Shown here: positions 1 through 64,000 of the stretch, piece after piece
How positions within the stretch are numbered: position 1 is the first letter of the stretch
Layout: each line of letters begins with the position of its first letter
Assembly: GCF_024171925.1 (NCBI RefSeq)
Contig: NZ_JAMTCO010000006.1
Coordinates: forward strand, 186,001 to 250,000
Length of the DNA: 64,000 nt
Direction of reading: 5' to 3'
From: Actinokineospora diospyrosa
GTDB lineage: Bacteria > Actinomycetota > Actinomycetes > Mycobacteriales > Pseudonocardiaceae
Notes under the pieces: generated by a model
What the model was told of the DNA's origin: nothing
Seen by the model: only the letters and a program-made list of their open reading frames with translations
Database searches by the model: none
Position numbers and translations under genes: made by a program

Positions 1-312
1 CGCCGCCTGGCCCGCCTCGCGGGCACCCGCTTCACCTCGACCACCATGGCCGACGAGGTCGCCACCGGCGCCATGATGACGGCAGCCGACGTCGCCGCGA
101 TCACCTGCCCGGTCCTGTCGATCCTGGGCCGCCACGGCTACCAGTCCGACGACCTGGACGTGGTGACCGCGCTGATGCCGCGCGCCGAGGTGTTCGTGTT
201 CGACGACCAGGGCCATTCCGTCCTGGTCGAACGCCACCGGGCGGTCCGCGGCCTCCTCGTCGATTGGATTCGCAAGCACGCCGCGGCACCCGACCAGCCC
301 GTGTCGCCTTGA
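1..312 (+). CDS. alpha/beta hydrolase, C-terminal part (truncated by window start)
   Basis: The reading frame is open from base 1 and ends at TGA 310-312, so only the last 103 residues are visible. The segment ITCPVLSILGRHG followed by a DDL/DVV stretch and then VFDDQGHSVLVERHRAV is the usual C-terminal pattern of alpha/beta hydrolases: a strand carrying the catalytic acid region, then GHS, where the His would be the catalytic base. The nucleophile elbow lies upstream of the window. The substrate cannot be inferred. It may belong to the polyketide locus or be an unrelated neighbour. Confidence 0.75.
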   Translation, partial: RRLARLAGTRFTSTTMADEVATGAMMTAADVAAITCPVLSILGRHGYQSDDLDVVTALMPRAEVFVFDDQGHSVLVERHRAVRGLLVDWIRKHAAAPDQPVSP

Positions 313-485
313 CCGCACTCACCCGCTCAGCGCCGACGCCTGCTGGCCCGCCGGACGTGCGGTGTCCCGTGAGCAGGGGCACGGGTGGATACCGCGGGGG
401 TGGGTGGGGTACAGGCAGCGGGAATCGGGTCGGTGGGCTGGTGGTGGACATGGTTCCTCGCTCGGGGTGAATCGGATGGCCGGAT

Positions 486-525
486 TGCAGTGGGCGGTGG
501 AGAGATGCAGTGGGCGGCGGAGAGA
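486..525 (+). repeat. two 20-bp tandem direct repeats just upstream of the glycosyltransferase
   Basis: Two head-to-tail copies of TGCAGTGGGCGGYGGAGAGA (486-505 and 506-525) differ at one base. They end 16 bases before the glycosyltransferase ATG. SARP-family regulators bind direct repeats, and a SARP gene lies convergently downstream, so this could be an operator. It could also be a slippage duplication of the purine-rich leader that holds the ribosome binding site. Confidence 0.6.
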
Positions 526-541
526 TGAGGAGAGCGGGCGG

Positions 542-2173
542 ATGAGTCGGTTGCTGTTCGTGGTGCCACCGTTGGCAGGCCACGTGAACCCCCTGGCCGG
601 AGTGGCCGCGGCGGCGGTGGAGCGCGGACACGAGGTCGCCTGGGTCGGTCCCTGCCCGGTGGTGCGGGACCTGGTCGGCGGGCGGGTTTACCCGGCCGGG
701 TCCTATGTGGAGCGCCGCCCACCCGGGTTGCGGGCGTACGCGGCGTTGCGGTTCCTGTGGGCGGAGTTCTTGGTGCCGCTCGCCGACGCGATGGTTCCCG
801 GCGTGCGAGCGGCGGTGGCGGACTTCGACCCCGATGTTCTCGTGGTCGATCAGCAGGCCTTCGCCGGTGCGCTGGTGGCGCAGGAGGTCGGGCTGCCGTG
901 GGTGACCTCGGCCAGCACCTCGGCCGAGTTGGCCGACCCGCTGGCAGGCCTGCCCCGCGTCGCCGAGTGGGTGCGCGAGCAGCAACGCGGACTGCGGATG
1001 CGCCACGGCGTCGAGGGTGATGACGACCTGAGGTTCTCGCCGTATTCGGTTGTGGTGTTCAGCACCGTGGAACTCGCGGGCGAGCCCGCGGTCGCGGTGG
1101 CCGACCCGCACTTCGTGGGCCCCTCACTGGCCGCGCGCCGACCAGTGGAGTTCCCGTGGGCGCGGCTGCGGCCGAACGCCCAGCTCGTGTTGGTGACCCT
1201 GGGCACCACCAACTCCGAGGCGGGCGGCCGATTTCTCGCCGAGTGCGCGCTGGCGCTCTCCACCCTGTCGAAGGGCCCCGACCTGGTAGTACACTCCGAC
1301 CAGCCGAAGAACTCCAGTGCTTGGAAGAACTCTGACCTGTCGGAGAACTCCGCTGAACCGAGGCACTCCGACTTGTCGACGGCCTCTGGAGGACTCAAGG
1401 TCGCTGGCGCGCTGAAGGGCTCCAGGTCGCCTGGGTACATCAGCTCACCGGTGGACTTCAGTCCGCCCAAGTTTTCCGGTCTCTCGATGGATACCGGCGC
1501 GTTCAAGGACTCTGGTCTGACGGGTGATTCCAGCCCGCCGGTGGGCTCGAGCCCATGGAGACATTCAGGCTTGTCGACGGACTTCGGCGAGATCCAGGAT
1601 CGTGGTCCGGTGCAGGACGCTGGCTTGCCCGAGCGCTTGAGCCCACAGAAGGGCCCCAACTCACCGGGGGGTGTCGGGGGACCGAAGGGATCTGGTCGGG
1701 GGGAGGACCTCGACTCGTCTGTGGTGGCTGGGTTCCCCGATCTGCAGGGTGTTGTGGTGGATCCCGGTGGGTGCCTCTCCGCCGGAGGGGATGTTGTTGT
1801 GGTTGCTTCGGCACCGGTTCTTGATCTCCTTCCGTACGCGGCCGTGGTGGTGTGCCATGGTGGTCACAACACTGTGTGCGAGGCGCTGGCCCATGGGGTG
1901 CCGCTGGTGGTCGCGCCGATTCGTGACGACCAGCCTGTGCTTGCTGATCAGGTGGTTGCGGCGGGGGCGGGTGTGCGGCTGCGGTTCGATCACGCGCGGG
2001 CGGCTGATATCGCTGCCGCGGTGCGCGCGGTCGTCACCGAACCTGTCTTCGCGATGGCGGCTCGCCGGGTGCGGGGGTCCTTCGAGCGCGCTGGTGGTGC
2101 CCGCGCGGTGGTCGCGCACCTCGAAGAACTGGCGTCCGGTGCCGAAGTGGTGCGTCCGACGAGTCGATGGTGA
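542..2173 (+). CDS. GT-B glycosyltransferase (macrolide/UGT type) with a large low-complexity insertion
   Basis: Likely transfers a sugar from an NDP-sugar to a small molecule, plausibly the polyketide made next door. The N-terminal MSRLLFVVPPLAGHVNPLAG is the glycine-rich first strand and acceptor-side loop of MGT/UGT enzymes. The C-terminal block HGGHNTVCEALAHGVPLVV is the donor-binding signature, followed by the RDDQPVLADQV segment. ATG 542 was chosen over the upstream in-frame start (362) because it has GAGGAG/GGGCGG upstream and starts exactly at the fold. The 543 residues exceed the usual 390-420 because about 150 polar residues (roughly 250-398, rich in S, G, D, P, K) separate the two domains. 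The frame stays open through the insert, so the gene may be functional, but this is not certain. Confidence 0.8.
   Translation: MSRLLFVVPPLAGHVNPLAGVAAAAVERGHEVAWVGPCPVVRDLVGGRVYPAGSYVERRPPGLRAYAALRFLWAEFLVPLADAMVPGVRAAVADFDPDVLVVDQQAFAGALVAQEVGLPWVTSASTSAELADPLAGLPRVAEWVREQQRGLRMRHGVEGDDDLRFSPYSVVVFSTVELAGEPAVAVADPHFVGPSLAARRPVEFPWARLRPNAQLVLVTLGTTNSEAGGRFLAECALALSTLSKGPDLVVHSDQPKNSSAWKNSDLSENSAEPRHSDLSTASGGLKVAGALKGSRSPGYISSPVDFSPPKFSGLSMDTGAFKDSGLTGDSSPPVGSSPWRHSGLSTDFGEIQDRGPVQDAGLPERLSPQKGPNSPGGVGGPKGSGRGEDLDSSVVAGFPDLQGVVVDPGGCLSAGGDVVVVASAPVLDLLPYAAVVVCHGGHNTVCEALAHGVPLVVAPIRDDQPVLADQVVAAGAGVRLRFDHARAADIAAAVRAVVTEPVFAMAARRVRGSFERAGGARAVVAHLEELASGAEVVRPTSRW
1290..1735 (+). repeat. degenerate repeat insertion inside the glycosyltransferase gene
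   Basis: This stretch has visibly different composition from the flanking GT-B domains. It encodes recurring short motifs of the form (H/F)S(G/D)LS(T/M)xxG (HSDLSTASGG, FSGLSMDTGA, HSGLSTDFGE) and variants such as KDSGLTGDSS and KNSDLSENSA. At DNA level CTTGTCGACGG recurs (about 1371 and 1570). It lies between the two Rossmann-like domains. It is predicted to be disordered and is not part of any GT fold I know. Confidence 0.7.
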
Positions 2174-2334
2174 GTCGGTTCGCGGCGTGATAGTGCTGGT
2201 GCATAACGGTTTCCTCCGGCCCGTGGGTTTGCCTTCACCTTCCACGGTAGGCAGGTCGGAGGACCCTGTCACTAACACGATGGCGTGGGGATAGCCGTTT
2301 GACGGGTGGCCGATCCTCCGCTAGGCGAAGGAGA

Positions 2335-4137
2335 TCACGTCGACGCGGCTCGTCGGGGCTCCGTGCGCCAGCCGAGCGAATCGCCGCATGTGGACCGGGC
2401 TGCCAAGGTCCGCACGGCACGCAGGTATAGCGGTTCTACGCGATACCTGACCGGTGCGTCGGGTCGGGAGCGTGCCATTTGGTCGGCCAGTCGAACCCGG
2501 GTGAGCTGCTCCAGTAGTGCCACCGCGTCCGCGAGCGGCAGCGAGAGGGCCCGGCTCACCCACTCCGCCGTGATCATGTCCGGCCGGTCTTCCCGGTGCG
2601 CCAATCGAACCAAAGGCGCCCACCGCAGCCGATCCACGCCCGCCACCGCACGAGACACACTCGCTGTTAGGTCCAACCGTCCTGCGGTGACAGGTAGGTC
2701 CGAGCCCATCCGCTGCGCCAGGCGCGCAAGAGACCAGTGCGGACGGAACCGGACAACCTCGCCCAAAATCGCAGCGACCAAAGGCAGTCCACCGCAACGA
2801 CTCACCAAAGCCTCCGCGGCTGCGGGTTCGCGGTCGACTCTAGGGCGGCCAACCCGAGAGGCGAACAAGGCCACTAGGTCCTCTGTTGTCAGCCGAGGCA
2901 GCTCTACCGCCACCGGCGTCAGGTGCCGTGACGCACACCCCAGCAAGACAGCGCTCCCCGCGGAGGCAGGTGTCAACGCAGGTAGGTCCAACTCGCTTAC
3001 GTTGTCCAACACCACTAGCAGCCTGGTATCCCTCGTATAGCGGTGGAACAACCGAGACCGTGCCGCCAAACCCTCGGGCACAGCAGCCCCCGGACGCAAC
3101 GCGCGCAGGAAACCACCTAGCACGTCGGCAGCGCTGTGCGAACCCAAGTCCCCCAGCAGCCGCCCGTCGGGAAACGCCGAGCGGGTCTCTTCAGCTACCC
3201 GCGCACAGAACGTCGTCGTCCCCACCCCGGGCGATCCGACTACCGCCAGCACGGTCGGTGATGCCCCAGTTAGCTCTGCCTTGGCGAATTCCACCTGCGC
3301 GCTATGGCCGACGACATCGCCAACCGGCAAGACCTGCTCGGGTCGGTCATGGCGGGGTCCGTGCAACTGCCGCACAGCGGCGACCGATCGCGGCGGCTCA
3401 TCGCGCAGCGCCCGCTCGAACGCCGACTGCAACGCCTGCCCCGGCTCCAACCCGGACCTTCTGGCCAACCGCTCGCGCACGTCGTGGAACAGGTCCGTCG
3501 CCCGGGCGCGTTGTCCCACGACGGCGAAACCCAGCAGCAGCGAGGCATAGAGCTGCTCGTGCCGGGGATCCTCCCGCACCACGCGGTCGACCTGCGCGAG
3601 CACCGCGTCCGGGCGGCCCAGGTCGAGTTGGACCCGCAGGTACCGCTCCAGCACCCCCACCCGCACCAGGTCCAGCCGCGCCTTCGCCAGCCGCAGCACC
3701 GGACCCAGCGACACGTCGGAGAGCACCTCACCCCGGCACAGGTCCACCGCAAGCCCGAGCACGTCCGCCGCCGAGGCCCGGTCCCCGACGCGCAGGTGCG
3801 CCTCGGCGGTGTCGCGCAGCCGCAGCAGGTGTTCGGCGTCGAGGTAGTCCGCCGCGCCCAGGTCGAGCCGGTAGCCCACCTTCGGCGTGTGCGCGCACAC
3901 CTCCGCGGCGCCGAGCAGCTTGCGCAGCTGGGACACGTAGGTCTGCACGATCCGCGCGCGCTTGGTCGACTGCGGTTCCGACCACAGCTCGTCGGTGATC
4001 GTCTCGTGCCGCACCACGGCGCCCGGGTTGGCCGCCAGCAGCGCCAGCAGCCCGCGCAACTTGGGTTGCGACGGGGTGACGGGCGTGCCGTGCAAGCTGG
4101 CGCGCAACGCGCCGACGATCTCTATCCGGATGGTCAT
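2335..4137 (-). CDS. SARP/AfsR-type regulator: winged helix, BTAD and NB-ARC-like domain with altered P-loop
   Basis: Probable pathway-specific activator of the polyketide locus. Residues about 1-95 form an OmpR-like DNA-binding domain (TYVSQLRKLLG then PKVGYRLDL). Residues about 96-245 are the bacterial transcriptional activation domain. Residues about 275-500 look like the NB-ARC/NTPase module of AfsR-type SARPs, including LLVVLDNV (373-380) as Walker B and CGGLPLV (448-454) as the GLPL motif. The Walker A is GSPGVGTTT (301-309), with Thr where the invariant Lys should be (ACG for AAG), so nucleotide hydrolysis is probably lost. At 600 residues it lacks the long TPR tail of AfsR. ATG 4137 is preceded by GAGGA and lies 12 bases after the permease stop, so it is likely the last gene of the PKS-ABC operon. 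Confidence 0.88.
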   Translation of the reverse strand: MTIRIEIVGALRASLHGTPVTPSQPKLRGLLALLAANPGAVVRHETITDELWSEPQSTKRARIVQTYVSQLRKLLGAAEVCAHTPKVGYRLDLGAADYLDAEHLLRLRDTAEAHLRVGDRASAADVLGLAVDLCRGEVLSDVSLGPVLRLAKARLDLVRVGVLERYLRVQLDLGRPDAVLAQVDRVVREDPRHEQLYASLLLGFAVVGQRARATDLFHDVRERLARRSGLEPGQALQSAFERALRDEPPRSVAAVRQLHGPRHDRPEQVLPVGDVVGHSAQVEFAKAELTGASPTVLAVVGSPGVGTTTFCARVAEETRSAFPDGRLLGDLGSHSAADVLGGFLRALRPGAAVPEGLAARSRLFHRYTRDTRLLVVLDNVSELDLPALTPASAGSAVLLGCASRHLTPVAVELPRLTTEDLVALFASRVGRPRVDREPAAAEALVSRCGGLPLVAAILGEVVRFRPHWSLARLAQRMGSDLPVTAGRLDLTASVSRAVAGVDRLRWAPLVRLAHREDRPDMITAEWVSRALSLPLADAVALLEQLTRVRLADQMARSRPDAPVRYRVEPLYLRAVRTLAARSTCGDSLGWRTEPRRAAST

Positions 4138-4149
4138 GGTGATCCTCGT

Positions 4150-4968
4150 TCATGCCGACCGGCGGAAGTTCCGGGTGGCGACGGCGGCCCCGCCGAGCGC
4201 GGCGACCGCGGCCAGCAGCACCGCCCACGGCAGCGCCCAGCCCGGTGACCTGCCCAGCGCGAGCGCGCGGGTGGCGTCGATCGCGTAGGTGAGCGGGTTG
4301 GCCGTGGCCACCGCGCGCACCCACAGGGGCATGTTCTCCAGCGGCAGGTAGGCGCTGCTGGAGAACATCAGCGGGTACACGGCGATGAAGGACACCGCCT
4401 GCATCACCTCGATGTTGCGCTGCCAGGTGGCGATGGCCACGAACACCCAGCTCAACCCCCAGCCCACCACCAGGGTCAACAGCACGGCCGCGGCCAGCCC
4501 GAGCACCCCGCCATCGGGGTCGAAGCCCAGCACCAGCACCGCGGCCACGACGATCGCGACGAGCTGCACGGCCAACCGGGCCGTGTCGGCGAGGGTACGC
4601 GCCACCAACACCGACACGGGGCTGATCGGCAGGGTGCGCAGCCGCCCGATGACCCCGGTGTAGGTCTCGGCGACCAGCCCGGCGCCCGCGCCCATGGCGG
4701 TGATCATCGCGATGTTCACCAGGGTCGCGGGCATGAGGTAGTTGATGTAACCGGCGTACCCGGCCATGCCGGGGAGCGCGGTGACCCCCGCGAAGACCTG
4801 GCTGAACAGCAAGAGGAGGACGACGGGTTGGAGGAGGCCGAAGAAGACCAGGCGGTAGTTGCCGAACGCGGCTCGCAGCGAGCGGGTGGTCAGTACCCAG
4901 ACCTGCATCGGTGCGGTGGTGCCGGACCACTGGGTGCGGTCTTGGGGGTCGTGCTGGTGGCGGCTCAT
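4150..4968 (-). CDS. ABC-2 type transporter permease (DrrB-like)
   Basis: A 272-residue integral membrane subunit with about six hydrophobic helices. It partners the ATPase encoded just upstream and probably exports the locus product. The pattern is ABC-2/DrrB: an N-terminal cytoplasmic lead with LTTRSLRAAFGNYRLVFFG, a first helix QPVVLLLLFSQVF, an E-loop region around YTGVIGRLRTLPISP, and the C-terminal segment PLTYAIDATRAL. The start ATG 4968-4966 overlaps the ATPase stop (ATGA), giving translational coupling. This start is preferred over much longer frames that run antisense to the other genes. Confidence 0.88.
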   Translation of the reverse strand: MSRHQHDPQDRTQWSGTTAPMQVWVLTTRSLRAAFGNYRLVFFGLLQPVVLLLLFSQVFAGVTALPGMAGYAGYINYLMPATLVNIAMITAMGAGAGLVAETYTGVIGRLRTLPISPVSVLVARTLADTARLAVQLVAIVVAAVLVLGFDPDGGVLGLAAAVLLTLVVGWGLSWVFVAIATWQRNIEVMQAVSFIAVYPLMFSSSAYLPLENMPLWVRAVATANPLTYAIDATRALALGRSPGWALPWAVLLAAVAALGGAAVATRNFRRSA

Positions 4969-5984
4969 GGTGTGGCTCCGGTGCCCCAGGCGGCCCAGCC
5001 TGTGTTGTGGAGGGCTAGGTAGACCTCGTCCAGGGTCGGTTCGGTGATGGTGAGGTCGAGGATCGCGAGGCCGTAGCGGTCCAGGGCGCGGACCAGCGAC
5101 ACGACCAAGGCGGCGGTGGGCACGGGCGCGCGAACGGTTCGGGCTACCAGGGTCGGCGTGAGGCCTAGGCGACGGAACTCGTCCACTGCCCACTGGGCTG
5201 AGAAGGTGTCCGGGAAGGTGACGGTGGCTGTGCGGGCACCGACGTGGGCCTTCAGCTCTGGTGGGGTTCCCTGCGCGACGACCGCGCCACCCGCGAGGAC
5301 GACGATCCGGTCGGCCAACTGGTCGGCTTCCTCCAGGTACTGGGTGGTCAGCACGACAGTGGTTCCTTCGCGGGCCAAGTGGCGGACGGTGGCCCAGAGG
5401 CCGGTGCGGCTGACCGGGTCGAGCCCGGTGGTCGGCTCGTCGAGGAACAGGACCTGTGGCGCGCCGACCAGGCAGGCGGCGAGGTCCAGGCGGCGTCGCA
5501 TGCCGCCGGAGTAGGTCAGGGCCAGGCGGTCGGCGGCGTCGGCGAGGTCGAAGACATCGATGAGTTCGTCGGCTCGGGCTCGGGCCGCGCGGGCTGGGGC
5601 GCCGAGCAGGCGGGCGACGAGGACGAGGTTGCCGCGGCCGGAGAGGGTCTGGTCGACGGCGGCGGTCTGACCGGTGAGGGCGATGCGCCTGCGGACCTCG
5701 TGACCGGACTTCCGCACGTCGAACCCGCACACGGTCGCGGTCCCGGTGGACGGCGTGATCCGCGTCGCGAGGATGTCGACCAGCGTGGTCTTGCCCGCCC
5801 CGTTGTGCCCGAGCACGGCCACCACGGTCCCGGCGGCCACGCGCAGGTTCACCCCGGTGAGCGCGGTGACCTCGCCGTAGCTCTTGCCGAGGTCGACGAC
5901 CTCCACGCGGGACCGCGTCGTCGTGGTCCGCTCGGTGCGTCCGCCCCTCTGGTCCTGGTCGGTCACGGGACGGGGTAGTCCCAT
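4965..5984 (-). CDS. ABC transporter ATP-binding protein (DrrA-like)
   Basis: ATPase subunit for export of the locus product, a frequent self-resistance arrangement in antibiotic clusters. Walker A is GHNGAGKTT, the signature is YSGGMRRRLDLA, Walker B is VLFLDEPTTGLD and the H-loop sits in LTTQYLEEAD. The roughly 90-residue C-terminal extension after GTPPELK is typical of DrrA-type daunorubicin-resistance ATPases. ATG 5984 overlaps the PKS 3' end by 22 bases. An in-frame GTG at 5966 would overlap the PKS stop as GTGA and is an equally credible start. The ATPase domain begins about 25 residues later, so either start leaves it intact. Confidence 0.9.
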   Translation of the reverse strand: MGLPRPVTDQDQRGGRTERTTTTRSRVEVVDLGKSYGEVTALTGVNLRVAAGTVVAVLGHNGAGKTTLVDILATRITPSTGTATVCGFDVRKSGHEVRRRIALTGQTAAVDQTLSGRGNLVLVARLLGAPARAARARADELIDVFDLADAADRLALTYSGGMRRRLDLAACLVGAPQVLFLDEPTTGLDPVSRTGLWATVRHLAREGTTVVLTTQYLEEADQLADRIVVLAGGAVVAQGTPPELKAHVGARTATVTFPDTFSAQWAVDEFRRLGLTPTLVARTVRAPVPTAALVVSLVRALDRYGLAILDLTITEPTLDEVYLALHNTGWAAWGTGATP

Positions 5985-8900
5985 CCGCTGGTGACGTCCG
6001 CGGGCGCGGGCGCCGTGTCGAGGTAGCGGGCGAGCGCGGCCGGGCTGTCGTGGTCGAAGACGAGCGTGGGTGGCAAGGGGCGGCCGGTCGCCGCGCTGAG
6101 CCGGTTGCGCAACTCCACCGCTGACAGCGAGTCGAACCCCAGGTCGCGGAACGGCCGGGTGAGGTCGACGGCGTAGGCGTCGCGGTGTCCAAGAACCGTG
6201 GCCACTTCCCGTCGCACCAGCGCGAGCACTCCTTCTACGACGGGTTCAGGCGGCGGTGCTACGACTCGTCGCAGCGGCACTAGTACGGGCTCGGGGTCGC
6301 CTAACGCCTCGTCGAACAGCGCTAGAGCATCCGCAGTGGACAGAGGTGCGACCCCGGAGCGGGCGATCCGGGCAATGTCCGCCGAGTCGAGGTCTGCGGT
6401 CATGGCGCCTCGGTGTGCCCATACGCCCCACGCCAGGGATGTCGCCGGTAGTCCAAGAGCCCGCCGGTGGCGAGCCAGTGCGTCGAGGTAGGCATTGGCT
6501 GCGGCGTAGTTGCCCTGGCCTGCCGCTCCCAGCACCCCGGCAGCGGAGGAGAACAGCACGAACAGGTCGAGATCGGCTTTAGCGGTCAGCTCGTGCAGGT
6601 TCCACGCCCCGACCACCTTCGGCCGAAGCACTCGCTCCACCTGTTCCGCCGTAAGAGACGCCACGGTGCCGTCGTCGCGCTCGCCCGCCGCGTGCACAAC
6701 ACCCGTGAGCGCATCACCGATCTCGTCGATCACGGCGGAGAGCGCAGCACGGTCGGCGACATCGCAAGCGCGCACCACGACGTCGGCACCAAGAGCACGT
6801 AGTTCCTCGACCAGCGGGTCGTCCGCGCGGGCGTGACGGCTCAGCAGGACCAGATCCCGCACCCCGTGCTCGCGGACCAGGTGCCGGGCCAAGAGCCCAC
6901 CCAACGCACCCGTTCCGCCGGTGATCAGCACCGTGCCCCGCCGGTCCGCAGGCACGGTGAGAACGAGCTTGCCGGTGTGCGTACCTGCGCGCATCCACCG
7001 CAACGGCACAGCAACGTCGCGGATGTCCCACACCCCAGGCGCGGGTGGCTCAAACCGCCCAGCATCCGCGAGCAACTCCGCGATCCGATCCGGCCCGGCT
7101 GACTCGACGAGGTCGAACGCCCTATAGGTGACGCCAGACGAGCGGGCTACTTGAGTGGGGTCGCGCATGTCGAGTTTGCCGAGGTCGATGAGCCTGCCGC
7201 CGGGGGAGAGCAGCTCTATCGAGGCATCTAGTAGCGGTCCGGTCAGGCAGTTGAGCACCAGGTCGGCGCTGCCGAACTGCTCGACGAAACCTCTATCGCG
7301 CGAAGAGGCGACCGCCTCCACACCCAAGGACAGCACAAGCGCCTGCTTGTCCGGGGACGCGGTCGCCAGCACCCGAGCACCGGCCTGGAGAGCAAGCCGC
7401 ACCGCGGCCTGACCGACCCCGCCAGCGGCCGCGTGCACCACCACTGTCTCCCCAGCGCGCAAGCCGCCCAGGTCGAACAGCCCGTGCCACGCGGTCAAGT
7501 ACGCGACCGGGACCGACGCCGCCGTGGCGAACGACCAGCCGCGGGGGATCGGCGCCAAGAACCGCCGATCGGTCACCGCGCGCGGTCCGAACGCCCCGGG
7601 CACCAACCCGAACACCCGATCACCCGCCGCCAACCCGCTCACCCCGGGCCCAACTCGACGGACCACACCCGCGGCCTCGGCGCCGAGCAGACCCGGCTCG
7701 GGATAGCTGCCCAGCGCGAGCAGCACGTCCCGGAAGTTGACCCCGGCCGCGCGCACCTCGATCTCCACCTGACCCGGCCCCGGCTCGAGCTCCTCGACGG
7801 ACCACGGCGACACGTCGTCGACCGACCCCAACACGCCCGGAACCAACCGCCACGGACCTCTCGGCAGGGCGAACCCGCGCCGCACGTGTGGCTGCAACTC
7901 GGCAACCTCAACGGTGTCCCCGCGCGATACCGACTCACCCACGGCTGCGGCAGCCACTGCTGACACATCGAGTGGCCCCGCGCGTTCCACCAAAGCGAAC
8001 CGACCGGGATGCTCGGCGCGTGCGGACCGAATCAGCCCCCACACCGCAGCGCTCGGTAGGTCTGCCTCCGCTCCTCGGGTCACCACGACCAAGGTGCTCC
8101 GCTGCCATCGTGAGTCAGCGAGCCAAGCACGAGCCATCTCCAGCGCCCACGCAACAGCCTCAGCAGCAGTCGACCCACCGCGTTCGACCAAGACAAGATC
8201 AGGCGCCGGACCGCTGGCAGCCGCTAGCGCCGCCAGATCAGGGAACAGCACACTCGGATCACCGACCCACGGCGAATCACCAATGGCCGCCACCCTGCCC
8301 GGTAGCGCCAACGGCGAACTAGGTGCCCACTCAAGACGGAACAGCCCAGAGTCGCGCGGCAGCGTCAACGGCGACCCACGCAAACTTAACGACTCAATGA
8401 CCAGTGCGGTCCTACCCTCGCTGTCGGCCGCCACGACCTCTACCCCCGCGCTTACCGCGATCCGCACCCGCAGCTCACGCGCCCCCGGCTGCGGACACCG
8501 CACCCGCGTGAAGGTGTGCGGCAACCCGTCAGCCAGATCGGTGTCCCCGAGCACGTGCAGCGCGGCGTCAAGCAACGCCGGGTGCACGCCGAAGTCCTTC
8601 TCACCTACAGAAGTCTCGGCATAGAGGAACCCGTCAGCGCCATGCCAAGCACGACGCAGCGCACGCCATGCCGGACCGTAGTGATAGCCGCGATCGTCGA
8701 GACCCCGATAGAGCCGATCGAGATCTATAGGACGCCCACGCGGCGGCCACTCCACAACCCAAGGAGCCTCCACGGGCGAGTCGGCGGAGAGGACCCCAGT
8801 GGCCCGAAGTGTCCACTGTGACCCATCTCCACGAGCCTCGACGCGCAACTCCCGGGAGTCAGCGGACAGCGGGCCGCTGGTCAGCCGGATCTCCCAGTCC

Positions 8901-10498
8901 GCGGGGATCGGTTCGCGCAAGATCAGCTCGGCGACGACCGGATGCCCTGTGTGCCGCCCCACGTGCAGCGCACACTCCAACACCGCGGCGGCTGGCAAGA
9001 TCGGCGCGCCCGCCACCTGGTGCTCAGCCAGCCACGGGTGCGCCCACAACGACGCGGTGAACACGACCTCCCCGGTCGCACCCTCCGTCGCGACGCCCAG
9101 CAGCGGATGGCCGCGAGCCGCGAGCGGGGCGTGGTCGGGCAGCCAGTAACGAGTACGAGTGCCGTTCTCCTCCGGCGGCTCCGCTGGCCACGCCGCGTCG
9201 CCCTGCTCCAGCACGACATGCGCATTGGTACCGCTGATCCCGAACGCCGAAACGCCTGCCCGGCGCGGCCGCCCGCGGTCGGGCCAGGGCACGTTGTCGC
9301 GCAACACCTCCACACGGCCCGCCGCCCAGTCCACCTCGTCGCACACGTCCCGCACGTGCAAGGACCGCGGCAGCACGCCGTGCGCCATCGCGGCGATCAC
9401 CTTGATCATCCCGGCGGCCCCCGCGGCGGCCCCGGAGTGGCCGATGTTGGACTTCACCGACCCCAGCCACAGCGGCCCCGTCCGGTCACGCCCGTACGCG
9501 GCCACCACCGCCCGACCCTCGATCTGGTCACCCACCGGCGTCCCGGTGCCGTGCGCCTCGACCAGGTCGACCTCGTCGGGTGCGAGCCGGGCCTGGGCCA
9601 GGGCGCGGCGGATGACGCGTACCTGGGCCGGACCGCTCGGCGTGCGCAGCCCCTCGGTCGCGCCGTCGGAGTTCACCGCGCTACCCCGCACGATGGCCAG
9701 CACCCGGTCGCCGTTGCGCCGAGCATCGGTCAACCGCCGGAGCACCAACACGCCCGCGCCCTCAGCCCACACCGTGCCGTCGGCGCGGCTGTCGAACGCC
9801 TTGCACCGGCTGTCCGGGGCCAAACCGCGCAGCTGCGCGAAATCGACGATCGCGCCCGGCGTGCACATCGCGCTCACCCCACCGGCCAGGGCCAGGTCCG
9901 ACTCGCCCGCGCGCAGCGACTGGCACGCCAGGTGCAGCGCGACCAGCGACGACGAACACGCGGTGTCCACGGTCAACGCGGGGCCGGTCAGGCCGAGGGT
10001 GTAGGCGACGCGCCCGGACAGCACGCTGCTCACGCTGCCGGTGATCCGCTTGCCCCGCACCGATTCCGGGCTCAGGTGCAGCGGCATCCCGTAGTCCTGG
10101 TAGGCGACGCCGGTGAACACGCCGGTCTCGCTGCCGTGCAGCGACCGGGGAGCGATGCCCGCGTGCCTCAGCGCCGACCAGGTGACCTCCAGCAGGAGCC
10201 GCTGCTGCGGTTCCATCGCCAACGCCTCGCGCGGGCTGATGTCGAACCGGTCGGCGTCGAACAGCGGCAGGTCGTAGAGGAACCCGGCCTCGCTGGTGTA
10301 GGTGCGGCCCACGCGGCGGGGACGCGGGTCGTGCAGCCCGGCGAGGTCCCAGCCGCGGTCGCGGGGGAATGGGCCGATGCCGTCGCCGCCGGAGACCACC
10401 AGCGACCACAGGCGGGTCGCCGAGGTGGCGCCGCCGGGGTAGCGGCAGCCGACGCCGATCACCGCGACCGGGTCGACGTGCGGGGTTTCGGTGTCCAC
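5963..10498 (-). CDS. type I polyketide synthase KS-DH-ER-KR-ACP, lacking an AT domain
   Basis: A 1511-residue single-module PKS that would condense and fully reduce one extender unit. KS is 9-430 with Cys181 (DTACSSS), His316 (EAHGTGT) and His354 (SNIGH). DH is about 463-700 with His493 in HQVAGAPILP and Asp644 in HPALLDAALH. ER is about 890-1180 with the NADPH loop HAAAGGVGQ (1022-1030). KR is about 1188-1360 with GGTGALG, catalytic Ser1318 and Tyr1331 (YAAANA). ACP Ser1457 lies in LGFDSL. KS runs directly into DH: after NAHVVLEQ only about 20 residues precede TRTRYWL, the sequence normally found just after an AT. The AT therefore appears excised and loading must occur in trans. The KR carries RDD in place of the B-type LDD motif. 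The start is GTG 10498. Confidence 0.93.
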   Translation of the reverse strand: MDTETPHVDPVAVIGVGCRYPGGATSATRLWSLVVSGGDGIGPFPRDRGWDLAGLHDPRPRRVGRTYTSEAGFLYDLPLFDADRFDISPREALAMEPQQRLLLEVTWSALRHAGIAPRSLHGSETGVFTGVAYQDYGMPLHLSPESVRGKRITGSVSSVLSGRVAYTLGLTGPALTVDTACSSSLVALHLACQSLRAGESDLALAGGVSAMCTPGAIVDFAQLRGLAPDSRCKAFDSRADGTVWAEGAGVLVLRRLTDARRNGDRVLAIVRGSAVNSDGATEGLRTPSGPAQVRVIRRALAQARLAPDEVDLVEAHGTGTPVGDQIEGRAVVAAYGRDRTGPLWLGSVKSNIGHSGAAAGAAGMIKVIAAMAHGVLPRSLHVRDVCDEVDWAAGRVEVLRDNVPWPDRGRPRRAGVSAFGISGTNAHVVLEQGDAAWPAEPPEENGTRTRYWLPDHAPLAARGHPLLGVATEGATGEVVFTASLWAHPWLAEHQVAGAPILPAAAVLECALHVGRHTGHPVVAELILREPIPADWEIRLTSGPLSADSRELRVEARGDGSQWTLRATGVLSADSPVEAPWVVEWPPRGRPIDLDRLYRGLDDRGYHYGPAWRALRRAWHGADGFLYAETSVGEKDFGVHPALLDAALHVLGDTDLADGLPHTFTRVRCPQPGARELRVRIAVSAGVEVVAADSEGRTALVIESLSLRGSPLTLPRDSGLFRLEWAPSSPLALPGRVAAIGDSPWVGDPSVLFPDLAALAAASGPAPDLVLVERGGSTAAEAVAWALEMARAWLADSRWQRSTLVVVTRGAEADLPSAAVWGLIRSARAEHPGRFALVERAGPLDVSAVAAAAVGESVSRGDTVEVAELQPHVRRGFALPRGPWRLVPGVLGSVDDVSPWSVEELEPGPGQVEIEVRAAGVNFRDVLLALGSYPEPGLLGAEAAGVVRRVGPGVSGLAAGDRVFGLVPGAFGPRAVTDRRFLAPIPRGWSFATAASVPVAYLTAWHGLFDLGGLRAGETVVVHAAAGGVGQAAVRLALQAGARVLATASPDKQALVLSLGVEAVASSRDRGFVEQFGSADLVLNCLTGPLLDASIELLSPGGRLIDLGKLDMRDPTQVARSSGVTYRAFDLVESAGPDRIAELLADAGRFEPPAPGVWDIRDVAVPLRWMRAGTHTGKLVLTVPADRRGTVLITGGTGALGGLLARHLVREHGVRDLVLLSRHARADDPLVEELRALGADVVVRACDVADRAALSAVIDEIGDALTGVVHAAGERDDGTVASLTAEQVERVLRPKVVGAWNLHELTAKADLDLFVLFSSAAGVLGAAGQGNYAAANAYLDALARHRRALGLPATSLAWGVWAHRGAMTADLDSADIARIARSGVAPLSTADALALFDEALGDPEPVLVPLRRVVAPPPEPVVEGVLALVRREVATVLGHRDAYAVDLTRPFRDLGFDSLSAVELRNRLSAATGRPLPPTLVFDHDSPAALARYLDTAPAPADVTSGWDYPVP

Positions 10499-10550
10499 CA
10501 GCCGACCATAAGCCGCCCTCGCGACAAATGGCCACCCCCATACCCGCCAT

Positions 10551-10577
10551 GACGTTATAAGAAATAGCTATAACGTC
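10551..10577. promoter_or_regulatory. 9-bp perfect inverted repeat in the divergent PKS/sulfation promoter region
   Basis: GACGTTATA (10551-10559) and TATAACGTC (10569-10577) form perfect 9-bp arms around a 9-base spacer. They lie in the only AT-rich stretch (about 10550-10600) between the divergent PKS and arylsulfotransferase genes. The 18-base centre-to-centre spacing fits a dimeric regulator. SARPs prefer direct repeats, so this may be the site of another regulator, or overlap -10 elements of the two promoters. Confidence 0.55.
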
Positions 10578-10689
10578 TGCTGTTAATGTATTCCGGTAAT
10601 GTCCCAACCTTGGTCTCGACCGGCGAATGTGCCATCCTGGCTGGGATTCCGTGTCAACGGTGGCGCCCCCGGCGGCCACCCCCGGCCGT

Positions 10690-12195
10690 ATGGATGTCGG
10701 AATGCCCCAGTTGAGAGAATTCACAAACGTCCCCTCGTGTTCACGGTTCTCCCGAGTGGCGGGCGGCATTTTCGCCGTTATCGTCGTCGCTTTCTCGGGT
10801 ATGCCAGCCGCCGACGCGGCCCCCGCGGCCGCGCAGGCGGTGACGCGCTACCTGTCGCGCCCCGACCTGGTGCCCCCCGCGATCACCGTGACCACCGCCG
10901 CCGCGCCCACCGCGCCCGGCGCCATCCTGCTGACCCCCAAGAACGCCGTCGACGAGCAGATGGGCCCGTTGCTGGTCGACGACACCGGCAGCCCCATCTG
11001 GTTCGCCCCGCGCGGTGACAAGACGCGGCTGGTGATGAACGCGCAAGCGCAGACCTACCGGGGCAAACCGGTGCTGGTCTGGTGGGAGGGCTCGTTCGTC
11101 CCGCTGGGCTGGGGGCAGGGCAGCGCGACCATCGTCGACCAGAACTACCGCACCGTCGCCCAGGTCGGCGCCGACCGCGGCGTGGACCTGCACGCCATCC
11201 GGATCACCCCGCAGAACACCATGATCGTCGTCACCTACCGCACCACCACCGCGGTCCCCGGGCAGGTCACCATGCGACCGGTGGTGGAGAACGTGCTGCG
11301 CGAGATCGACATCGCCACCGGCGCGGTCCTGATGACCTGGTCGAGCCTCGAGCACATCCCGGTGTCGGAGTCCTACCTGCGCTCCAACGACATCGTCGCC
11401 TGGGACTACCTGCACATCAACGCCGTCGACCTGGACACCGCGGGCAACATCGTGGTCAGCGGCCGCAACACCCACACCGTCTACACCCTCGAGCGCGGCA
11501 CCGGCCGGGTCCTGTCCCGCCTGGGCGGCAAGCGCTCCGACTACGCGATGCCCCCGGACGCGGTGTTCGCCTGGCAGCACAACGTGCGCGCGCTGCCCAA
11601 CGGCGACATCAGCATGTTCGACAACGAGCAGGGCGCCACCTTCCCCCCGACACCGCCGACCCGACCGATGTCCCGGGCGATCGTCCTGCACCTGGACAAC
11701 ACCGCCCGCACCGCGACCATGACCCGGTCGCTGAGCACCCCGGACGGCCTCGGCACCGGCGCCCAGGGCAGCAACCAGGTCCTGCCCGACGGGCACGTCT
11801 TCGTCAGCTGGGGCGACCGCGGCCGGTTCAGCGAGTTCGACGCCACCGGCGCGATGATCTACGACGCGCACTTCACCGCCCCCACCATCGACACCTACGT
11901 GGCCAACCGGGTCGACTGGCACGCCACCCCCACCGAACCCCCCGCCGTCTTCGCCCGCCGCGCACCCGACGGGGGCCTCACCGCCTATGCCAGCTGGAAC
12001 GGCGCCACCGAGGTCCGCCGCTGGCAGGTGCTCGCCGGACCCGACAAGGCGCACCTCAAAGTGGTCGGCGAGACGGCGCGCTCCGGGTTCGAGACCGTGC
12101 TGAGCTCGTCGAGCACCGCCGGGTACGCCGCCGTGCGCGCGCTGTCGGCGACCGGCGCGACCCTCGGGACCTCACCCGTGGTGCGTGTCGGATGA
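10690..12195 (+). CDS. secreted arylsulfotransferase-like (ASST family) beta-propeller protein
   Basis: Begins with a Sec-type signal: charged region, hydrophobic core GGIFAVIVVAFSG, then cleavage near ADA/AP. The body resembles actinobacterial ASST-family propellers, with repeated strands such as GAILLTPKN, WDYLHINAVDLDTAGNIVVSGRN and FAWQHNVRALPNGDISMFDN, whose WDYLHIN and WQHN His residues are typical of the family. Known ASSTs move sulfate between phenolic donors and acceptors without PAPS; whether this one does is not shown. Its stop overlaps the next ATG (ATGA 12192-12195), tying it to the PAPS genes. Start ATG 10690 is tentative; ATG 10702 gives the same signal peptide. It faces the AT-less PKS across a shared promoter region. 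Confidence 0.72.
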   Translation: MDVGMPQLREFTNVPSCSRFSRVAGGIFAVIVVAFSGMPAADAAPAAAQAVTRYLSRPDLVPPAITVTTAAAPTAPGAILLTPKNAVDEQMGPLLVDDTGSPIWFAPRGDKTRLVMNAQAQTYRGKPVLVWWEGSFVPLGWGQGSATIVDQNYRTVAQVGADRGVDLHAIRITPQNTMIVVTYRTTTAVPGQVTMRPVVENVLREIDIATGAVLMTWSSLEHIPVSESYLRSNDIVAWDYLHINAVDLDTAGNIVVSGRNTHTVYTLERGTGRVLSRLGGKRSDYAMPPDAVFAWQHNVRALPNGDISMFDNEQGATFPPTPPTRPMSRAIVLHLDNTARTATMTRSLSTPDGLGTGAQGSNQVLPDGHVFVSWGDRGRFSEFDATGAMIYDAHFTAPTIDTYVANRVDWHATPTEPPAVFARRAPDGGLTAYASWNGATEVRRWQVLAGPDKAHLKVVGETARSGFETVLSSSSTAGYAAVRALSATGATLGTSPVVRVG

Positions 12196-13466
12196 GCGCC
12201 CCCGGGACCGTCATCTGGCTCACCGGCCTCTCCGGCGCCGGGAAGTCGACCATCGCCCGGCTGCTCGCCGCCGAACTCGACCGCGCGGGCACCCCCACCG
12301 AGGTCCTCGACGGCGACGAGGTCCGCGCCGCCCTGTCGACCGAACTCGGCTTCGCCAAACGCGACCGCGACACCCAGGTCCGCCGGGTCGGCTACCTGGC
12401 CAAGCTGCTCGCCCGGCACGGCGTCACCGTCATCGTCGCGCTCATCTCGCCGTACCGGGAAGCGCGCGACGCGGTGCGGGCCAGCCTCGGACCGTTCCTG
12501 GAGGTCCACATCCGGGCGCCGCTGGACGAACTCATCAACCGCGACCCCAAGGGCCTCTATAGGCGGGCGCTCGCGGGTGAGATCAGCGGGTTCACTGGCA
12601 TCAGCGACCCCTACGAGCCACCGCTGCACCCGGAACTGGTCATCGACACCGACCTGTGCGATCCAGACACCGCCACCGCACGGATCCTCGCGCTGCTGCA
12701 GCGATCCGCGGACACCGGGAGCGACCACATCCTCGCGGGCGACCTCGCGGCCGCCGCGGGGAAGCGGCTGCTCGACCTGCGCGCCGAACAGGGCTTCGAC
12801 GCCCCGGACGACCTACGCGAAGCGGGGGACAAGCAGGCGCACGCCTTCCTCGCCGACCGCATCGCCGAACACCGCCCAGGTGACCAGCTCCGCTCCGAGG
12901 AATCCCCAGGCGATGGCACCGGTTCCCGGCTATGGATCGTCGACCCGTTGGACGGCACCCGCGAGTTCGGCGAGCCCGATCGCAGCGACTGGGCTGTGCA
13001 CGTAGCGCTATGGCGCGACGGCAAGCTCGCCGCGGGCGCGGTAGCCCTACCAGCTCGCGACCTGCTGCTGACTACCCGCGACGCGGTAGCCCGACCCCGC
13101 TCACCTGGCCGGTTCCGGATCGCGGTCAGCCGCACCAGGCCACCTGCGCTCGCCGAGGCACTGGCGGCCGAGCTGGACGGGGACCTGGTCCCGATGGGGT
13201 CCGCGGGCGTCAAGATCGTCTCGGTCCTGCTCGGCGACACCGACCTCTACGTGCACGGCGGCGGCCAGCACGAGTGGGACTCCGCCGCCCCGGTCGCGGT
13301 CGCCACCGCCGCCGGGCTGCACGCCAGCAGGCTCGACGGCTCCGCCCTGGTCTACGGGCGCCCGGACGCCTGGCTGCCGGACCTGCTGGTGTGCAGGCCC
13401 GACGACGCCGACCGGGTCCTCGCCGCCGTCCGCGCGGTGTCCGCTCTCGAAGAGGAGAAGGCATGA
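12192..13466 (+). CDS. fused adenylylsulfate kinase (CysC) and 3'-phosphoadenosine phosphatase (CysQ-like)
   Basis: A bifunctional 424-residue protein for activated sulfate. Residues about 1-178 are an APS kinase with P-loop GLSGAGKST (12-20), VLDGDEVR, and FAKRDRDTQVRRV, where most CysC have GFSxxDR; it would make PAPS from APS. Residues about 195-420 are a CysQ/inositol-monophosphatase-type phosphatase with WIVDPLDGTREF (from 248) and QHEWDSAAP (about 359), the metal-binding motifs; it would hydrolyse PAP, the inhibitory product of sulfotransferases. Putting supply and by-product removal in one chain next to a sulfotransferase argues for a dedicated sulfation cassette rather than cysteine assimilation. 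It overlaps both neighbours by 4 bases (ATGA). No APS-forming CysDN is visible, so APS must come from elsewhere. Confidence 0.9.
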   Translation: MSAPGTVIWLTGLSGAGKSTIARLLAAELDRAGTPTEVLDGDEVRAALSTELGFAKRDRDTQVRRVGYLAKLLARHGVTVIVALISPYREARDAVRASLGPFLEVHIRAPLDELINRDPKGLYRRALAGEISGFTGISDPYEPPLHPELVIDTDLCDPDTATARILALLQRSADTGSDHILAGDLAAAAGKRLLDLRAEQGFDAPDDLREAGDKQAHAFLADRIAEHRPGDQLRSEESPGDGTGSRLWIVDPLDGTREFGEPDRSDWAVHVALWRDGKLAAGAVALPARDLLLTTRDAVARPRSPGRFRIAVSRTRPPALAEALAAELDGDLVPMGSAGVKIVSVLLGDTDLYVHGGGQHEWDSAAPVAVATAAGLHASRLDGSALVYGRPDAWLPDLLVCRPDDADRVLAAVRAVSALEEEKA

Positions 13467-14098
13467 AGGTCATCGGCGCCGGATTGGGCCGCACGGGCAC
13501 CGCCTCGGTGAAGGCCGCCCTGGAACAGCTGGGCCTCGGCCCGTGCTACCACATGTTCGAGGTCACCGCGCGCCCCGAGCACGGCGAGCAGTGGCTGGCC
13601 GCGCTGGCGGGCGACCCGGTGGACTGGGAGCGGTTGTTCACCGGCTTCGGCTCCACGATGGACTGGCCGGGCTGCTCGTTCTGGCCCGAGCTGATCAAGG
13701 AGTACCCCGACGCCAAGGTCGTGCTGACCGTGCGCGACCCGGACGGCTGGTACGCCAGCATGGCGCGCACGTTGCTGCCGGTGTGGCGGATCGCGGCGGA
13801 CCCGGCGCGGGCCGGGGTCGCGGGCTACGAGTGGTACGGCCGCCTGGTCACCGCCATCGCCCAGCACTCGTTCGCGGGCCGGACCGATGACCGCGACCAC
13901 ATGCTCGCCGCGTTCGAGGCGCACAACGCCGCCGTGCGCGCGGGCGTCCCGGCCGACCGGTTGCTCGTCTACGCGGTCGGCCAGGGCTGGGAGCCGCTGT
14001 GCGGGTTCCTCGGCGTCCCGGTGCCGGACGAGCCGTTCCCGCACCTCAACGACACCGCCTCGTTCCAGTCCATGGTCGAGCGGATGCTCACGGCCTGA
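13463..14098 (+). CDS. PAPS-dependent sulfotransferase family protein
   Basis: A 211-residue enzyme expected to transfer sulfate from PAPS to a hydroxyl of the locus product. The N-terminal [17 protein letters not shown] is the 5'-phosphosulfate loop. [15 protein letters not shown] contains the Arg/Ser-type 3'-phosphate-binding segment. The overall pattern ([10 protein letters not shown], a [11 protein letters not shown] stretch and the C-terminal [22 protein letters not shown]) matches the compact sulfotransferase family common in actinomycetes and fungi. ATG 13463 overlaps the CysC-CysQ stop. The following PKS starts 15 bases after its stop, so sulfation and chain assembly are co-transcribed. 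The natural acceptor is unknown. Confidence 0.87.
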
Positions 14099-14112
14099 TC
14101 AGGGGAGGCACC

Positions 14113-17100
14113 GTGCAAGACCCGATCGCGGTCGTGGGTGTCGGCTGCCGGTTCGCCGGTGGCGTCGCCTCGGCCGAACAGCTGTGGGAGGTCGTCGCCG
14201 CGGGCGCCGACCTGGTCACCGGGCCGCCGACCGATCGCGGCTGGGACCTCACCGGGGTCACCGGCGGCGGCGGGTTCCTGCGGCACGCGCTGGACTTCGA
14301 CGCCGGGCTGTTCGGGGTGAGCCCGCGAGCCGCGCTGGGCATGGACCCGCAGCAGCGGGTGCTGCTGGAGGTGTGCTGGTCGGCGTTCGAGGACGCCGGG
14401 ATCGCCCCCGGTGGGCGGGTCGGGGTGTTCGTCGGCGTGGCCCACCACGACCACGCGACCCGGCTGCGCGAGGTGCCACCCGAGATCGCCGGGCACCTGG
14501 GGCTGGGCAGCGCCACCAGCGTGCTGTCCGGCCGGATCGCGCACACCTTCGGGCTCACCGGACCCGCGCTGACCATCGACACGGCGTGCTCGTCGTCGCT
14601 GGTGGCGCTGCACCTGGCCGTGCGGTCGCTGCGGGACGGGGAGTCGGAGTTGGCGTTGGCGGGCGGGGTGACCGTGATGTCGACGCCGACGACGTTCACC
14701 GAGTTCGCCCGCTTGGGCGCACTGTCGGCCGACGGTCGGTGCCGTGCCTTCGGTGCAGGGGCAGACGGCTTCGGCCCGTCGGAGGGGGCGGGTGTGCTGG
14801 TGCTGGAGCGGTTATCCAGAGCCAGACGCCTCGGACACCGCGTGTACGCGCTCGTGCGCGGCAGTGCGGTCAACTCCGACGGGGCCTCTGGCTGGCTCAC
14901 CGCTCCCGACACCGCCGCGCAGACCGCGGTGATCACTTCCGCGCTGGCCGACGCGGGCCTCGTACCGTCCGATGTGGATGCTGTGGAGGCGCATGGCACC
15001 GGGACCAAGTTGGGCGACCCGGTGGAAGCGCGAGCGTTGGTCGCCGCCTACGGCGCGGACCGGGACCGGCCGTTGTGGCTGGGCTCGGTGAAGTCGAACA
15101 TCGGTCACACCCAGGCCGCGGCGGGAGTCGCTGGCGTGATCAAGGCGGTCACCGCACTGCGTCGGGGCGTGCTGCCACGCACCCTGCACGTCGACGACCT
15201 GTGCGACGGGGTGGAGTGGGGGCCGGTTGCGGTGCTGCGGCAGTCGCTGGCCTGGCCCGACACCGGACGTCCGCGTCGCATCGGTGTGTCGGCGTTCGGG
15301 ATCAGCGGGACCAACGCGCATGTTCTGTTGGAGCAGGCGCCACCGCCCGGATCACGCGCGGCCTCAGCGGATCCCGGGTTGGGGTTGGTGGGGTCGACGG
15401 TTCCACTGTTGGTGTCCGCGGCGTCCGCTGCCTCCTTGCGCGAGCGTGCCGGACAGCTCGCGGAAAGCTTGTCCAGCGTTGGCGGTTGTGCGGTCTCGTT
15501 GGCGCGCGGGGTGACGCTGGGCCATCGCGCGGTCGTACTCGCGGACTCGACGGGGTCCGCTGTGGACGGACTGCAGTCGTTGGCTGGTCCGGGCGTGGTA
15601 CTAGGGCCTGGGGATGTGGGTCGCAGCGGCGCCGGGGCCGTGTTGGTGTTCGGCGGCCAAGGCTCGGAGTGGGTCGGCATGGGGGAGGAGCTGCTCGGCG
15701 CTTCCCGGGTGTTCGCCGACCGGATGGCCGAGTGCGCTGAGGAACTGTCACACCTGGTCGACTGGGACGTTCGCGACGTGCTGTCGGATCCCGCCGCCTT
15801 GCGTCGAGTGGATGTCGTGCAACCGACGCTGTTCGCCGTGATGGTCTCGCTGGCCGCGTTGTGGCAGGCATGCGGGGTGCGAGTGGATGCGGTTGCCGGG
15901 CAGTCACAGGGTGAGGTGGCCGCCGCTTGTGTGGCGGGAGCGTTGTCCTTGGCGGACGCGGCGCGGGTCGTGGTGGCGCGGTCGCGTCTGGTCGCGGGAC
16001 TCTCCGGTGGCGCCATGGCGTGGGTGCATGCGCCGTGGGCTTGGGTGCACGCCTCGGTCCACGAGCGGGACTGCGCGCCAGATGGTTGCGCTGAGGCTGG
16101 CCTGTGGCTCGCGGCGGTCAATGCACCCGAGTCGGTGGTCGTATCCGGTGCGCCAGCGGTCATCGAGGAACTGTTGGTCCACTGTGACTTGCACGGTGTG
16201 CGCGCGGGCCGGACTCCCATCGGCTACGCATCACACAGCCCGTATGTGGAAGTCGTCGAGGACGAACTGATGAACGCCCTACGCGACATCACCCCACAGC
16301 CACACCGGATCCCCATGGTCTCCACCGTCACCGGGCAGGAAGTGGACGTCCTCGACTCGGCGTACTGGTACCGCAACCTCCGCGCCCCGGTCCGGCTCGA
16401 CCGTGCCGTGTCCGCTCTGCTCGATCGCGGCCACAGCACGTTCGTCGAGTGCAGCCCGCACCCGATCCTCACCTCGGCACTGCACCACAACCTGCACACG
16501 GCCGCAGTTGGGCGAACCGCCGTGGTGCCGAGCATTCAGCGCGACGACGGCTCGCCTTCGCGGCTGCTCGCGAACGTAGCCTCAGCACACGTCCATGGCG
16601 TCGGTGTTGACTGGTCCGTGCTACTCGCGCCACTGTCTGACGAACCCGCCCCACTACCCGGCTACCCGTTCGCCCGCACCCGGTACTGGATTCCCGCCGA
16701 ACGGCAAGCCCGAGGCTCGCTGTTGAGTCCACAGTGGCACAAGGTCACGCCGTCTCCGGCGGATGTCACTTGGCTGCAGGACCTGGTAAGCGCGAAGCCA
16801 AAGGGCTTGCTTGCCCTGGAAGTCTCATCCTACGAGACCGCCTCGGCACTGCGCGAGGTGTCGGACTTCCTGGCACGGTGGCGGACCGATCCTGGTTGGT
16901 CGAACGCCCACCCCGTGATCGTCACCCGAGGTGACTCACCCGACGAGGCCGCGTGCGCCGCCGTGTGGGGTTACGTCCGCTCGGCCCAACTAGCGCACCC
17001 GGACCGGATCCGCTTGATCCACCTCGGCTCGCGGGACCGGGTCGAGACCGTCGCGGGCACGGGATACCAACTGCAGGTCCGCCAGGATGGGGTATATGAG

Positions 17101-17958
17101 CCACGGTTGGTTCCGGTCGGGGGAACGGGGCCAAGACCGAGTCTGGGGGAGGGCACAGTCCTGATCGTGGGCGGTGGCGACGAGGTTCGCACGGTGTTCG
17201 CCCGCGCCATGGTCGAGCTCGGTGCCAAAGTCGTCCTCGTCTTGGGTGAACCGCTCGCGGATCTGGTCAGCGTGCCGTCGGTCCAGTTCGCTGACCTGGA
17301 CATCCCGAGCGCGGTCGCCGAGGCCCACCCCCTGACGGGCATCGTCTACGCCGGTGACCGCTATGACGAGGCGGAGGCGCTGCACGAGCTCGCGGGCGAT
17401 GTCGCCGTGTTCGTGCTCTCGAGCTCAGCGACCGGTGTCCTCGGTGGACCCGGCGCGGTTCCCGCTGCCGCGTTCGATGCCTTGGCCCGCCGCCGCGCCA
17501 CCCGAGGACTTCCTGCGCTGTCGTTGGCGTGGGGGCCCGACGACGACGGTCATCTCGGCGTGACGCGATTGTCCAGTGAAGACCGACAAGCGCTGGTGAT
17601 CGCGGCGCTGCGCGTCCCGGAACCGGTCCAAGTCGCCATCGAGTTGGACACCGCCGCGTTGCGGGTCTGGCCGACGGTCCCGGTCCCGCTGCGCCACCTG
17701 GTCCCGCGCGAGGCGGTCGAGGTGCGCGCGGAGAACCTGCTCGACCTGGTACTCGGGCACGTCGCGGCCGTCCTGGGACGCCGCGATCCCGTCCCCGCGG
17801 GCACGCCACTGCGGGACCTCGGCTTCGACTCCCTGACCGCGGTGGAACTGCGCAACCGCCTCAGCGTCGCGACCGGTGTCGCGCTGCCGCCAACGCTCGT
17901 GTTCGACCATCCCACTCCCGCTGCCGTGGCCGAGTGCCTCCGCGCGGAACTCGCTTAG
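14113..17958 (+). CDS. type I polyketide synthase KS-AT-KR(inactive)-ACP
   Basis: A 1281-residue PKS protein. KS spans 3-410 with Cys159, His294 and His332. AT is about 508-810 with Ser598 in GQSQG (Gln replaces the usual GHSxG His) and YASH (705-708) plus [17 protein letters not shown], which predict methylmalonyl-CoA. The post-AT linker [10 protein letters not shown] (851-860) is intact. A shrunken KR-like region (about 885-1145) has VGGGDEV instead of GGTGxxG and lacks the Tyr/Asn catalytic segment (VPAAAFDAL replaces YAAANAYLDAL), so it should not reduce. ACP Ser1240 is in LGFDSL. Start GTG 14113 follows AGGGGAGG; the frame opens further upstream but over the sulfotransferase. There is no loading module or thioesterase. 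Its AT could also serve the AT-less PKS. Confidence 0.93.
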
Positions 17959-17979
17959 TTCAAAAGGCTCGGAGGAACC

Positions 17980-20900
17980 ATGCGTACAACCAGGTGGCCC
18001 CGGCTGGCCGCCGTCGCCGCGCTCGTGGCCGGTGTGGTGCTTAGCGGCACCCACCTCACTCAGGCGGCTGCCGCTGAACCCGTGCTGATCGGGTCTCGCT
18101 CGGTGACCTTGCTGACCGGTGACCGGGTGGAGGTTGATGCCTTGGGGCACCGAACAATCCATCCTGGACCGAATCGGGACAAGGCCGCCTTCTCTTACTA
18201 CGAAAGAGACGGGCACCATTTCGTCGTCCCGGTCGACGCGCTGCGGCCATTGGCTGACGATCGACTCGACGAACGCCTCTTTGACATCGATGCCCTTCTC
18301 GCGGCGGGGTACGACGGCGCTGGTCTGCCGGTGATCGTCACCTCTCGGCCGGGACTGGCCCCTGCCCAGATCGCAGGCTCGGTGAGTCTGCCCGCTGTCA
18401 ACGGTTTCGCGGCCCCGGCTCGACTTGACGGCGCCGTGTGGCGGAGCTTGGACAGCCCCGGCGTGCGCAAGATCTGGCTCGACAGCGTGCGCAAGCCGCA
18501 ATTGGACAAGAGCGCCGCCCAGATCGGCGCGCCCATCGCGTGGCAGGCCGGGTACACCGGCGCGGGCGTCACTGTGGCCGTCCTCGACAGCGGCATCGAC
18601 AAGACCCACCCGGACCTGGCCACTCGCGTGGCGGAAGCGCGGATCTTCTCCGACGCGCCGGACGGGCTCGACCGGATCGGCCACGGCACCCACGTGGCGT
18701 CGATCATCGCGGGAACCGGCGCGAAGTACCGGGGTATCGCCTCGGGGGCGCGGCTGCTGGACGGGAAGGTCTTCGACGACAACGGATCCGCGCGCGACTC
18801 GTGGATCATCGCGGGCATGCAGTGGGCCGCCGAATCCGGGGCGAAGATCGTGAACCTGAGCCTGGCCCAGCCCGACGTGCCCGACTCGGATCCGCTCGAG
18901 GAGGCCGTCAACTCCTTGTCGGCCCAGCACGGCACGCTGTTCGTCGTCTCCGCGGGCAACGACGGCCCGACCGGCGGCACGGTCGGCTCGCCGGGCAGCG
19001 CGGACGCGGCGCTCACCGTCGGCGCCGTGGACCGCACGGACAAGATCCTGGCGTTCTCCGGCCGCGGCCCCCGCGTCGGTGACGGGGCCGTGAAACCGGA
19101 CATCACCGCCCCCGGCATGGCGATCGTCGCCGCCCGCTCCTCTGCCTCGCCCGGCGACGGGCCCTACGTCGCGGACTTCGGCACGTCAATGGCGACCGCG
19201 CACGTCTCGGGTGCCGCGGCGGTGCTCGCCCAGCAGCACCCGGACTGGTCGGGGGAGCGGATCAAGGACGTGCTCATGGCCAGCGCCAAGCCCGGCGCGG
19301 GGCAGACGATCTTCCAGGAAGGCACCGGCCGCGTCGACGTCGCTGCCGCCATCGGGCAGACGCTCTCGACCGAACCCGCGTCGGTGCACCTGGGCGTCCA
19401 ACGGGTTCCCGACACCAGCGGGAAGATCTATTCGCGGACCGTCACCTACCGCAACACTGGAACGGCCGAGTCGGTCCTGGACCTGAGGTCGGTGCTGATC
19501 GGACCGGACGGCAAGCCGGTCAACCTGATCACCGTCACGCCCGCGCGACTCACGGTTCCGGCGGGTGGCACGGCCACCGCGACCTACACGATCACACCGC
19601 CCGCCGATGCACCGCAAGGGATCTATGCGGGCGTGGTCCTCGCGGGAGCGATGCGCACGCCGATCGTGTTCATCCGCTCGGAGCAGACGTATGAGGTGAA
19701 GGTGCGCCAGCTCGGCCTGGATGGGTTCCCCGCCATCGCGGGCTATGCGCGGATCGTGTCCAAGGCGGCGGGTGCGCGCCAATACCAGGTGCCCGCGACC
19801 GGCAGGCTGCGGTTGCCGAAGGGGGAGTACTCGGTCGACGCGCTGCTGGTCGGGGACAACCTGAACTGGCTGTTCCAACCGTCGTTCACGGTCGCTGGCG
19901 ATTCTGAGGTCGTCGTCGACTACCGCTTGACCAAGCCGCTGAGCATCACCCCACCGGTCCGGGCCACCAGCCGCTTCGCCGACGTCGCGCTGACCTACGG
20001 CGACTACGCGACCGGTATCGCGGGCACCGACATCACGCGCACCACGACCGGCACGGCAGGACCCCGGGTACCGGGGGACGCGCTGACCACCAAGGTCCAC
20101 ACCCAATGGCTCGCCGAGAACGGCGACTTCTACGGCTTGGCCTACTTCGGTCACGGCGGCCTACCGGACGGCCTCGTCAAACGTCCGTCCAAACGCGACC
20201 TCGCCCACGTGCGGGCTGGTCTCAACACGACGAACCAGGGCAGCATCGGAGCTCGGGCCGCGTCACCGTACCCAGCGGTCGGCGACGTCCTGGACTCCAG
20301 CCCCGGCTACGACGTCGCCGCCCTACCCCGGGTCCGCGACGAGTACTACACCACCGAGTCCGACGGTGCATTGTGGAGTTTGCTGCTGGCCCAACTCAGT
20401 CCGACGGGCGTGCTGGAGGCCACATCGCTGAGCCCGCTCCGCCACTACCGCCCAGGCCGCGACTACACCGAAACCTATAACCGCGGCGTGTTCGGGCCGG
20501 TGTTCCCACCGCTGCCCAAGAACCAGTCATTCGTGAGCCGTGCCAAGGACTCCATCCGGGCCGCCATGTCCCTATACGGCGACGGTGGCGGGAACGCGGG
20601 TGATGTGACTCTGGCAAGCCGCACCACCACCCTTTACCGCGATGGCGCCAAGGTCGGCGAGTCGACCGATCTCACCGGGCCTGCCGCCTTCCCGGTGCCC
20701 GCGGAGACGGGGACCTATCAGCTCGTCTCCGACGCTACCCGGGTTCCCGGGGTCTCCCTGTCGACACGAGTCGTGGCCTCGTGGACGTTCCAGTCGGGGC
20801 ACACGGAGGCCGCGCAGGCGATCCCGGTCTCGACCATCCGCTTCACGCCTCGGCTCGACGAGAACAACTCAACCCCCAAGGGGCGGTTGTTCGTGGTACC

Positions 20901-21126
20901 GGTCTCGCTGCAGGCGCAAGGGAGTGTGGAGAGCCGCCCCCTGTCGGGCCCGGTCGAGGTGTCCTATGACAGCGGGAAGACCTGGCAGAAGGCCCCACTC
21001 ATCAGCGGCGCCGCGATCCTGTGCCACCCGAACACCGCCAGCACGGTGTCACTGCGCGCCAAGTCGACCAGCCGCTCCGGCCAGGTCGTCGAACTGACCA
21101 TCATCGACGCCTACAAACTGCGCTAG
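17980..21126 (+). CDS. secreted subtilisin-like serine protease (S8 family)
   Basis: A 1048-residue secreted protease. The signal peptide is about 1-32 (AALVAGVVLSG core, AAAAEP cleavage region). An N-terminal pro-region of about 150 residues precedes an S8 domain with Asp203 (AVLDSGID), His235 (GHGTHVAS), oxyanion Asn327 (SAGNDG) and Ser403 (DFGTSMATAHVSG). The last motif has Ala where most subtilases have Pro. About 600 residues of beta-rich C-terminal region follow, beginning with an NTGTAES-type accessory fold. AGGAACC precedes ATG, 21 bases after the PKS stop, so it may share the transcript. A role in the polyketide locus is not obvious; it may simply be a neighbour. Confidence 0.9.
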   Translation: MRTTRWPRLAAVAALVAGVVLSGTHLTQAAAAEPVLIGSRSVTLLTGDRVEVDALGHRTIHPGPNRDKAAFSYYERDGHHFVVPVDALRPLADDRLDERLFDIDALLAAGYDGAGLPVIVTSRPGLAPAQIAGSVSLPAVNGFAAPARLDGAVWRSLDSPGVRKIWLDSVRKPQLDKSAAQIGAPIAWQAGYTGAGVTVAVLDSGIDKTHPDLATRVAEARIFSDAPDGLDRIGHGTHVASIIAGTGAKYRGIASGARLLDGKVFDDNGSARDSWIIAGMQWAAESGAKIVNLSLAQPDVPDSDPLEEAVNSLSAQHGTLFVVSAGNDGPTGGTVGSPGSADAALTVGAVDRTDKILAFSGRGPRVGDGAVKPDITAPGMAIVAARSSASPGDGPYVADFGTSMATAHVSGAAAVLAQQHPDWSGERIKDVLMASAKPGAGQTIFQEGTGRVDVAAAIGQTLSTEPASVHLGVQRVPDTSGKIYSRTVTYRNTGTAESVLDLRSVLIGPDGKPVNLITVTPARLTVPAGGTATATYTITPPADAPQGIYAGVVLAGAMRTPIVFIRSEQTYEVKVRQLGLDGFPAIAGYARIVSKAAGARQYQVPATGRLRLPKGEYSVDALLVGDNLNWLFQPSFTVAGDSEVVVDYRLTKPLSITPPVRATSRFADVALTYGDYATGIAGTDITRTTTGTAGPRVPGDALTTKVHTQWLAENGDFYGLAYFGHGGLPDGLVKRPSKRDLAHVRAGLNTTNQGSIGARAASPYPAVGDVLDSSPGYDVAALPRVRDEYYTTESDGALWSLLLAQLSPTGVLEATSLSPLRHYRPGRDYTETYNRGVFGPVFPPLPKNQSFVSRAKDSIRAAMSLYGDGGGNAGDVTLASRTTTLYRDGAKVGESTDLTGPAAFPVPAETGTYQLVSDATRVPGVSLSTRVVASWTFQSGHTEAAQAIPVSTIRFTPRLDENNSTPKGRLFVVPVSLQAQGSVESRPLSGPVEVSYDSGKTWQKAPLISGAAILCHPNTASTVSLRAKSTSRSGQVVELTIIDAYKLR

Positions 21127-21187
21127 TGAGGGGTTTGCGACCGCGCCACAGCGGGTACGGGCACAGGTGTTCGAGAAAGGAGACCAG

Positions 21188-21379
21188 ATGACCGACCGTA
21201 CCCCCGAGAAGGACCCCGCCGACTGGAGCACCGGTGACGAGCCGATGACCGGTCCCCAGGAGTCCTACCTGCACACCCTTGCCCAGGAAGTCGATGTCGA
21301 GGTTCCACCCGACCTGACCAAGGCCGACGCGTCGAGGCTCATCGACGAGCTCCAGGAGCGGACGGGCCGCGGCGTGTGA
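21188..21379 (+). CDS. small DUF3072-type protein
   Basis: A 63-residue cytosolic protein. The block MTGPQESYLHTLAQEV and the Lys/Asp-rich tail LTKADASRLIDELQERTGRG match what I recall of the DUF3072 family, short actinobacterial proteins of unknown function resembling a SAP-like helix pair. ATG 21188 is preceded by GAAAGGAGA and is preferred over an in-frame start at 21167. It is charged, with no membrane segment. Confidence 0.7.
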   Translation: MTDRTPEKDPADWSTGDEPMTGPQESYLHTLAQEVDVEVPPDLTKADASRLIDELQERTGRGV

Positions 21380-21437
21380 CGTGGTCGTATCACGTGGTCA
21401 TCCGGCGGGGTCCCCGGCCGCGGCCGAGACTGGGTGG

Positions 21438-21656
21438 ATGGCTGAGAAGAAGCTGCGCAAGGGCGAAGAGGTCACCTGGTCCAGCCACGGCCAGACCGTC
21501 CACGGTGAGGTGGTGGAGAAGATCACCGAGGACACCCGAGCCGCTACGCGTCAGGTGCGCGCGTCGGAGGACGACCCGCAATACCGGGTGCGCAGCGACA
21601 AAACGGGCAAGGACGCGGTGCACAAGCCTTCCGCGCTGCGAACCCCGAAGAAGTGA
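21438..21656 (+). CDS. DUF2945-type small protein (hypervirulence-associated TUDOR-like)
   Basis: A 72-residue basic protein beginning MAEKKLRKGEEVTWSSHGQ. It continues with GEVVEKITEDT, a YRVRSDKTGKDAVHKPSAL block and a lysine-rich end. This is the characteristic layout of DUF2945/HVA1 TUDOR-like proteins, whose role is uncertain. The start at 21438 coincides with the beginning of the family and removes an unrelated 19-residue upstream extension. It is not obviously co-transcribed with a pathway. Confidence 0.72.
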   Translation: MAEKKLRKGEEVTWSSHGQTVHGEVVEKITEDTRAATRQVRASEDDPQYRVRSDKTGKDAVHKPSALRTPKK

Positions 21657-21811
21657 GACAGAGGAACCAGTAGGCTCCGCTGTTCGGTCGGCGCTGGCTG
21701 GCGCCCGGCTTTCCTTGGTGGCCAAGGGAAGCCGGGCTTCACCCCGTCAGCAGATTCGCGTCCTCCGGTTCCCTGCTTAGGCTCGGGGAAACCACGTCGG
21801 GGAGGACGAAA

Positions 21812-22243
21812 GTGACCACTGGTAGAAGAACCGCGATGACCCTGGCCGCGTGTGCCGCGCTGCTCTGCGTGACCGCACCCGCCGCAGCCGCCGACAACGC
21901 CGTGCTCGGCAGTACGTGCCACCAGGGCTGGTACGCGTTCACCGTGACCGCCACCGGAGGCGACATCCCGGCGGGCAGCCAATGGACCTCGTCGTGGGCC
22001 GCCGCTAGCACAATCCCGGCCGAGTACCACGTCGCCTCTTACCCAGGCCTCATCGACGACACGCCGGTCAACCCCCACCTGGTCACCCTCACCAACCCCG
22101 CCGCCATCCCCGCGGGCACCCGCGTGGTCCTGGAACCGCACGGCTACTCCCTGACCAACAAGAGCCGCCTCACCCTCCGCCTATCCGGCTACGGCGGCAC
22201 AACCGGCCGCACCTTCCCCGTCGGCGAATGGCCAACCTGCTGA
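21812..22243 (+). CDS. small secreted protein of unknown function
   Basis: A 143-residue protein starting at GTG 21812 after GGAGGACGAAA. The signal peptide is clear: MTTGRRTAMTLAACAALLCVTAPAAAA. The mature part of about 115 residues has two cysteines (STCHQGWYAF near the start and the C-terminal EWPTC), which could form one disulfide joining both ends. It is rich in Thr, Pro and Gly, suggesting a beta fold. I do not recognise the family. A strong palindrome lies 117 bases downstream. Confidence 0.65.
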   Translation: MTTGRRTAMTLAACAALLCVTAPAAAADNAVLGSTCHQGWYAFTVTATGGDIPAGSQWTSSWAAASTIPAEYHVASYPGLIDDTPVNPHLVTLTNPAAIPAGTRVVLEPHGYSLTNKSRLTLRLSGYGGTTGRTFPVGEWPTC

Positions 22244-22359
22244 CACCTGCCGTGATCGCCCCGCCAAGCCGGAACTGAGCGTCTGGGACCGCGTTTCCCC
22301 GCGGTTGCGGATGCTGTCCGATTCAGTGCTGTGCGTTCCCAACGATGCAACACCGGAGA

Positions 22360-22395
22360 ACAGGTCCCGGACCGTCGCGACGGTCCGGGACCTGT
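22360..22395. terminator. 36-bp perfect palindrome, probable strong hairpin terminator
   Basis: The bases run ACAGGTCCCGGACCGTC from the left edge and mirror exactly to the right edge, with GCGC-type self-complementary centre. As RNA it forms a 16-17 bp uninterrupted stem. There is no T-tract, as is common for actinobacterial intrinsic terminators. It lies 117 bases after the secreted-protein gene and before the decayed region. A binding site for a dimeric protein is the alternative. Confidence 0.65.
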
Positions 22396-22926
22396 CGCGC
22401 AATGCACGCGTTTGAGTGGATTCCCGGATCCCGCTCTTGCGGACTGTGGTGTCGCGCGCGATTTGCTCTCCTTCCGTGACCTGTGGGGAATGTGACCGGG
22501 ATGGGTCAAAGCAAGTACGTTGCTCTATTGGGGCTGGATGGACCTCGATGGGGCCGACGCGGCGCAAGCCCTAGACGTCGTCACCGGAATCGTCCTGGAT
22601 GCTGCCCGCTGCTGACGAGCACGCCCTGCACGGGAAGTGCGGAATGCGACTGGCAAACCGGGCCTCTATCGAGAGTATCAACGCCCTGAGTGGTTGTCGA
22701 CTGAGTTGGTGTGCGCGGCCGGTGCGTCGTTCTCGATACCGCGTCTGGCGGTTCCGCTCTGGTGCGCAAGATCACCATCTTGCTCCGGGGCGGCTATATC
22801 GCGAGGGCATGCCGCATTGTGCGGACTCCCGGCACGCGCGCCGATTCCGCACTCCGGTGTGCTCGGCTTGACCGCCCCCGGTGGCGCTGGTATTGGTTCA
22901 ACCAATGACTCATCTGGGGGGACTGA
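22396..22926. other. intergenic stretch without a recognisable gene
   Basis: About 530 bases lie between the palindrome and the ABC-transporter remnant. Short open frames exist on both strands, but none shows a family motif, a convincing ribosome binding site or the strong third-position GC of the flanking genes. Base composition is less GC-rich than the neighbours, which fits decayed coding sequence. Nothing definite can be assigned. Confidence 0.4.
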
Positions 22927-23427
22927 GTGGTGGTTGAACGCGTTCAGCGGTTTTCGGCCCCATTTCGGGACCGGGGACGGCGCTGGGGCGGGATGGGGCG
23001 ACTGGCCCGGGCCGCGGGTGCCGGGCAGCAGGCGCTCGACCCGTTCCGGCACGTGATCGCGGGGAACCTCGCCCGCCGCGGCGCGACGGAGACCGCCCTC
23101 GCCTGGGCACCGCCGCGCTCCCTTGAACGTCAAGAGGTCCTTGATCTGCTGGTGGACAGCCGAAGTGCCTTCGAGGTGCCCGGTGGTCTGGGCTACGGGG
23201 CGGAGCTGTCCGGCGGCCAGTGGCAGTCGGTCGCCCGCGCGCTTGTGCGGGACGAGCAGTTGCTGCTGGTGGCCGACGAACCCGCGTCCGCGTTGAACGC
23301 CACCGTCGAGCACGCGCTGTTGGTGTCGCACCGGTACTCCGCCGTGGGCGCGGCCGACATCATCGTCGTGCTGGACCGGGGGCGGGTCGCCGAGTTATTC
23401 GGCCGCCAAGCCCGTGTGTGCCGCTGA
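22927..23427 (+). pseudogene. remnant of an ABC transporter ATPase domain
   Basis: In one frame a recognisable second half of an ABC ATPase is present: signature LSGGQWQSVARALVRD, a Walker-B-like LLLVADEPASALN, then HALLVSHRYSAVGAADIIVVLDRGRVAELFG with the H-loop His. Walker A is absent. The segment between DEPASALN and LLVSHR is shortened by about 20 residues compared with working ATPases. The pattern is closest to ABCB/LanT-type exporters. It is interpreted as a truncated, inactive relic. The same-strand regulator begins about 94 bases further on. Confidence 0.55.
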
Positions 23428-23520
23428 TCGGTGTGCCGTCAGCGCCCGGTCGTGGGACAAGGTACCGGCCCTGGGGTGGGTCCGCTGGTGGGAATCATTA
23501 CCGCACAAGGGGAGAGTGCA

Positions 23521-24573
23521 GTGGAGATGACAGATCGGGAGCACGTGGTCGCTGTCCTGTCCGATGTGGACCAACACGTCCTCGGCGCGGCCGACACCGA
23601 GGTGGTGCCGATCGCGTCGCTGCGGTCGGCCGACTCGCCGCGCACCCAGGCCGAGGACCCGGACCACGTGCGCGTGCTGGCGCAGACCGAGGGCGGGTTG
23701 CCGCCGATCCTGGTGCACCGGTCCACCAGGCGCGTGATCGACGGGATGCACCGCATCCGGGCCGCCCTGCTGCGCGGGGCCGAGCAGATTGAGGTGCGCT
23801 TCGTGGACCTGCCCGAGGAGGACCTGTTCCTGCTCGCGGTCCGGCTCAACGTCCAGCACGGCCTGCCGTTGGCGATGGCCGACCGCCGCGCCGCCGCCGC
23901 CCGCATCCTGGTGTCGCACCCGCACTGGTCCGACCGCGCGATCGCGGGAACGGCCGGGCTGGACGCGAAGACGGTGCGCGGCATCCGCCGGGAGAAGGGC
24001 GGTGCTCCCGCCTCGACGCCGACCCGGATCGGTCGCGACGGTCGCACCCGCCCGCTCAGCGCCGCCGCGGGTCGCCGCTCCGCGGGGGAGCTGGTGAAGG
24101 CGAACCCCGCGATGCCGCTGCGCCAGGTTGCACAGCGGGCGGGCATCTCCCTGGGCACCGCCGCTGACGTGCGGCACCGGGTGATGCGCGGTGAGGACCC
24201 GGTGCGCGGCGGCACTTCTCGCCCTGGCGACACGGCGGGACGCGATGAGAAGGTGGCGGCTGCCCGGGAACCGGTGGCACCCGAGGGTGCCGGTCCCGAC
24301 GGCGCCTCGGTGGCCAACTTGATCGCCCGGCGGGATTCCGCGATGGCCCTGCGGATCCTGACCGCCGACCCCGCGCTGCGGTTCACCGACGCGGGCCGGG
24401 TCTTGCTGCGGTGGCTGAGCACCCGGTCCATCGACTCGCGCGAGTGGCAGGGCCTCATGGACGAGGTGCCTGCGCACTGCGCTGGCACGGTCGCCGACCT
24501 CGCCCGCCAGTGCAGTGAGTCCTGGCGGGAGTTCGCCGAACAGTTGGAGCGGCGTCACCGCGCCTCGGCCTGA
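23521..24573 (+). CDS. StrR-type pathway regulator with ParB-like N-terminal domain
   Basis: A 350-residue DNA-binding activator of the StrR/Bbr/Tei15* type, which controls antibiotic clusters. The ParB-like core is VPIASLRSADSPRTQAED, then LPPILVHRSTRRVIDGMHRIRAALLRG and LAVRLNVQHGLPLAMADRRAAAARIL. The HTH follows in HPHWSDRAIAGTAGLDAKTVRGIRR, exactly the layout of that family. A second HTH-like stretch (MPLRQVAQRAGISLGTAADVRHR) lies near residue 200. Start GTG 23521 has AAGGGGAGAG upstream. It is intact although flanked on both sides by gene remnants, so its current targets may be elsewhere, for example the polyketide locus or the operon at 26938. I did not find an unambiguous StrR operator. 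Confidence 0.82.
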   Translation: MEMTDREHVVAVLSDVDQHVLGAADTEVVPIASLRSADSPRTQAEDPDHVRVLAQTEGGLPPILVHRSTRRVIDGMHRIRAALLRGAEQIEVRFVDLPEEDLFLLAVRLNVQHGLPLAMADRRAAAARILVSHPHWSDRAIAGTAGLDAKTVRGIRREKGGAPASTPTRIGRDGRTRPLSAAAGRRSAGELVKANPAMPLRQVAQRAGISLGTAADVRHRVMRGEDPVRGGTSRPGDTAGRDEKVAAAREPVAPEGAGPDGASVANLIARRDSAMALRILTADPALRFTDAGRVLLRWLSTRSIDSREWQGLMDEVPAHCAGTVADLARQCSESWREFAEQLERRHRASA

Positions 24574-24599
24574 GGAGCCCCGGTGGTGGCGGTCGGACC

Positions 24600-25277
24600 T
24601 GCCGCCGCCACCGGGCCGCTCGACCCACCCGTTCTCGAGGGGTGGGGCCGCCGAAGGCGAGGCCGAAGAGGGTGTCGAACCAGCCCTGTCGGGCCGTTAA
24701 TTCGCTGGCACCCCGCGCTCGTGATCCGGCTGAGCAGCAGGTCGGCCCCCGTCGCGTCCCGCCGCCGCACCCGAACGAAGTCGGCGGTGCTCGCGGTCGC
24801 GCGGAGATGTCCGCGTCCGCGAAACCGGCAGCGGGGACGTGGTTGATCCGCCACCCGCTCGGCTCGACCGGTGACGCGCCGACCTCGTAGCCGAACGGTC
24901 CTGCCGAGTCGACCCGGGCTCCAGGGGGATCGGCTCGTGCGGGGCGACCTCCACCGGCCACCGCTCGTCTGGGCACTGCTCGGTGGGCAGGCCCGCCACC
25001 GACAGCGCGAGGTGGCCGCGCTTCCAGACCCACGCCCGGTGCGCGGTGACCCGGTATCCCAACTCGCCGAGCAGCAGGCCGAACGCGCCGTTGAGGTGGA
25101 AGCAGTAGCCGCCTCGGCCGAGCCGCGCGATCCGCTCGACCGACGCCGCGGGATCGATACCGGGCAGGCTGCCGGTCCGCATCGCCAGGGTCTCGAATGG
25201 GCCCGGCGCAGTCGCCGCAGGTTGGCCGAGGTCGGCGACAGTCCTACGAGGTAGCCCGTGATGTCCACAGCGCTCAC
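24600..25277 (-). pseudogene. frameshifted arylamine N-acetyltransferase / amide synthase homologue
   Basis: Family motifs are scattered over three minus-strand frames. A GTG at 25277 opens VSAVDITGYLVGL. A second frame carries the catalytic-Cys motif RGGYCFHLNGAFGLLLGELGY (DNA 25086-25118) and HLALSVAGLP. A third carries GPFGYEVGASPVEPSGW and then FVRVRRRDATGADLL. Together they follow the order of the NAT fold (Cys, His, Asp regions) but cannot be read as one protein, so at least two frameshifts are present. NAT homologues include both xenobiotic acetyltransferases and the RifF-type amide synthases that release ansamycins. Boundaries are approximate. Confidence 0.65.
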
Positions 25278-26027
25278 GGGTGCGCGGTTCGGGGGATTCG
25301 ACCGTTCCGAGTCGATGCGATCGGGGAATCGGGCGAATCGGGCCCCGAATGATTCCAATTTCCACCGCCGCGGAACGCCGGGTGTGTTCAACCGCGGAAG
25401 TCCGGCGGCTGAACGGCGAGATGAACGCGGGGGATACCGTGTCGCAGGATTCACTGGATTTTCTGGTCAACTCGTGCTTGCTGCCCGCTTACGGCGGCGC
25501 GGACCCCGGTGACGGGTGAAAGCGGGAGTTGGACCAAGGGCTGGCGGGCATCGTGCCGTTCGGTGCCGATCTCGGCCACTCGACGAGCAGGTTCACGCGC
25601 TCACCGCGGCAGCAACTACCCGGGCACCTTCGCGCTCGGCGCGGTCGACAGGGGCTACCTGGACGCGTCCGCCGCGCCGGGGACGATGGTGTTGAAGACC
25701 CGTGGCGCGGGTTTGGCCAACTCGGTGGCCGCGGCCGAGCTGCTGTCCGGTCGGCTGAGCGGGGGTGCTCCTCGTGACTGGTGGTGAGTCGGCCACGCCG
25801 TTTCTCGGCGTGATTTCGTTCAACTGGCGAGCGGTCGATTATCTGAACGCCGGTGGTACGTTTCCTCGGTCGAAAGACACGGGTTGCGTCGATGGGGGTG
25901 CGATCGTGAGTCCGGGTGATGTCATTGTCCTGCCGACCGCCGAAGAGACCGGGGCGGACACGCTGGCGGCCCGCGCGTTCCTGACCCCTGGCGGGGTGCT
26001 GCTGGACGACGAGGCGGGCGCGGAGCG
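25278..26027 (+). pseudogene. decayed coding region, family not recognised
   Basis: About 750 bases with coding-like composition are broken into short frames. One reads DSLDFLVNSCLLPAYGGADPGDG to a stop; others read VPFGADLGHSTSRFTR and then GYLDASAAPGTMVLKTRG with SVAAAELLSGRLS. A further frame (25765-26031) reads FLGVISFNWRAVDYLNAGG and DVIVLPTAEETGADTLAARAFL. These look like pieces of one or two formerly continuous enzymes interrupted by indels. I cannot name the family. The pieces lie between the NAT relic and the ROK kinase relic. Confidence 0.4.
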
Positions 26028-26586
26028 TTGACGGGGCCGCTGGCCGGTGATTTCTCGGCCGGGTTGGCCTGGCCGAGCGCCGCGCCGGTCCTGGTCTTCG
26101 ACCTCGATGGCACCTGGTTCCGCTCCGGCGTGCTGACCAGGGGCGACATCACCAGACTCGAGCGCCGTTCCGCGATCATCAACCGCGGCCTGCCCGGCGC
26201 CGAGGTGCGCAGGCGGATCGTCGCCTGGTTGACCGAGGCGGCTGATCGCGTCGGCGGTGCCACCGCGGTGCGTGGTGTCCCTCGGCGCGGCCCCGCTGTT
26301 CGGCGCCGAGCGGACCGACTGGTGGCCGGGGGTGGAGCTGCGCGCGGCGCGGCCGGGGGTGTCGTGGGTCGTGGTCAACGACGTGTCCGCGTTGCTGTGC
26401 AACGACGAGCTCGACCAGACGGGCGCCGCGGCCGCGGTGAGCATGGGGATCGCATACCGCACCATCGACTTGTGTACCAGGTGCGTCCCCTACGACCGCG
26501 AACACGGCTGCAAGGGGAGATCTCCCGTCGCGCATGTGGTGGCGGGGCGAACCCATGACCGCCGTGCGCGACCGAGGCGGGCGTGA
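26028..26586 (+). pseudogene. frameshifted ROK-family sugar kinase remnant
   Basis: The first frame opens with PVLVFDLDGTWFRSGVL, a ROK-kinase-like phosphate-binding strand (usually D-G-G-T), and runs to about 26270. Homology then continues in another frame with VVSLGAAPLFGAE and ARPGVSWVVVNDVSALLCN, where VVNDV is the expected catalytic-region motif, followed by GIAYRTIDL. The frame change and the missing C-terminal half indicate a pseudogene. ROK kinases in secondary metabolism include RifN-type kanosamine kinases and cyclitol kinases; which type this was cannot be told. Confidence 0.5.
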
Positions 26587-26937
26587 TCACGTGAGTTCGT
26601 TCGCCTCAGGCTCGGCCATCAGCTGGCTCCTGCCCGCGATGGCCCAATCCGTTCATAACGGGCACCGAGGCGTACCTCGTCACGGACCTGGGCGCCGTCC
26701 AGGACGTGTTGTCGGGGCTGGCGTGCTTGTTGAGATCCACAAAGGACAGTGTGGTAGGCGCCACGGTGCGCGGAATTCGATCAACTGGGAACCTGGAAGT
26801 ACCGGCGCGCCGTGGGGCTCACACCACCCGGGCGCGTTCGGGTCGGCGTTTCGACCGCGCGATCGCGCGTACCAGGACCAGTGCCGGTCCGTCGGTAGAT
26901 CCTTTCAGGACCCGAGATCGCACCGCGAGGTGAACCC
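26587..26937. other. intergenic/decayed region upstream of the dioxygenase operon
   Basis: About 350 bases. A short frame near 26659-26745 reads GTEAYLVTDLGAVQDVLSGLACLL, which looks protein-derived but is not placed in a family. The promoter of the operon beginning at 26938 must lie in the last 100-200 bases; I see no confident -35/-10 pair there. Confidence 0.4.
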
Positions 26938-27978
26938 ATGTCTGTTGAGCAGTCCTTGTTCCCCGCCGCGTCGAGCATTGCCTACCGCAGTGCTGACGCG
27001 GACACCTACCAAGCTCCCGTGCAGCTACGAGATCTGGAGAAAGAGCTGCCACTTCGAGTGCTATCCCAAGAGGACTTCGCGTCCTGGCAGGCCTACGGGT
27101 ACGTCGTCGTACGCGAGGCCATCGCGCGCGAGTCAGCACTTCGATTGCTCGACTTCGCCTGGGAGTTCCAAGGTCTGGACCCGGCGCGGCCCGAGACCTG
27201 GTACCCCGAGCGCGAGTACCGCTCCGAGCTCGACCGCGACCTGCACGTCTACGGGTTCGTGGAGGCGTACCACCACCAGCTCCTCTGGGACAGCAGGCAG
27301 ACGCAGCGGGTCTACGACGCGTTCGTGGACGTGTGGGACTGCGCTGAACTCTGGGTGACCCTCGACCGGCTCAACCTGAACCCGCCGAACGTCGGCAACC
27401 GCGACCGCGCGCTGATCGCGCCGACGGGCCGCGGCTTCGACATGGACCTGCACTGGGACGTGGACACCACCGCGGCCCGCCCGCCGCAGCGGGTTCAGGG
27501 CATCATCGCGCTCGAGGACACCCGGCCGGAGCTGGGCGGGTTCCAGTGCTGCCCCGAGCTGTTCCACCGCTTCGACGAGTGGAAGGCCACCCAACCCGGG
27601 GACCGCGACCCGCTGCGGCCGCGGATCGACCGCGCCGAGTTCCCGCTCGTGCGGCCGGTGTTGCGCGCCGGTGACCTCCTGATCTGGAACGGCTTGGTGG
27701 CGCACGGCGTCGCCCCCAACACCTCCACCGACGGTGTCCGAGCGGCGCAATACCTGGCGATGATGCCCGCCCTCGAGGCGCACGAGGAGTTGCGCCGCTC
27801 GCGGGTCGAGTCCTGGCGCACCTTGGACACACCCACCTGGAACCCCACCCTCCTCGGCGATGCCCGGCGCCCCGAGGCCCTCCGCTACGGCACTGCCGAG
27901 CTGTCCGAGCTGGGGGAGAAGCTGCTCGGGCTGACACCGTGGCACGCTGGAGAGGTCGAATGCACCCGATCTGCCTGA
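26938..27978 (+). CDS. Fe(II)/2-oxoglutarate dioxygenase, phytanoyl-CoA hydroxylase (PhyH) family
   Basis: A 346-residue oxygenase expected to hydroxylate or desaturate an intermediate of the operon. The iron triad is visible: His172 and Asp174 in DLHWDVD, and His256 in NGLVAHGVAPN. A downstream Arg in GVRAAQYL would bind 2-oxoglutarate. The N-terminal FASWQAYGYVVVREAIARESALRLLDFAWEF is the usual PhyH opening. The start ATG 26938 follows GCGAGGTGAACCC. Its 3' end overlaps the next gene by 19 bases, marking it as first gene of a coupled operon. The substrate is unknown; a peptide or amino-acid derivative is possible given the context. Confidence 0.87.
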   Translation: MSVEQSLFPAASSIAYRSADADTYQAPVQLRDLEKELPLRVLSQEDFASWQAYGYVVVREAIARESALRLLDFAWEFQGLDPARPETWYPEREYRSELDRDLHVYGFVEAYHHQLLWDSRQTQRVYDAFVDVWDCAELWVTLDRLNLNPPNVGNRDRALIAPTGRGFDMDLHWDVDTTAARPPQRVQGIIALEDTRPELGGFQCCPELFHRFDEWKATQPGDRDPLRPRIDRAEFPLVRPVLRAGDLLIWNGLVAHGVAPNTSTDGVRAAQYLAMMPALEAHEELRRSRVESWRTLDTPTWNPTLLGDARRPEALRYGTAELSELGEKLLGLTPWHAGEVECTRSA

Positions 27979-29261
27979 CCCTGCCGACCAACCGCGACTG
28001 TGTCGCCACCATCGGCGCGATGCTGGCGGAAGCCGCCTACGCCGTCGAGAACTTCGACGTCCAGGTAGACCTGCTGATCCTGGATTCCTGTGGTGAGCGC
28101 GAGTTCGCCGCGCACGCGGCCGCCGCCGCCACCACAATCCCTGGCGTCACGGTCCACCACCTGGACGAAGCACGCCAACGGGAGTTCCTGCGCGAGGCCA
28201 TTGCGGAATCCGGTGTGCGGCAACCGGGGCACGTGCTCGACCTGATGCTGCCCACGGGCGTGTCCTACGGCGCGTGCACCAACCGCGCGTTCCTCATCGC
28301 CTCCGCCCTCGGCTGCGTGTCCTTCCACCGCCGCGATTCCGACAGCCGCTACCAGGAGTTCGATGGCGCACCGGTGTTCCCGATCCACCACGAGCTCACC
28401 TCGATCGGTCTGCGCGCGGGCGAAGCGACGCGCGTGAGCGAGGTCGCGCTGGATCCCGTGCACGCGAACAAACCCGTGGTGTTGGTCGGCGCCTCCTTCA
28501 TCGGTGACCTGTCGGTGGACATCGCGGAGATCCGTGAGCTCGATCCCGAGGCGTACGAGGACATCGTGGGCCTGTGGGCACCCGCCGACGCGACCGAGGG
28601 GGAGAAACGGGAGCTGGTCGCGGAGTCGTTCACCGGCGCGGGAACAGAACCGTTCACCGGCGACCGCTCGATCCTCACGATTGTCGACCCGATGCGGGTG
28701 GACATGTGCAACATCGCGTTCCACGACGTGCAGGAACTCGTGCCGCTGCCGCCCGCGACCGACACGATCGGCAGCGACTACTTCCTGCTGCACCTGATCC
28801 GCACCGCGGCGCTGCCCGGCGTGCTGCACAACCGGCACATAGTCAACTTCCACACCCCGGAGCGCAAGACCGACGCCGGGTTCGCCGACTACCACCTGCG
28901 CCTGGCCAAGTTCTTCCTGTCGATGCTGTACCTGCGTGCCGTATACGACGGGATGGCCGCGGCGGGGGAGACCCTGCTCGACGAGGGGAACCGGGTCCGG
29001 CCCGGCGCCGTCGCCGAGCTGGTGCGGCGGAGCACCCGGCTGGACGTCGCGGACAACGTGCGGCGCTTGGAAGTCCTCGATGCGGCGTACCGGCGGCTGG
29101 GCGGCAAGTACGCCCGTCTCGCCGACACGCTCATCGACCGGCGCGACCAGCTCCTGGACGAGGCGCGCGCGGACATGGCGGACTTCGCGGTGCTGATCGA
29201 CGCCTGGGCCCCGCTGGTCGGCGCGGCCGCGCGCATCGGCTTGGGAGCGCGGCGCCGATGA
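27960..29261 (+). CDS. GT-A-like protein, possibly DUF6271 family
   Basis: A 433-residue soluble protein. The opening MHPICLTLPTNRDCVATIGAML followed by VDLLILDSCGE resembles the first Rossmann strands of family-2-like glycosyltransferases. HRRDSDSRYQ provides a DxD-type motif for metal/nucleotide-sugar binding, and IVDPMRVDMCN and IGSDYFLLHLI are further conserved-looking blocks. I recall actinobacterial proteins of this type under DUF6271, but could not check. ATG 27960 has GGAGAGG upstream and begins inside the dioxygenase gene. Its stop overlaps the decarboxylase start (ATGA). Glycosyl transfer is an inference from the DxD and the fold pattern. Confidence 0.65.
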   Translation: MHPICLTLPTNRDCVATIGAMLAEAAYAVENFDVQVDLLILDSCGEREFAAHAAAAATTIPGVTVHHLDEARQREFLREAIAESGVRQPGHVLDLMLPTGVSYGACTNRAFLIASALGCVSFHRRDSDSRYQEFDGAPVFPIHHELTSIGLRAGEATRVSEVALDPVHANKPVVLVGASFIGDLSVDIAEIRELDPEAYEDIVGLWAPADATEGEKRELVAESFTGAGTEPFTGDRSILTIVDPMRVDMCNIAFHDVQELVPLPPATDTIGSDYFLLHLIRTAALPGVLHNRHIVNFHTPERKTDAGFADYHLRLAKFFLSMLYLRAVYDGMAAAGETLLDEGNRVRPGAVAELVRRSTRLDVADNVRRLEVLDAAYRRLGGKYARLADTLIDRRDQLLDEARADMADFAVLIDAWAPLVGAAARIGLGARRR

Positions 29262-30451
29262 GCGGGACCGACCTCATGGCGGCGCTCGCCGCGGCGTCGA
29301 CGGACCGCGTCCTGTTCGACCTCGACGGGATCCGCGCGACTTACCGGAACCTGACCGATGAACTGCCGGGCGTCGAGGTCAAGTTCGCGATGAAAGCGTG
29401 CCCGGTGGACGAGGTGATCGCCGGGTTGGCCGCCCGCGGCGCCGGTGTCGACGCGGCGAGCCCGGGGGAGATCGCGCAAGCGCTCTCGGCGGGCGTGGCG
29501 GTCAGCGATGTCCACTTCGGAAACACGGTGAAATCGGACCAGGACATCGTGGCCGCCTATCGCCTCGGCGTTCGGGACTTCGCCACCGACAGCCTTGAGG
29601 ACGTCACCGCGATCGCCCGGCACGCCCCCGGTTCCCGGGTGTTCTGCCGCCTCGCGACGGACGGCGCAGGGGCCCTGTGGCCATTGAGCCGCAAGTGCGG
29701 GTGCTCGGTACCGGACGCTGTGCGCGTGCTGGACCGCGCGCGACAGCTCGGTCTGAAACCGTCCGGATTGTCCGTCCACATTGGTTCGCAGCAGATGTCG
29801 ACCACCGCTTGGCGTGCCGCGTTCGACAGGCTCGCGGACGCCATCGTCGCGCTGCGCGGGCGGGGCATCGCCCTCGACCACGTGAACCTCGGTGGCGGTC
29901 TCCCCGCGCTGACCTACCTCGACCGACGCGGCGAGCCGCTGCGGCCGCCCCTGTCGGGGATCTTCGAGGCGATCCGGTCCGGCATCGGCCACCTGCGGGG
30001 CGTGTCGCCGGTACCGTTGCGGTTCCTGGTGGAACCGGGCAGGCACCTCGTCGCCGACCACGGCGCCATCCGGGCGCACGTGGCCCGGCTGACCTCCCGG
30101 CAGCTGCTCGACGGCGGCCAAGAGCGGTGGCTCTACCTGAGCTGCGGCAAGTTCAACGGCCTGTACGAGACCGACCAACTGCGCTACAGGCTGGTGTTCC
30201 CCGCCAGTCCGGCCGCCGACTTCGTGCCCGCGATGATCGCCGGACCCACCTGCGACAGCGACGACGCCTTCGGCGGCGACGGCGGTCCGGTTCGGGTTCC
30301 TCGCGACCTGCGCTCCGGCGACCCGGTCTGGATCATGGCGTGCGGTGCGTACTCGATCAGCTACATGACGCGCGGGTTCAACGGGTTCGGGCCGCTGCCT
30401 TACGAGATCGTCCAAGCGCACGACCGCGAGCAGGCGCCGTGCCCAGCATGA
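29258..30451 (+). CDS. fold-type III PLP-dependent decarboxylase (ornithine/diaminopimelate decarboxylase family)
   Basis: A 397-residue enzyme related to ornithine, diaminopimelate and carboxynorspermidine decarboxylases. The PLP lysine is Lys46 in VKFAMKACP, GLSVHIGSQ provides the His stacking the cofactor, NLGGGLP binds phosphate, FLVEPGRHLV is the conserved EPGR, and Cys332 lies in GPTCDSDD, the trans-subunit active-site motif. It would decarboxylate an amino acid or a peptide-derived residue. It overlaps its neighbours by 4 bases on both sides. The substrate-specificity helix cannot be read reliably by eye. Its position between the GT-A-like protein and a GNAT suggests making and then capping an amine. 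Confidence 0.9.
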   Translation: MSGTDLMAALAAASTDRVLFDLDGIRATYRNLTDELPGVEVKFAMKACPVDEVIAGLAARGAGVDAASPGEIAQALSAGVAVSDVHFGNTVKSDQDIVAAYRLGVRDFATDSLEDVTAIARHAPGSRVFCRLATDGAGALWPLSRKCGCSVPDAVRVLDRARQLGLKPSGLSVHIGSQQMSTTAWRAAFDRLADAIVALRGRGIALDHVNLGGGLPALTYLDRRGEPLRPPLSGIFEAIRSGIGHLRGVSPVPLRFLVEPGRHLVADHGAIRAHVARLTSRQLLDGGQERWLYLSCGKFNGLYETDQLRYRLVFPASPAADFVPAMIAGPTCDSDDAFGGDGGPVRVPRDLRSGDPVWIMACGAYSISYMTRGFNGFGPLPYEIVQAHDREQAPCPA

Positions 30452-30957
30452 GGATCCGGCACCTGGTCGCCGAGGACTGGGCGGCGATCGCGGCGCTGGA
30501 GGCCGCCACTTACGGTGCCTTGTCGGAGGGGCGCACCGTGTTGCAGTCGCGGGCGGTCGCCTCCCCGGAGACGTGTTTCGTCCTCGACGCCGGGGAGCGG
30601 ATCGCGGGTTACGTGCTGTCGTTGCCGTACCCGGACCACCGGTTCCCGGACCTGTCCGAGCCGGAGTTCACCGTCCACGGGCGGGCGAACCTGCACCTGC
30701 ACGACCTGGTGATCGCACCGGCGTCGCGGGGTCACGGGTTCGGCGCGCTGCTGGTGGACCGGGTGATCGAGGCCGCGGTGGGCGCTGAACGGGTGTCCCT
30801 GGTCGCGCTCGAGGGGACTGGGGCGTTCTGGACCGCGCGCGGGTTCCGGGCGCTCCCGGCGGTGGCGACGCCGGGCTACGGTCCCGGCGCGGTGTACATG
30901 TCCAGGCCGATCACCCGGCGGGTCGAGTCCGCCGGTGGAACACGGAGGTCACAGTGA
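30448..30957 (+). CDS. GNAT-family N-acetyltransferase
   Basis: A 169-residue acyltransferase. The acetyl-CoA-binding motif A is LHDLVIAPASRGHGFGALLVDRVIEAA, with the R/Q-x-x-G-x-G/A loop as RGHGFG. GTGAFWTARGFRAL is motif B. It likely acylates an amine, plausibly the product of the decarboxylase just upstream, or gives self-protection. Start ATG 30448 overlaps the decarboxylase stop; an in-frame GTG at 30439 is an alternative. The stop overlaps the MFS GTG (GTGA). Confidence 0.87.
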   Translation: MRIRHLVAEDWAAIAALEAATYGALSEGRTVLQSRAVASPETCFVLDAGERIAGYVLSLPYPDHRFPDLSEPEFTVHGRANLHLHDLVIAPASRGHGFGALLVDRVIEAAVGAERVSLVALEGTGAFWTARGFRALPAVATPGYGPGAVYMSRPITRRVESAGGTRRSQ

Positions 30958-32114
30958 CGGGTCCGGTGGGGTTCCCCCGACAGTTGCTCGCGATCGCGGC
31001 GCTGTTCAGCCTGCTCGGTTTCCAGTACTCCACCTGGGCCTCGCGGATTCCCGCGCTGGCCGATCGGATGGACCTCGACCCGCGCGAGGTCGGCTTGCTC
31101 TTGCTGGCAACGGGTGTTGGCGCGGCGGGGTCGTTCCCCCTTGTGCGGTACCTGATGCGGCGGCTGGGCTCGCGCGACCTGGCGTGCCTGTCGGGTTTGT
31201 TGCTCGGCGGGGTGCTGATCGCGCTCAGCGCGACGCCGAGCTTCGCCGTGGCACTGGTGGTCATGGCCTTCGACGGGGTGGTCGTGGCCTGCCTCAACGT
31301 GGCGATGAACGCCCAGGGCGCGGCGCTGGAGGTCCGGCACGGGCGCAACGCGATGGCCCGGTTGCACGCGACCTTCAGCGGTGGCTCCCTGGTCGCCGCG
31401 CTCGTGGCGTCCGCGGTGACCTCGGTGACCGAGGACCTGTGGGTGCACTTCGGGATCGCGCTGGTCGTCGTGCTGGCGTTGCTCGCCCTCGCCCGACCCG
31501 CGTTGCTGACCTCGGACATCGAGCCGGAGGAGAAGCCGCGCCGCGGCCGGTTCGCCCTGCCCGCGGCGGCCACGCTGTGGCTCGGGGCGGCGATGGTGTT
31601 CGGCACCATCACCGAAGGTGCGATGAACGACTGGTCGGCACTGTACCTTGAGGACATCGCCCAGGCCCCAGCATCCCTGGCCCCTTTGGGTATCGCGGTC
31701 GTGTCCGCCATGATGCTGGTGGCCCGCCTCTTCGCTGACGGCTGGCGCACCCGCTTCGGCGACGGCGCCGTGGTCCGCGTGGGCGCCACCCTGGCGGGGA
31801 TCGGCTTGGCCGCGGCCCTGCTGATCGGCGGTGTCGTCCCGGCGCTCATCGGCTTCGCCTGCGTGGGCCTCGGCATCGCCGCGGTTACCCCCTGTGTCTA
31901 CGTGGCCGCCGCCCGTCAGGGATCGGACGCGTTGACTTTGGTGGCGGCGATGGGCGTGACCGGCCTGCTGGGCGGGCCGCCGATCATCGGGTTCGTGGCG
32001 GGTGCGGGCAACCTGGCTTGGGGCATGGCCGTGGTCGCGGTGTCGGCGCTGGTGGTCGCGGTGTGCGCCCTGCGGATCCACTGGCCCACCCGGGCTGTCG
32101 CACCGGTCGAGTAG
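30954..32114 (+). CDS. MFS transporter
   Basis: A 386-residue membrane protein with about twelve hydrophobic segments (LLAIAALFSLLGF, GLLLLATGVGAAG and others). The opening with YSTWASRIPALADRM and the MNAQGAALEVRHGRNAMARLHATFSGGS loop is typical of the FucP/YbjJ-like MFS subgroup, often annotated as small-molecule exporters. GTG 30954 overlaps the GNAT stop, so it is translationally coupled. It is the first of two different MFS transporters in the operon, one or both probably exporting the product. Confidence 0.88.
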   Translation: MTGPVGFPRQLLAIAALFSLLGFQYSTWASRIPALADRMDLDPREVGLLLLATGVGAAGSFPLVRYLMRRLGSRDLACLSGLLLGGVLIALSATPSFAVALVVMAFDGVVVACLNVAMNAQGAALEVRHGRNAMARLHATFSGGSLVAALVASAVTSVTEDLWVHFGIALVVVLALLALARPALLTSDIEPEEKPRRGRFALPAAATLWLGAAMVFGTITEGAMNDWSALYLEDIAQAPASLAPLGIAVVSAMMLVARLFADGWRTRFGDGAVVRVGATLAGIGLAAALLIGGVVPALIGFACVGLGIAAVTPCVYVAAARQGSDALTLVAAMGVTGLLGGPPIIGFVAGAGNLAWGMAVVAVSALVVAVCALRIHWPTRAVAPVE

Positions 32115-32177
32115 CCCGCTCCCGGGGTGCCGCAGTCTCGGGCGTTGCCCGGTTGACGGTGGCGGTTGGATGGGGCG

Positions 32178-33353
32178 GTGGCGGAGACCAAGGGAGCGGT
32201 GCGCGGGCAGCTGGGGCTGCTGCTGGGCGCCAAGGCCGTGTCGGACATCGGGTACGCGTTGGACTTCGTGTGCCTGTCGATCTTCGTGTGGGAGTCCACC
32301 CGGTCGACGTTGGCGACCGGGTTGGTGAGCGTGGCGCTGTACGCGGGGCAGATCCTCGGCGGCAGGCTCGGGCACGCGTACGGGGCCCGGTGGGACCGCC
32401 GGTCGGTGATGGTCGTCGCCGACCTGGTGCGGATGGCGGCCCTGCTGACCCTGGCCGTGCTCCCCGGGCAACCGCAGCTCTACGTCGCGGTGTTCCTGGT
32501 CGGGATCGGGCGGTCGGTGTTCGAGGGGACGCTCAGCGCGGCGACGCCGGTGTTGGCGGGGGAGCGGGCGCAGTTCGTCAACAGCGTGCTGGCGGGCATC
32601 AAGGGCATCGGGTTCATGGCGGGCATGAGCCTGTCCGCGGTCGCTGTGCCGGTGATCGGCTTCCAAGGGGTGTTCGCCCTCGACGCCGCCAGCTACGCGC
32701 TGTCCGCTCTGGTGCTGTTGGCCATCCGGATCCCGTTCCGCGACAGCGAGCCCGCCACACCCGCTGACAGCAAGAAGCTCCTCTGGCCGCTGGTCGTCGC
32801 CGCCGGGTTGGTGCCGCTGTTCGTGGTCCGGTGCCTGGACGCGTTCGGCAGTTCGTCGCAGCACGTCGGCATCCCGGTTCTGGGCAGCGAGCTGAGCCCC
32901 GACACGCCCACCGAGGCCGCGGGCGTCATCTGGGGGGTCTGGGCGGCCGGTCTGCTCGCCGCCGGGTTCGTGTTCCGCCCGCTGGCGACCAAGGTCATCG
33001 CCCGCGCCCCGGGCGTGGTGTTCTGCCTGGCCACGGTCCTCATGTCGCTCGGCTTCATCGGCATCTTCTGGTTCGACGAGTGGCCGTTGCGGCTGGCAGG
33101 CGCCGCGCTCGCCGGGATCGGGGACGCGTTCAGCGAGGTCGCGTTCAAACAGGCCGTGCAGCGCTTGCCCGACCAGCAGCGGGGGCAGGCGTTCGGCCTA
33201 TCGCAGATCGTGGTGAACAGCGGTTTCATGGCCGGGCTCGTCGCCACCAGCTTCCTGCTCACCCCCGACTTCGTGCCCGAGTGGGTGCTGATCCTGCACG
33301 GCGTGCCGATGCTGGTCGCGGTCGCGGCGATCGCCCGGGTGCGTGCCCGGTGA
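32178..33353 (+). CDS. MFS transporter (macrolide-efflux-like)
   Basis: A 391-residue second transporter, not closely similar to the first. GYALDFVCLSIFVWESTRSTLATGLV and GARWDRRSVMVVADLVRMAALL follow the MFS_3/MefA-type pattern, with the DRR loop between helices 2 and 3. It starts at GTG 32178 with a purine-rich GGATGGGG upstream; a TTG 12 bases earlier is less likely. It is separated by 63 bases from the previous gene and overlaps the next by GTGA. Probable role: export or immunity. Confidence 0.86.
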   Translation: MAETKGAVRGQLGLLLGAKAVSDIGYALDFVCLSIFVWESTRSTLATGLVSVALYAGQILGGRLGHAYGARWDRRSVMVVADLVRMAALLTLAVLPGQPQLYVAVFLVGIGRSVFEGTLSAATPVLAGERAQFVNSVLAGIKGIGFMAGMSLSAVAVPVIGFQGVFALDAASYALSALVLLAIRIPFRDSEPATPADSKKLLWPLVVAAGLVPLFVVRCLDAFGSSSQHVGIPVLGSELSPDTPTEAAGVIWGVWAAGLLAAGFVFRPLATKVIARAPGVVFCLATVLMSLGFIGIFWFDEWPLRLAGAALAGIGDAFSEVAFKQAVQRLPDQQRGQAFGLSQIVVNSGFMAGLVATSFLLTPDFVPEWVLILHGVPMLVAVAAIARVRAR

Positions 33354-34450
33354 CCGCGTACCTGGACTACGCGGGCATGGGCAAGCTGCGCCCCCGGGCC
33401 GTGGCCGCGATGCAAGAGGCGCTGGTGGACGTCTTGCCGCACGGTAGCGCCGAGGTCGGTCGGATCTTCCCCGCCCGTCGCCGCGCCCGCGCGCTGGCCG
33501 CCGGGTTGCTCGACTGCTCGACCGACGAGATCGCCTTCGTCACCAACACCTCCACCGGCCTGCACCTGGTCGCCGACGGCCTCGACTGGCGCGCGGGCGA
33601 CGAGGTCGTCGTGTTCGACCGGGACTTCCCGGCCAACGTCCACCCGTGGCGGATGCACGACGTCCGGTTGGTGTGGGTACCGATGCGCGACGGCGGGTAC
33701 CGGATGGAGGACGTCGAGGCGGCGATCAGCCCCGCCACCCGGTTGGTCGCGGTCAGCCACGTCAACTTCGCGACCGGGTTCCGCGTCGACCTCGACGCGG
33801 TGTGCGCGCTCGCGCACCGGGTCGGCGCCCTGGTGAGCGTCGACGCCGTGCAGAGCCTCGGGGTGCTGCCGCTGTCGGTGGCCGACACCCCGGTCGACTT
33901 CCTCGCCGCCGGGGCGCACAAGTGGCTCTGCGGTCCGGTCGGCACCGGTATCTTCTTCAGCCGCCGCGAGCACCTGCCCCACCTGCGCTTACCCGGCGGG
34001 TGGTTCGGGTTCGAGGGCGCCAACGACATGCTCACCAAGGGCGCGGGCCACTTCCGCTACGACCTGTCACCGCTGCCGACGGCCGCGCGCGCCGAGGGGG
34101 GCATGTACAACGTGCTCGGCATGGTCGGTTTGGCCGAGACCCTGGCCGAACTGTCCGAAGTGGGCATCCCGGCGATCGCCGAGCGGGTGCGCCATTTGAC
34201 ACAGCGGCTCTGCGACGGACTGCGCAGCGCGGGCTGCGCCATTTCCGCGAGCACCGGTGGCGACGACTGGTCCGGGATCGTCGGTTTCACGCACCCGACA
34301 AGGGAATCCGTCCCGTTCGCGCAGGAACTGGTCGCCGCGGGCTACCACGTGTCGCACCCGGACGGGCTGGTCCGGGTGGCCCCGCACCACTGGACCGACG
34401 AGGCTGAGGTGGACGCCTTCCTGCGGGCGATCACGCTTCGTATTCGTTGA
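33350..34450 (+). CDS. class V aminotransferase / cysteine desulfurase-like PLP enzyme
   Basis: A 366-residue fold-type I enzyme. The PLP lysine is Lys191 in AAGAHKWLCGPVGTG. SVDAVQSLG carries the Asp and Gln contacting the cofactor. The N-terminal YLDYAGMGKLRPRAVAAM and FVTNTSTGLHLVADGL match class V enzymes (cysteine desulfurases, selenocysteine lyases, isopenicillin-N epimerase-like proteins). Typical NifS/SufS C-terminal catalytic-Cys loops are not evident, so lyase, epimerase or transaminase chemistry is as likely as desulfuration. GTG 33350 overlaps the MFS stop. It lies 109 bases upstream of the cysteine-containing peptide gene, which may be its substrate. Confidence 0.85.
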   Translation: MTAYLDYAGMGKLRPRAVAAMQEALVDVLPHGSAEVGRIFPARRRARALAAGLLDCSTDEIAFVTNTSTGLHLVADGLDWRAGDEVVVFDRDFPANVHPWRMHDVRLVWVPMRDGGYRMEDVEAAISPATRLVAVSHVNFATGFRVDLDAVCALAHRVGALVSVDAVQSLGVLPLSVADTPVDFLAAGAHKWLCGPVGTGIFFSRREHLPHLRLPGGWFGFEGANDMLTKGAGHFRYDLSPLPTAARAEGGMYNVLGMVGLAETLAELSEVGIPAIAERVRHLTQRLCDGLRSAGCAISASTGGDDWSGIVGFTHPTRESVPFAQELVAAGYHVSHPDGLVRVAPHHWTDEAEVDAFLRAITLRIR

Positions 34451-34494
34451 CAGAAAAGGTGTTGCGTGCTCATTACGGTGGGGTTGCCCGGCTC

Positions 34495-34523
34495 TTGTTC
34501 GGCCCGAAACCGCTTGCTATGTT
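34495..34523 (+). promoter_or_regulatory. candidate promoter for the 29-residue peptide gene
   Basis: TTGTTC (34495-34500), a 17-base spacer and TATGTT (34518-34523) give a good sigma-70-type match. Transcription would start about 30 bases before the peptide ATG at 34560. A perfect TTGACA at 34447-34452 lies further upstream but lacks a good -10. A dedicated promoter inside the operon fits a precursor needed in excess. Confidence 0.5.
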
Positions 34524-34559
34524 CCGATCCACCGGACCCCCGAACGAAGGAGCAGCGAA

Positions 34560-34649
34560 ATGGCCTACGAGACCTGGGAATCACTCGCGGACGAGGTCGA
34601 GATCAGCACCGGCGCGGCGGACTGCTGGGTGTGCCTGGTCGACGCCTGA
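34560..34649 (+). CDS. 29-residue candidate precursor or scaffold peptide with a CWVC motif
   Basis: The ATG is preceded by GAAGGAGCAGCGAAA, a strong ribosome binding site. The peptide begins MAYETWESLADEVEI, an acidic helix-prone leader-like part, and ends ADCWVCLVDA, with both cysteines and a second Trp in the last eight residues. This split between an acidic amphipathic N-terminus and a short residue-rich C-terminus is typical of RiPP precursors and of peptide scaffolds used by tRNA-dependent ligases. It sits between a PLP enzyme and a TPR protein/aminopeptidase pair, with its own promoter and a downstream hairpin. No homologue is known to me. It could instead be a regulatory leader peptide. 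Confidence 0.65.
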   Translation: MAYETWESLADEVEISTGAADCWVCLVDA

Positions 34650-34662
34650 TCCGTTCCGGCGG

Positions 34663-34687
34663 CCCCGCGGGCACATCCGCCGCGGGG
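34663..34687 (+). terminator. hairpin between the peptide gene and the TPR gene (attenuating terminator)
   Basis: CCCCGCGG (34663-34670) and CCGCGGGG (34680-34687) form a perfect 8-bp GC stem around a 9-base loop, 14 bases after the peptide stop and 35 bases before the TPR start. There is no T-tract. Partial terminators in this position are common after RiPP precursor genes, where they raise precursor transcript over enzyme transcript. Confidence 0.6.
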
Positions 34688-34721
34688 TTCGCCCGCCACC
34701 GCTGACAGGAGCCCTGAGTCG

Positions 34722-37196
34722 ATGGACCGCTGGGAGTTGGCGCACGGCCGCACCGGGGCGAACGCGCCGAGCTGGCTCACCTTCGAGGTCCACCGGCCCT
34801 ACCTCGACGGCGCCGATTCGCCGTTGACCACGGTGCACGCCAGGGGATCCCTGCTCGCCGCCCGCCGGTTCGAGCAGCGCGACCCCACCGCGCCGCGCTT
34901 CGGCATGACCATGCCGGGCAGCTACCGGTCGCTGCTCGACGAGGAGTCCCGGCTGGTCCCGTACCGGGTGGTCGACCCGACCGGCCTCGACCCGGCGCTC
35001 GCCTCGCCCACCTGGCTGCGGATGTCCTCGGCGTTCGCCGAGCGGTCCGGCCTGGACGACGTGGACCGCGCGGGCTTGGCGCAATGGCTGTTGGCGACGT
35101 GCCTGCCCCGGGCTGTTCTGGATGTGGTGCCCGCGGACCTCTCGGAAGAGGAGTGCGCTGACCCGGTTCGCGCTGTCGGACAATGGACCCGGGCCAGTGC
35201 GCTATTCGCTGTAGAAGGCCTGTCGGACCGAACGCGCGCCGCGTATTCGCCATTGGTGGAGAATCCGGCCTCGACGGTGGCCCACGCGCAGGCGTGCGCC
35301 GCGTGGGGCTACCTCGTCACCCGCCACGCTGCCGACGATTCCGTCGCGCCCGCGCACTTCGCGCGCGCCGAGGAGATCCTCAAAGGACTCGAACTCCCCG
35401 ACTTCGACCACAGCCTGCTGCGTGCCCGGCTCCTGCTGCGCCAGGTGATGCACGCGGAGCGGCAAGAGGCATTCGACCACGCCTGGCGCCTGCTCGACGA
35501 AGCGGCCGATCTCGCGCAGTCGCCGACCAACGCCGACGAGGAGGCGCTGGCCATCGAGATGCGCCGCCGGATCGCGGACCGGCGGGTGGACATCGCGGTG
35601 CGCCGTGGGGATACGGCGGCGGAGGACATCTGGATCGCTGAGGCATTGGCGCTCGACCCGTATGACGTGAAGGCCCGGATGCAAGCGGCGCAAGCGGTTG
35701 AACGGCGTGGGGACACCGAGACCGCGCTGGCGGGATACCTGGAGACGGCCCGCCTGGGTCCATTCGGGACGGCGTTCGCGCTCCTCGCCGCCGTTCGCTG
35801 TGCGTCGGCGCTCGGTCATGACGAGTTCGCGCGCGTGCTGGCCGAACGTGCGCACCGCACGGCGCCTCGGTCAGCGCGCACTCGGGAAGCCTTGGCGGAG
35901 CTGTCCGACCCGGCACTCGCGGACATGGTGCGCCAGCCTGTGGAACGCGGGTTCGAGCACAATTGGCACTACCGGATGTACGGGGCGTACTTCAACTTGG
36001 GCGTGTCCCAGTCGCCGTGCCTGTATGCCTCGTTGCCCACCTGGGCGTTCGAGTTCGCTGACGCTGGTGCGCCGCCGGAAGTCAACTGGCAGCGCTTGAT
36101 GCCGCCCGCGTTCCGGGCGAACCTGGTGCGCGAGTCCGGGTTGGTGGAGTTCGCGGTCCGCCACCCGGCCGATCTCCCCGCATCGCTGCGGACACCCGCG
36201 TGGGACCGGTTGTGCGCGTGGATCGACGAGTTCCCGCACGCTGACGCCGAGCGGCAGTACCTGACCGCGGTGGTGTTGTTCCGGCTGGGTTTCGGCGCCC
36301 TGGTACTGGACCTGCTGCCCGCGCGCCCGATCGACCAGTCGATGACGGTCGCCGAACTGCGGTTGTGGCACTGGCGAGACGTGGTGCGCTACGTCGGTTC
36401 GATCGGTTCACCCTCGGTGGCTGAGCCGACGGCGTCGTTCGAGATCGCCGACCACCCGGCGTGCCCGACACACCTGCGGTTCGTGATCTCGGTGTTCGCG
36501 GTGGTGTACCACGCCCGGGAGACCAAGTCGTTGGAAGCCGCGGAGCTGTGGCGGTCGAAGGCGCAGGAGAGCCTGGACTTGTTGTTGACAGGGGATTCCT
36601 ACTCGCCGTTCGAGAAGGCGATGATGGAGAGCCGGTTCTACCGGAGCGTCACGTACGTGCCGTTCCTGCGGCGGGACCGGGCGCAGCTCGAGCGGGAGAT
36701 GGACCGGGCGGAGGAGCTGGCCCGAGCGGTACCGTTCCAGAGCCCGTACGAGGAGTTCCTGGCGCGGGAGAACCTGCGGGCCTGCCTGGAGAGCCGGTCG
36801 AAAGAAGCGTTCGGGTTCGGCGAGCACGAGCGGGGTAGGCGGTTGGTCGAGGAAGTGCTGGCGATCGATCCGTACGAGCCGAAGACGCACATGGAGTTGG
36901 CCGAGGTGCTGCTTGCCGAAGGGCGCGAACGGGAGGCAGGCGAGTCGTACCTGCGTACGGCTCGGCTTGGGCCCATCGGGACCGCCCGGGGGTACGCGTT
37001 GGCGGGGGAATGCTTCGACCGGGCGGGAGTGCCTTTGCTAGCAGAGGATTGCTTCGTCCAGGCGCTGCGGGTGGACCCGCATGCCGTGTCGGCCGCCAGG
37101 GGGTGGGCACGGGTGGCGACGGGGACGTTGGCTGCGGTGGCCGGGGAGTACGCCCGCGACCTGGAGGCGTGGGGCGCTGCGCGCCGGGCTCGATGA
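34722..37196 (+). CDS. large TPR-like protein with internal duplication, unknown function
   Basis: An 824-codon soluble protein. Helical repeats dominate from about residue 190 on. Two long segments are clearly related: one near 305-350 with EALALDPYDVKARMQAAQAVE and TARLGPFGTA, and one near 705-760 with EVLAIDPYEPKTHMELAEVLL and TARLGPIGTA, showing an ancestral duplication. Between them is a different region with FEHNWHYRMYGAYFNLG and VNWQRLMPPAFRANLV, perhaps a catalytic or peptide-binding insert. The N-terminal 120 residues are not TPR-like. ATG 34722 follows AGGAG. Its stop overlaps the aminopeptidase start (ATGA). A peptide-binding or scaffold role for the upstream small peptide is inferred from context only. 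Confidence 0.72.
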   Translation: MDRWELAHGRTGANAPSWLTFEVHRPYLDGADSPLTTVHARGSLLAARRFEQRDPTAPRFGMTMPGSYRSLLDEESRLVPYRVVDPTGLDPALASPTWLRMSSAFAERSGLDDVDRAGLAQWLLATCLPRAVLDVVPADLSEEECADPVRAVGQWTRASALFAVEGLSDRTRAAYSPLVENPASTVAHAQACAAWGYLVTRHAADDSVAPAHFARAEEILKGLELPDFDHSLLRARLLLRQVMHAERQEAFDHAWRLLDEAADLAQSPTNADEEALAIEMRRRIADRRVDIAVRRGDTAAEDIWIAEALALDPYDVKARMQAAQAVERRGDTETALAGYLETARLGPFGTAFALLAAVRCASALGHDEFARVLAERAHRTAPRSARTREALAELSDPALADMVRQPVERGFEHNWHYRMYGAYFNLGVSQSPCLYASLPTWAFEFADAGAPPEVNWQRLMPPAFRANLVRESGLVEFAVRHPADLPASLRTPAWDRLCAWIDEFPHADAERQYLTAVVLFRLGFGALVLDLLPARPIDQSMTVAELRLWHWRDVVRYVGSIGSPSVAEPTASFEIADHPACPTHLRFVISVFAVVYHARETKSLEAAELWRSKAQESLDLLLTGDSYSPFEKAMMESRFYRSVTYVPFLRRDRAQLEREMDRAEELARAVPFQSPYEEFLARENLRACLESRSKEAFGFGEHERGRRLVEEVLAIDPYEPKTHMELAEVLLAEGREREAGESYLRTARLGPIGTARGYALAGECFDRAGVPLLAEDCFVQALRVDPHAVSAARGWARVATGTLAAVAGEYARDLEAWGAARRAR

Positions 37197-38581
37197 CCGA
37201 GTGGGTGATTGGCCCGCCCACCGCAGGTACTTCGGTGGCTCCTGCGTTCTCGGACCGGCCTGTTGACGGGATTCCGGCTGAGTTCCTCGCCGCTGTTGGG
37301 TTTGTCGGCGGAGTTGGTCAGGTGGTGCAGATCCCGGGATCAGTCCTCTATGGACTTGGTGTGGTAGGGGACCTGGATGCGGACGCGGTTCGACGTGCGG
37401 CGGGGGAGTTGGCGCGGTCGGTGCGCGGACACCGGCACCTCGCGATCACCGTTCCCGATGGGTACTCGCGGCCGTTCGTCGAGGGTTTCGTGTTGGGCGG
37501 CCACCGGTTCACCCGCTACCAGAGCGACCCCGACATCGCAGGTGTCGACCGCGTCGACCTGATCACGTCCGACGATCCCGCGCACCTGCGTGCCGCGCTG
37601 GTGGTGGCCGAGGCGGTGGTCCTGGCCCGCGATCTCGTCGCCGAGCCCGGTGACGTCCTGACGCCCATCGCTTTTGCCGATCGTGCGGTGGAAGTCGCCA
37701 GCGCCGCCGGACTCGAGTGCGAGGTCTGGGACGAGAAGCGCATCGCCACCGAGCGCCTGGGCGGGCTGCTCGGCGTGGCCCGCGGCTCGCGCAACCCGCC
37801 CCGTCTGGTCCACCTCAGGTACCTGCCGGGCTCCGGAGCCCCCACCGCCTTGGTCGGCAAGGGCGTCACGTTCGACGCGGGCGGACTCTCCCTCAAACCA
37901 ACACCGCAGATGATCGACATGAAAGCCGACATGGCAGGCGCCGCCACCGTTCTCGGCGTCATGTCCGCCTTGTCCGCCCTCGGGTGCCCACGCCCCGTCG
38001 ACGCCTGGCTCCCCCTCACCGAGAACATGCCCACCGCCGACCCCATCCGCATCGGCGACATCCTCCGCATCCGCAACGGCACCACCGTCGAGATCCGCAA
38101 CGCCGACGCCGAGGGCCGCCTCATCCTCGCCGACGCCCTGGTCCTGGCCGCCGAGACCCACCCCACCGCGATCATCGACGTCGCCACCCTCACCGACGCC
38201 GCCGCCATCGCCCTCGGCCGCCAGATCACCCCCGTCATCACCAACGACCCACCCCTGTCCGATGTCCTCCTAGCCGCCGCAACCCGGGCGGGCGAACCGT
38301 TCTGGCCTCTCCCGTTGCCCGCCCGCTACCGCGCCCTCCTGGCCTCCACCACCGCCGATCTGGTCAACTACACCACCGGCCTCCGCCACGGCACGGCTCT
38401 GCTGGCGGCCCTCTTCCTCAACCACTTCGTCCCGCCCACCACACCCTGGGCCCACCTCGACATCCAGGGCACCGCCTTGGCCGACCACCCCTACGCCGAA
38501 CACCCCGCTGGCCCAACGGGTGTCGCCGTGCGCGCACTCCTGGAGTACCTCGTCGCGGCCCCCGTTGCTCCTTCGGTGTGA
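37193..38581 (+). CDS. M17 leucyl aminopeptidase family protein
   Basis: A 462-residue cytosolic dinuclear metallo-aminopeptidase. The catalytic core shows LVGKGVTFDAGGLSLKP (metal-binding Lys and Asp), MIDMKADMAGAATVLG, and NADAEGRLILADAL with the family's NTDAEGR-type signature as NADAEGR. The N-terminal domain of about 170 residues is divergent. The start overlaps the TPR stop by ATGA, so it belongs to the same operon as the small peptide. It probably trims peptide N-termini, fitting stepwise removal of a leader or release of a C-terminal product. General housekeeping PepA is the alternative, but the coupling argues for pathway use. Confidence 0.9.
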   Translation: MTEWVIGPPTAGTSVAPAFSDRPVDGIPAEFLAAVGFVGGVGQVVQIPGSVLYGLGVVGDLDADAVRRAAGELARSVRGHRHLAITVPDGYSRPFVEGFVLGGHRFTRYQSDPDIAGVDRVDLITSDDPAHLRAALVVAEAVVLARDLVAEPGDVLTPIAFADRAVEVASAAGLECEVWDEKRIATERLGGLLGVARGSRNPPRLVHLRYLPGSGAPTALVGKGVTFDAGGLSLKPTPQMIDMKADMAGAATVLGVMSALSALGCPRPVDAWLPLTENMPTADPIRIGDILRIRNGTTVEIRNADAEGRLILADALVLAAETHPTAIIDVATLTDAAAIALGRQITPVITNDPPLSDVLLAAATRAGEPFWPLPLPARYRALLASTTADLVNYTTGLRHGTALLAALFLNHFVPPTTPWAHLDIQGTALADHPYAEHPAGPTGVAVRALLEYLVAAPVAPSV

Positions 38582-38722
38582 CAGCACGGTGTTACCGGCT
38601 TAGCGCGGGTGATCTCCGTGTCGGGGGGCTCGGTCGTCCTGTCACCCGGCTTGTCGATTGTTGATCACCCGTGGCTGGATACGCTGTGCGAGACGGTGTC
38701 GATCTCCAGGGGGAGCAAGGTC

Positions 38723-39733
38723 TTGAGACGAATCTTCATCAGGGGTGCGGTCGCGGTGGCAGTTTCCCTTTGCGCGTCAGTAGCAGTGGTGCCCGCTGGC
38801 CCGGCAGTGGCGGCGCCAGCGGTCCGGCTGGTGTATGTCGCGAACATGTTGGGGAACTCGGTTTCGGCCTACAACCCCACCACCGGCGCGGTGGTGGCGA
38901 CGATTCCCGTCGGGTCATTCCCGTTCTCGGTGGCGGTTTCACCGGATGGCAACCGTGCGTATGTCGCGAACAACAGCGGTGACACCCTTTCGGTGATCGA
39001 CACCAACAGCAACACGGTGACCAGCACGATTCCCGTGGGGGACATGCCGCGCACGGTCGCGCTCTCGCCGGACGGCTCCAAGGCGTACGTCGGCCGTTGG
39101 GTGGGCTGGAGCGCCGATGGCGTGGACGTGGTGGACACGGCCACCGGCACCGTGATCGCGACCGTCCCGGTCGCCAAAGGGCCCGACGACATCGCGGTCA
39201 CCCCGGACGGCTCCCGCATCTACGTGGCGAGTTTCGCGGGCAACGACGTCTCGGTGATCGACACAGCCACCAACACCGTCATCGCCACCATCTCAGACCC
39301 CGCGATCAGCATGCCCCACAGCATCACAATCTCACCCGACGGCACCCGGGCGTACACCACGAACTTCTTCAGCGACAACGTCTCCGTCATCGACACGGCC
39401 ACCAACACCCTGACCGCGCTCATCCCGGTCGTGGGCGGCCCCGTGGCACTCTCGCTTACCCCCGACGGCGCTCACCTGTACGTGGCGAACCAAACCCACG
39501 CCACCGCCGTGGTCATCGACACCGCCACCAACACCGTCATCACCACCATCGCCACCCTCATCCGCGTCGGCGACACCCCATCCGACGTCCTCGTAGACCC
39601 CACCGGGACCAAGGCCTACGTCTCCAACTCCAACGAAAGCTCCCTCTCAGTCATCGACACCGCGACTAACACCGTCACCACCACCATCCCCGTCGGCACC
39701 GGCCCCGGCTCGATAGCCACCGCGCCGAACTGA
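38723..39733 (+). CDS. secreted YVTN-type beta-propeller protein
   Basis: A 336-residue exported protein. The signal peptide is LRRIFIRGAVAVAVSLCASVAVV with cleavage near AVAA/PA. The mature part is seven-fold repetitive with YVAN...VSVIDTATNTVxxTIPVG units, each followed by SPDG. This is the YVTN/surface-layer propeller repeat. TTG 38723 is proposed as start because AGGGGGAG precedes it at 7 bases; GTG 38696 is an alternative with a poorer site. Function is unknown; such proteins bind or display at the cell surface. The second copy of the family is at 58589. Confidence 0.8.
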   Translation: MRRIFIRGAVAVAVSLCASVAVVPAGPAVAAPAVRLVYVANMLGNSVSAYNPTTGAVVATIPVGSFPFSVAVSPDGNRAYVANNSGDTLSVIDTNSNTVTSTIPVGDMPRTVALSPDGSKAYVGRWVGWSADGVDVVDTATGTVIATVPVAKGPDDIAVTPDGSRIYVASFAGNDVSVIDTATNTVIATISDPAISMPHSITISPDGTRAYTTNFFSDNVSVIDTATNTLTALIPVVGGPVALSLTPDGAHLYVANQTHATAVVIDTATNTVITTIATLIRVGDTPSDVLVDPTGTKAYVSNSNESSLSVIDTATNTVTTTIPVGTGPGSIATAPN

Positions 39734-39811
39734 CCCCGCCCACGCGGGTTCCGCGAGCGTGGTCGATGCCAGGTACCACGAGGGGCCACCACTCTATGTC
39801 CACATCGGACG

Positions 39812-40210
39812 TCAGGACACCGTCAGCACGGCGAGTTCCCGCGTTCCGAAGATGACCACGTGGTCACCGGGAACGAGCGCGGTGAACTGGATCCGCCCGC
39901 TCCCACCGGTGACGTCGGCGACGAGGTCCAAGCTCTTGATCGCTGCTTGGCCGTCCGCGGTCGAGGCGATGGTGAGGTCGACGACGGTACCGAGCTTGAT
40001 CGTGTGCCGCGTCGGGGTCTGCTGACCCGAGGGGTGGACCAGGTTCAGCGTCGTGACCACGCGCGGGTCCGGGGTCGCGGGTCCGGTCGGGGTGAGCGGG
40101 ACGGCTACCTGCGGTGAGGGTAGCTCGGGCGGTGCGGGGGGCTGCTCCGGCGTGGAGCAGCCCGTCACCAGCAGTGCCCCCGCGATCACGGCTGTCAAGG
40201 TGCGACGCAT
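39812..40210 (-). CDS. small lipoprotein
   Basis: A 132-residue lipoprotein. After MRRTLTAVIAGAL the lipobox LVTGC places the lipidated Cys near residue 18, followed by a Pro-rich linker (STPEQPPAPPELPSP). The mature domain has IKLGTVVDLTIASTADGQ and ALVPGDHVVIFGTREL, suggesting a small beta sandwich like cupredoxin-fold or CARDB-type lipoproteins. ATG 40210 follows GAGGAC and is preferred over an upstream start. It is divergent from the RHS toxin gene with about 105 bases between starts. Function unknown. Confidence 0.75.
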   Translation of the reverse strand: MRRTLTAVIAGALLVTGCSTPEQPPAPPELPSPQVAVPLTPTGPATPDPRVVTTLNLVHPSGQQTPTRHTIKLGTVVDLTIASTADGQAAIKSLDLVADVTGGSGRIQFTALVPGDHVVIFGTRELAVLTVS

Positions 40211-40315
40211 GTCCGTCCTCAGGTCGGTTCGAGTGGTCACATCATGCCTGCCGACCCGGGCTGGTTCGTGCGCCCGTTCGGCCGCTTGACCAGGGCGGCG
40301 TCCATAACGTTCGAT

Positions 40316-43300
40316 ATGCCACGAACAGTGCTCATGTCGGATTGTCGCTACTGGGGGGCCGCATTGTCCGGTCGGTTGTCGGCGCGCGTCAACGCGCGCG
40401 GGCTCGCGGTCGTCTCGATCACTGCCATCGCGCTGACGGCCCAGTCGCTACCCTGGGTGCCCGTCCCGGTGGCGAGCGCGGCCGCTGCCGCCCCCGCCGG
40501 AAAGCCCACCGGGCGGTTACCGGTGCAGGCCCAGGGGTCCGCCGACGGCAAGCCGACCAGCGCGCCGTCTGAGGCGACCAAGGCGGCGGTGACGGGGACG
40601 AAGAAGGCCATTGGCACCGGCGTGGGGCAATTACCCGTCGACTCCGACGAGCTCCCCCCGCAGCCCGCGGTCGAGCAGCCGAAGACCCAGGTCAGGGCGG
40701 GCGCCAAGCCGACGACCGGGACGAAGTCGTTCGACCCCCGGTTCAGCCGGGAGCTGGAGAACCTGCGCGACGCGCGGACCCGGGTGTACGCCAACCCGGA
40801 CGGCACCCGCACGGCCCAGGTCAGCACCCTGCCGGAGTTCTACAAGGCCTCGAACGGCAGTTGGCAGCCGATCGACGGCAACCTGGTCGAGGACGGGGCT
40901 GTCCTGCGCAACAAGGCGGGTGCGGTCGGGCACCGGTTCGCCAAGCGGGCCGACGCCGCCGCGCTCGCCGAGTACCGGATCAGCGACACCGTGTCGGTCG
41001 GCTTCGGTGTCACGGGCGCCAAACCCAGCTCGGGCACCAAGGACGCCGACCAGGTCACCTACCCGGACGTGCGGCAGGCCGCCGACCTGGAGTTCCAGTC
41101 GACCGCGACCGGTATCAAAGAGACGATCGTCCTCAAGGGAGCCGACGCGCCGACCGAGTGGGTGTTCCCCCTCGACCTGCGCGGCTTGACCGCCCGGCTG
41201 GACAACGGTTCGGTCAGCCTGGTCGACGGCGCCGGTGCGGTGCGCGCGACCATCCCGCGCGGCTTCATGGAGGACTCCGCGTTCCCGCAAGCGGGTACCG
41301 GTGTGAACTCCGACAAGGTCACCTACGCGCTGGACAGCCAAGGCGGCAAGACCGTCCTGCGGGTCAGCGTCGACAAGGCGTGGGTCACCGACCCGGCTCG
41401 GGTGTTCCCGATCCGCGTCGACCCCAGCGTGGTCGACGTCCAGGCGGACGCCTCGACGTTCGTGCAGACCGGCTTCACCACCCCGCACCACACCATGGCC
41501 GAGGTGCGCACGGGCACGTGGGACGGCGGTTCGAACAAGGCCGCGACCTACCTGAACTTCGGCAGCGTCTCCTCCCAGCTCGCTGGCCAGTACGTGGTGG
41601 GCGCCGAGCTGTGGCTGGCCAACATCCACTCGTTCTCGTGCAGCCCCCGCGACGTGCGGGTGCACCAGGTGACGCAGCCGTGGTCGGCCAACCAGATCGC
41701 GGGCTTCCCCGGCCCCGGCTACGGCGCGCAGGTCGGCAGCGCGAACTTCGCCTACGCCTACAGCGGCGCCGGCAGCGCCTGCCCGAACACCGCCTGGGTG
41801 CCGATCCCGCTCAACCAGACGGGCCGCGACCTGGTGAACTCCTGGACCCACGGCGCGGCCAACTACGGCCTGACCGTGCGCTCCTCGGAGACCGACAGCT
41901 ACGCCTGGAAGAAGTTCGCCAGCCGCAACAGCGCCAACCCGCCGAAGCTCGCGGTGACCTACAGCCCGTACTGGGCGACTTACCAGGTGCCGCAGTCGAT
42001 GTCGGTGCCGGTGTCGTCCACTCAGGACGGCGTGATGCCGATCACGGTCACCAACTGGGGTCGCGACGTCTGGACGCCGGGCAACAACTACCAGCTGACC
42101 TACCACCTGTACAACTCCAGCGGCGTCGAGCAGCCGCAGAGCATGACCTACCACGTCGCCGTGCCGCACAACGTCGGCTATGGACAGTCGGCCACCATCC
42201 AGATGCCGATCAAGAAGCTGGCCCCCGGCAACTGGACCATCCAGTTCGACATGGACCTCTACGGCACCACCATGTTCGCCTGGCAGGGCGTGCCGACCTC
42301 CGGCACCGTCGCCCTCACCATCGGCGACCAGTACCCGATCATCACCGGCCTGTCCCCGGAGCACTACTCGTCCCTCGGCACGCTGACCCCGACGCTCACC
42401 CTCAAGGGCTACGACCCGGACAACTACCCGAGCCTGGGCACGGCTGGCCGGTTCGTGATCTCCGACCTCGCCGGTACCACCGTCGCCGACTCCGGCTGGG
42501 TGGGGGACGGCACCAACTCGGGCTTCAGCGGGACCGTCAACTGGACGGTGCCCGCAGGGGTGTTGAAGTGGAGCCAGGTCTACCGCTGGTCGGCCAGCAT
42601 CGGCAGCTGGGGCAACAACGGCCCCATGGTCGGCGGCTACACCTTCACCACGGCGGTCCCGCAGCCCGCCGTGCTGTACCGCGGCGGCGCGGCCACTCTC
42701 GAGTCCGACAAGGGTTTCGACCCGTTGACGCGCAACTACACGACCGTTGCCACCGACGCCGCCGTCAAGTCGGTCGGACCCGACCTCTCGGTGGTGCGCA
42801 CCTACAACAGCCTGGACTCGCGCAACCTCGCCTTCGGCAAGGGCTGGGCGTCCAGGTTCGACTCCGCCGTGCTGCCCGACAGCGACGGCAGCGGGAATCT
42901 GGTCGTCTACTACCCGGACGGGCAGCAGGTGCGGTTCGGCCGCAACAGCGACGGCACGTTCGCCCCACCGCCCGGGCGCTTCGCCACCATGACCCCGGTG
43001 TCCGGCGGCGGTTGGCGCCTGATCGACAAGGCGAACCTCGTCTACACCTTCACCGCCGCGGGCAAGCTCGCCACCATCACCGACGGCCACGCCCGCTCGA
43101 TCACCCTGACCTACGACGGGTCGAACAAGCTCACCACGGTCACCAACTCCGCGGGCGGCCGCGCACTCCGCTTCACCTGGACCGGCAACCACATCGCCAC
43201 CATCACCACCGACCCCGTCACCTCCGGCGGCACCGGTCTGGTGTGGACCTACACCTACGACGGCGACGCCCTCACCAAGGTGTGCGACCCCACCGCGGTC

Positions 43301-46300
43301 TGCACGACCTACGAGAACAACCCGGGCCCGGAGTACTACGACCGTGTGATCAAGACCGTGTACAAGGGCGGGTACTGGACGTTGGCCGACGCCGGGGGTA
43401 GCTCGGCGGTCAACGAGATCCCCGGCGGATCGGCGGCCGCCGCGGCGAACGTGACCGCCGCCTCCGACAACCCGTTCGGACTCGCGGGAGTCAACTCCGC
43501 CTCGTTCAACGGGACCACGTCGGTGCTCACCGTGCCGAGCCAGGCCGTGCGCTTCGACGACCCGGCCACCACCACCCACCGGTTCGAGTTGTGGTTCAAG
43601 GCGACGGGGTCCGCAGGCGGTGTGCTGATCGGCGGGTCGACCAGCGCGCACGGCGCCGCTGGCGCCACATCGGCGTTCCAGACCACCTATGTCGGAACGG
43701 ACGGGAAGCTCTACGTCACGCCCGCGGGCAGTGGATCGCTGATCACCGGTCCGGTCGTGACCGACGGGAAGTGGCACCTGCTCACCCTGGGCCTCAACAA
43801 GTCCGCGAACAACGCGGTGTACGTGGACGGGGTGAAGATCGGGACGACCACAGGTGCGCTCCCGGCGGGCGCTGCCACGGCAACGGTGTTCGTCGGGGCC
43901 GGACCGATCAGCGGCTCTTGGCCCGCCAAGCCGGTCGACCCGTGGGCGCACTTCTCCGGTTCGCTCGCCCACCTGTCCACGAACCGGGACGTGAGCTGGT
44001 CGGAGGTGGGGACGAACTTCGGCTACGGGTCGACCACCCGCCTCCGCTCGATCCTCGACGGGACGGGGCACCGGCTCGCGCAGGTCTACTACGTGGATGG
44101 CACCGGCAAGGCGGCCAGGGTCGTTGACCGGAACGGTGGTACGTGGCAGCTGAGTTCGCCGTTGGGCAATGGCATGTACGAGTGGGACCCTTGGGGCAAA
44201 CCGGATTCCAACGGTTACGAGATCAGCCAGTTGGCCGTGGACTCGGGCTGGTTCCAGTCGGCGGGGGAAGGTGCGCGCGGCGAGGCGTGGCCGGGCAGAC
44301 TGTTGCACATCGGTGGGCCTGTCCAGACCACGGTCACGGGGCCGATGGGTGACCTGGGGCTCCGGTTCGACGGGCTCAACCACGGCGCGGCGTTCAGCAC
44401 CGCCAGCGAGGTGGCAGGTGCTAGCACCGCGACGGTCGAGATGTGGTTCCGCACGTCCACGACCACCGGTGGCGTACTCCTCGGCGAGTACACCTCGATC
44501 CCCGAGGGCGGCCTGCGCGATGACGACACGCCGCTCATCTACGTCGGGTCCGACGGGAAGCTCTACGGGCACTTCAACAACGGCCAGGTAGCGGGGATCG
44601 TCACGCCGAACGCGGTCAACGACGGCCAATGGCACCACCTGGTGCTGACCGCGGACGGCGCGGGCCAGGCCATGTACCTCGACGCGGCGCTTGTCGGCAC
44701 CCTGGCCGGGTCGATCTCCAGCGACGCCACCCACGTCGAAGTGGCGATCGGCACCTTCGACGCCCGCCCGTGGCCCGCGCGGCCCGCGAGCGGCTTCTCC
44801 TTCCTGGCCGTGGATGTGGCCCACCTGATCTCCTACCGGAGTGCGCTGCCCGCCGCGCGGGTGAGTGCGCACTACGCCGCGCGGGGGTCCCTCACCTCGT
44901 TCCGCGGCGCTGTCTACCCCGATGTCCCGCACCAGTGGCGGCTCTTCAACGACGTGGACGAACCGAAGCTGGATCCCGCGCTCGGCGGGGCGACCCTGGT
45001 CAACGTCCCGCTGGACCAGAACCCCTTCATCACCGACGGTGGTGGTTCGGGGTCGTTCAACGGGTCCACCTCCCACGCCGTGCTGCCCCCGTACCACCTG
45101 CTCGGGCGCGGCAAGTACTCCGTGGACCTGTGGTTCCAGTCCAGTTCGGTCGCGGGTGGGGTCCTGCTCGGCGCTGGGAACAAGAACCCCGCGGAGTCCG
45201 GCACACCGACCGGGCGGCCGTTGCTCTACATCGGGACCGACGGCAAGCTCTACGGCGGTCTGGCGCCCACGGGCGTGGATCCGATGCGCAGCACGGCCCC
45301 CGTCAACGACGGCCAGTGGCACCACGCCGCGATCACCAGTGACGGCACCAGCCAGGTCCTCTACCTGGACGGGAAGGCGGTCGGGCACCGCAGCGGGTCG
45401 GCCGCCATCGGCGACCGGGTCATCCAAGCGGGCGTCGGCTGGCTGGCGGACGAGGCTTGGCCCAGCGAACCCGCCGACTCGTGGGGGCACTTCAACGGCA
45501 CGATCTCGTACCTGAACTTCTACCCCCGCGCGCTCACCTCGAGCCAGGTCCTGACCCACGTGCGCGAGGGCTACGCGAAGAGCTACTCGGTCACGGTTGT
45601 CGACCCGGCTGGGCGCAAGATCGTCTACGGGTTCGACCACGATCGCGGTGATCGGTTGGCGTACAAGGTTGATGCCAAGGGGGCGGCTCAGCACTACGAG
45701 TATGACGCGGGTGGGTTCTTGGCGAAGGTGACCGACGCCAATGGCAATGCCACGAACACCGGGTATGACGCGCAGGGGAACCTGGTTTCCCAGTCCACGT
45801 GTCGTGCGCAGACCCAGTGCAACACCGCGTACTACGGGTACTACGCCAATCCCGCTGATCCCGCTGACCCGCGCAACGGTCTCCTGCTGACCTCGCGTGA
45901 CGCGCGATCGGCGAACAAGGACGACACGACCTATCTCACGACCTACACCTACACCGCCGAGGGGGAGTTGGCTTCGGTTCGCACGCCGTCGACCGACGAC
46001 GTGCCGGATGGGCGGGCCTCGACCAACCTGTACACGGCGGGCACCGAGGCAGCTCCTGCCGGAACCGGTGGCGGTACGCAGCCCAAGGGGTTGCTGGCGT
46101 CCACGACGGACCCGGCGGGTGGTGTCACCAGCTTCGCGTACAACCGATTCGGCGACCTCGTCAGCGCGACCGACCCGGCGGGCAAGATCACCCGCTACAC
46201 CTATGACGGGCTCGGGCGCCCGGTCACCACCGAGGTCGTCTCCTCCGCCCTCCCGGGTGGGGCGAGCACGTCGAGCACGACCTACGACGGGGCGTCGCGG

Positions 46301-49300
46301 GTGCTCACCTCGACCGGTCCGGTGACGACCGACGCGGTGACGGGCGTGACCCGGCAGTCGCGGGTCCTCAACACCTACCACGGCAACGGGGCGCTGGCGA
46401 CGAGCACGTCCTCCGATGTCAACGGCACCGCGATCGCCCGGACCACCAGCTACGACTACGACGACCGCGGTCGGGTGCGCACGGTGACCGACGCCGAGGG
46501 TGGTGTCACCACCTACACCCACGACACACTGGGCAACCGCACCAAGGTGGTCGACCCCGTGGGTACGGAGTTCACCTACACCTACACACCGACCAACCAG
46601 TTGGCCACCACGGGCGTGAAGTCCTTCAGCGGTGACGGGCAACCCGCCAGGGACGTCACCCTGGAGTCCAACGCTTACGACCCCGCTGGGCGACTGGCGA
46701 CCACGACCGACGCCATGGGGCGGACCACCGCCTACCGCTACTTCGACGACGGCCTGCTCGCCACGCAGACCAGGGTCGGGTTCCGCGAGGCCAACGGGTC
46801 GACCCGCGATGTTCAGATCGCGGCGTTCGACTACGACGCGGTGGGCAACCAGACCCGGACCACCGCTGGCGGCGTGGTGGCCGAGCGGGTCTTCGACGCG
46901 GCCGGGTACCTGGTCGCCTCGGTGGGCGACCCGCAGGGCGAGCAGCGGACCACGCGCTACACCGTGGACGGGCTGGGCAACCCGGTGACTGTGACCAGCA
47001 CCGACAGCGACTCCACCACGCCCACGATCACCACCCTCGGGTACGACGCCGTCGGGCGGGAGACCACGCGGTCGGTCGTCAACGGCGCCACCACCCTGGT
47101 CACCAAGACCGTGCGGGACCAGTCGGGCCTGGTGACGGCGGTGACCGACCCGAGGGGCACCACCGGGCCCACCCCGGACCCGGCGTTCACCACCAACTAC
47201 GCCTACGACGCCGCCGGGCGGTTGACCACCGTCACCCAGCCACCCGGTTCGCTGGAGTCCAACGGCGCGGCCGCGCAGGTCGGCAGGCCGGTCACCAAGA
47301 CCGGGTACGACGTCTTCGGCGCGGCGACGTCGGTGCGCGACCCGAACGGCAACACCACCACCGCGGCCTACGACAAGCTGGGCCGCCAGACGAGCACGAC
47401 CGCGCCGGCGTACACACCGCCCGGTGGTACCGCGATCACCCCGACCACGACCACGACCTACGACGGGGCCGGGCGGACGAGCTCGGTGACCGACGCGGGC
47501 GGCGCCACCACGACGTTCGGCTACGACGTGCTCGGCAACCTGACCCTGCGCACCGACCCGGTGCGCGGCACCGACCCCGCGGGCGTGTCCACGTTCCGCT
47601 ACACCCCGTTGGGTGAACTGCTGTCCGCCACGGGTGTCACCGGTGCCACGACCACCGCGACCTACGACGACCTCGGGCGCAGGATCACCGAGACGGTCGT
47701 GGAGCGCTACCCGGCCCCGGGGCGCAACCTGACCACCACGACGGCCTACAACGACTCCGGCACCGTGAAGTCGGTCAAGACCCCGGACGGCGCCGAGACC
47801 AAGTACGCCTACAACGGCCTAGCCGAGCAGGTGAGCTCGACCAACCCGCAGAACAAGGTGACCACCTTCGCCTACGACCACCTCGGTCGCACGGTCAAGG
47901 TCACCGACCCGCTCGGGCTGTCCGTCGGCACCCAGTACGACCAGGCCGGGCGGCAGGTCGCGGTCACCCAGTCGAACGCGGCCGGGCAGGTCCTGCGCAC
48001 CACTGGCACCGGCTACGACCGGGCGGGCAACGTCACCTCGAGCACCAACGCGCTCAACGTGACGACGACGATCGCCGTCGACGCGCTCGGGCGCCTGGTC
48101 AGCGAGACCCAGCCGGTGGCCACCAACGCGAACACCAGCGTCGGCTACGGGTACGACGCGGCGGGCAACCGGACGCGGCTCACCGACGGCAACGGCAACG
48201 CCACGATCACCAAGTTCAACACCTGGAACCTGGTCGAGTCGGTCATCGAGCCGGTCACCCCGCAGCACTCGGCCGCGTCCAACCGGACCTGGACGACGAG
48301 CTACGACGTCCTGGGCAGGCCGGTGCGGCTGCTCCAGCCGGGCAACGTGGTCCGCAACCGGGTGTTCGACGTGTTCGGCAACCTGACGAACGAGACCGGC
48401 ACCGGCACCGTGGCCACCACCGCGGAGCGGGTACTCGGCTACGACCTCGCCGGTCGACTGACCTCCGCGAAGTCCGGGTCCGGCACGAACAACTACACCT
48501 ACGACGACCGGGGCAACCTGCTCAGCATGGCGGGCCCGTCCGGCAACGCCACCTACGCCTACGACGACAACGGCAGGCTGACCAGCCGCGCGGACGCGGC
48601 GGGGACGGCCACCTTCACCTACACCTCAGCGGGCCGGTTGCTCTCCGCCGCCGACCCGAGGACCGGTGCCACCGCCACCTACGGCTACGACGACGCGGGC
48701 CGGTCGACCTCGGTCGGCTACGGCTCGGGCAACGGGTCGCGGGCCTACGCCTGGGACGACCTCAACCGCCTGGTGAGCGACAAGGTGAAGAACCCGGCGG
48801 GTACCGACACCGCGACGATCACCTACGGCTACGACGTCGCGGACCGGCTGACCAGCAAGGCCACCACCGGCACCGCGGGCGCGGCGAGCAACACCTACGG
48901 CTACGACCTGGCCGGCCGGCTCACGACCTGGACCAACGGCGCCACCACGACCGGCTACACCTGGGACAACGCGGGCAACCGGCTCACCGCGGGCGCGGTC
49001 TCCTACACCTACAACCAGCGCAACCGCCTGGTCACGGCCGGGAGCACCACCTACGACTTCACCGCGCGCGGGGCGCTTGAGGGCACGACGACCGGTGGGG
49101 TCACCACCACCTACCGCTTCGACGCCTTCGACCGGCTGGCCATCGACGGCAGCCGGACCTACGCCTACGACAGCCTCGATCGGCTGATCAAGCCGGGCAT
49201 GTCCTACAGCGACCTCGGCAACGACCTGGCGGCCGACGGGACGGCCACCTACAGCAGGTTGCCGAACGGGGACCTGCTCGGTCTGTCCCAGGGGGCGGCC

Positions 49301-50836
49301 AGCGGTCTCGCGCTCACCGACCAGCACGACGACCTCGTGGCGACCTACTCCGCCGCCGGGGCGATCGTCGACTCCACCGCCTACAACCCGTTCGGTGAGG
49401 TGTTGGCCAGGACCGGGTCGGCCCACCCGCTCGGCTTCCAGTCCGGGTGGACCGACGACGTGACCGGCCGGGTCAACATGGCCGCGCGCTGGTACAACCC
49501 CGCCACCGCGACCTTCTACAGCCGCGACGACATCGCGGGTGCGGGCGGTCCTGGCGTGGCGGGCCACAACCGCTTCGCCTACGGCGCGGCCTCGCCGATG
49601 AACTACAACGACCCCGATGGCCACCTCGCTCAGGCGGTGTGTGTCGCCCCGACGCTGGCCACGGCGGCCGCGCCGCCCGTGGCGGTGGCGGTTGGCGCAA
49701 CCTGCGTCGTGGGTACCACCCTTCTGGAGGTCGCGGCCTGGGCGGGCGTGGCGACGGTAGGTACGGGGATCTCCTACCTCGCTGACTCGGCCATCAACGG
49801 GACCACGGGCTCCTTCAGGAACAGGTTGAACGTGCGCCCGCGGTTCGGATCAGACCGACCCGACGAGGTCATCAACTGCCGCTCGCTCGGGGGATGTGGC
49901 GGCAGTGTCGGACCGCGCACCCCACCGGCGCCGATCGGCACCCAGGCCAAGCCCGGCGGCGGTGGTGCCGGGGGCGGCCCGAAGGGCCCGAGGGGGCCGG
50001 GTGGCAACGTGCGCGTCACGACGCGGAACGGCAACCCGGGTGGTGGCGGTGGTGGCCCGACCGCGGCCGCGCTCGCAGCCGCAGCGGCGGCTGCCATGGC
50101 CGCCAAGGTGCTGGAGAAGGCGCTGACCCCGACGCCCAAGCCGCCGTCCGGTCCCACGCTCGCGCCCGACGTGCAGAAGCTGATCGCCGACGCGGGCACG
50201 ATCCTGGCCTCGGTGGTCACCGGGCAGACCATCCAGCAGACCGCACTGGCCGACCGGGACGACCGCCCCATCCCTTCACCCGACCCGGGCTCTGACCCCC
50301 GCGGGCCGGGCGGCACCGGTACCGACGAGGACGAGGACGACGGGTGCCGGGAGAACTGGCAGCAGTACGGCGAGCGGCAGCAGGTCACCTACAACGGCCG
50401 CCGCGCGCTGCGGGCCACCTGGGCGGCGGCCTGCGTGGTCTCGACGAACAGCGAGGAGCGGCCCGTACTGGGGTTCGCCCTGCCGGGGCAGAAGAGCGAC
50501 ACGGGCATGGCCCGGTGCCACCTGATCGCGCACTCGTTGAACGGTTCGAGTAGCGACCGGCGGAACTTCGTCCCCTGCTACCAGGACAAGACCAACAACG
50601 CGTGGATGTGGCACGGGGTGGAGAAGATCATCGGCCAACAGGTCGAGGCCAAGAACCCGGTGCACATGATCGTCGCCCCGGTGTACGACGAGTTCAACAC
50701 CATGGTGCCGTACGCGATCAAGTTCTACGCGCGAGGTAATAACGGTTGGCTGTGTCATGGCACAATCCCCAACATGTCGAACTTCCACGTGGAGTTGCTC
50801 GAGGTGAAGTTCGAAGACAGCTGCAAGGGGTCTTGA
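40316..50836 (+). CDS. giant secreted RHS/YD-repeat polymorphic toxin with C-terminal DNA/RNA non-specific nuclease
   Basis: About 3506 residues. A long signal region (NARGLAVVSITAIALTAQSLPW, then VASAAAAAPAG) leads to an adhesive N-terminal half. Three LamG/concanavalin-like domains follow, marked by FELWFKATGSAGGVLIGG (~1085), VEMWFRTSTTTGGVLLGE (~1375) and VDLWFQSSSVAGGVLLGA (~1600). About 40 YD repeats (YDxxGRLTxxTxxxG) run to the RHS core GRVNMAARWYNPATATFYSRDD, ending NDPDGH. A hydrophobic stretch and Gly/Pro linkers then precede the toxin: the last ~165 residues carry GMARCHLIAHSLNGS and DRRNFVPCYQDKTN, the His/Asn motifs of NUC1-type nucleases (Endonuclease_NS_2-like). ATG 40316 is preferred over 40244, which would leave 33 bases to the divergent lipoprotein start. 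Two immunity genes follow directly. Confidence 0.9.
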   Translation: MPRTVLMSDCRYWGAALSGRLSARVNARGLAVVSITAIALTAQSLPWVPVPVASAAAAAPAGKPTGRLPVQAQGSADGKPTSAPSEATKAAVTGTKKAIGTGVGQLPVDSDELPPQPAVEQPKTQVRAGAKPTTGTKSFDPRFSRELENLRDARTRVYANPDGTRTAQVSTLPEFYKASNGSWQPIDGNLVEDGAVLRNKAGAVGHRFAKRADAAALAEYRISDTVSVGFGVTGAKPSSGTKDADQVTYPDVRQAADLEFQSTATGIKETIVLKGADAPTEWVFPLDLRGLTARLDNGSVSLVDGAGAVRATIPRGFMEDSAFPQAGTGVNSDKVTYALDSQGGKTVLRVSVDKAWVTDPARVFPIRVDPSVVDVQADASTFVQTGFTTPHHTMAEVRTGTWDGGSNKAATYLNFGSVSSQLAGQYVVGAELWLANIHSFSCSPRDVRVHQVTQPWSANQIAGFPGPGYGAQVGSANFAYAYSGAGSACPNTAWVPIPLNQTGRDLVNSWTHGAANYGLTVRSSETDSYAWKKFASRNSANPPKLAVTYSPYWATYQVPQSMSVPVSSTQDGVMPITVTNWGRDVWTPGNNYQLTYHLYNSSGVEQPQSMTYHVAVPHNVGYGQSATIQMPIKKLAPGNWTIQFDMDLYGTTMFAWQGVPTSGTVALTIGDQYPIITGLSPEHYSSLGTLTPTLTLKGYDPDNYPSLGTAGRFVISDLAGTTVADSGWVGDGTNSGFSGTVNWTVPAGVLKWSQVYRWSASIGSWGNNGPMVGGYTFTTAVPQPAVLYRGGAATLESDKGFDPLTRNYTTVATDAAVKSVGPDLSVVRTYNSLDSRNLAFGKGWASRFDSAVLPDSDGSGNLVVYYPDGQQVRFGRNSDGTFAPPPGRFATMTPVSGGGWRLIDKANLVYTFTAAGKLATITDGHARSITLTYDGSNKLTTVTNSAGGRALRFTWTGNHIATITTDPVTSGGTGLVWTYTYDGDALTKVCDPTAVCTTYENNPGPEYYDRVIKTVYKGGYWTLADAGGSSAVNEIPGGSAAAAANVTAASDNPFGLAGVNSASFNGTTSVLTVPSQAVRFDDPATTTHRFELWFKATGSAGGVLIGGSTSAHGAAGATSAFQTTYVGTDGKLYVTPAGSGSLITGPVVTDGKWHLLTLGLNKSANNAVYVDGVKIGTTTGALPAGAATATVFVGAGPISGSWPAKPVDPWAHFSGSLAHLSTNRDVSWSEVGTNFGYGSTTRLRSILDGTGHRLAQVYYVDGTGKAARVVDRNGGTWQLSSPLGNGMYEWDPWGKPDSNGYEISQLAVDSGWFQSAGEGARGEAWPGRLLHIGGPVQTTVTGPMGDLGLRFDGLNHGAAFSTASEVAGASTATVEMWFRTSTTTGGVLLGEYTSIPEGGLRDDDTPLIYVGSDGKLYGHFNNGQVAGIVTPNAVNDGQWHHLVLTADGAGQAMYLDAALVGTLAGSISSDATHVEVAIGTFDARPWPARPASGFSFLAVDVAHLISYRSALPAARVSAHYAARGSLTSFRGAVYPDVPHQWRLFNDVDEPKLDPALGGATLVNVPLDQNPFITDGGGSGSFNGSTSHAVLPPYHLLGRGKYSVDLWFQSSSVAGGVLLGAGNKNPAESGTPTGRPLLYIGTDGKLYGGLAPTGVDPMRSTAPVNDGQWHHAAITSDGTSQVLYLDGKAVGHRSGSAAIGDRVIQAGVGWLADEAWPSEPADSWGHFNGTISYLNFYPRALTSSQVLTHVREGYAKSYSVTVVDPAGRKIVYGFDHDRGDRLAYKVDAKGAAQHYEYDAGGFLAKVTDANGNATNTGYDAQGNLVSQSTCRAQTQCNTAYYGYYANPADPADPRNGLLLTSRDARSANKDDTTYLTTYTYTAEGELASVRTPSTDDVPDGRASTNLYTAGTEAAPAGTGGGTQPKGLLASTTDPAGGVTSFAYNRFGDLVSATDPAGKITRYTYDGLGRPVTTEVVSSALPGGASTSSTTYDGASRVLTSTGPVTTDAVTGVTRQSRVLNTYHGNGALATSTSSDVNGTAIARTTSYDYDDRGRVRTVTDAEGGVTTYTHDTLGNRTKVVDPVGTEFTYTYTPTNQLATTGVKSFSGDGQPARDVTLESNAYDPAGRLATTTDAMGRTTAYRYFDDGLLATQTRVGFREANGSTRDVQIAAFDYDAVGNQTRTTAGGVVAERVFDAAGYLVASVGDPQGEQRTTRYTVDGLGNPVTVTSTDSDSTTPTITTLGYDAVGRETTRSVVNGATTLVTKTVRDQSGLVTAVTDPRGTTGPTPDPAFTTNYAYDAAGRLTTVTQPPGSLESNGAAAQVGRPVTKTGYDVFGAATSVRDPNGNTTTAAYDKLGRQTSTTAPAYTPPGGTAITPTTTTTYDGAGRTSSVTDAGGATTTFGYDVLGNLTLRTDPVRGTDPAGVSTFRYTPLGELLSATGVTGATTTATYDDLGRRITETVVERYPAPGRNLTTTTAYNDSGTVKSVKTPDGAETKYAYNGLAEQVSSTNPQNKVTTFAYDHLGRTVKVTDPLGLSVGTQYDQAGRQVAVTQSNAAGQVLRTTGTGYDRAGNVTSSTNALNVTTTIAVDALGRLVSETQPVATNANTSVGYGYDAAGNRTRLTDGNGNATITKFNTWNLVESVIEPVTPQHSAASNRTWTTSYDVLGRPVRLLQPGNVVRNRVFDVFGNLTNETGTGTVATTAERVLGYDLAGRLTSAKSGSGTNNYTYDDRGNLLSMAGPSGNATYAYDDNGRLTSRADAAGTATFTYTSAGRLLSAADPRTGATATYGYDDAGRSTSVGYGSGNGSRAYAWDDLNRLVSDKVKNPAGTDTATITYGYDVADRLTSKATTGTAGAASNTYGYDLAGRLTTWTNGATTTGYTWDNAGNRLTAGAVSYTYNQRNRLVTAGSTTYDFTARGALEGTTTGGVTTTYRFDAFDRLAIDGSRTYAYDSLDRLIKPGMSYSDLGNDLAADGTATYSRLPNGDLLGLSQGAASGLALTDQHDDLVATYSAAGAIVDSTAYNPFGEVLARTGSAHPLGFQSGWTDDVTGRVNMAARWYNPATATFYSRDDIAGAGGPGVAGHNRFAYGAASPMNYNDPDGHLAQAVCVAPTLATAAAPPVAVAVGATCVVGTTLLEVAAWAGVATVGTGISYLADSAINGTTGSFRNRLNVRPRFGSDRPDEVINCRSLGGCGGSVGPRTPPAPIGTQAKPGGGGAGGGPKGPRGPGGNVRVTTRNGNPGGGGGGPTAAALAAAAAAAMAAKVLEKALTPTPKPPSGPTLAPDVQKLIADAGTILASVVTGQTIQQTALADRDDRPIPSPDPGSDPRGPGGTGTDEDEDDGCRENWQQYGERQQVTYNGRRALRATWAAACVVSTNSEERPVLGFALPGQKSDTGMARCHLIAHSLNGSSSDRRNFVPCYQDKTNNAWMWHGVEKIIGQQVEAKNPVHMIVAPVYDEFNTMVPYAIKFYARGNNGWLCHGTIPNMSNFHVELLEVKFEDSCKGS

Positions 50837-51363
50837 TGACAGCCGTCGATGACCTCGCCCGACTCGTTGGCTGGTCCAGCACCCCGAAGATGGTGCCGGA
50901 CTGGTCAGTGACCGAGCGGTTGCTCGGGTTCGCACTACCCGATGACTACAAGCGGCTGCTGGAAGTGTTGCCGGTCGGTGAGTACGGGGGCACCTTCCTG
51001 GTGCAGCCGCCGACCGTGACCGGTCGGGAGGGGGACCTCGCGGCGTTGTTCGAGGAAGTCTTGGAGGTCCTGGACTCGCTCGACAACGTCCCGTATCCGA
51101 TCCACCCGGACGTGCCAGGCCTGCTGCCGTGGGCGGAGGGTTTGGACGGCGACGTGGGGGAGCTGTTCTGGCTGACCGGTGACCCCGACCCGAACCGGTG
51201 GCCCGTGCTGGTGTCCGACCTCAACCACATGCGTTGGGAGCAGTTCGACGGAGGCGCCGTCGAGGTACTGACCGCGTTCCTCTCCGGACGGTTGCCCAGC
51301 GAGATCCTGCCCGCGGAACCGCTTCTGCCGCTGTATGAGTCGCTCCAAGACTTGCCCGACTAA
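50836..51363 (+). CDS. SUKH (SMI1/KNR4) family immunity protein 1
   Basis: A 175-residue cytosolic protein expected to neutralise the RHS nuclease. SUKH features are LLGFALPDDYKRLLEVLPVG near the N-terminus, LLPWAEGLDGDVGELFWLTG with the conserved Gly-Asp/Trp region, and a C-terminal helix FDGGAVEVLTAFLSG. ATG 50836 overlaps the toxin stop (TGATG), so toxin and immunity are translationally coupled. AAGGGG lies upstream. This placement is the standard toxin-immunity order. Confidence 0.88.
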   Translation: MTAVDDLARLVGWSSTPKMVPDWSVTERLLGFALPDDYKRLLEVLPVGEYGGTFLVQPPTVTGREGDLAALFEEVLEVLDSLDNVPYPIHPDVPGLLPWAEGLDGDVGELFWLTGDPDPNRWPVLVSDLNHMRWEQFDGGAVEVLTAFLSGRLPSEILPAEPLLPLYESLQDLPD

Positions 51364-51372
51364 GGCAGGCCG

Positions 51373-51999
51373 ATGGGAGCGATCGATGACCTCGTGCGGG
51401 TGACCGGCTGGACAGGACAGTCCTACGCGGCCACCGACTGGGACGTGGTCGAGCAGCGGCTCGGCATCGCGCTGCCTGCGGACTACAAGCTGTTGCACGA
51501 GGTGTACCCGCCGGGCAGCTTTCATGGCCCAAACAGTGATTCGATCATCGTCCAGCCGCCGTACCGGGTGGCGGGTGTCGTGGACCACACCTGGCAGTTC
51601 AGGGCAGAGTTGGGCGAGTTGCGCGACTGGCGCGATCAGCACCCGGACGACGTCCCGGACGCGGTGTACCCGGAGCGGGATGGGTTGTTGCCGTGGGCGC
51701 GGTCGGGTAGGCCGCTGCTGCTGTGGGACCCCGCCGACTGGTCCGTTGTCGTGTCCAACGGCGGCATCTGGCGACTGGAGGACGACGACCCCGTGCTGGA
51801 GCGGTTCGCCATGGGCGCGGTTGAATTCCTGGTGGGGGTCGTGACCGGGGAGGTCTCCAGCCGGGACATCAACCCCGGCCCTCATGAACCACGATCCGTG
51901 TCGGTGCCCGCTTTCCGCCCGTTTCCGCAGGCCGAGTGGGACCGCATCAGCGTGGCCGCCGGGCCGTCCTTGCGCCACGTGCGGTTGCCGCGGGACTGA
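51373..51999 (+). CDS. SUKH family immunity protein 2
   Basis: A 208-residue paralogue of the preceding gene, 9 bases downstream. Shared blocks are DDLVRVTGW, WDVVEQRLGIALPADYKLLHEVYPPG, DGLLPWARSGRPLLLW and MGAVEFLVGVVTGEV. It carries a longer C-terminal tail (VPAFRPFPQAEWDRI). Tandem SUKH genes behind one toxin may protect against variant toxins from relatives, or form a heteromeric inhibitor. AAGGCAGG precedes ATG. Confidence 0.86.
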   Translation: MGAIDDLVRVTGWTGQSYAATDWDVVEQRLGIALPADYKLLHEVYPPGSFHGPNSDSIIVQPPYRVAGVVDHTWQFRAELGELRDWRDQHPDDVPDAVYPERDGLLPWARSGRPLLLWDPADWSVVVSNGGIWRLEDDDPVLERFAMGAVEFLVGVVTGEVSSRDINPGPHEPRSVSVPAFRPFPQAEWDRISVAAGPSLRHVRLPRD

Positions 52000-52043
52000 C
52001 GCGGCAACCCAGCGCGGTAAGACAGTCCTGTTGGGACACGCGG

Positions 52044-54110
52044 CTATGCCGGGACGAGGGCTTGGCAGCGGGCGAGGGCCTCGGCGACGTCTTCGTCTTC
52101 TGGGTCGGCTTGGTGGGCGGAGAGGAGGTCGGCGACCGCTAGAGCTGGGCGGTTGGCGGACTCGTGGAGGTATGCGCGGTTGTAGAGCAGCGCGGGGTCG
52201 TCGGGGGTGAGGGCTAGGGCGGCGTCGAGGTCGGCTAGGGCTTGGTCGGGGTCGCCTAGGGCGTCGGCGGTGGCGGCGCGGCCTGCGAGAGCTGCTACGA
52301 GAGTGGGGTCGGCGGTGAGTGCGCGGTTGAAGGCGGCTCTGGCCTCAACGTGCTCATCTAGGGCGCTGTGGACCTGGCCCAGGACGGCGTGGAGGTGGGC
52401 GTTGTCCGGGGCGTAGCGAAGGCCTTGCTCGGCGTCGGTGCGGGCGGCGGTGAGGTTGCCTAGGTCCAGGTGCAGACCCGCGCGGTTGACCAGGGCGTCG
52501 ACCATGTCGGGTTCGAGGGTGAGGGTGTAGCTGAGCCCGGCCAGGGCGGCCTCGTCGTCGCCGCGGCGGAGGAGTAGTTCGGCGCGGTTGTACTGGGCCT
52601 CGGGGAACGGGGGACCGAGGCGGATGGCGGTCTCGTAGTCGGCCATGGCCTCGTCGTCGCGGCCCAGGCGCTGGTTGAGGTTGCCGCGGTCGAAGTGGTA
52701 GTCGGGGTAGTTGGGGTCGCGGGCGATGACCTCGTCGTAGCAGGCCAGGGCCTCGTCGAGGCGGCCGAGGCCGGTGAGCACCTGGGCCTGGTTGTGCACC
52801 AGGACCGAGCGGTGCAGGGCGTGCTCGTCGGCGCCGAGTTCGGCGTCCATCTCCGCGATGCCCTCGGTCACCAACCGCAGCGCCTCCTGCGGGTTGCCCA
52901 TGTGGGCCTCGACGAGGGCGAGGCCGTTGCGCTGGAAGACGGTGTTGAACACCCGGTCCGCGCCGGTGTAGCAGAGCCGGGCCAGGGCGACGGCCTGGTT
53001 GATCAGCCCCTTGGCGCGCACGTGGTCGCGGTCCTGCTCGGCGTGGTGTCGCGTGTAGAGCATGCCGACCGCGTAGCAGGCCTGCAGGTGGACGCCTGGG
53101 TCCTGGGTCTCGGCGAGGATTTCGGTGTAGAGCGCCTCGGCCTCGCGCGGACGGTTGAGCGCGGCGAGGGAGGTGGTCATCTTGGTGGTGAAGACCCACC
53201 AGCGGGCCAGGTCGGAGACGTCGACGACGGTGCGGCCGCGCTGTCCCAACTCGATGGTCGCGTGGTAGTAACCCATGTCCAGGCAGTGGTTCAGCGCGTG
53301 CGCGAGTGCGTCCGCCCCCTTCACGGCCGGGTCCGACCCGTGTTGGCGGTGGTATGGGATCGCGCCAAGGGTCAGCGAGAACTCACCGCGTGCCGCCAGT
53401 TCCTCCGCCCGCCGGTCGTGCAGTTCGGCGCGCTCGGCAGGCGAGAGCCGCTCGTAAGCCGCCACCAACCCGGGATCGTCGGAAACGCAGTCCGCGGCGA
53501 CGAACAGACGAGCATCCACAGTGGACTCTAAGCGCGGCGCGGTCACCTCGTGGAAAGTGGTGTGCTCGGCCAGATCCGCGGCGAGAGGTTCACCCGGGGG
53601 CTCACCGGTGTCGCAGACGACCACGGTCAACACCGCGGGATCGGTTCGGCGCAGCAGGGCGGAGAGGAACTCGAGATCGGTCCGGTCGGCCTCGGCCGCG
53701 AGCACGACCAGCGACCTGGGGGCGGATCCCGCCAGGTGGGCGTGCAGGAACTCGACGATCCCGTGCGCCATCCGCTGCGTGCGCAACCGCGAGTAGAACC
53801 TGGTGCGCTCCTTGGGAACGGCGAGCGAGGTCAGCGTCTCCCGGGCGCCGGTGACGGTCTCGCGCAGCTCGGGCGCGGCCGAGAACAGCTCGATCTCGTG
53901 TCTGCGCACCAGGTCCGGATCCGCGTGCGGGACGACGGCCCGCAACATGGTCCCCGTGGCCGTGTAGGGGCCGCGCAGCCTGCGGTGCGCGTCCACGGGC
54001 TCGGTCAGCGCGGGTGCCAGGGTCGGGAGGTGCTCGGCTAGCAGGGCGGGCAGGGCAGCGGGCTCGACCCGGTGGGGGAGCCGGACCCAGTGGTGGCCGG
54101 GAGCGGACAT
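52044..54110 (-). CDS. TPR protein with NTPase-like N-terminal domain lacking a P-loop
   Basis: A 688-residue soluble protein. Residues about 90-260 resemble the distal half of an AAA/STAND NTPase: RFYSRLRTQRMAHGIVEFLHAHL, SLVVLAAEADRTDLEFLSALLRRTDPAVLTVVV, but no Walker A precedes. From about 430 on there are at least six canonical TPRs (ALACYDEVIARDPNYPDYHFDRGNLNQRLGRDDEA and so on). ATG 54110 with TTGGAGG upstream is chosen over a TTG at 54122. It lies 16 bases after the M50 gene, so the three-gene unit peptide-M50-TPR is likely one operon. Possible peptide-binding adaptor; the exact function is unknown. Confidence 0.78.
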   Translation of the reverse strand: MSAPGHHWVRLPHRVEPAALPALLAEHLPTLAPALTEPVDAHRRLRGPYTATGTMLRAVVPHADPDLVRRHEIELFSAAPELRETVTGARETLTSLAVPKERTRFYSRLRTQRMAHGIVEFLHAHLAGSAPRSLVVLAAEADRTDLEFLSALLRRTDPAVLTVVVCDTGEPPGEPLAADLAEHTTFHEVTAPRLESTVDARLFVAADCVSDDPGLVAAYERLSPAERAELHDRRAEELAARGEFSLTLGAIPYHRQHGSDPAVKGADALAHALNHCLDMGYYHATIELGQRGRTVVDVSDLARWWVFTTKMTTSLAALNRPREAEALYTEILAETQDPGVHLQACYAVGMLYTRHHAEQDRDHVRAKGLINQAVALARLCYTGADRVFNTVFQRNGLALVEAHMGNPQEALRLVTEGIAEMDAELGADEHALHRSVLVHNQAQVLTGLGRLDEALACYDEVIARDPNYPDYHFDRGNLNQRLGRDDEAMADYETAIRLGPPFPEAQYNRAELLLRRGDDEAALAGLSYTLTLEPDMVDALVNRAGLHLDLGNLTAARTDAEQGLRYAPDNAHLHAVLGQVHSALDEHVEARAAFNRALTADPTLVAALAGRAATADALGDPDQALADLDAALALTPDDPALLYNRAYLHESANRPALAVADLLSAHQADPEDEDVAEALARCQALVPA

Positions 54111-54126
54111 CGTTGCCTCCAAGGGG

Positions 54127-55293
54127 TCAGGCGCGGCGCGACCGGTAGGCCAGCACCGCGGCGGCGATGACCGGACCGATCGTCAGGACGAGGAAGAGGG
54201 CTGCGTCGAGCAGACCGAGGGCGGTGGGGCCGCCGCTGAGCCTGGTCGCGATGACCTGGACGACGTGGGCGGCGGCGGGCACGAGGGCGAACAGGCCGCT
54301 GAGCGCCAGGAACGCGTAGCCCGCGACCAACAGCCACACGTACCAGCGCGCCACTTCGCGGTCACGCGGGTGCCAGGAGGACTCGTCGACCGGGGTGCTG
54401 TTGCGGCGCAACAACTTGGCGACCTTCAGCCGCAACATCTGCCCGGCGACGGTTTGCAAGTCGTTGCAGCCCAGGACGGTGCACACGAGGTAGTACAGGT
54501 CGGTGCGCAGGAAGAAGTAGAACTGCCACACCGCCCGCAGCAAGGTGATGAAAGCGAACGCGAGCGCCACCCGGCCGACCAGGTGTTCCGGGCCGACGAC
54601 GGCGGCGACCAGCGCACACAGACCGAGCACGACGGCGTCGGCCAACAAGCCCGCGAGGATCGGCAGGTAGCGCTGTTTGCGCGGCACCGCGACCAGCCCG
54701 TCCATCCTTGTCTCGAAGACGAGGAAGTAGAAGCGGCGGCCGATCGACAGCGACGAGTTGATGCCGAGCCTGCGCCCGGCGAGGGCGTGGAAGGACTCGT
54801 GCACCAGGATCAGCGGCACCTGCCCGAAGAACAGCGCGAGTTGCACCACCACGAGCGACTCGGTGAAGAACATGTTGCTCGCGTGCGGCGCCAGTCCGGG
54901 CACGGTGATCATCACCGCCACCCCGCCGAGGACGACGAGCGCGTAGACCGCCCACGCCCACCAGGAGAACAGCGCCCTGCCCAGGCCGCGCCAGCGCACC
55001 GGCTCCACCGCCGCGACGACTTCTCCGTCGCCGACGAGCATCTCGTACTCGACGAGGATCTCGAGGAACTCGCCGATGTCGACGGTCTCGCCGTACTCCT
55101 CGGCGTACCAGGCCGCGGCCGCGTTGGGGGTCACCCCGTCGGCCAACTTGCGCACGAGTTCGGCCCCGTCCGGGGGGAACACCCCGAACAGCCCGATGTC
55201 GGCGCGCCCGACGGTCACCTCCTCGCCGTCGGCGTGGAAGGTCAGCGGGTGCAGCGCGAGCGGTCGATCGAGGTCGAGCGCGGGTGCGGTCAT
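54127..55293 (-). CDS. membrane M50-like zinc metalloprotease with PqqD-like N-terminal domain
   Basis: A 388-residue polytopic membrane protein. Residues about 28-95 (GLFGVFPPDGAELVRKLADG, then DIGEFLEILVEYEMLVGDG) look like a PqqD-type winged-helix RiPP recognition element. Several membrane segments then surround the HExxH motif LVHESFHALAG (His165, Glu166, His169), typical of site-2-protease-like M50 enzymes. Further helices follow (VVLGLCALVAAVV, LVLTIGPVIAAAVLAY). Such RRE-M50 fusions are expected to bind a precursor leader and cleave it at the membrane. The gene begins 61 bases after the small peptide gene, beyond a hairpin. RRE assignment is by pattern only. Confidence 0.78.
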   Translation of the reverse strand: MTAPALDLDRPLALHPLTFHADGEEVTVGRADIGLFGVFPPDGAELVRKLADGVTPNAAAAWYAEEYGETVDIGEFLEILVEYEMLVGDGEVVAAVEPVRWRGLGRALFSWWAWAVYALVVLGGVAVMITVPGLAPHASNMFFTESLVVVQLALFFGQVPLILVHESFHALAGRRLGINSSLSIGRRFYFLVFETRMDGLVAVPRKQRYLPILAGLLADAVVLGLCALVAAVVGPEHLVGRVALAFAFITLLRAVWQFYFFLRTDLYYLVCTVLGCNDLQTVAGQMLRLKVAKLLRRNSTPVDESSWHPRDREVARWYVWLLVAGYAFLALSGLFALVPAAAHVVQVIATRLSGGPTALGLLDAALFLVLTIGPVIAAAVLAYRSRRA

Positions 55294-55318
55294 GGACGCC
55301 TCACGGTGTGGTCTCCGA

Positions 55319-55346
55319 GGGCGCCCCGGCGGGGACCGGGGCGCCC
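55319..55346 (-). terminator. hairpin between the 30-residue peptide gene and the M50 gene
   Basis: GGGCGCCCCGG (55319-55329) and CCGGGGCGCCC (55336-55346) pair perfectly over 11 bp with a 6-base loop. On the minus strand this is 7 bases after the peptide stop and 25 bases before the M50 start codon. No T-tract. It matches the attenuator position seen behind the peptide gene at 34560. Confidence 0.62.
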
Positions 55347-55353
55347 GGGTCGG

Positions 55354-55446
55354 TCAGACGTAGATCGGCCCGCAGCCACCGGAGTAGAGGGTGGCCGCCC
55401 CGGTCAGGCGGACCGAACCGGCCTTGCGCACCTTGATCTTCTTCAT
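55354..55446 (-). CDS. 30-residue candidate RiPP precursor ending GGCGPIYV
   Basis: Not covered by longer frames but well supported: ATG 55446 follows CCAGGAGGCACAC, an excellent ribosome binding site. The peptide starts MKKIKVRKAGSVRLTG, strongly basic, and ends ATLYSGGCGPIYV with a single Cys in a Gly-rich, aromatic-containing tail. A basic leader-like part and a compact C-terminal core suit recognition by the PqqD-like domain and cleavage by the M50 enzyme encoded next. No modifying enzyme is seen nearby, so modification may be limited to proteolysis, disulfide/thioester chemistry or enzymes elsewhere. I know no named family for it. Function is inferred from context. Confidence 0.68.
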   Translation of the reverse strand: MKKIKVRKAGSVRLTGAATLYSGGCGPIYV

Positions 55447-56426
55447 GTGTGCCTCCTGGTCGTGTCGCAACACCGCCCCGACTCTTGACAGGAGGCGGAA
55501 CCGTTGCTGGAGAAAGGATCCACCGCTGATCGGGTGGACTGCGACAACTCTCGATCCCAGAGTGCGAAACGGTCAAGGGGCCGCTCAGGTGTCCGCCAGA
55601 TGAACGCCTGAGCACTCGGCGACCGCACGCGACCGGTGGGCCGAAAGGGTCCGCTGTGGACCCGGTTGTGGGCCGGACGCGGGAAAACCGCCGGTGGCAC
55701 TGCGCCGCTCGGCGCGATGGGTGGCGGGCACGCGGGGTAGTCGACTGCTCCGGTCGTGATCGACGACCTCGCGCGGACGGACGGGTTTCCCCTGGGCGGT
55801 CTGGACCTTTTGGTGACGCGGTGTTACGGCGCTTGGGCTGATCAGGTGTAGACGAAAACCCGTTTGCCCGCTGGACAAGCATCCACCCCGGTGCAGCGGC
55901 GTGCGGATGCCGATCGAACCGCGTGGAAGCCGCCGAGCCGGGCATCGGCGACCTGGTTCGATCGCGCGATTGGGCCTGCCCGCAGGTTGCTGTCGTTGGC
56001 CCGGCGGACCGCCTAGCAAAGAGCAGGGCTGCATTTCGTTGCTGTTAGGTAACTGTGACGAAGTCGCTAGTCGTGGTTGTGGTGACAGAGGTGGTCTATG
56101 GTGTGGCGGCTTCGACGACATGGCCCTGTTCGCCGCCTTCGTGGCCGATTCAAAGATGGCTGTTCTGCGGGGGCTGAATGGGAGGGAATTGAGGCCATTC
56201 GGCTCAACCTGTGACGTCCGCGTAACAGTCCCGATGGCGGTGCCGATGATGACCATCGGCATCCAACGCAGCCCATCAAGGGAGTCCGCTCACGGAATCA
56301 CGCATTCAGGGATCGCCACGGGGCGATCCGGCCAAGGTCCGGTGGAGCGGGTTCGATCCGATGCGTGCAGGGGTGGGTCACATGGGCGGGGCGGCTAGTG
56401 GCGTCAGGACGGCAGAGGGGCCTCCT
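55447..56426. other. long non-coding interval between divergent units
   Basis: About 980 bases between the divergent peptide (minus) and desaturase (plus) genes. Open frames on both strands lack family motifs, good ribosome binding sites and consistent codon bias. Composition is patchier and less GC-rich than the flanks (for example around 56020-56110). It must contain promoters for both units, but I cannot pick a confident -35/-10 pair. It may hold a decayed gene. Confidence 0.45.
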
Positions 56427-57353
56427 GTGCAGGTCAAGGCCTTGGTCAGAGCTCTGTCGACGCGGGACAACTGGCGGAACTGGCTCTTCCTCGCGGTCGA
56501 CTGGTCGGTCATCGTCGGGGCCGTCTGGCTGCACCTGCTCGTCGCCGATCCGTTCGTCTACCTGCTCGTCGCGGTACTCATCGGCAGCAGGATGCGGGCA
56601 CTGGCCAACCTGATGCACGAAGCCGGACATTCCAAACTGTTCCGCAACCGCAGGGTGAACAACGTGGTGGGCGCGGTCCTGTGCTCGTGGCCGATCTTCA
56701 TCCCCTTCCGGAGGTTCGTCGTCGAACACGGGCTGCACCACAGGCATCTCTGGCGGAGCGCGCAAGACCCGGATCTCGACCTCTACGCCTCCACTCGAAC
56801 GGAACACGCTTCCCGGGAGCGGATCTCGTTCGCGAGGTTCGTCGTGGAGCACGTCCTGCTGGTGCTCATCCCGGTCATGCCATTGTGGCGGCTCTACCGA
56901 ACGCTCATCGGTGACCGGATGCGCCTCCTGGTCGTCGCCGCCCTGACAGCGGTCGCCGTGGCGGTGCTGTCCGCGACCGGGTCGGTCGTCGCCCACGTCG
57001 TCGTCTTCTGCTGGATCGTCCCGTGGCTCACCACCTTCCAGTGCATCAGCTACTGGGCCGAGCTCGGCGAACACGGCGGTCTCCGCGCGTTCGGCTGGTC
57101 GTGGGGGAGCAGGAACTGGCGCGGGAACCCGGTGAGCCGGTGGCTGATCGGATCGCACTCCGACGACATCTACCACCTGCTGCACCACTGGTTCCCCAGC
57201 GTTCCGCACCACAAGTTGAAAGCCCTCGACGTGACGTGCAAGTCGGTGTGGAGGCCCTACGGGTCCCACGTGCGATGCGGCGGGTTCTTCTTCGGGAACC
57301 GGCACGAGAACTCGGTCCTGCGCGACATCTGGACCGGCGGACACAGGCTGTGA
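56427..57353 (+). CDS. membrane fatty acid desaturase family protein
   Basis: A 308-residue di-iron membrane oxidase. The three histidine boxes are visible: HEAGHSKLF, HGLHHRHLW and HLLHHWFP (with HH preceding). Two pairs of membrane helices flank them (WSVIVGAVWLHLLVADPFVYLLVAVL; VVAALTAVAVAVLSATGSVVAHVVVF). It introduces double bonds or hydroxyls into acyl chains. GTG 56427 is proposed because GAGGGG lies upstream and the conserved part starts there; ATG 56382 is a possible longer start. It is followed after 23 bases by an unknown protein, likely a partner. Confidence 0.85.
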   Translation: MQVKALVRALSTRDNWRNWLFLAVDWSVIVGAVWLHLLVADPFVYLLVAVLIGSRMRALANLMHEAGHSKLFRNRRVNNVVGAVLCSWPIFIPFRRFVVEHGLHHRHLWRSAQDPDLDLYASTRTEHASRERISFARFVVEHVLLVLIPVMPLWRLYRTLIGDRMRLLVVAALTAVAVAVLSATGSVVAHVVVFCWIVPWLTTFQCISYWAELGEHGGLRAFGWSWGSRNWRGNPVSRWLIGSHSDDIYHLLHHWFPSVPHHKLKALDVTCKSVWRPYGSHVRCGGFFFGNRHENSVLRDIWTGGHRL

Positions 57354-57376
57354 ACCACTCAACCCAAGGCGGAGAC

Positions 57377-58129
57377 ATGCCCCCGAAGATCCCGGGTCAA
57401 CCACCCATGCCCGGCGGCCGTCGCATCTACATCCACACCCACTCGTTGAAGTGCCTCGCCCGGCGCAGCGAGGAGATCGCGAACACGGTCAGCGCCGCGC
57501 TCGCCACGATCCGGATCGCCAAAGTGATCCACCACCACGTGGAAATGGGCGTCGACATAGGACTCGTGCGCCCGCGGATCGGCGAGGAGTTCGCGGTCGC
57601 CTTCGAGTGGAAGACCGAACTCGCCCACCTCTTCCACGCAGTCGGCTACCGCCCCTGCTTCCCGTCCGACCGGTCGTTGTTCCTGCCACTCCTCGGACCG
57701 AACGAGACCGTCGTGGCAACCTGTTCAGAGCAGGGCTATTACACATTCGCCACCGACACCGAGGCGTCCACGCGGATGTTCGAAGACCACGAGCCGTTCC
57801 CAACCCTGCAGAGGAGCCTCTCGGCAGAAGAAGGACCGGACGACCTCACCATGATCCGCGGTGTCAGCCTCGCCCTCATCAACCCCGAGATCGGCACCGG
57901 CCAGGTCGGATACCGCTACGCCCCGGACCTGAAGGCGTACACCCTGTCAGACCAGGAAGTCGACCACATCAACAGCCGGATTTGCGCGCGGTCGATCGAG
58001 GAAACCCAAGCCAAGGTCGCCCGGCTGTCCCCCCACCTCACCGACGACGAAGCCCAAATATGCCGCGACATGCTCTCGTCGGTCGAGCGCACCTTCGCCG
58101 TCGCCGAGAAGCTGTCAATGCAGGTCTGA
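57377..58129 (+). CDS. unknown protein coupled to the desaturase
   Basis: A 250-residue protein starting at ATG 57377 after AAGGCGGAGAC. It has no signal peptide or membrane helix. Visible features are a His-rich early part (YIHTHSLKCLARRSEE; KVIHHHVEMGVDIGLV) and a central FAVAFEWKTELAHLFHAVGYRPCFP. A C-terminal helical region, EVDHINSRICARSIEETQAKVARLSPHL, follows. I do not recognise the family. The gene order suggests it works with the desaturase. A strong hairpin 29 bases downstream ends the unit. Confidence 0.7.
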   Translation: MPPKIPGQPPMPGGRRIYIHTHSLKCLARRSEEIANTVSAALATIRIAKVIHHHVEMGVDIGLVRPRIGEEFAVAFEWKTELAHLFHAVGYRPCFPSDRSLFLPLLGPNETVVATCSEQGYYTFATDTEASTRMFEDHEPFPTLQRSLSAEEGPDDLTMIRGVSLALINPEIGTGQVGYRYAPDLKAYTLSDQEVDHINSRICARSIEETQAKVARLSPHLTDDEAQICRDMLSSVERTFAVAEKLSMQV

Positions 58130-58158
58130 TCCGCCCAGGTACGAACGCGGACCCCCTG

Positions 58159-58195
58159 GCACACCTCCACCGGACCGTCAGCGGTGGAGGTGTGC
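58159..58195 (+). terminator. strong hairpin terminator after the desaturase unit
   Basis: GCACACCTCCACCG (58159-58172) and CGGTGGAGGTGTGC (58182-58195) form a perfect 14-bp stem with a 9-base loop. It lies 29 bases downstream of the unknown-protein stop. No T-tract follows, as usual for high-GC actinomycetes. Confidence 0.75.
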
Positions 58196-58588
58196 GGCAC
58201 GACCACCGGGATCGACGTCGACGCGAGGTCGGATCCTGACCTACGGGAGGACTTCCCCGGGCAGCGTGGGGTTGGGGCGCCCGTCGAATTTCTGCGACGT
58301 TCATGTCGAGCTTTCCTCATTGATCGGAAAATGGTCGGATCCGGCGTGAAAATAACGATCGCGATAGCGCTTGGCAGTTGGGTGAACTCTTGATTTCTCA
58401 TTGCCACCCATACGCGAGGTCCCGCCTCCGATAGTGGGCCAACGAGGTGATCTGGTGTTCGTGGTCGGGGCGAAAGGTTCCGTGCGTATAGGTTTTCGAC
58501 ATACGCGGTGATACTTGTACGAGCCGGCGTCGCGAATTCATCGGCCATCCGACATCGCTGCCGCCCCTGTCAGGAGAGGAAGGCACGC
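58196..58588. other. non-coding interval upstream of the YVTN/IPT protein gene
   Basis: About 390 bases between the hairpin and the ATG at 58589. It includes a comparatively AT-rich stretch (about 58290-58410) that probably holds the promoter. I see no gene or confident regulatory motif. Confidence 0.4.
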
Positions 58589-60166
58589 ATGGCTCGACAC
58601 ACCCAGGTCCGACGACCCAGATGGGCCGCGCTCGGTCTCGGCGCGACGATCGTCGCCACCGCGTTGTCGGTGGTGACCGGTTCGGTCGCGCAGGCCGCGA
58701 CGACCGGCACGCTCTACGTGGCCAACCAGAGGGCCAACACGGTCTCGGTCGTCGACGCGGCGACCGGCACGATCACCGCGACGGTCCCGGTCGGGTCGCA
58801 ACCCAGCGACGAGTCGATCACCCCGGACGGCACGCGCGTCTACGTCGCCAACTCAGCCAACGGCATCGTCAACGGCACCGTCTCGGTGATCGACACCGGC
58901 ACCAACACCGTGATCGCCACCGTCGGGGTCGGTCGCAACTCGGGCGGGATCGAGGTCAACCCCGATGGCCAGTCCGTCTACGTCACCAACGCCAGCGACG
59001 ACTCCGTGTCGGTGATCAGCACCACGACCAACACCGTCACCGCGACGATCCCCGGACTCGACTTCCCGCTGTCGGTCACGTTCAATCCCACGGGCACCCG
59101 CGCCTACGTCGGTGACCTGGACGCGGTCCGGGTGATCGACACCGCCACCAATACCGTGACCGCCACCATCCCGATCGGCGGCAGCGTCTCCGCGGTGACG
59201 GTCAACCCCGCAGGCACCGTGCTGTACGCGGCCGACCGGAGCAACAACACCCTGGTCGTGATCAACACGACCACCAACACGGTCGGCGCGACGATCCCGG
59301 TGGGCGCCTTCCCCAGCGCGGTCGCGCTCTCCCCGTCCGGTGGCACGGCCTACGTCACCAACCTGAGCAGCAGCTCCGTGTCGGTCATCGACACCACCAC
59401 CAACACCGTGACCGCCACCGTGTCGGTCGGTTCCTTCCCGACCGGTGTCGCGATATCGGCGGACGGCAGCACCGCCTACGCGACCCACGGGACCACCGCG
59501 TCGGTCATCGACACCGCCACGAACACCGTGACCGGCACCCTCAGCGGATTCCAGACCGCCGACGCCATCGTCGTCCGCCCGTCCACCGCGCCCCCGGCAC
59601 CGACGGTCACCGGCGTGTCCCCGACCACCGGCCCGGCGGCGGGCGGCACCACCGTCACCATCACCGGCGCGGACTTCACCGGCGCCACCGCCGTCCACTT
59701 CGGAGGGACGGCCGCGACGTTCACGGTGAACAGCGACAACTCCATCACCGCGACCGCACCCGCCGCCACCGTGACAGGTCCGGTCGACATCACCGTGACG
59801 ACCCCCTCGGGCACCAGCACCACCAGCCCCGCCGACCAGTACACCTACACCGCCGACACCACGCAGCTCACCGCCGGACCGATCCTGTTCACCGTGGTCC
59901 CCGGTCACCTCTTCCTCACGCTGAACCTGTCGGCGACGCTGACCGACACCACCACCGGCCACCCGGTCGCGGGCCAGACGATCACCTTCACCGTCGGCTC
60001 CACCACCGTCTGCACAGCAGTCACCAACGCCGCGGGGGTGGCCACCTGCCACGGCCCGTGCCCGGTCCTGCTAGCCCTGCTCGCGGGCCGTTACAAGGCT
60101 ACCTTCGCGGGCAGCGCCACGCTCGCCCCCGCCACCGCATACGGCTATCTGATCCAACACCACTGA
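58589..60166 (+). CDS. secreted YVTN beta-propeller protein with IPT/TIG and Ig-like domains
   Basis: A 525-residue exported protein. The signal peptide runs to about residue 37 (LGATIVATALSVVTGSVAQA). Seven YVAN/VSVIDTxTNTVxATIPVG repeats form a propeller (about 40-335). An IPT/TIG domain follows: PTVTGVSPTTGPAAGGTTVTITG to PVDITVTTPSGTST. A C-terminal Ig-like domain (LNLSATLTDTTTGHPVAGQTITF) contains two Cys near ATCHGPCP. ATG 58589 follows CAGGAGAGGAAGG. Probably a cell-surface or matrix protein. It shares the propeller repeat with the gene at 38723 but adds the C-terminal domains. Confidence 0.85.
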   Translation: MARHTQVRRPRWAALGLGATIVATALSVVTGSVAQAATTGTLYVANQRANTVSVVDAATGTITATVPVGSQPSDESITPDGTRVYVANSANGIVNGTVSVIDTGTNTVIATVGVGRNSGGIEVNPDGQSVYVTNASDDSVSVISTTTNTVTATIPGLDFPLSVTFNPTGTRAYVGDLDAVRVIDTATNTVTATIPIGGSVSAVTVNPAGTVLYAADRSNNTLVVINTTTNTVGATIPVGAFPSAVALSPSGGTAYVTNLSSSSVSVIDTTTNTVTATVSVGSFPTGVAISADGSTAYATHGTTASVIDTATNTVTGTLSGFQTADAIVVRPSTAPPAPTVTGVSPTTGPAAGGTTVTITGADFTGATAVHFGGTAATFTVNSDNSITATAPAATVTGPVDITVTTPSGTSTTSPADQYTYTADTTQLTAGPILFTVVPGHLFLTLNLSATLTDTTTGHPVAGQTITFTVGSTTVCTAVTNAAGVATCHGPCPVLLALLAGRYKATFAGSATLAPATAYGYLIQHH

Positions 60167-60365
60167 CAAGGACCAAAGGCACTGCGACCTGCTGTCGCCG
60201 GAGATGGGAATTGGGTGACGGGTCGTGCGCGACAGGTGTCCCACCACATTGATCCACCCGTTGCGATCGCGCAGAACCGAACTGAGTCGAGAGAGCAATC
60301 ACCCACCACATCGAATCGAGGCTGCTTTGTCCATTCGCAGAAGACCCGGAACGCATTCCGCCCCC

Positions 60366-62171
60366 ATGCGGCGGGTGCGTGCTCTCGGCTATGTGATGTC
60401 GCTTGTGTCGGTGTTGCTGGTGGCCGTGGTGGCCCCGGCGCACGCGGCGTTCCCCGGTGCCAACGGCAAGATCCTTCTCCGGCTGTCCGGCGAGGTGTAC
60501 ACGGTCGACCCGGACGGCAGCAACCTGACTCAGCTGACCAGCACCGGTGGCACCGCGTCCGAACCGCGGGTCAACGGGGACGGCTCCAAGGTGGCGTTCC
60601 TGGGTACTCAGACGGGGACCCGTCAGGTGTACACAATGGACCCCGATGGAACGGACGTCACGCAGGTGACCACCGGGTCCGCCGCCTTCAGCAACTCGCT
60701 GGCGTGGTCGCCCGCGGGGGACCGGCTGGTCTACGTCGTCGGCGGGTACATCACGACCATCGACCCCGACGGCACCGACCCGTTCTCGCTGGGTGTGTCC
60801 GGGACCAGCATGTCGTGGTCACCGGACGGCACCAAGATCGCCTACATCGGCACGGGCAACGTCCACACGATCAACACCGACGGGACCGGGGACACCACCC
60901 TGACCTCGGTGGGCCCCACCCAGGCGAACGCCGAGCCGGACTGGTCGCCCGACGGCACCAAGATCGCCTTCTCGCGGTCGAGGACCGGCTTCCCCGCGCA
61001 GATCCACACCGTTGACGCCGACGGCTCGAACCTGACCAACCTCTCCAACAACGGCGAGAACGAGTTCTCCCCGGTCTGGTCGCCCGACGGCACCAAGATC
61101 ATCGCCTTCCGGCAGGGCTACGGCGTGCTGTCGATGAGCCCCGACGGCACCGGCAAGACCATCCTCTACGGCAACGCGAGCGCGATCCCCACCGACTGGT
61201 CGATCCCGACCACACCGCCGGGCGCGGACGTGTCGGTGTCGGTCGCCGACTCGGCTGACCCGGTCTCCCTCGGGGGTTCTCCGTACACCTACACGGTGAG
61301 CGTGGCCAACGCCGGACCTTCCGGGGCGACCGGGGTTTCGGTGTCGACCACCCTGTCCGGCGCCAACCGCACCATCAACTCCGCCACCTCCTCGCAAGGC
61401 TCGTGCTCGATCAGCGCCCCGACCGTGTCCTGCGCCCTGGGCGCCGTCGCGGCATCGGGTTCGGCGACCGTGACGATCTCGGTCACTCCCTCGGCCACCG
61501 GCACGATCACCGCCACCTCAACGGTGTCGGCCACCGAAACGGACCCGAGCAGCGGCAACAACACCGACGCTGAGTCCACCACGGTGAACAACGCGTTGGG
61601 CTGCACCATCACCGGCACACCCGGCAACGACACCCTCAATGGCGGCAACGGCAACGATGTCATCTGCGGACTGGGTGGCAACGACATCATCAACGGCGGG
61701 AACAACAACGACACGATCTATGGCGGCGCGGGCAACGACATCATCGACGGCGGCAACGGTGACGACACCATCTACGCCTCAGCCGGTGATGACACGATCG
61801 ACGGCGGCAACAGCGACGACACGCTGTATGGCGGCGATGGCGACGACGTCATGGGTGGCGGCAACGGCGCCGACTACCTCTACGGCGCGGCGGGCAACGA
61901 CACCAACTACGGCGAAACCCTGCTCGGGTCCCTGCTGTACCTGTTCGACAACGGCAACGACCACATCTACGGCGGCCCCGGCAACGACGACCTCGACGGC
62001 CAGAACGGCAACGACACCATCGTCGACCACGACGGCACCGACACCATGAGCGGCTCCACCGGCAACGACACCATCGACGTCCAAGACGGCGTCGGCGGCG
62101 ACACCGCCAACGGTGGTCTCGGCTCGGACACCTGCACTGTCGATGGCGGCGACACCACCAGTAGTTGCTGA
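60366..62171 (+). CDS. secreted TolB-like propeller with DUF11-like and RTX calcium-binding repeats
   Basis: A 601-residue exported protein. Signal peptide MRRVRALGYVMSLVSVLLVAVVAPAHA. Residues about 35-270 contain PD40/TolB units (VYTVDPDGSNLTQLT; WSPDGTKIAFSR). A DUF11/CARDB-like domain follows (ADVSVSVADSADPVSLGGSPYTYTVSVANAG). Residues about 415-590 hold at least eight RTX nonapeptides of the GGxGNDxxx type (GGNGNDVICGLGGNDIING). The end is Cys-containing (DTCTVDGGD, SSC). RTX repeats fold on extracellular calcium. RTX proteins usually leave by type I secretion in Gram-negatives; here a Sec signal is used. ATG 60366 is used, though TTG 60327 with GAGG upstream is possible. Confidence 0.83.
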   Translation: MRRVRALGYVMSLVSVLLVAVVAPAHAAFPGANGKILLRLSGEVYTVDPDGSNLTQLTSTGGTASEPRVNGDGSKVAFLGTQTGTRQVYTMDPDGTDVTQVTTGSAAFSNSLAWSPAGDRLVYVVGGYITTIDPDGTDPFSLGVSGTSMSWSPDGTKIAYIGTGNVHTINTDGTGDTTLTSVGPTQANAEPDWSPDGTKIAFSRSRTGFPAQIHTVDADGSNLTNLSNNGENEFSPVWSPDGTKIIAFRQGYGVLSMSPDGTGKTILYGNASAIPTDWSIPTTPPGADVSVSVADSADPVSLGGSPYTYTVSVANAGPSGATGVSVSTTLSGANRTINSATSSQGSCSISAPTVSCALGAVAASGSATVTISVTPSATGTITATSTVSATETDPSSGNNTDAESTTVNNALGCTITGTPGNDTLNGGNGNDVICGLGGNDIINGGNNNDTIYGGAGNDIIDGGNGDDTIYASAGDDTIDGGNSDDTLYGGDGDDVMGGGNGADYLYGAAGNDTNYGETLLGSLLYLFDNGNDHIYGGPGNDDLDGQNGNDTIVDHDGTDTMSGSTGNDTIDVQDGVGGDTANGGLGSDTCTVDGGDTTSSC

Positions 62172-62252
62172 GCACTGTGGGCTGGTGCTCCCGCGACCCG
62201 CAGGCGCACCAGCCCACTCGTGCCCATGGACCCAGCACAAACGGAGGCTCCG

Positions 62253-62831
62253 GTGAACACCACCACCTATCCCGGCCGGCGCACAGCGGCGGTCGGGTCC
62301 TGGCGTCGAGCATGCGCGGTTGCCGCGGTGATCGCGCTGTGCAGCCTGCTGCCCGCGCCGGCCGCGCACGCCGCTGTCGGCTCGGTCACTTGCGTCGGTA
62401 GCAGCCACGTCACGTACGCACCCGGCCTGACCCTCACGCCGCAGAACGTCACGGTGACCGAGACCGACACCGTCCCGTCCTGCACGTCCACCGACCCCAC
62501 GCTGACCAGTGTCATCACCGGCGGCCCCTTCTCCTACCCCGCCCCAGGTGCCGCCTGTAACGACATCGAGCTCAACCCCGCAGGCGGCACCCTCACCATC
62601 TACTGGAACAACGGACAGACCTCCACCCTCACCGGTCTCGTCGGCACGCTGACCGCCACCGGCGGCATCGTTCAGAACACAGCCACCGGCACCGTCACCG
62701 CGGGCGAGTTCACCGGTGCCAGCGCCACCATCACGTGGATCTACGCGCTGGTGAACCCGTTGCTGTGCCTGACAACCGGCGGCCTCACCACCCAGGACGG
62801 CACCATCCTGCTCCAGATCACTGGGGTTTGA
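62253..62831 (+). CDS. small secreted protein, unknown function
   Basis: A 192-residue protein with a signal peptide (RRACAVAAVIALCSLLPAPAAHA). The mature part has four Cys (VTCVGSSH; SCTSTD; ACNDIEL; LLCLTTG), suggesting two disulfides, and Thr/Gly-rich beta strands. GTG 62253 follows ACGGAGGCTCCG. The pattern (SVTCVGSSHVTYAPGLTLTPQ) is common in small Streptomyces-type secreted proteins; I have no function for it. It lies 81 bases after the RTX gene and is ended by the hairpin at 62862. Confidence 0.72.
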   Translation: MNTTTYPGRRTAAVGSWRRACAVAAVIALCSLLPAPAAHAAVGSVTCVGSSHVTYAPGLTLTPQNVTVTETDTVPSCTSTDPTLTSVITGGPFSYPAPGAACNDIELNPAGGTLTIYWNNGQTSTLTGLVGTLTATGGIVQNTATGTVTAGEFTGASATITWIYALVNPLLCLTTGGLTTQDGTILLQITGV

Positions 62832-62861
62832 CCAAGGAAGCCCGCCGCGGCGGCCGCGTGG

Positions 62862-62890
62862 TGTGCCGACCAGTCTGCCTGGTCGGCACA
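62862..62890. terminator. bidirectional hairpin terminator between convergent genes
   Basis: TGTGCCGACCAG (62862-62873) and CTGGTCGGCACA (62879-62890) form a perfect 12-bp stem with a 5-base loop, centred between the stop at 62831 (plus) and the stop at 62902 (minus). The symmetric position suits termination in both directions. Confidence 0.75.
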
Positions 62891-62901
62891 TCGGCGATGG
62901 C

Positions 62902-64000
62902 CTAGTCCGGCAACCGGTCCAGGATCCACTCGGCGAGCTCGGCGGTGATCTTGGTGTGCGGGTCGTTCTGCCCGGAGACGAGGAAGTCGTCCAGTTCGCT
63001 CTTGTCTGGCGCCAAGTCGTTCACCACGACGTAGGGGTCGTCGAGGTCGCCGATGGCCACCGCGCTGGCGGTGGGCACGAAGCCGACCGTGCGGTGGGCG
63101 ATCGTCACCTTGCCGGTGATCTTGAGCTTGTCGCCCGCGATGCCGAAGGTCTCCAACGTGCCGCCCGGGGCGCCGTCGAGTTCCGGTAGCCCGGACGTGG
63201 TGATCTCGTGCTCGTTGAGCAGGCCCTTGAGCCGGGCGACGTCGGCCTCGCCGACCGACTGCGTCTTGAGGTCGGTGCCGGTGAACCAACCGCTGTCGAC
63301 CTTCAGCGCGCTCTCGCCCGCCGGGACGCCGTTGCCCTGGCCGGTGCCGACGCCGTTGGCCACGCCAAGCAGCCGGGGGATGCGCGGCCAGCCGCCCACG
63401 CGGGCCAACTCGGCGAGGAACTCCTCGCGCAACGGGTCGACCCGGGGCTCGGCGCCGACGCTCTCCACGTGGCGCCAGAGGAGTTGGCGCGAGGCCGGGC
63501 TGTTGATCTGCTCGGACAACGCGGGCACGGAGGTCAGGAAGTGCGCGAGGTTCTGCAGCGCGATCGGCACCCACGCGCCGCGGTGCGGACTGTCGTAGGA
63601 CAGGTAGACGCCGACGCGGTGGTCGACCCGCTGGAGTTCGAGCTTGGCCAGCGCGTACCGGGTGACCAGCCCACCCATGCTGAAACCGCCGACCAGCAGC
63701 CGGGCCTCGTCGGTCTGCTCGGCGTGCGTGCGGTGGATCGCGGCCGTCACGGCGTCGGCGTTGCGCAGGATCGACTCGCTGCGCTCGTCGTAGCCGATGA
63801 GCACCAGGGTGCGTCCACGCCGCCGCAGCTCGGAGATGAACGCGTACTCGCCCCGGTCCAAGCCCTCCCACAGCTCGTTCAGGTCGCTCGGGCCGCTGTT
63901 GAACCCGTCGGCGAGGAGCACCGGCCGCACGACGCCCTTCTGCCCCTCCGCGTAGTAGACCCACGCCGTACCGCCGGGCAGCGGCCAGGTGTCGTCCGGA
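62902..64000 (-). CDS. lipase/esterase-like alpha/beta hydrolase, 3' part (5' end beyond window)
   Basis: At least 365 residues; the frame stays open to the window edge, and upstream codons read WPLPGGTAWVYYAEGQKG, so the start lies outside. RPVLLADGFNSGPSDLNELW gives the oxyanion strand. LLVGGFSMGGLVTRYAL contains the nucleophile elbow G-F-S-M-G with the catalytic Ser. LSYDSPHRGAWVP follows as in PGAP1/triacylglycerol-lipase-like proteins. The C-terminal half is atypical, with VPTASAVAIGD. The substrate is unknown. Confidence 0.8.
   Translation of the reverse strand, partial: PDDTWPLPGGTAWVYYAEGQKGVVRPVLLADGFNSGPSDLNELWEGLDRGEYAFISELRRRGRTLVLIGYDERSESILRNADAVTAAIHRTHAEQTDEARLLVGGFSMGGLVTRYALAKLELQRVDHRVGVYLSYDSPHRGAWVPIALQNLAHFLTSVPALSEQINSPASRQLLWRHVESVGAEPRVDPLREEFLAELARVGGWPRIPRLLGVANGVGTGQGNGVPAGESALKVDSGWFTGTDLKTQSVGEADVARLKGLLNEHEITTSGLPELDGAPGGTLETFGIAGDKLKITGKVTIAHRTVGFVPTASAVAIGDLDDPYVVVNDLAPDKSELDDFLVSGQNDPHTKITAELAEWILDRLPD

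Follow-up and report, generated by a model that had tools for sequence, protein, structure and literature searches.

The window analysed here is a 64-kb stretch of the Actinokineospora diospyrosa genome, and all ten reading frames that the initial annotation described between 26938 and 38581 are present on its plus strand (Table 1). Pfam scanning bore out the families named there, with matches above cut-off to PhyH (PF05721), DUF6271 (PF19787, 1.4e-215), the Orn/DAP decarboxylases (PF02784), GNAT (PF00583), MFS_1 (twice), Aminotran_5 (PF00266) and Peptidase_M17 (PF00883), except that the "GT-A-like" label given to the DUF6271 protein finds no support in Pfam or NCBIfam. The genes do mostly overlap, at six of nine junctions; the others are spaced by 51 nt (MFS1/MFS2), 109 nt (AT5/peptide) and 72 nt (peptide/TPR).

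Table 1. Features of the ten-gene run, with positions in the window.
Feature	Position	Strand	Evidence and remarks
Module A: PhyH, DUF6271, PLP decarboxylase, GNAT, MFS1	26938..32114	+	Judged to lie outside the cassette
MFS2, MFS transporter, cassette gene 1	32166..33353	+	PF07690 7e-25; TTG start uncertain
AT5, class-V fold-type-I PLP enzyme, SufS/C-DES-like	33350..34450	+	PF00266 1.5e-43; PDB relatives
Promoter-like TTGTTC-N17-TATGTT, before the peptide gene	34495..34523	+	Seen by eye
29-codon peptide gene	34560..34649	+	17/17 loci; MAYETWESLADEVEISTGAADCWVCLVDA; pN/pS 0.24
GC-rich stem, peptide/TPR intergenic, without U-tract	34661..34689	+	17/17 loci
824-aa TPR protein	34722..37196	+	Orthologues at 17/17 loci (L057 in pieces; L054 cut by contig end)
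M17 leucyl aminopeptidase	37193..38581	+	PF00883 7.7e-106; 16/17 loci, the miss (L054) being a contig end

From sequence comparison the ten genes look like two units, module A (genes 1-5) and a five-gene cassette (genes 6-10, window 32166-38581) comprising MFS2, the class-V PLP enzyme AT5, the peptide, the 824-aa TPR protein and the M17 aminopeptidase. All five genes of module A recur on a 12-kb contig (L041), and its DUF6271, decarboxylase and GNAT genes at a second locus (L042), with no peptide or TPR match at either. No PhyH, DUF6271, decarboxylase, GNAT or MFS1 match was found in the upstream flanks examined (0-7.5 kb) at other cassette loci, three congeneric genomes with the cassette (G014, G132 and G204) have no DUF6271 match genome-wide, and ∼11 kb containing module A (window 21177-32147) are missing from the relative G299. 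Although the shared strand and the 51-nt gap between MFS1 and MFS2 would permit co-transcription in this strain, we have rejected the single operon proposed initially, since its two parts occur apart, and regard as very improbable a single ten-gene pathway in which PhyH, DUF6271 and the decarboxylase tailor the peptide. The neighbour check suggested in the initial annotation, which was to look for the peptide beside homologues of the TPR and DUF6271 proteins, thus succeeded for the first, at 17/17 loci, and failed for the second, because DUF6271 occurs without peptide or TPR matches at L041 and L042 and is missing from G014, G132 and G204.

The cassette was found at 17 loci in Actinokineospora, Actinocrispum, Kitasatospora, Streptomyces, Streptacidiphilus and Allorhizocola. 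Every one of them has the peptide gene, so that the homologous operons lacking a peptide that would have told against the original proposal did not turn up, and the association of the peptide with the TPR protein, the M17 peptidase, the class-V PLP enzyme and one MFS transporter is upheld; MFS2 itself has an orthologue at 15 of the 17, with both misses (L054, L056) at contig ends. Beyond these five, no gene is common to more than two of the 17 loci in the flanks examined, and five genes may therefore suffice. Judged from its sequence, the cassette is self-contained and patchily distributed across several actinomycete families. Among Actinokineospora genomes the peptide is present in all seven that have a full-length TPR orthologue and in none of the nine that do not, three of which have weak partial TPR matches; the positive control of the peptide search recovered 8/8. 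A search for orphan peptides in 394 genomes of the class gave strong matches (2.1e-20) in two cassette genomes only; the next match, in G422 (6.4e-4), was judged upon inspection to be due to chance.

The peptide gene, which in the window has AAGGAG upstream of its ATG, encodes 29-33 residues depending on the locus. Its core reads approximately W-E-x-L-x-D-E-V-E-I-S/T-T-x-x-A-D-C-W-V/T-C in alignment A2, which covers 16 of the 17 loci (L044 is left out, its peptide being identical to that of the window); within it the Asp-Cys-Trp-x-Cys motif is fixed and the Cys-Trp region nearly invariant, and the tail past the last conserved Asp is short, variable and of differing length. A 23-codon core is kept at all 17 loci with a pooled pN/pS of 0.24, which denotes purifying selection. 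In the +1 and +2 frames the same region meets stops at 8 and 5 of the 17 loci, respectively, and the remainder give ratios above 2.7. The frame is therefore conserved, and the CWVC peptide predicted initially is real. As in RiPP pathways, a conserved gene-encoded peptide lies beside processing genes at every locus, and this peptide looks like the precursor of a ribosomally made small molecule; that the core hardly varies from family to family suggests a single conserved product, not a bacteriocin caught in an arms race.

The TPR protein is internally duplicated, with two helical units of ∼400 residues that align with each other (BLASTP 9e-15, HHalign 3.1e-20), although its TPR matches are weak and fall under the curated Pfam cut-offs. 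A plasmid search returned two distant, partial relatives at 27.5% identity. Half-size relatives have a regulator next to them, AraC at L123 (a Streptomyces plasmid) and ArsR-type at L038 and L039, and other distant relatives adjoin a 2OG oxygenase (L037) or a condensation domain (L035). The surroundings of six distant relatives (L035-L040) offered no convincing short Cys-bearing ORF.

An all-helical, TPR-type AlphaFold model together with an adjacent upstream peptide gene is also what RRNPPA systems present, and the cassette could on that account be a peptide-signal system, in which the peptide is a pheromone or intracellular messenger, the TPR protein an RRNPPA-like receptor and M17 the enzyme that processes or degrades the signal, with MFS2 exporting it and the PLP enzyme modifying it. 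The nearly invariant, non-diversifying Cys-Trp region, the duplication of the TPR protein beside the small gene and the AraC and ArsR-type neighbours of its half-size relatives are in keeping with such a role. However, the N-terminal HTH that most RRNPPA members have is not found by Pfam scanning in the TPR protein of the cassette, the peptide shows by eye no secretion-signal-like stretch of the kind expected of a secreted pro-peptide, the cassette contains no regulator, and the oxygenase and condensation-domain neighbours of other relatives point elsewhere. We consider a signalling system unlikely.

Two further features flank the peptide gene. Promoter-like letters precede it in all seven Actinokineospora loci (similar by eye, without statistics) and were not seen in the other genera, and in Actinokineospora the gene may begin its own transcript. 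Downstream, a perfect stem of 9-17 bp (G-U allowed) is found at every locus despite diverged sequences, and at 14 of the 17 it is matched by at most 1 in 100 shuffles; the window's own 10-bp stem is not strong, as 8/100 shuffles reach it and its folding z-score is -0.2, in a range over the loci of -0.2 to -3.9. This stem-loop may let more peptide be made than TPR and M17. A short ORF with sensed codons followed by a GC stem is also the classical layout of an attenuator, and the presence at 17/17 loci of Cys, Trp and Cys codons ahead of such a stem would suit an inert leader peptide sensing Cys/Trp supply for TPR-M17. Selection acts, however, on about 20 residues (pN/pS 0.24), mostly away from the Cys and Trp codons, and the stem has no U-tract, so that we hold a mere leader ORF to be improbable.

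AT5 has the fold and PLP lysine of SufS-type enzymes (Foldseek E 1.6e-22), and H190, the PLP lysine K191, D165, Q168, R342 and Val334 are kept in all 13 aligned orthologues. The AT5 alignment covers 13 of the 17 loci: L053, whose AT5 frame is broken near its end, and L054 and L056, which are cut by contig ends, are left out of alignment A4, and L057, with AT5 and TPR in pieces, is left out of both A3 and A4; the broken frames were not repaired. AT5 differs from SufS in having Val334 at the position of the catalytic persulfide Cys (13/13, in a column assigned manually on the alignment). Among the 50 matches listed, the top TM-scores belong to the cystine lyase C-DES (TMq 0.60-0.61), and PADLOC returned only generic desulfurase-type matches (SspA, DndA). 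Arg342 aligns with the residue that binds the free alpha-carboxylate in relatives, which counts against AT5 acting inside the peptide, where an internal residue has no such group.

In the M17 protein, K223, D228, K235, D246, D305, E307 and R309, which we take from bovine LAP to be the metal ligands and the catalytic Lys and Arg, are shared by no fewer than 15 of the 16 orthologues, as expected of a leucyl aminopeptidase. Its best PDB match is the bottromycin enzyme BotP (5lhj, 281 bits); a special kinship with BotP was rejected, since BotP is equally the best PDB match of another M17 in this genome (286 bits), though not of a third.

The initial annotation also invoked PEARL-type scaffolding. 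In favour of a pearlin-like scaffold peptide are the short C-terminal tail, which differs in length, behind the conserved Asp, the TPR protein in the ammosamide cluster, as described in the available excerpt (PMC12424672), and the PF04738 (Lant_dehydr_N) proteins encoded somewhere in 10 of 12 cassette genomes. Yet Pfam finds in the cassette no gene for a PEARL, a small lantibiotic dehydratase, the nearest PF04738 protein lies ∼27 kb away (G661) and those of the other nine genomes 365 kb or more away or on different contigs, and M17 is an aminopeptidase rather than a carboxy-side protease. A PEARL acting in trans was rejected as not universal, because PF04738 has no match in G204 and G664, two of the 12 genomes, and we give the scaffold reading very little credence.

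We lean, on balance, towards the cassette being a RiPP-like pathway with the 29-33-residue peptide as its dedicated substrate, in which all chemistry, TPR binding, transcript structure and export are what we infer. This reading is favoured by the occurrence of the peptide at every locus, its co-occurrence with the full-length TPR protein and the purifying selection on it; by the intact M17 residues, an M17 enzyme maturing bottromycin in the excerpted account (PMC10885120); by AT5, with its PLP lysine, Arg342 and a Val where SufS has the Cys, together with the C-DES scores among the 50 listed; by the TPR genes of the biphenomycin (PMC12707348) and ammosamide (PMC12424672) clusters, as excerpted; and by the GC stem at all loci. 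It is weakened by the Pfam and NCBIfam scans, which found in the cassette neither an enzyme of a known RiPP class nor an RRE-like domain, by the fact that the nearness of M17 to BotP is not cassette-specific, by the weak stem of the window itself, and by AlphaFold, which placed the peptide nowhere confidently with either TPR or AT5 (block pLDDT 22-48, from alignments of only 13-16 rows, hence a weak result).

In such a RiPP-like pathway the front of the peptide (∼W-E-x-L-x-D-E-V-E-I) would be the recognition segment and D-C-W-V/T-C the part converted. The task of the duplicated TPR protein would be to hold the peptide and its partner enzymes, M17 would degrade the peptide from the N-terminus, and AT5 would act on the exposed free alpha-amino group, or on a liberated amino acid or short product, most likely on a Cys-derived sulfur-bearing group, as with C-S lyases or PvdN-type enzymes, with MFS2 as the presumed exporter of the product. 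More tentatively, and as a possibility about which we remain doubtful, this could be a new class of small molecule, in which a TPR-held Cys-Trp-x-Cys peptide is dismantled by M17 and a Cys-less SufS-like enzyme, without class-defining RiPP enzymes, into one conserved, exported sulfur- or indole-bearing cofactor, metallophore or signal.

Scanned against Pfam and NCBIfam, the cassette proteins of the window agree with the original statement that no known RiPP class applies, as no enzyme that defines such a class (of the lanthionine, YcaO, radical SAM, ATP-grasp, MNIO or other kinds) was matched, and general Pfam profiles gave no PqqD-like (RRE) match at E ≤ 1. If the peptide is the substrate, this would be a RiPP class missed by class-based mining. 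The open-licence literature yielded no RiPP report joining a precursor peptide, a tetratricopeptide protein and a leucyl aminopeptidase, nothing on DUF6271, no CWVC precursor peptide, and no mention of DCWTC, ADCWVC or GAADCW. The cassette may figure among the 42 Streptomyces candidate families of decRiPPter, some of which have aminotransferases according to the excerpted text (PMC7794033).

SufS, C-DES and PvdN share their fold and PLP-binding residues with AT5, but the cassette contains no sulfur-acceptor gene, and the Tat-like signal of PvdN is not seen by eye in AT5. MftA (mycofactocin) and PqqA (PQQ) are short, highly conserved peptides that each give one conserved small molecule with the help of a peptidase; in contrast to those systems, neither a radical SAM enzyme nor an RRE protein was found in the cassette with Pfam and NCBIfam profiles. 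The bottromycin pathway has YcaO and radical SAM enzymes, both lacking in the cassette. Like the cassette, it encodes an M17 leucyl aminopeptidase, the maturation enzyme BotP, with a ribosomal precursor, in the excerpts consulted (PMC10885120, PMC7746303). In biphenomycin (bip), the TPR and MFS genes adjoin a small precursor gene, as here, the TPR proteins being likened by description; that cluster has radical SAM, MNIO, JmjC, HExxH and a TldD-related peptidase where the cassette has only the class-V PLP enzyme and M17 (PMC12707348, in the part available). Pearlin pathways likewise combine a short carrier peptide with a peptidase, and in the ammosamide cluster with a TPR protein, using a PEARL, TldD/E and a dipeptidase where the cassette has no PEARL and an aminopeptidase instead (PMC12424672, as excerpted). 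The ammosamide TPR protein has no role assigned in that excerpt (PMC12424672), and, if the peptide is the substrate, the cassette would be an experimentally small system, of five genes, in which to study the part that TPR proteins play in RiPP and scaffold-peptide clusters.

The 29-codon peptide is firmly tied to four larger genes, which encode an 824-aa TPR protein, an M17 aminopeptidase, the class-V fold-type-I PLP enzyme AT5 and the second MFS transporter, MFS2; we refer to these five genes as the cassette. The search for TPR orthologues spanned 298 order genomes and 16 from the genus, the latter yielding full-length matches in seven, weak partial matches in three and none in six; besides that of the window, the six full-length congeneric matches have 65-89% identity. 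Two TPR patterns, run against one genome per species across 84,980 species, returned 15 loci, distributed among Actinokineospora, Actinocrispum, Kitasatospora, Streptomyces, Streptacidiphilus and Allorhizocola. The peptide is present at all 15, its stop codon lying 58-125 nt ahead of the TPR start, and with the window and the locus of a close relative, G299, added to the set, the recurrence of the peptide beside TPR homologues that the initial annotation had proposed as a check was borne out at 17 of 17 loci. AT5 and TPR genes are likewise found at all 17, M17 at 16 and MFS2 at 15, the absent copies of the last two all falling at contig ends. The AT5 frame is cut at L054 and L056 and the TPR frame at L054. 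At L057 (Streptacidiphilus sp. 4-A2) the AT5 frame is broken and the TPR frame lies in pieces, and at L053 (Streptomyces sp. H39-S7) AT5 is broken near its end; both loci keep a whole peptide, and sequencing error or decay may account for either.

Wholly outside the five genes, no frame of at least 100 aa was common to more than two of the 17 loci (E 1e-15) within flanks that, besides the window's, covered 0-7.5 kb on the upstream side and 0-9.9 kb on the downstream side. Flank sharing between two loci was seen for L047/L048 (22 of 24 clusters), L044/L046 and L050/L057. The loci were gathered by TPR similarity, and the set therefore covers cassettes that retain a TPR gene. Among 394 genomes of the class, strong peptide matches occurred only in the two that have the cassette, and a TPR protein search (E 1e-8) matched only the same two; the cassette is thus rare and patchy.

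An alignment of the peptide from 16 of the 17 loci, in which the L056 row begins at an internal start (the complete frame has a GTG start codon), has M1, L9, D11, E14, T17, A20, D21, C22, W23, C25 and D28 invariant, followed by a variable tail of 1-4 residues. Conservation of the frame at synonymous versus non-synonymous sites, on which the earlier proposal also depended, holds: pooled pN/pS across the 23-codon core at 17 loci is 0.24, but exceeds 2.7 in both alternative frames at those loci where they lack stops. Exactly one peptide match was recovered in each of eight cassette genomes searched as a control, and none in the nine congeneric genomes lacking a full-length TPR protein.

All ten reading frames initially annotated are present in the window of this 8.1-Mb genome, whose closest named kin within the cassette set belong to Actinokineospora; instead of the single ten-gene unit claimed, however, they appear to form two, since DUF6271 and TPR loci differ in gene content. 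TPR loci carry MFS2, AT5, peptide, TPR and M17. DUF6271 scored above cut-off in three of the 298 order genomes, this one included; G014, G132 and G204, which carry the cassette, had no match above cut-off. One of the other two DUF6271 loci (L041) holds PhyH, DUF6271, decarboxylase, GNAT and the first MFS transporter, MFS1, and the other (L042) DUF6271, decarboxylase and GNAT; neither matched peptide, TPR, AT5, MFS2 or M17, the L041 contig being only 12 kb long, and the suggestion that a short peptide recurs beside DUF6271-like homologues therefore fails at both. DUF6271, the fold-III PLP decarboxylase and GNAT accordingly occur together at all three places seen, PhyH and an MFS gene at two. 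The TPR protein of G299 is 89% identical, and in that genome the segments matching 38475-32148 and 21176-7643 of the window adjoin with only 89 bp between them. The stretch containing the DUF6271 unit is therefore absent from G299, a difference that a gain in the window or a loss in G299 may explain. This unit is perhaps a separate small-molecule pathway. Its DUF6271 protein matched PF19787 and nothing else of note in Pfam or NCBIfam, leaving the label "GT-A-like" without support. The neighbouring polyketide synthase region is mostly retained next to the cassette in G299.

Features of the window
Feature	Coordinates	Strand	Remarks
BTAD/NB-ARC regulator	2335-4137		Near polyketide synthase frames
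Single-module polyketide synthase frame	5963-10498		No acyltransferase domain found by Pfam
Single-module polyketide synthase frame	13999-17958		
Subtilase	17980-21126		Near polyketide synthase frames
Stretch including DUF6271 unit	21177-32147		~11 kb; present here, not in G299
DUF6271 unit	26938-32114	+	
Cassette	32166-38581	+	
Peptide frame	34560-34649	+	29 codons
Single open frame	40244-50836		3530 codons; high third-position GC; 3' of cassette
692-aa TPR protein and two adjoining frames (388 and 214 aa)	52044-55945	-	85% identical in G299 (L118 10781-14612); 388- and 214-aa frames without Pfam or NCBIfam match at E 1e-5

Upstream of the peptide gene the window has a TTGTTC-N17-TATGTT-like pair, and similar promoter-like letters were seen by eye at seven of seven Actinokineospora loci. 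A perfect stem of 9-17 bp is present between the peptide stop and the TPR gene at every one of the 17 loci, with sequences that vary between genera. In sets of 100 mononucleotide shuffles this stem was reached no more than once at 14 loci, the others being the window (8/100), L047 (13/100) and L056 (8/100). Folding z-scores of the gap range from -0.2 to -3.9, and as the former is the window's, the case for the stem stands on the locus set rather than on the window. RiPP operons commonly have such stems 3' of the precursor gene.

The TPR protein consists of one unit in two copies; its model is all helical (mean pLDDT 73) and its PDB matches are confined to generic TPR proteins, designed-repeat proteins and solenoids. 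Distant relatives (about 23-33% identity) have differing neighbours, which indicates that the family serves several contexts: half-size forms adjoin an AraC regulator (L123 7205-9251), an ArsR-type regulator (L038, L039) or a 2OG oxygenase (L037 6815-8538), and an 831-aa form at L035 adjoins a condensation domain. The AraC and TPR genes of L123 have a frame of 44 codons between them. Modelled as a single chain with the TPR protein (16 rows, only 3 with peptide) or with AT5 (13 rows, only 1 with peptide), the peptide took no confident position, its block having a pLDDT of 22-23 and 33-48, respectively; from alignments this shallow the outcome speaks neither for nor against binding.

AT5 groups with SufS-like enzymes by Pfam, NCBIfam and PDB relatives. 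It retains the PLP lysine, and all 13 aligned orthologues have Val where SufS has its catalytic Cys. Foldseek of its moderate model (mean pLDDT 67) placed SufS-type structures top by E-value, and the highest TM-scores among the 50 matches listed belonged to the cystine lyase C-DES (TMq 0.60-0.61). The amino-acid carboxylate is anchored by a conserved Arg in Egt2 and in cystathionine beta-lyases (PMC11794154), and Arg342 of AT5 may do likewise. PvdN, a relative by PDB comparison, acts on a glutamate that belongs to a peptide yet has its alpha-amino group and its alpha-carboxy group free (PMC6206403). These comparisons suggest that AT5 would act late, its substrate being a residue or end group already set free.

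The M17 protein keeps its metal and catalytic residues and has as best PDB match 5lhj (281 bits; second-best 226), identified as the bottromycin maturation enzyme (PMC7746303). Two further M17 genes of the genome have 5lhj as best (286 bits) and third match (260 bits), and since one scores as high, the match of the cassette protein says little.

We found no publication on the peptide or cassette in the open-licence literature. Its most likely reading, favoured by a modest balance of probability, is a RiPP-like pathway in which the chemistry, the product and a peptide-binding role of the TPR protein are putative; that the peptide is instead a signal ranks next and seems improbable. The cassette contains no PEARL; of 12 cassette genomes, 10 have PF04738 matches at some position and the other two on none of their contigs. 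The cassette resembles the ammosamide cluster, which includes a TPR protein of unassigned role, and the biphenomycin cluster in that TPR and MFS genes adjoin the precursor gene.
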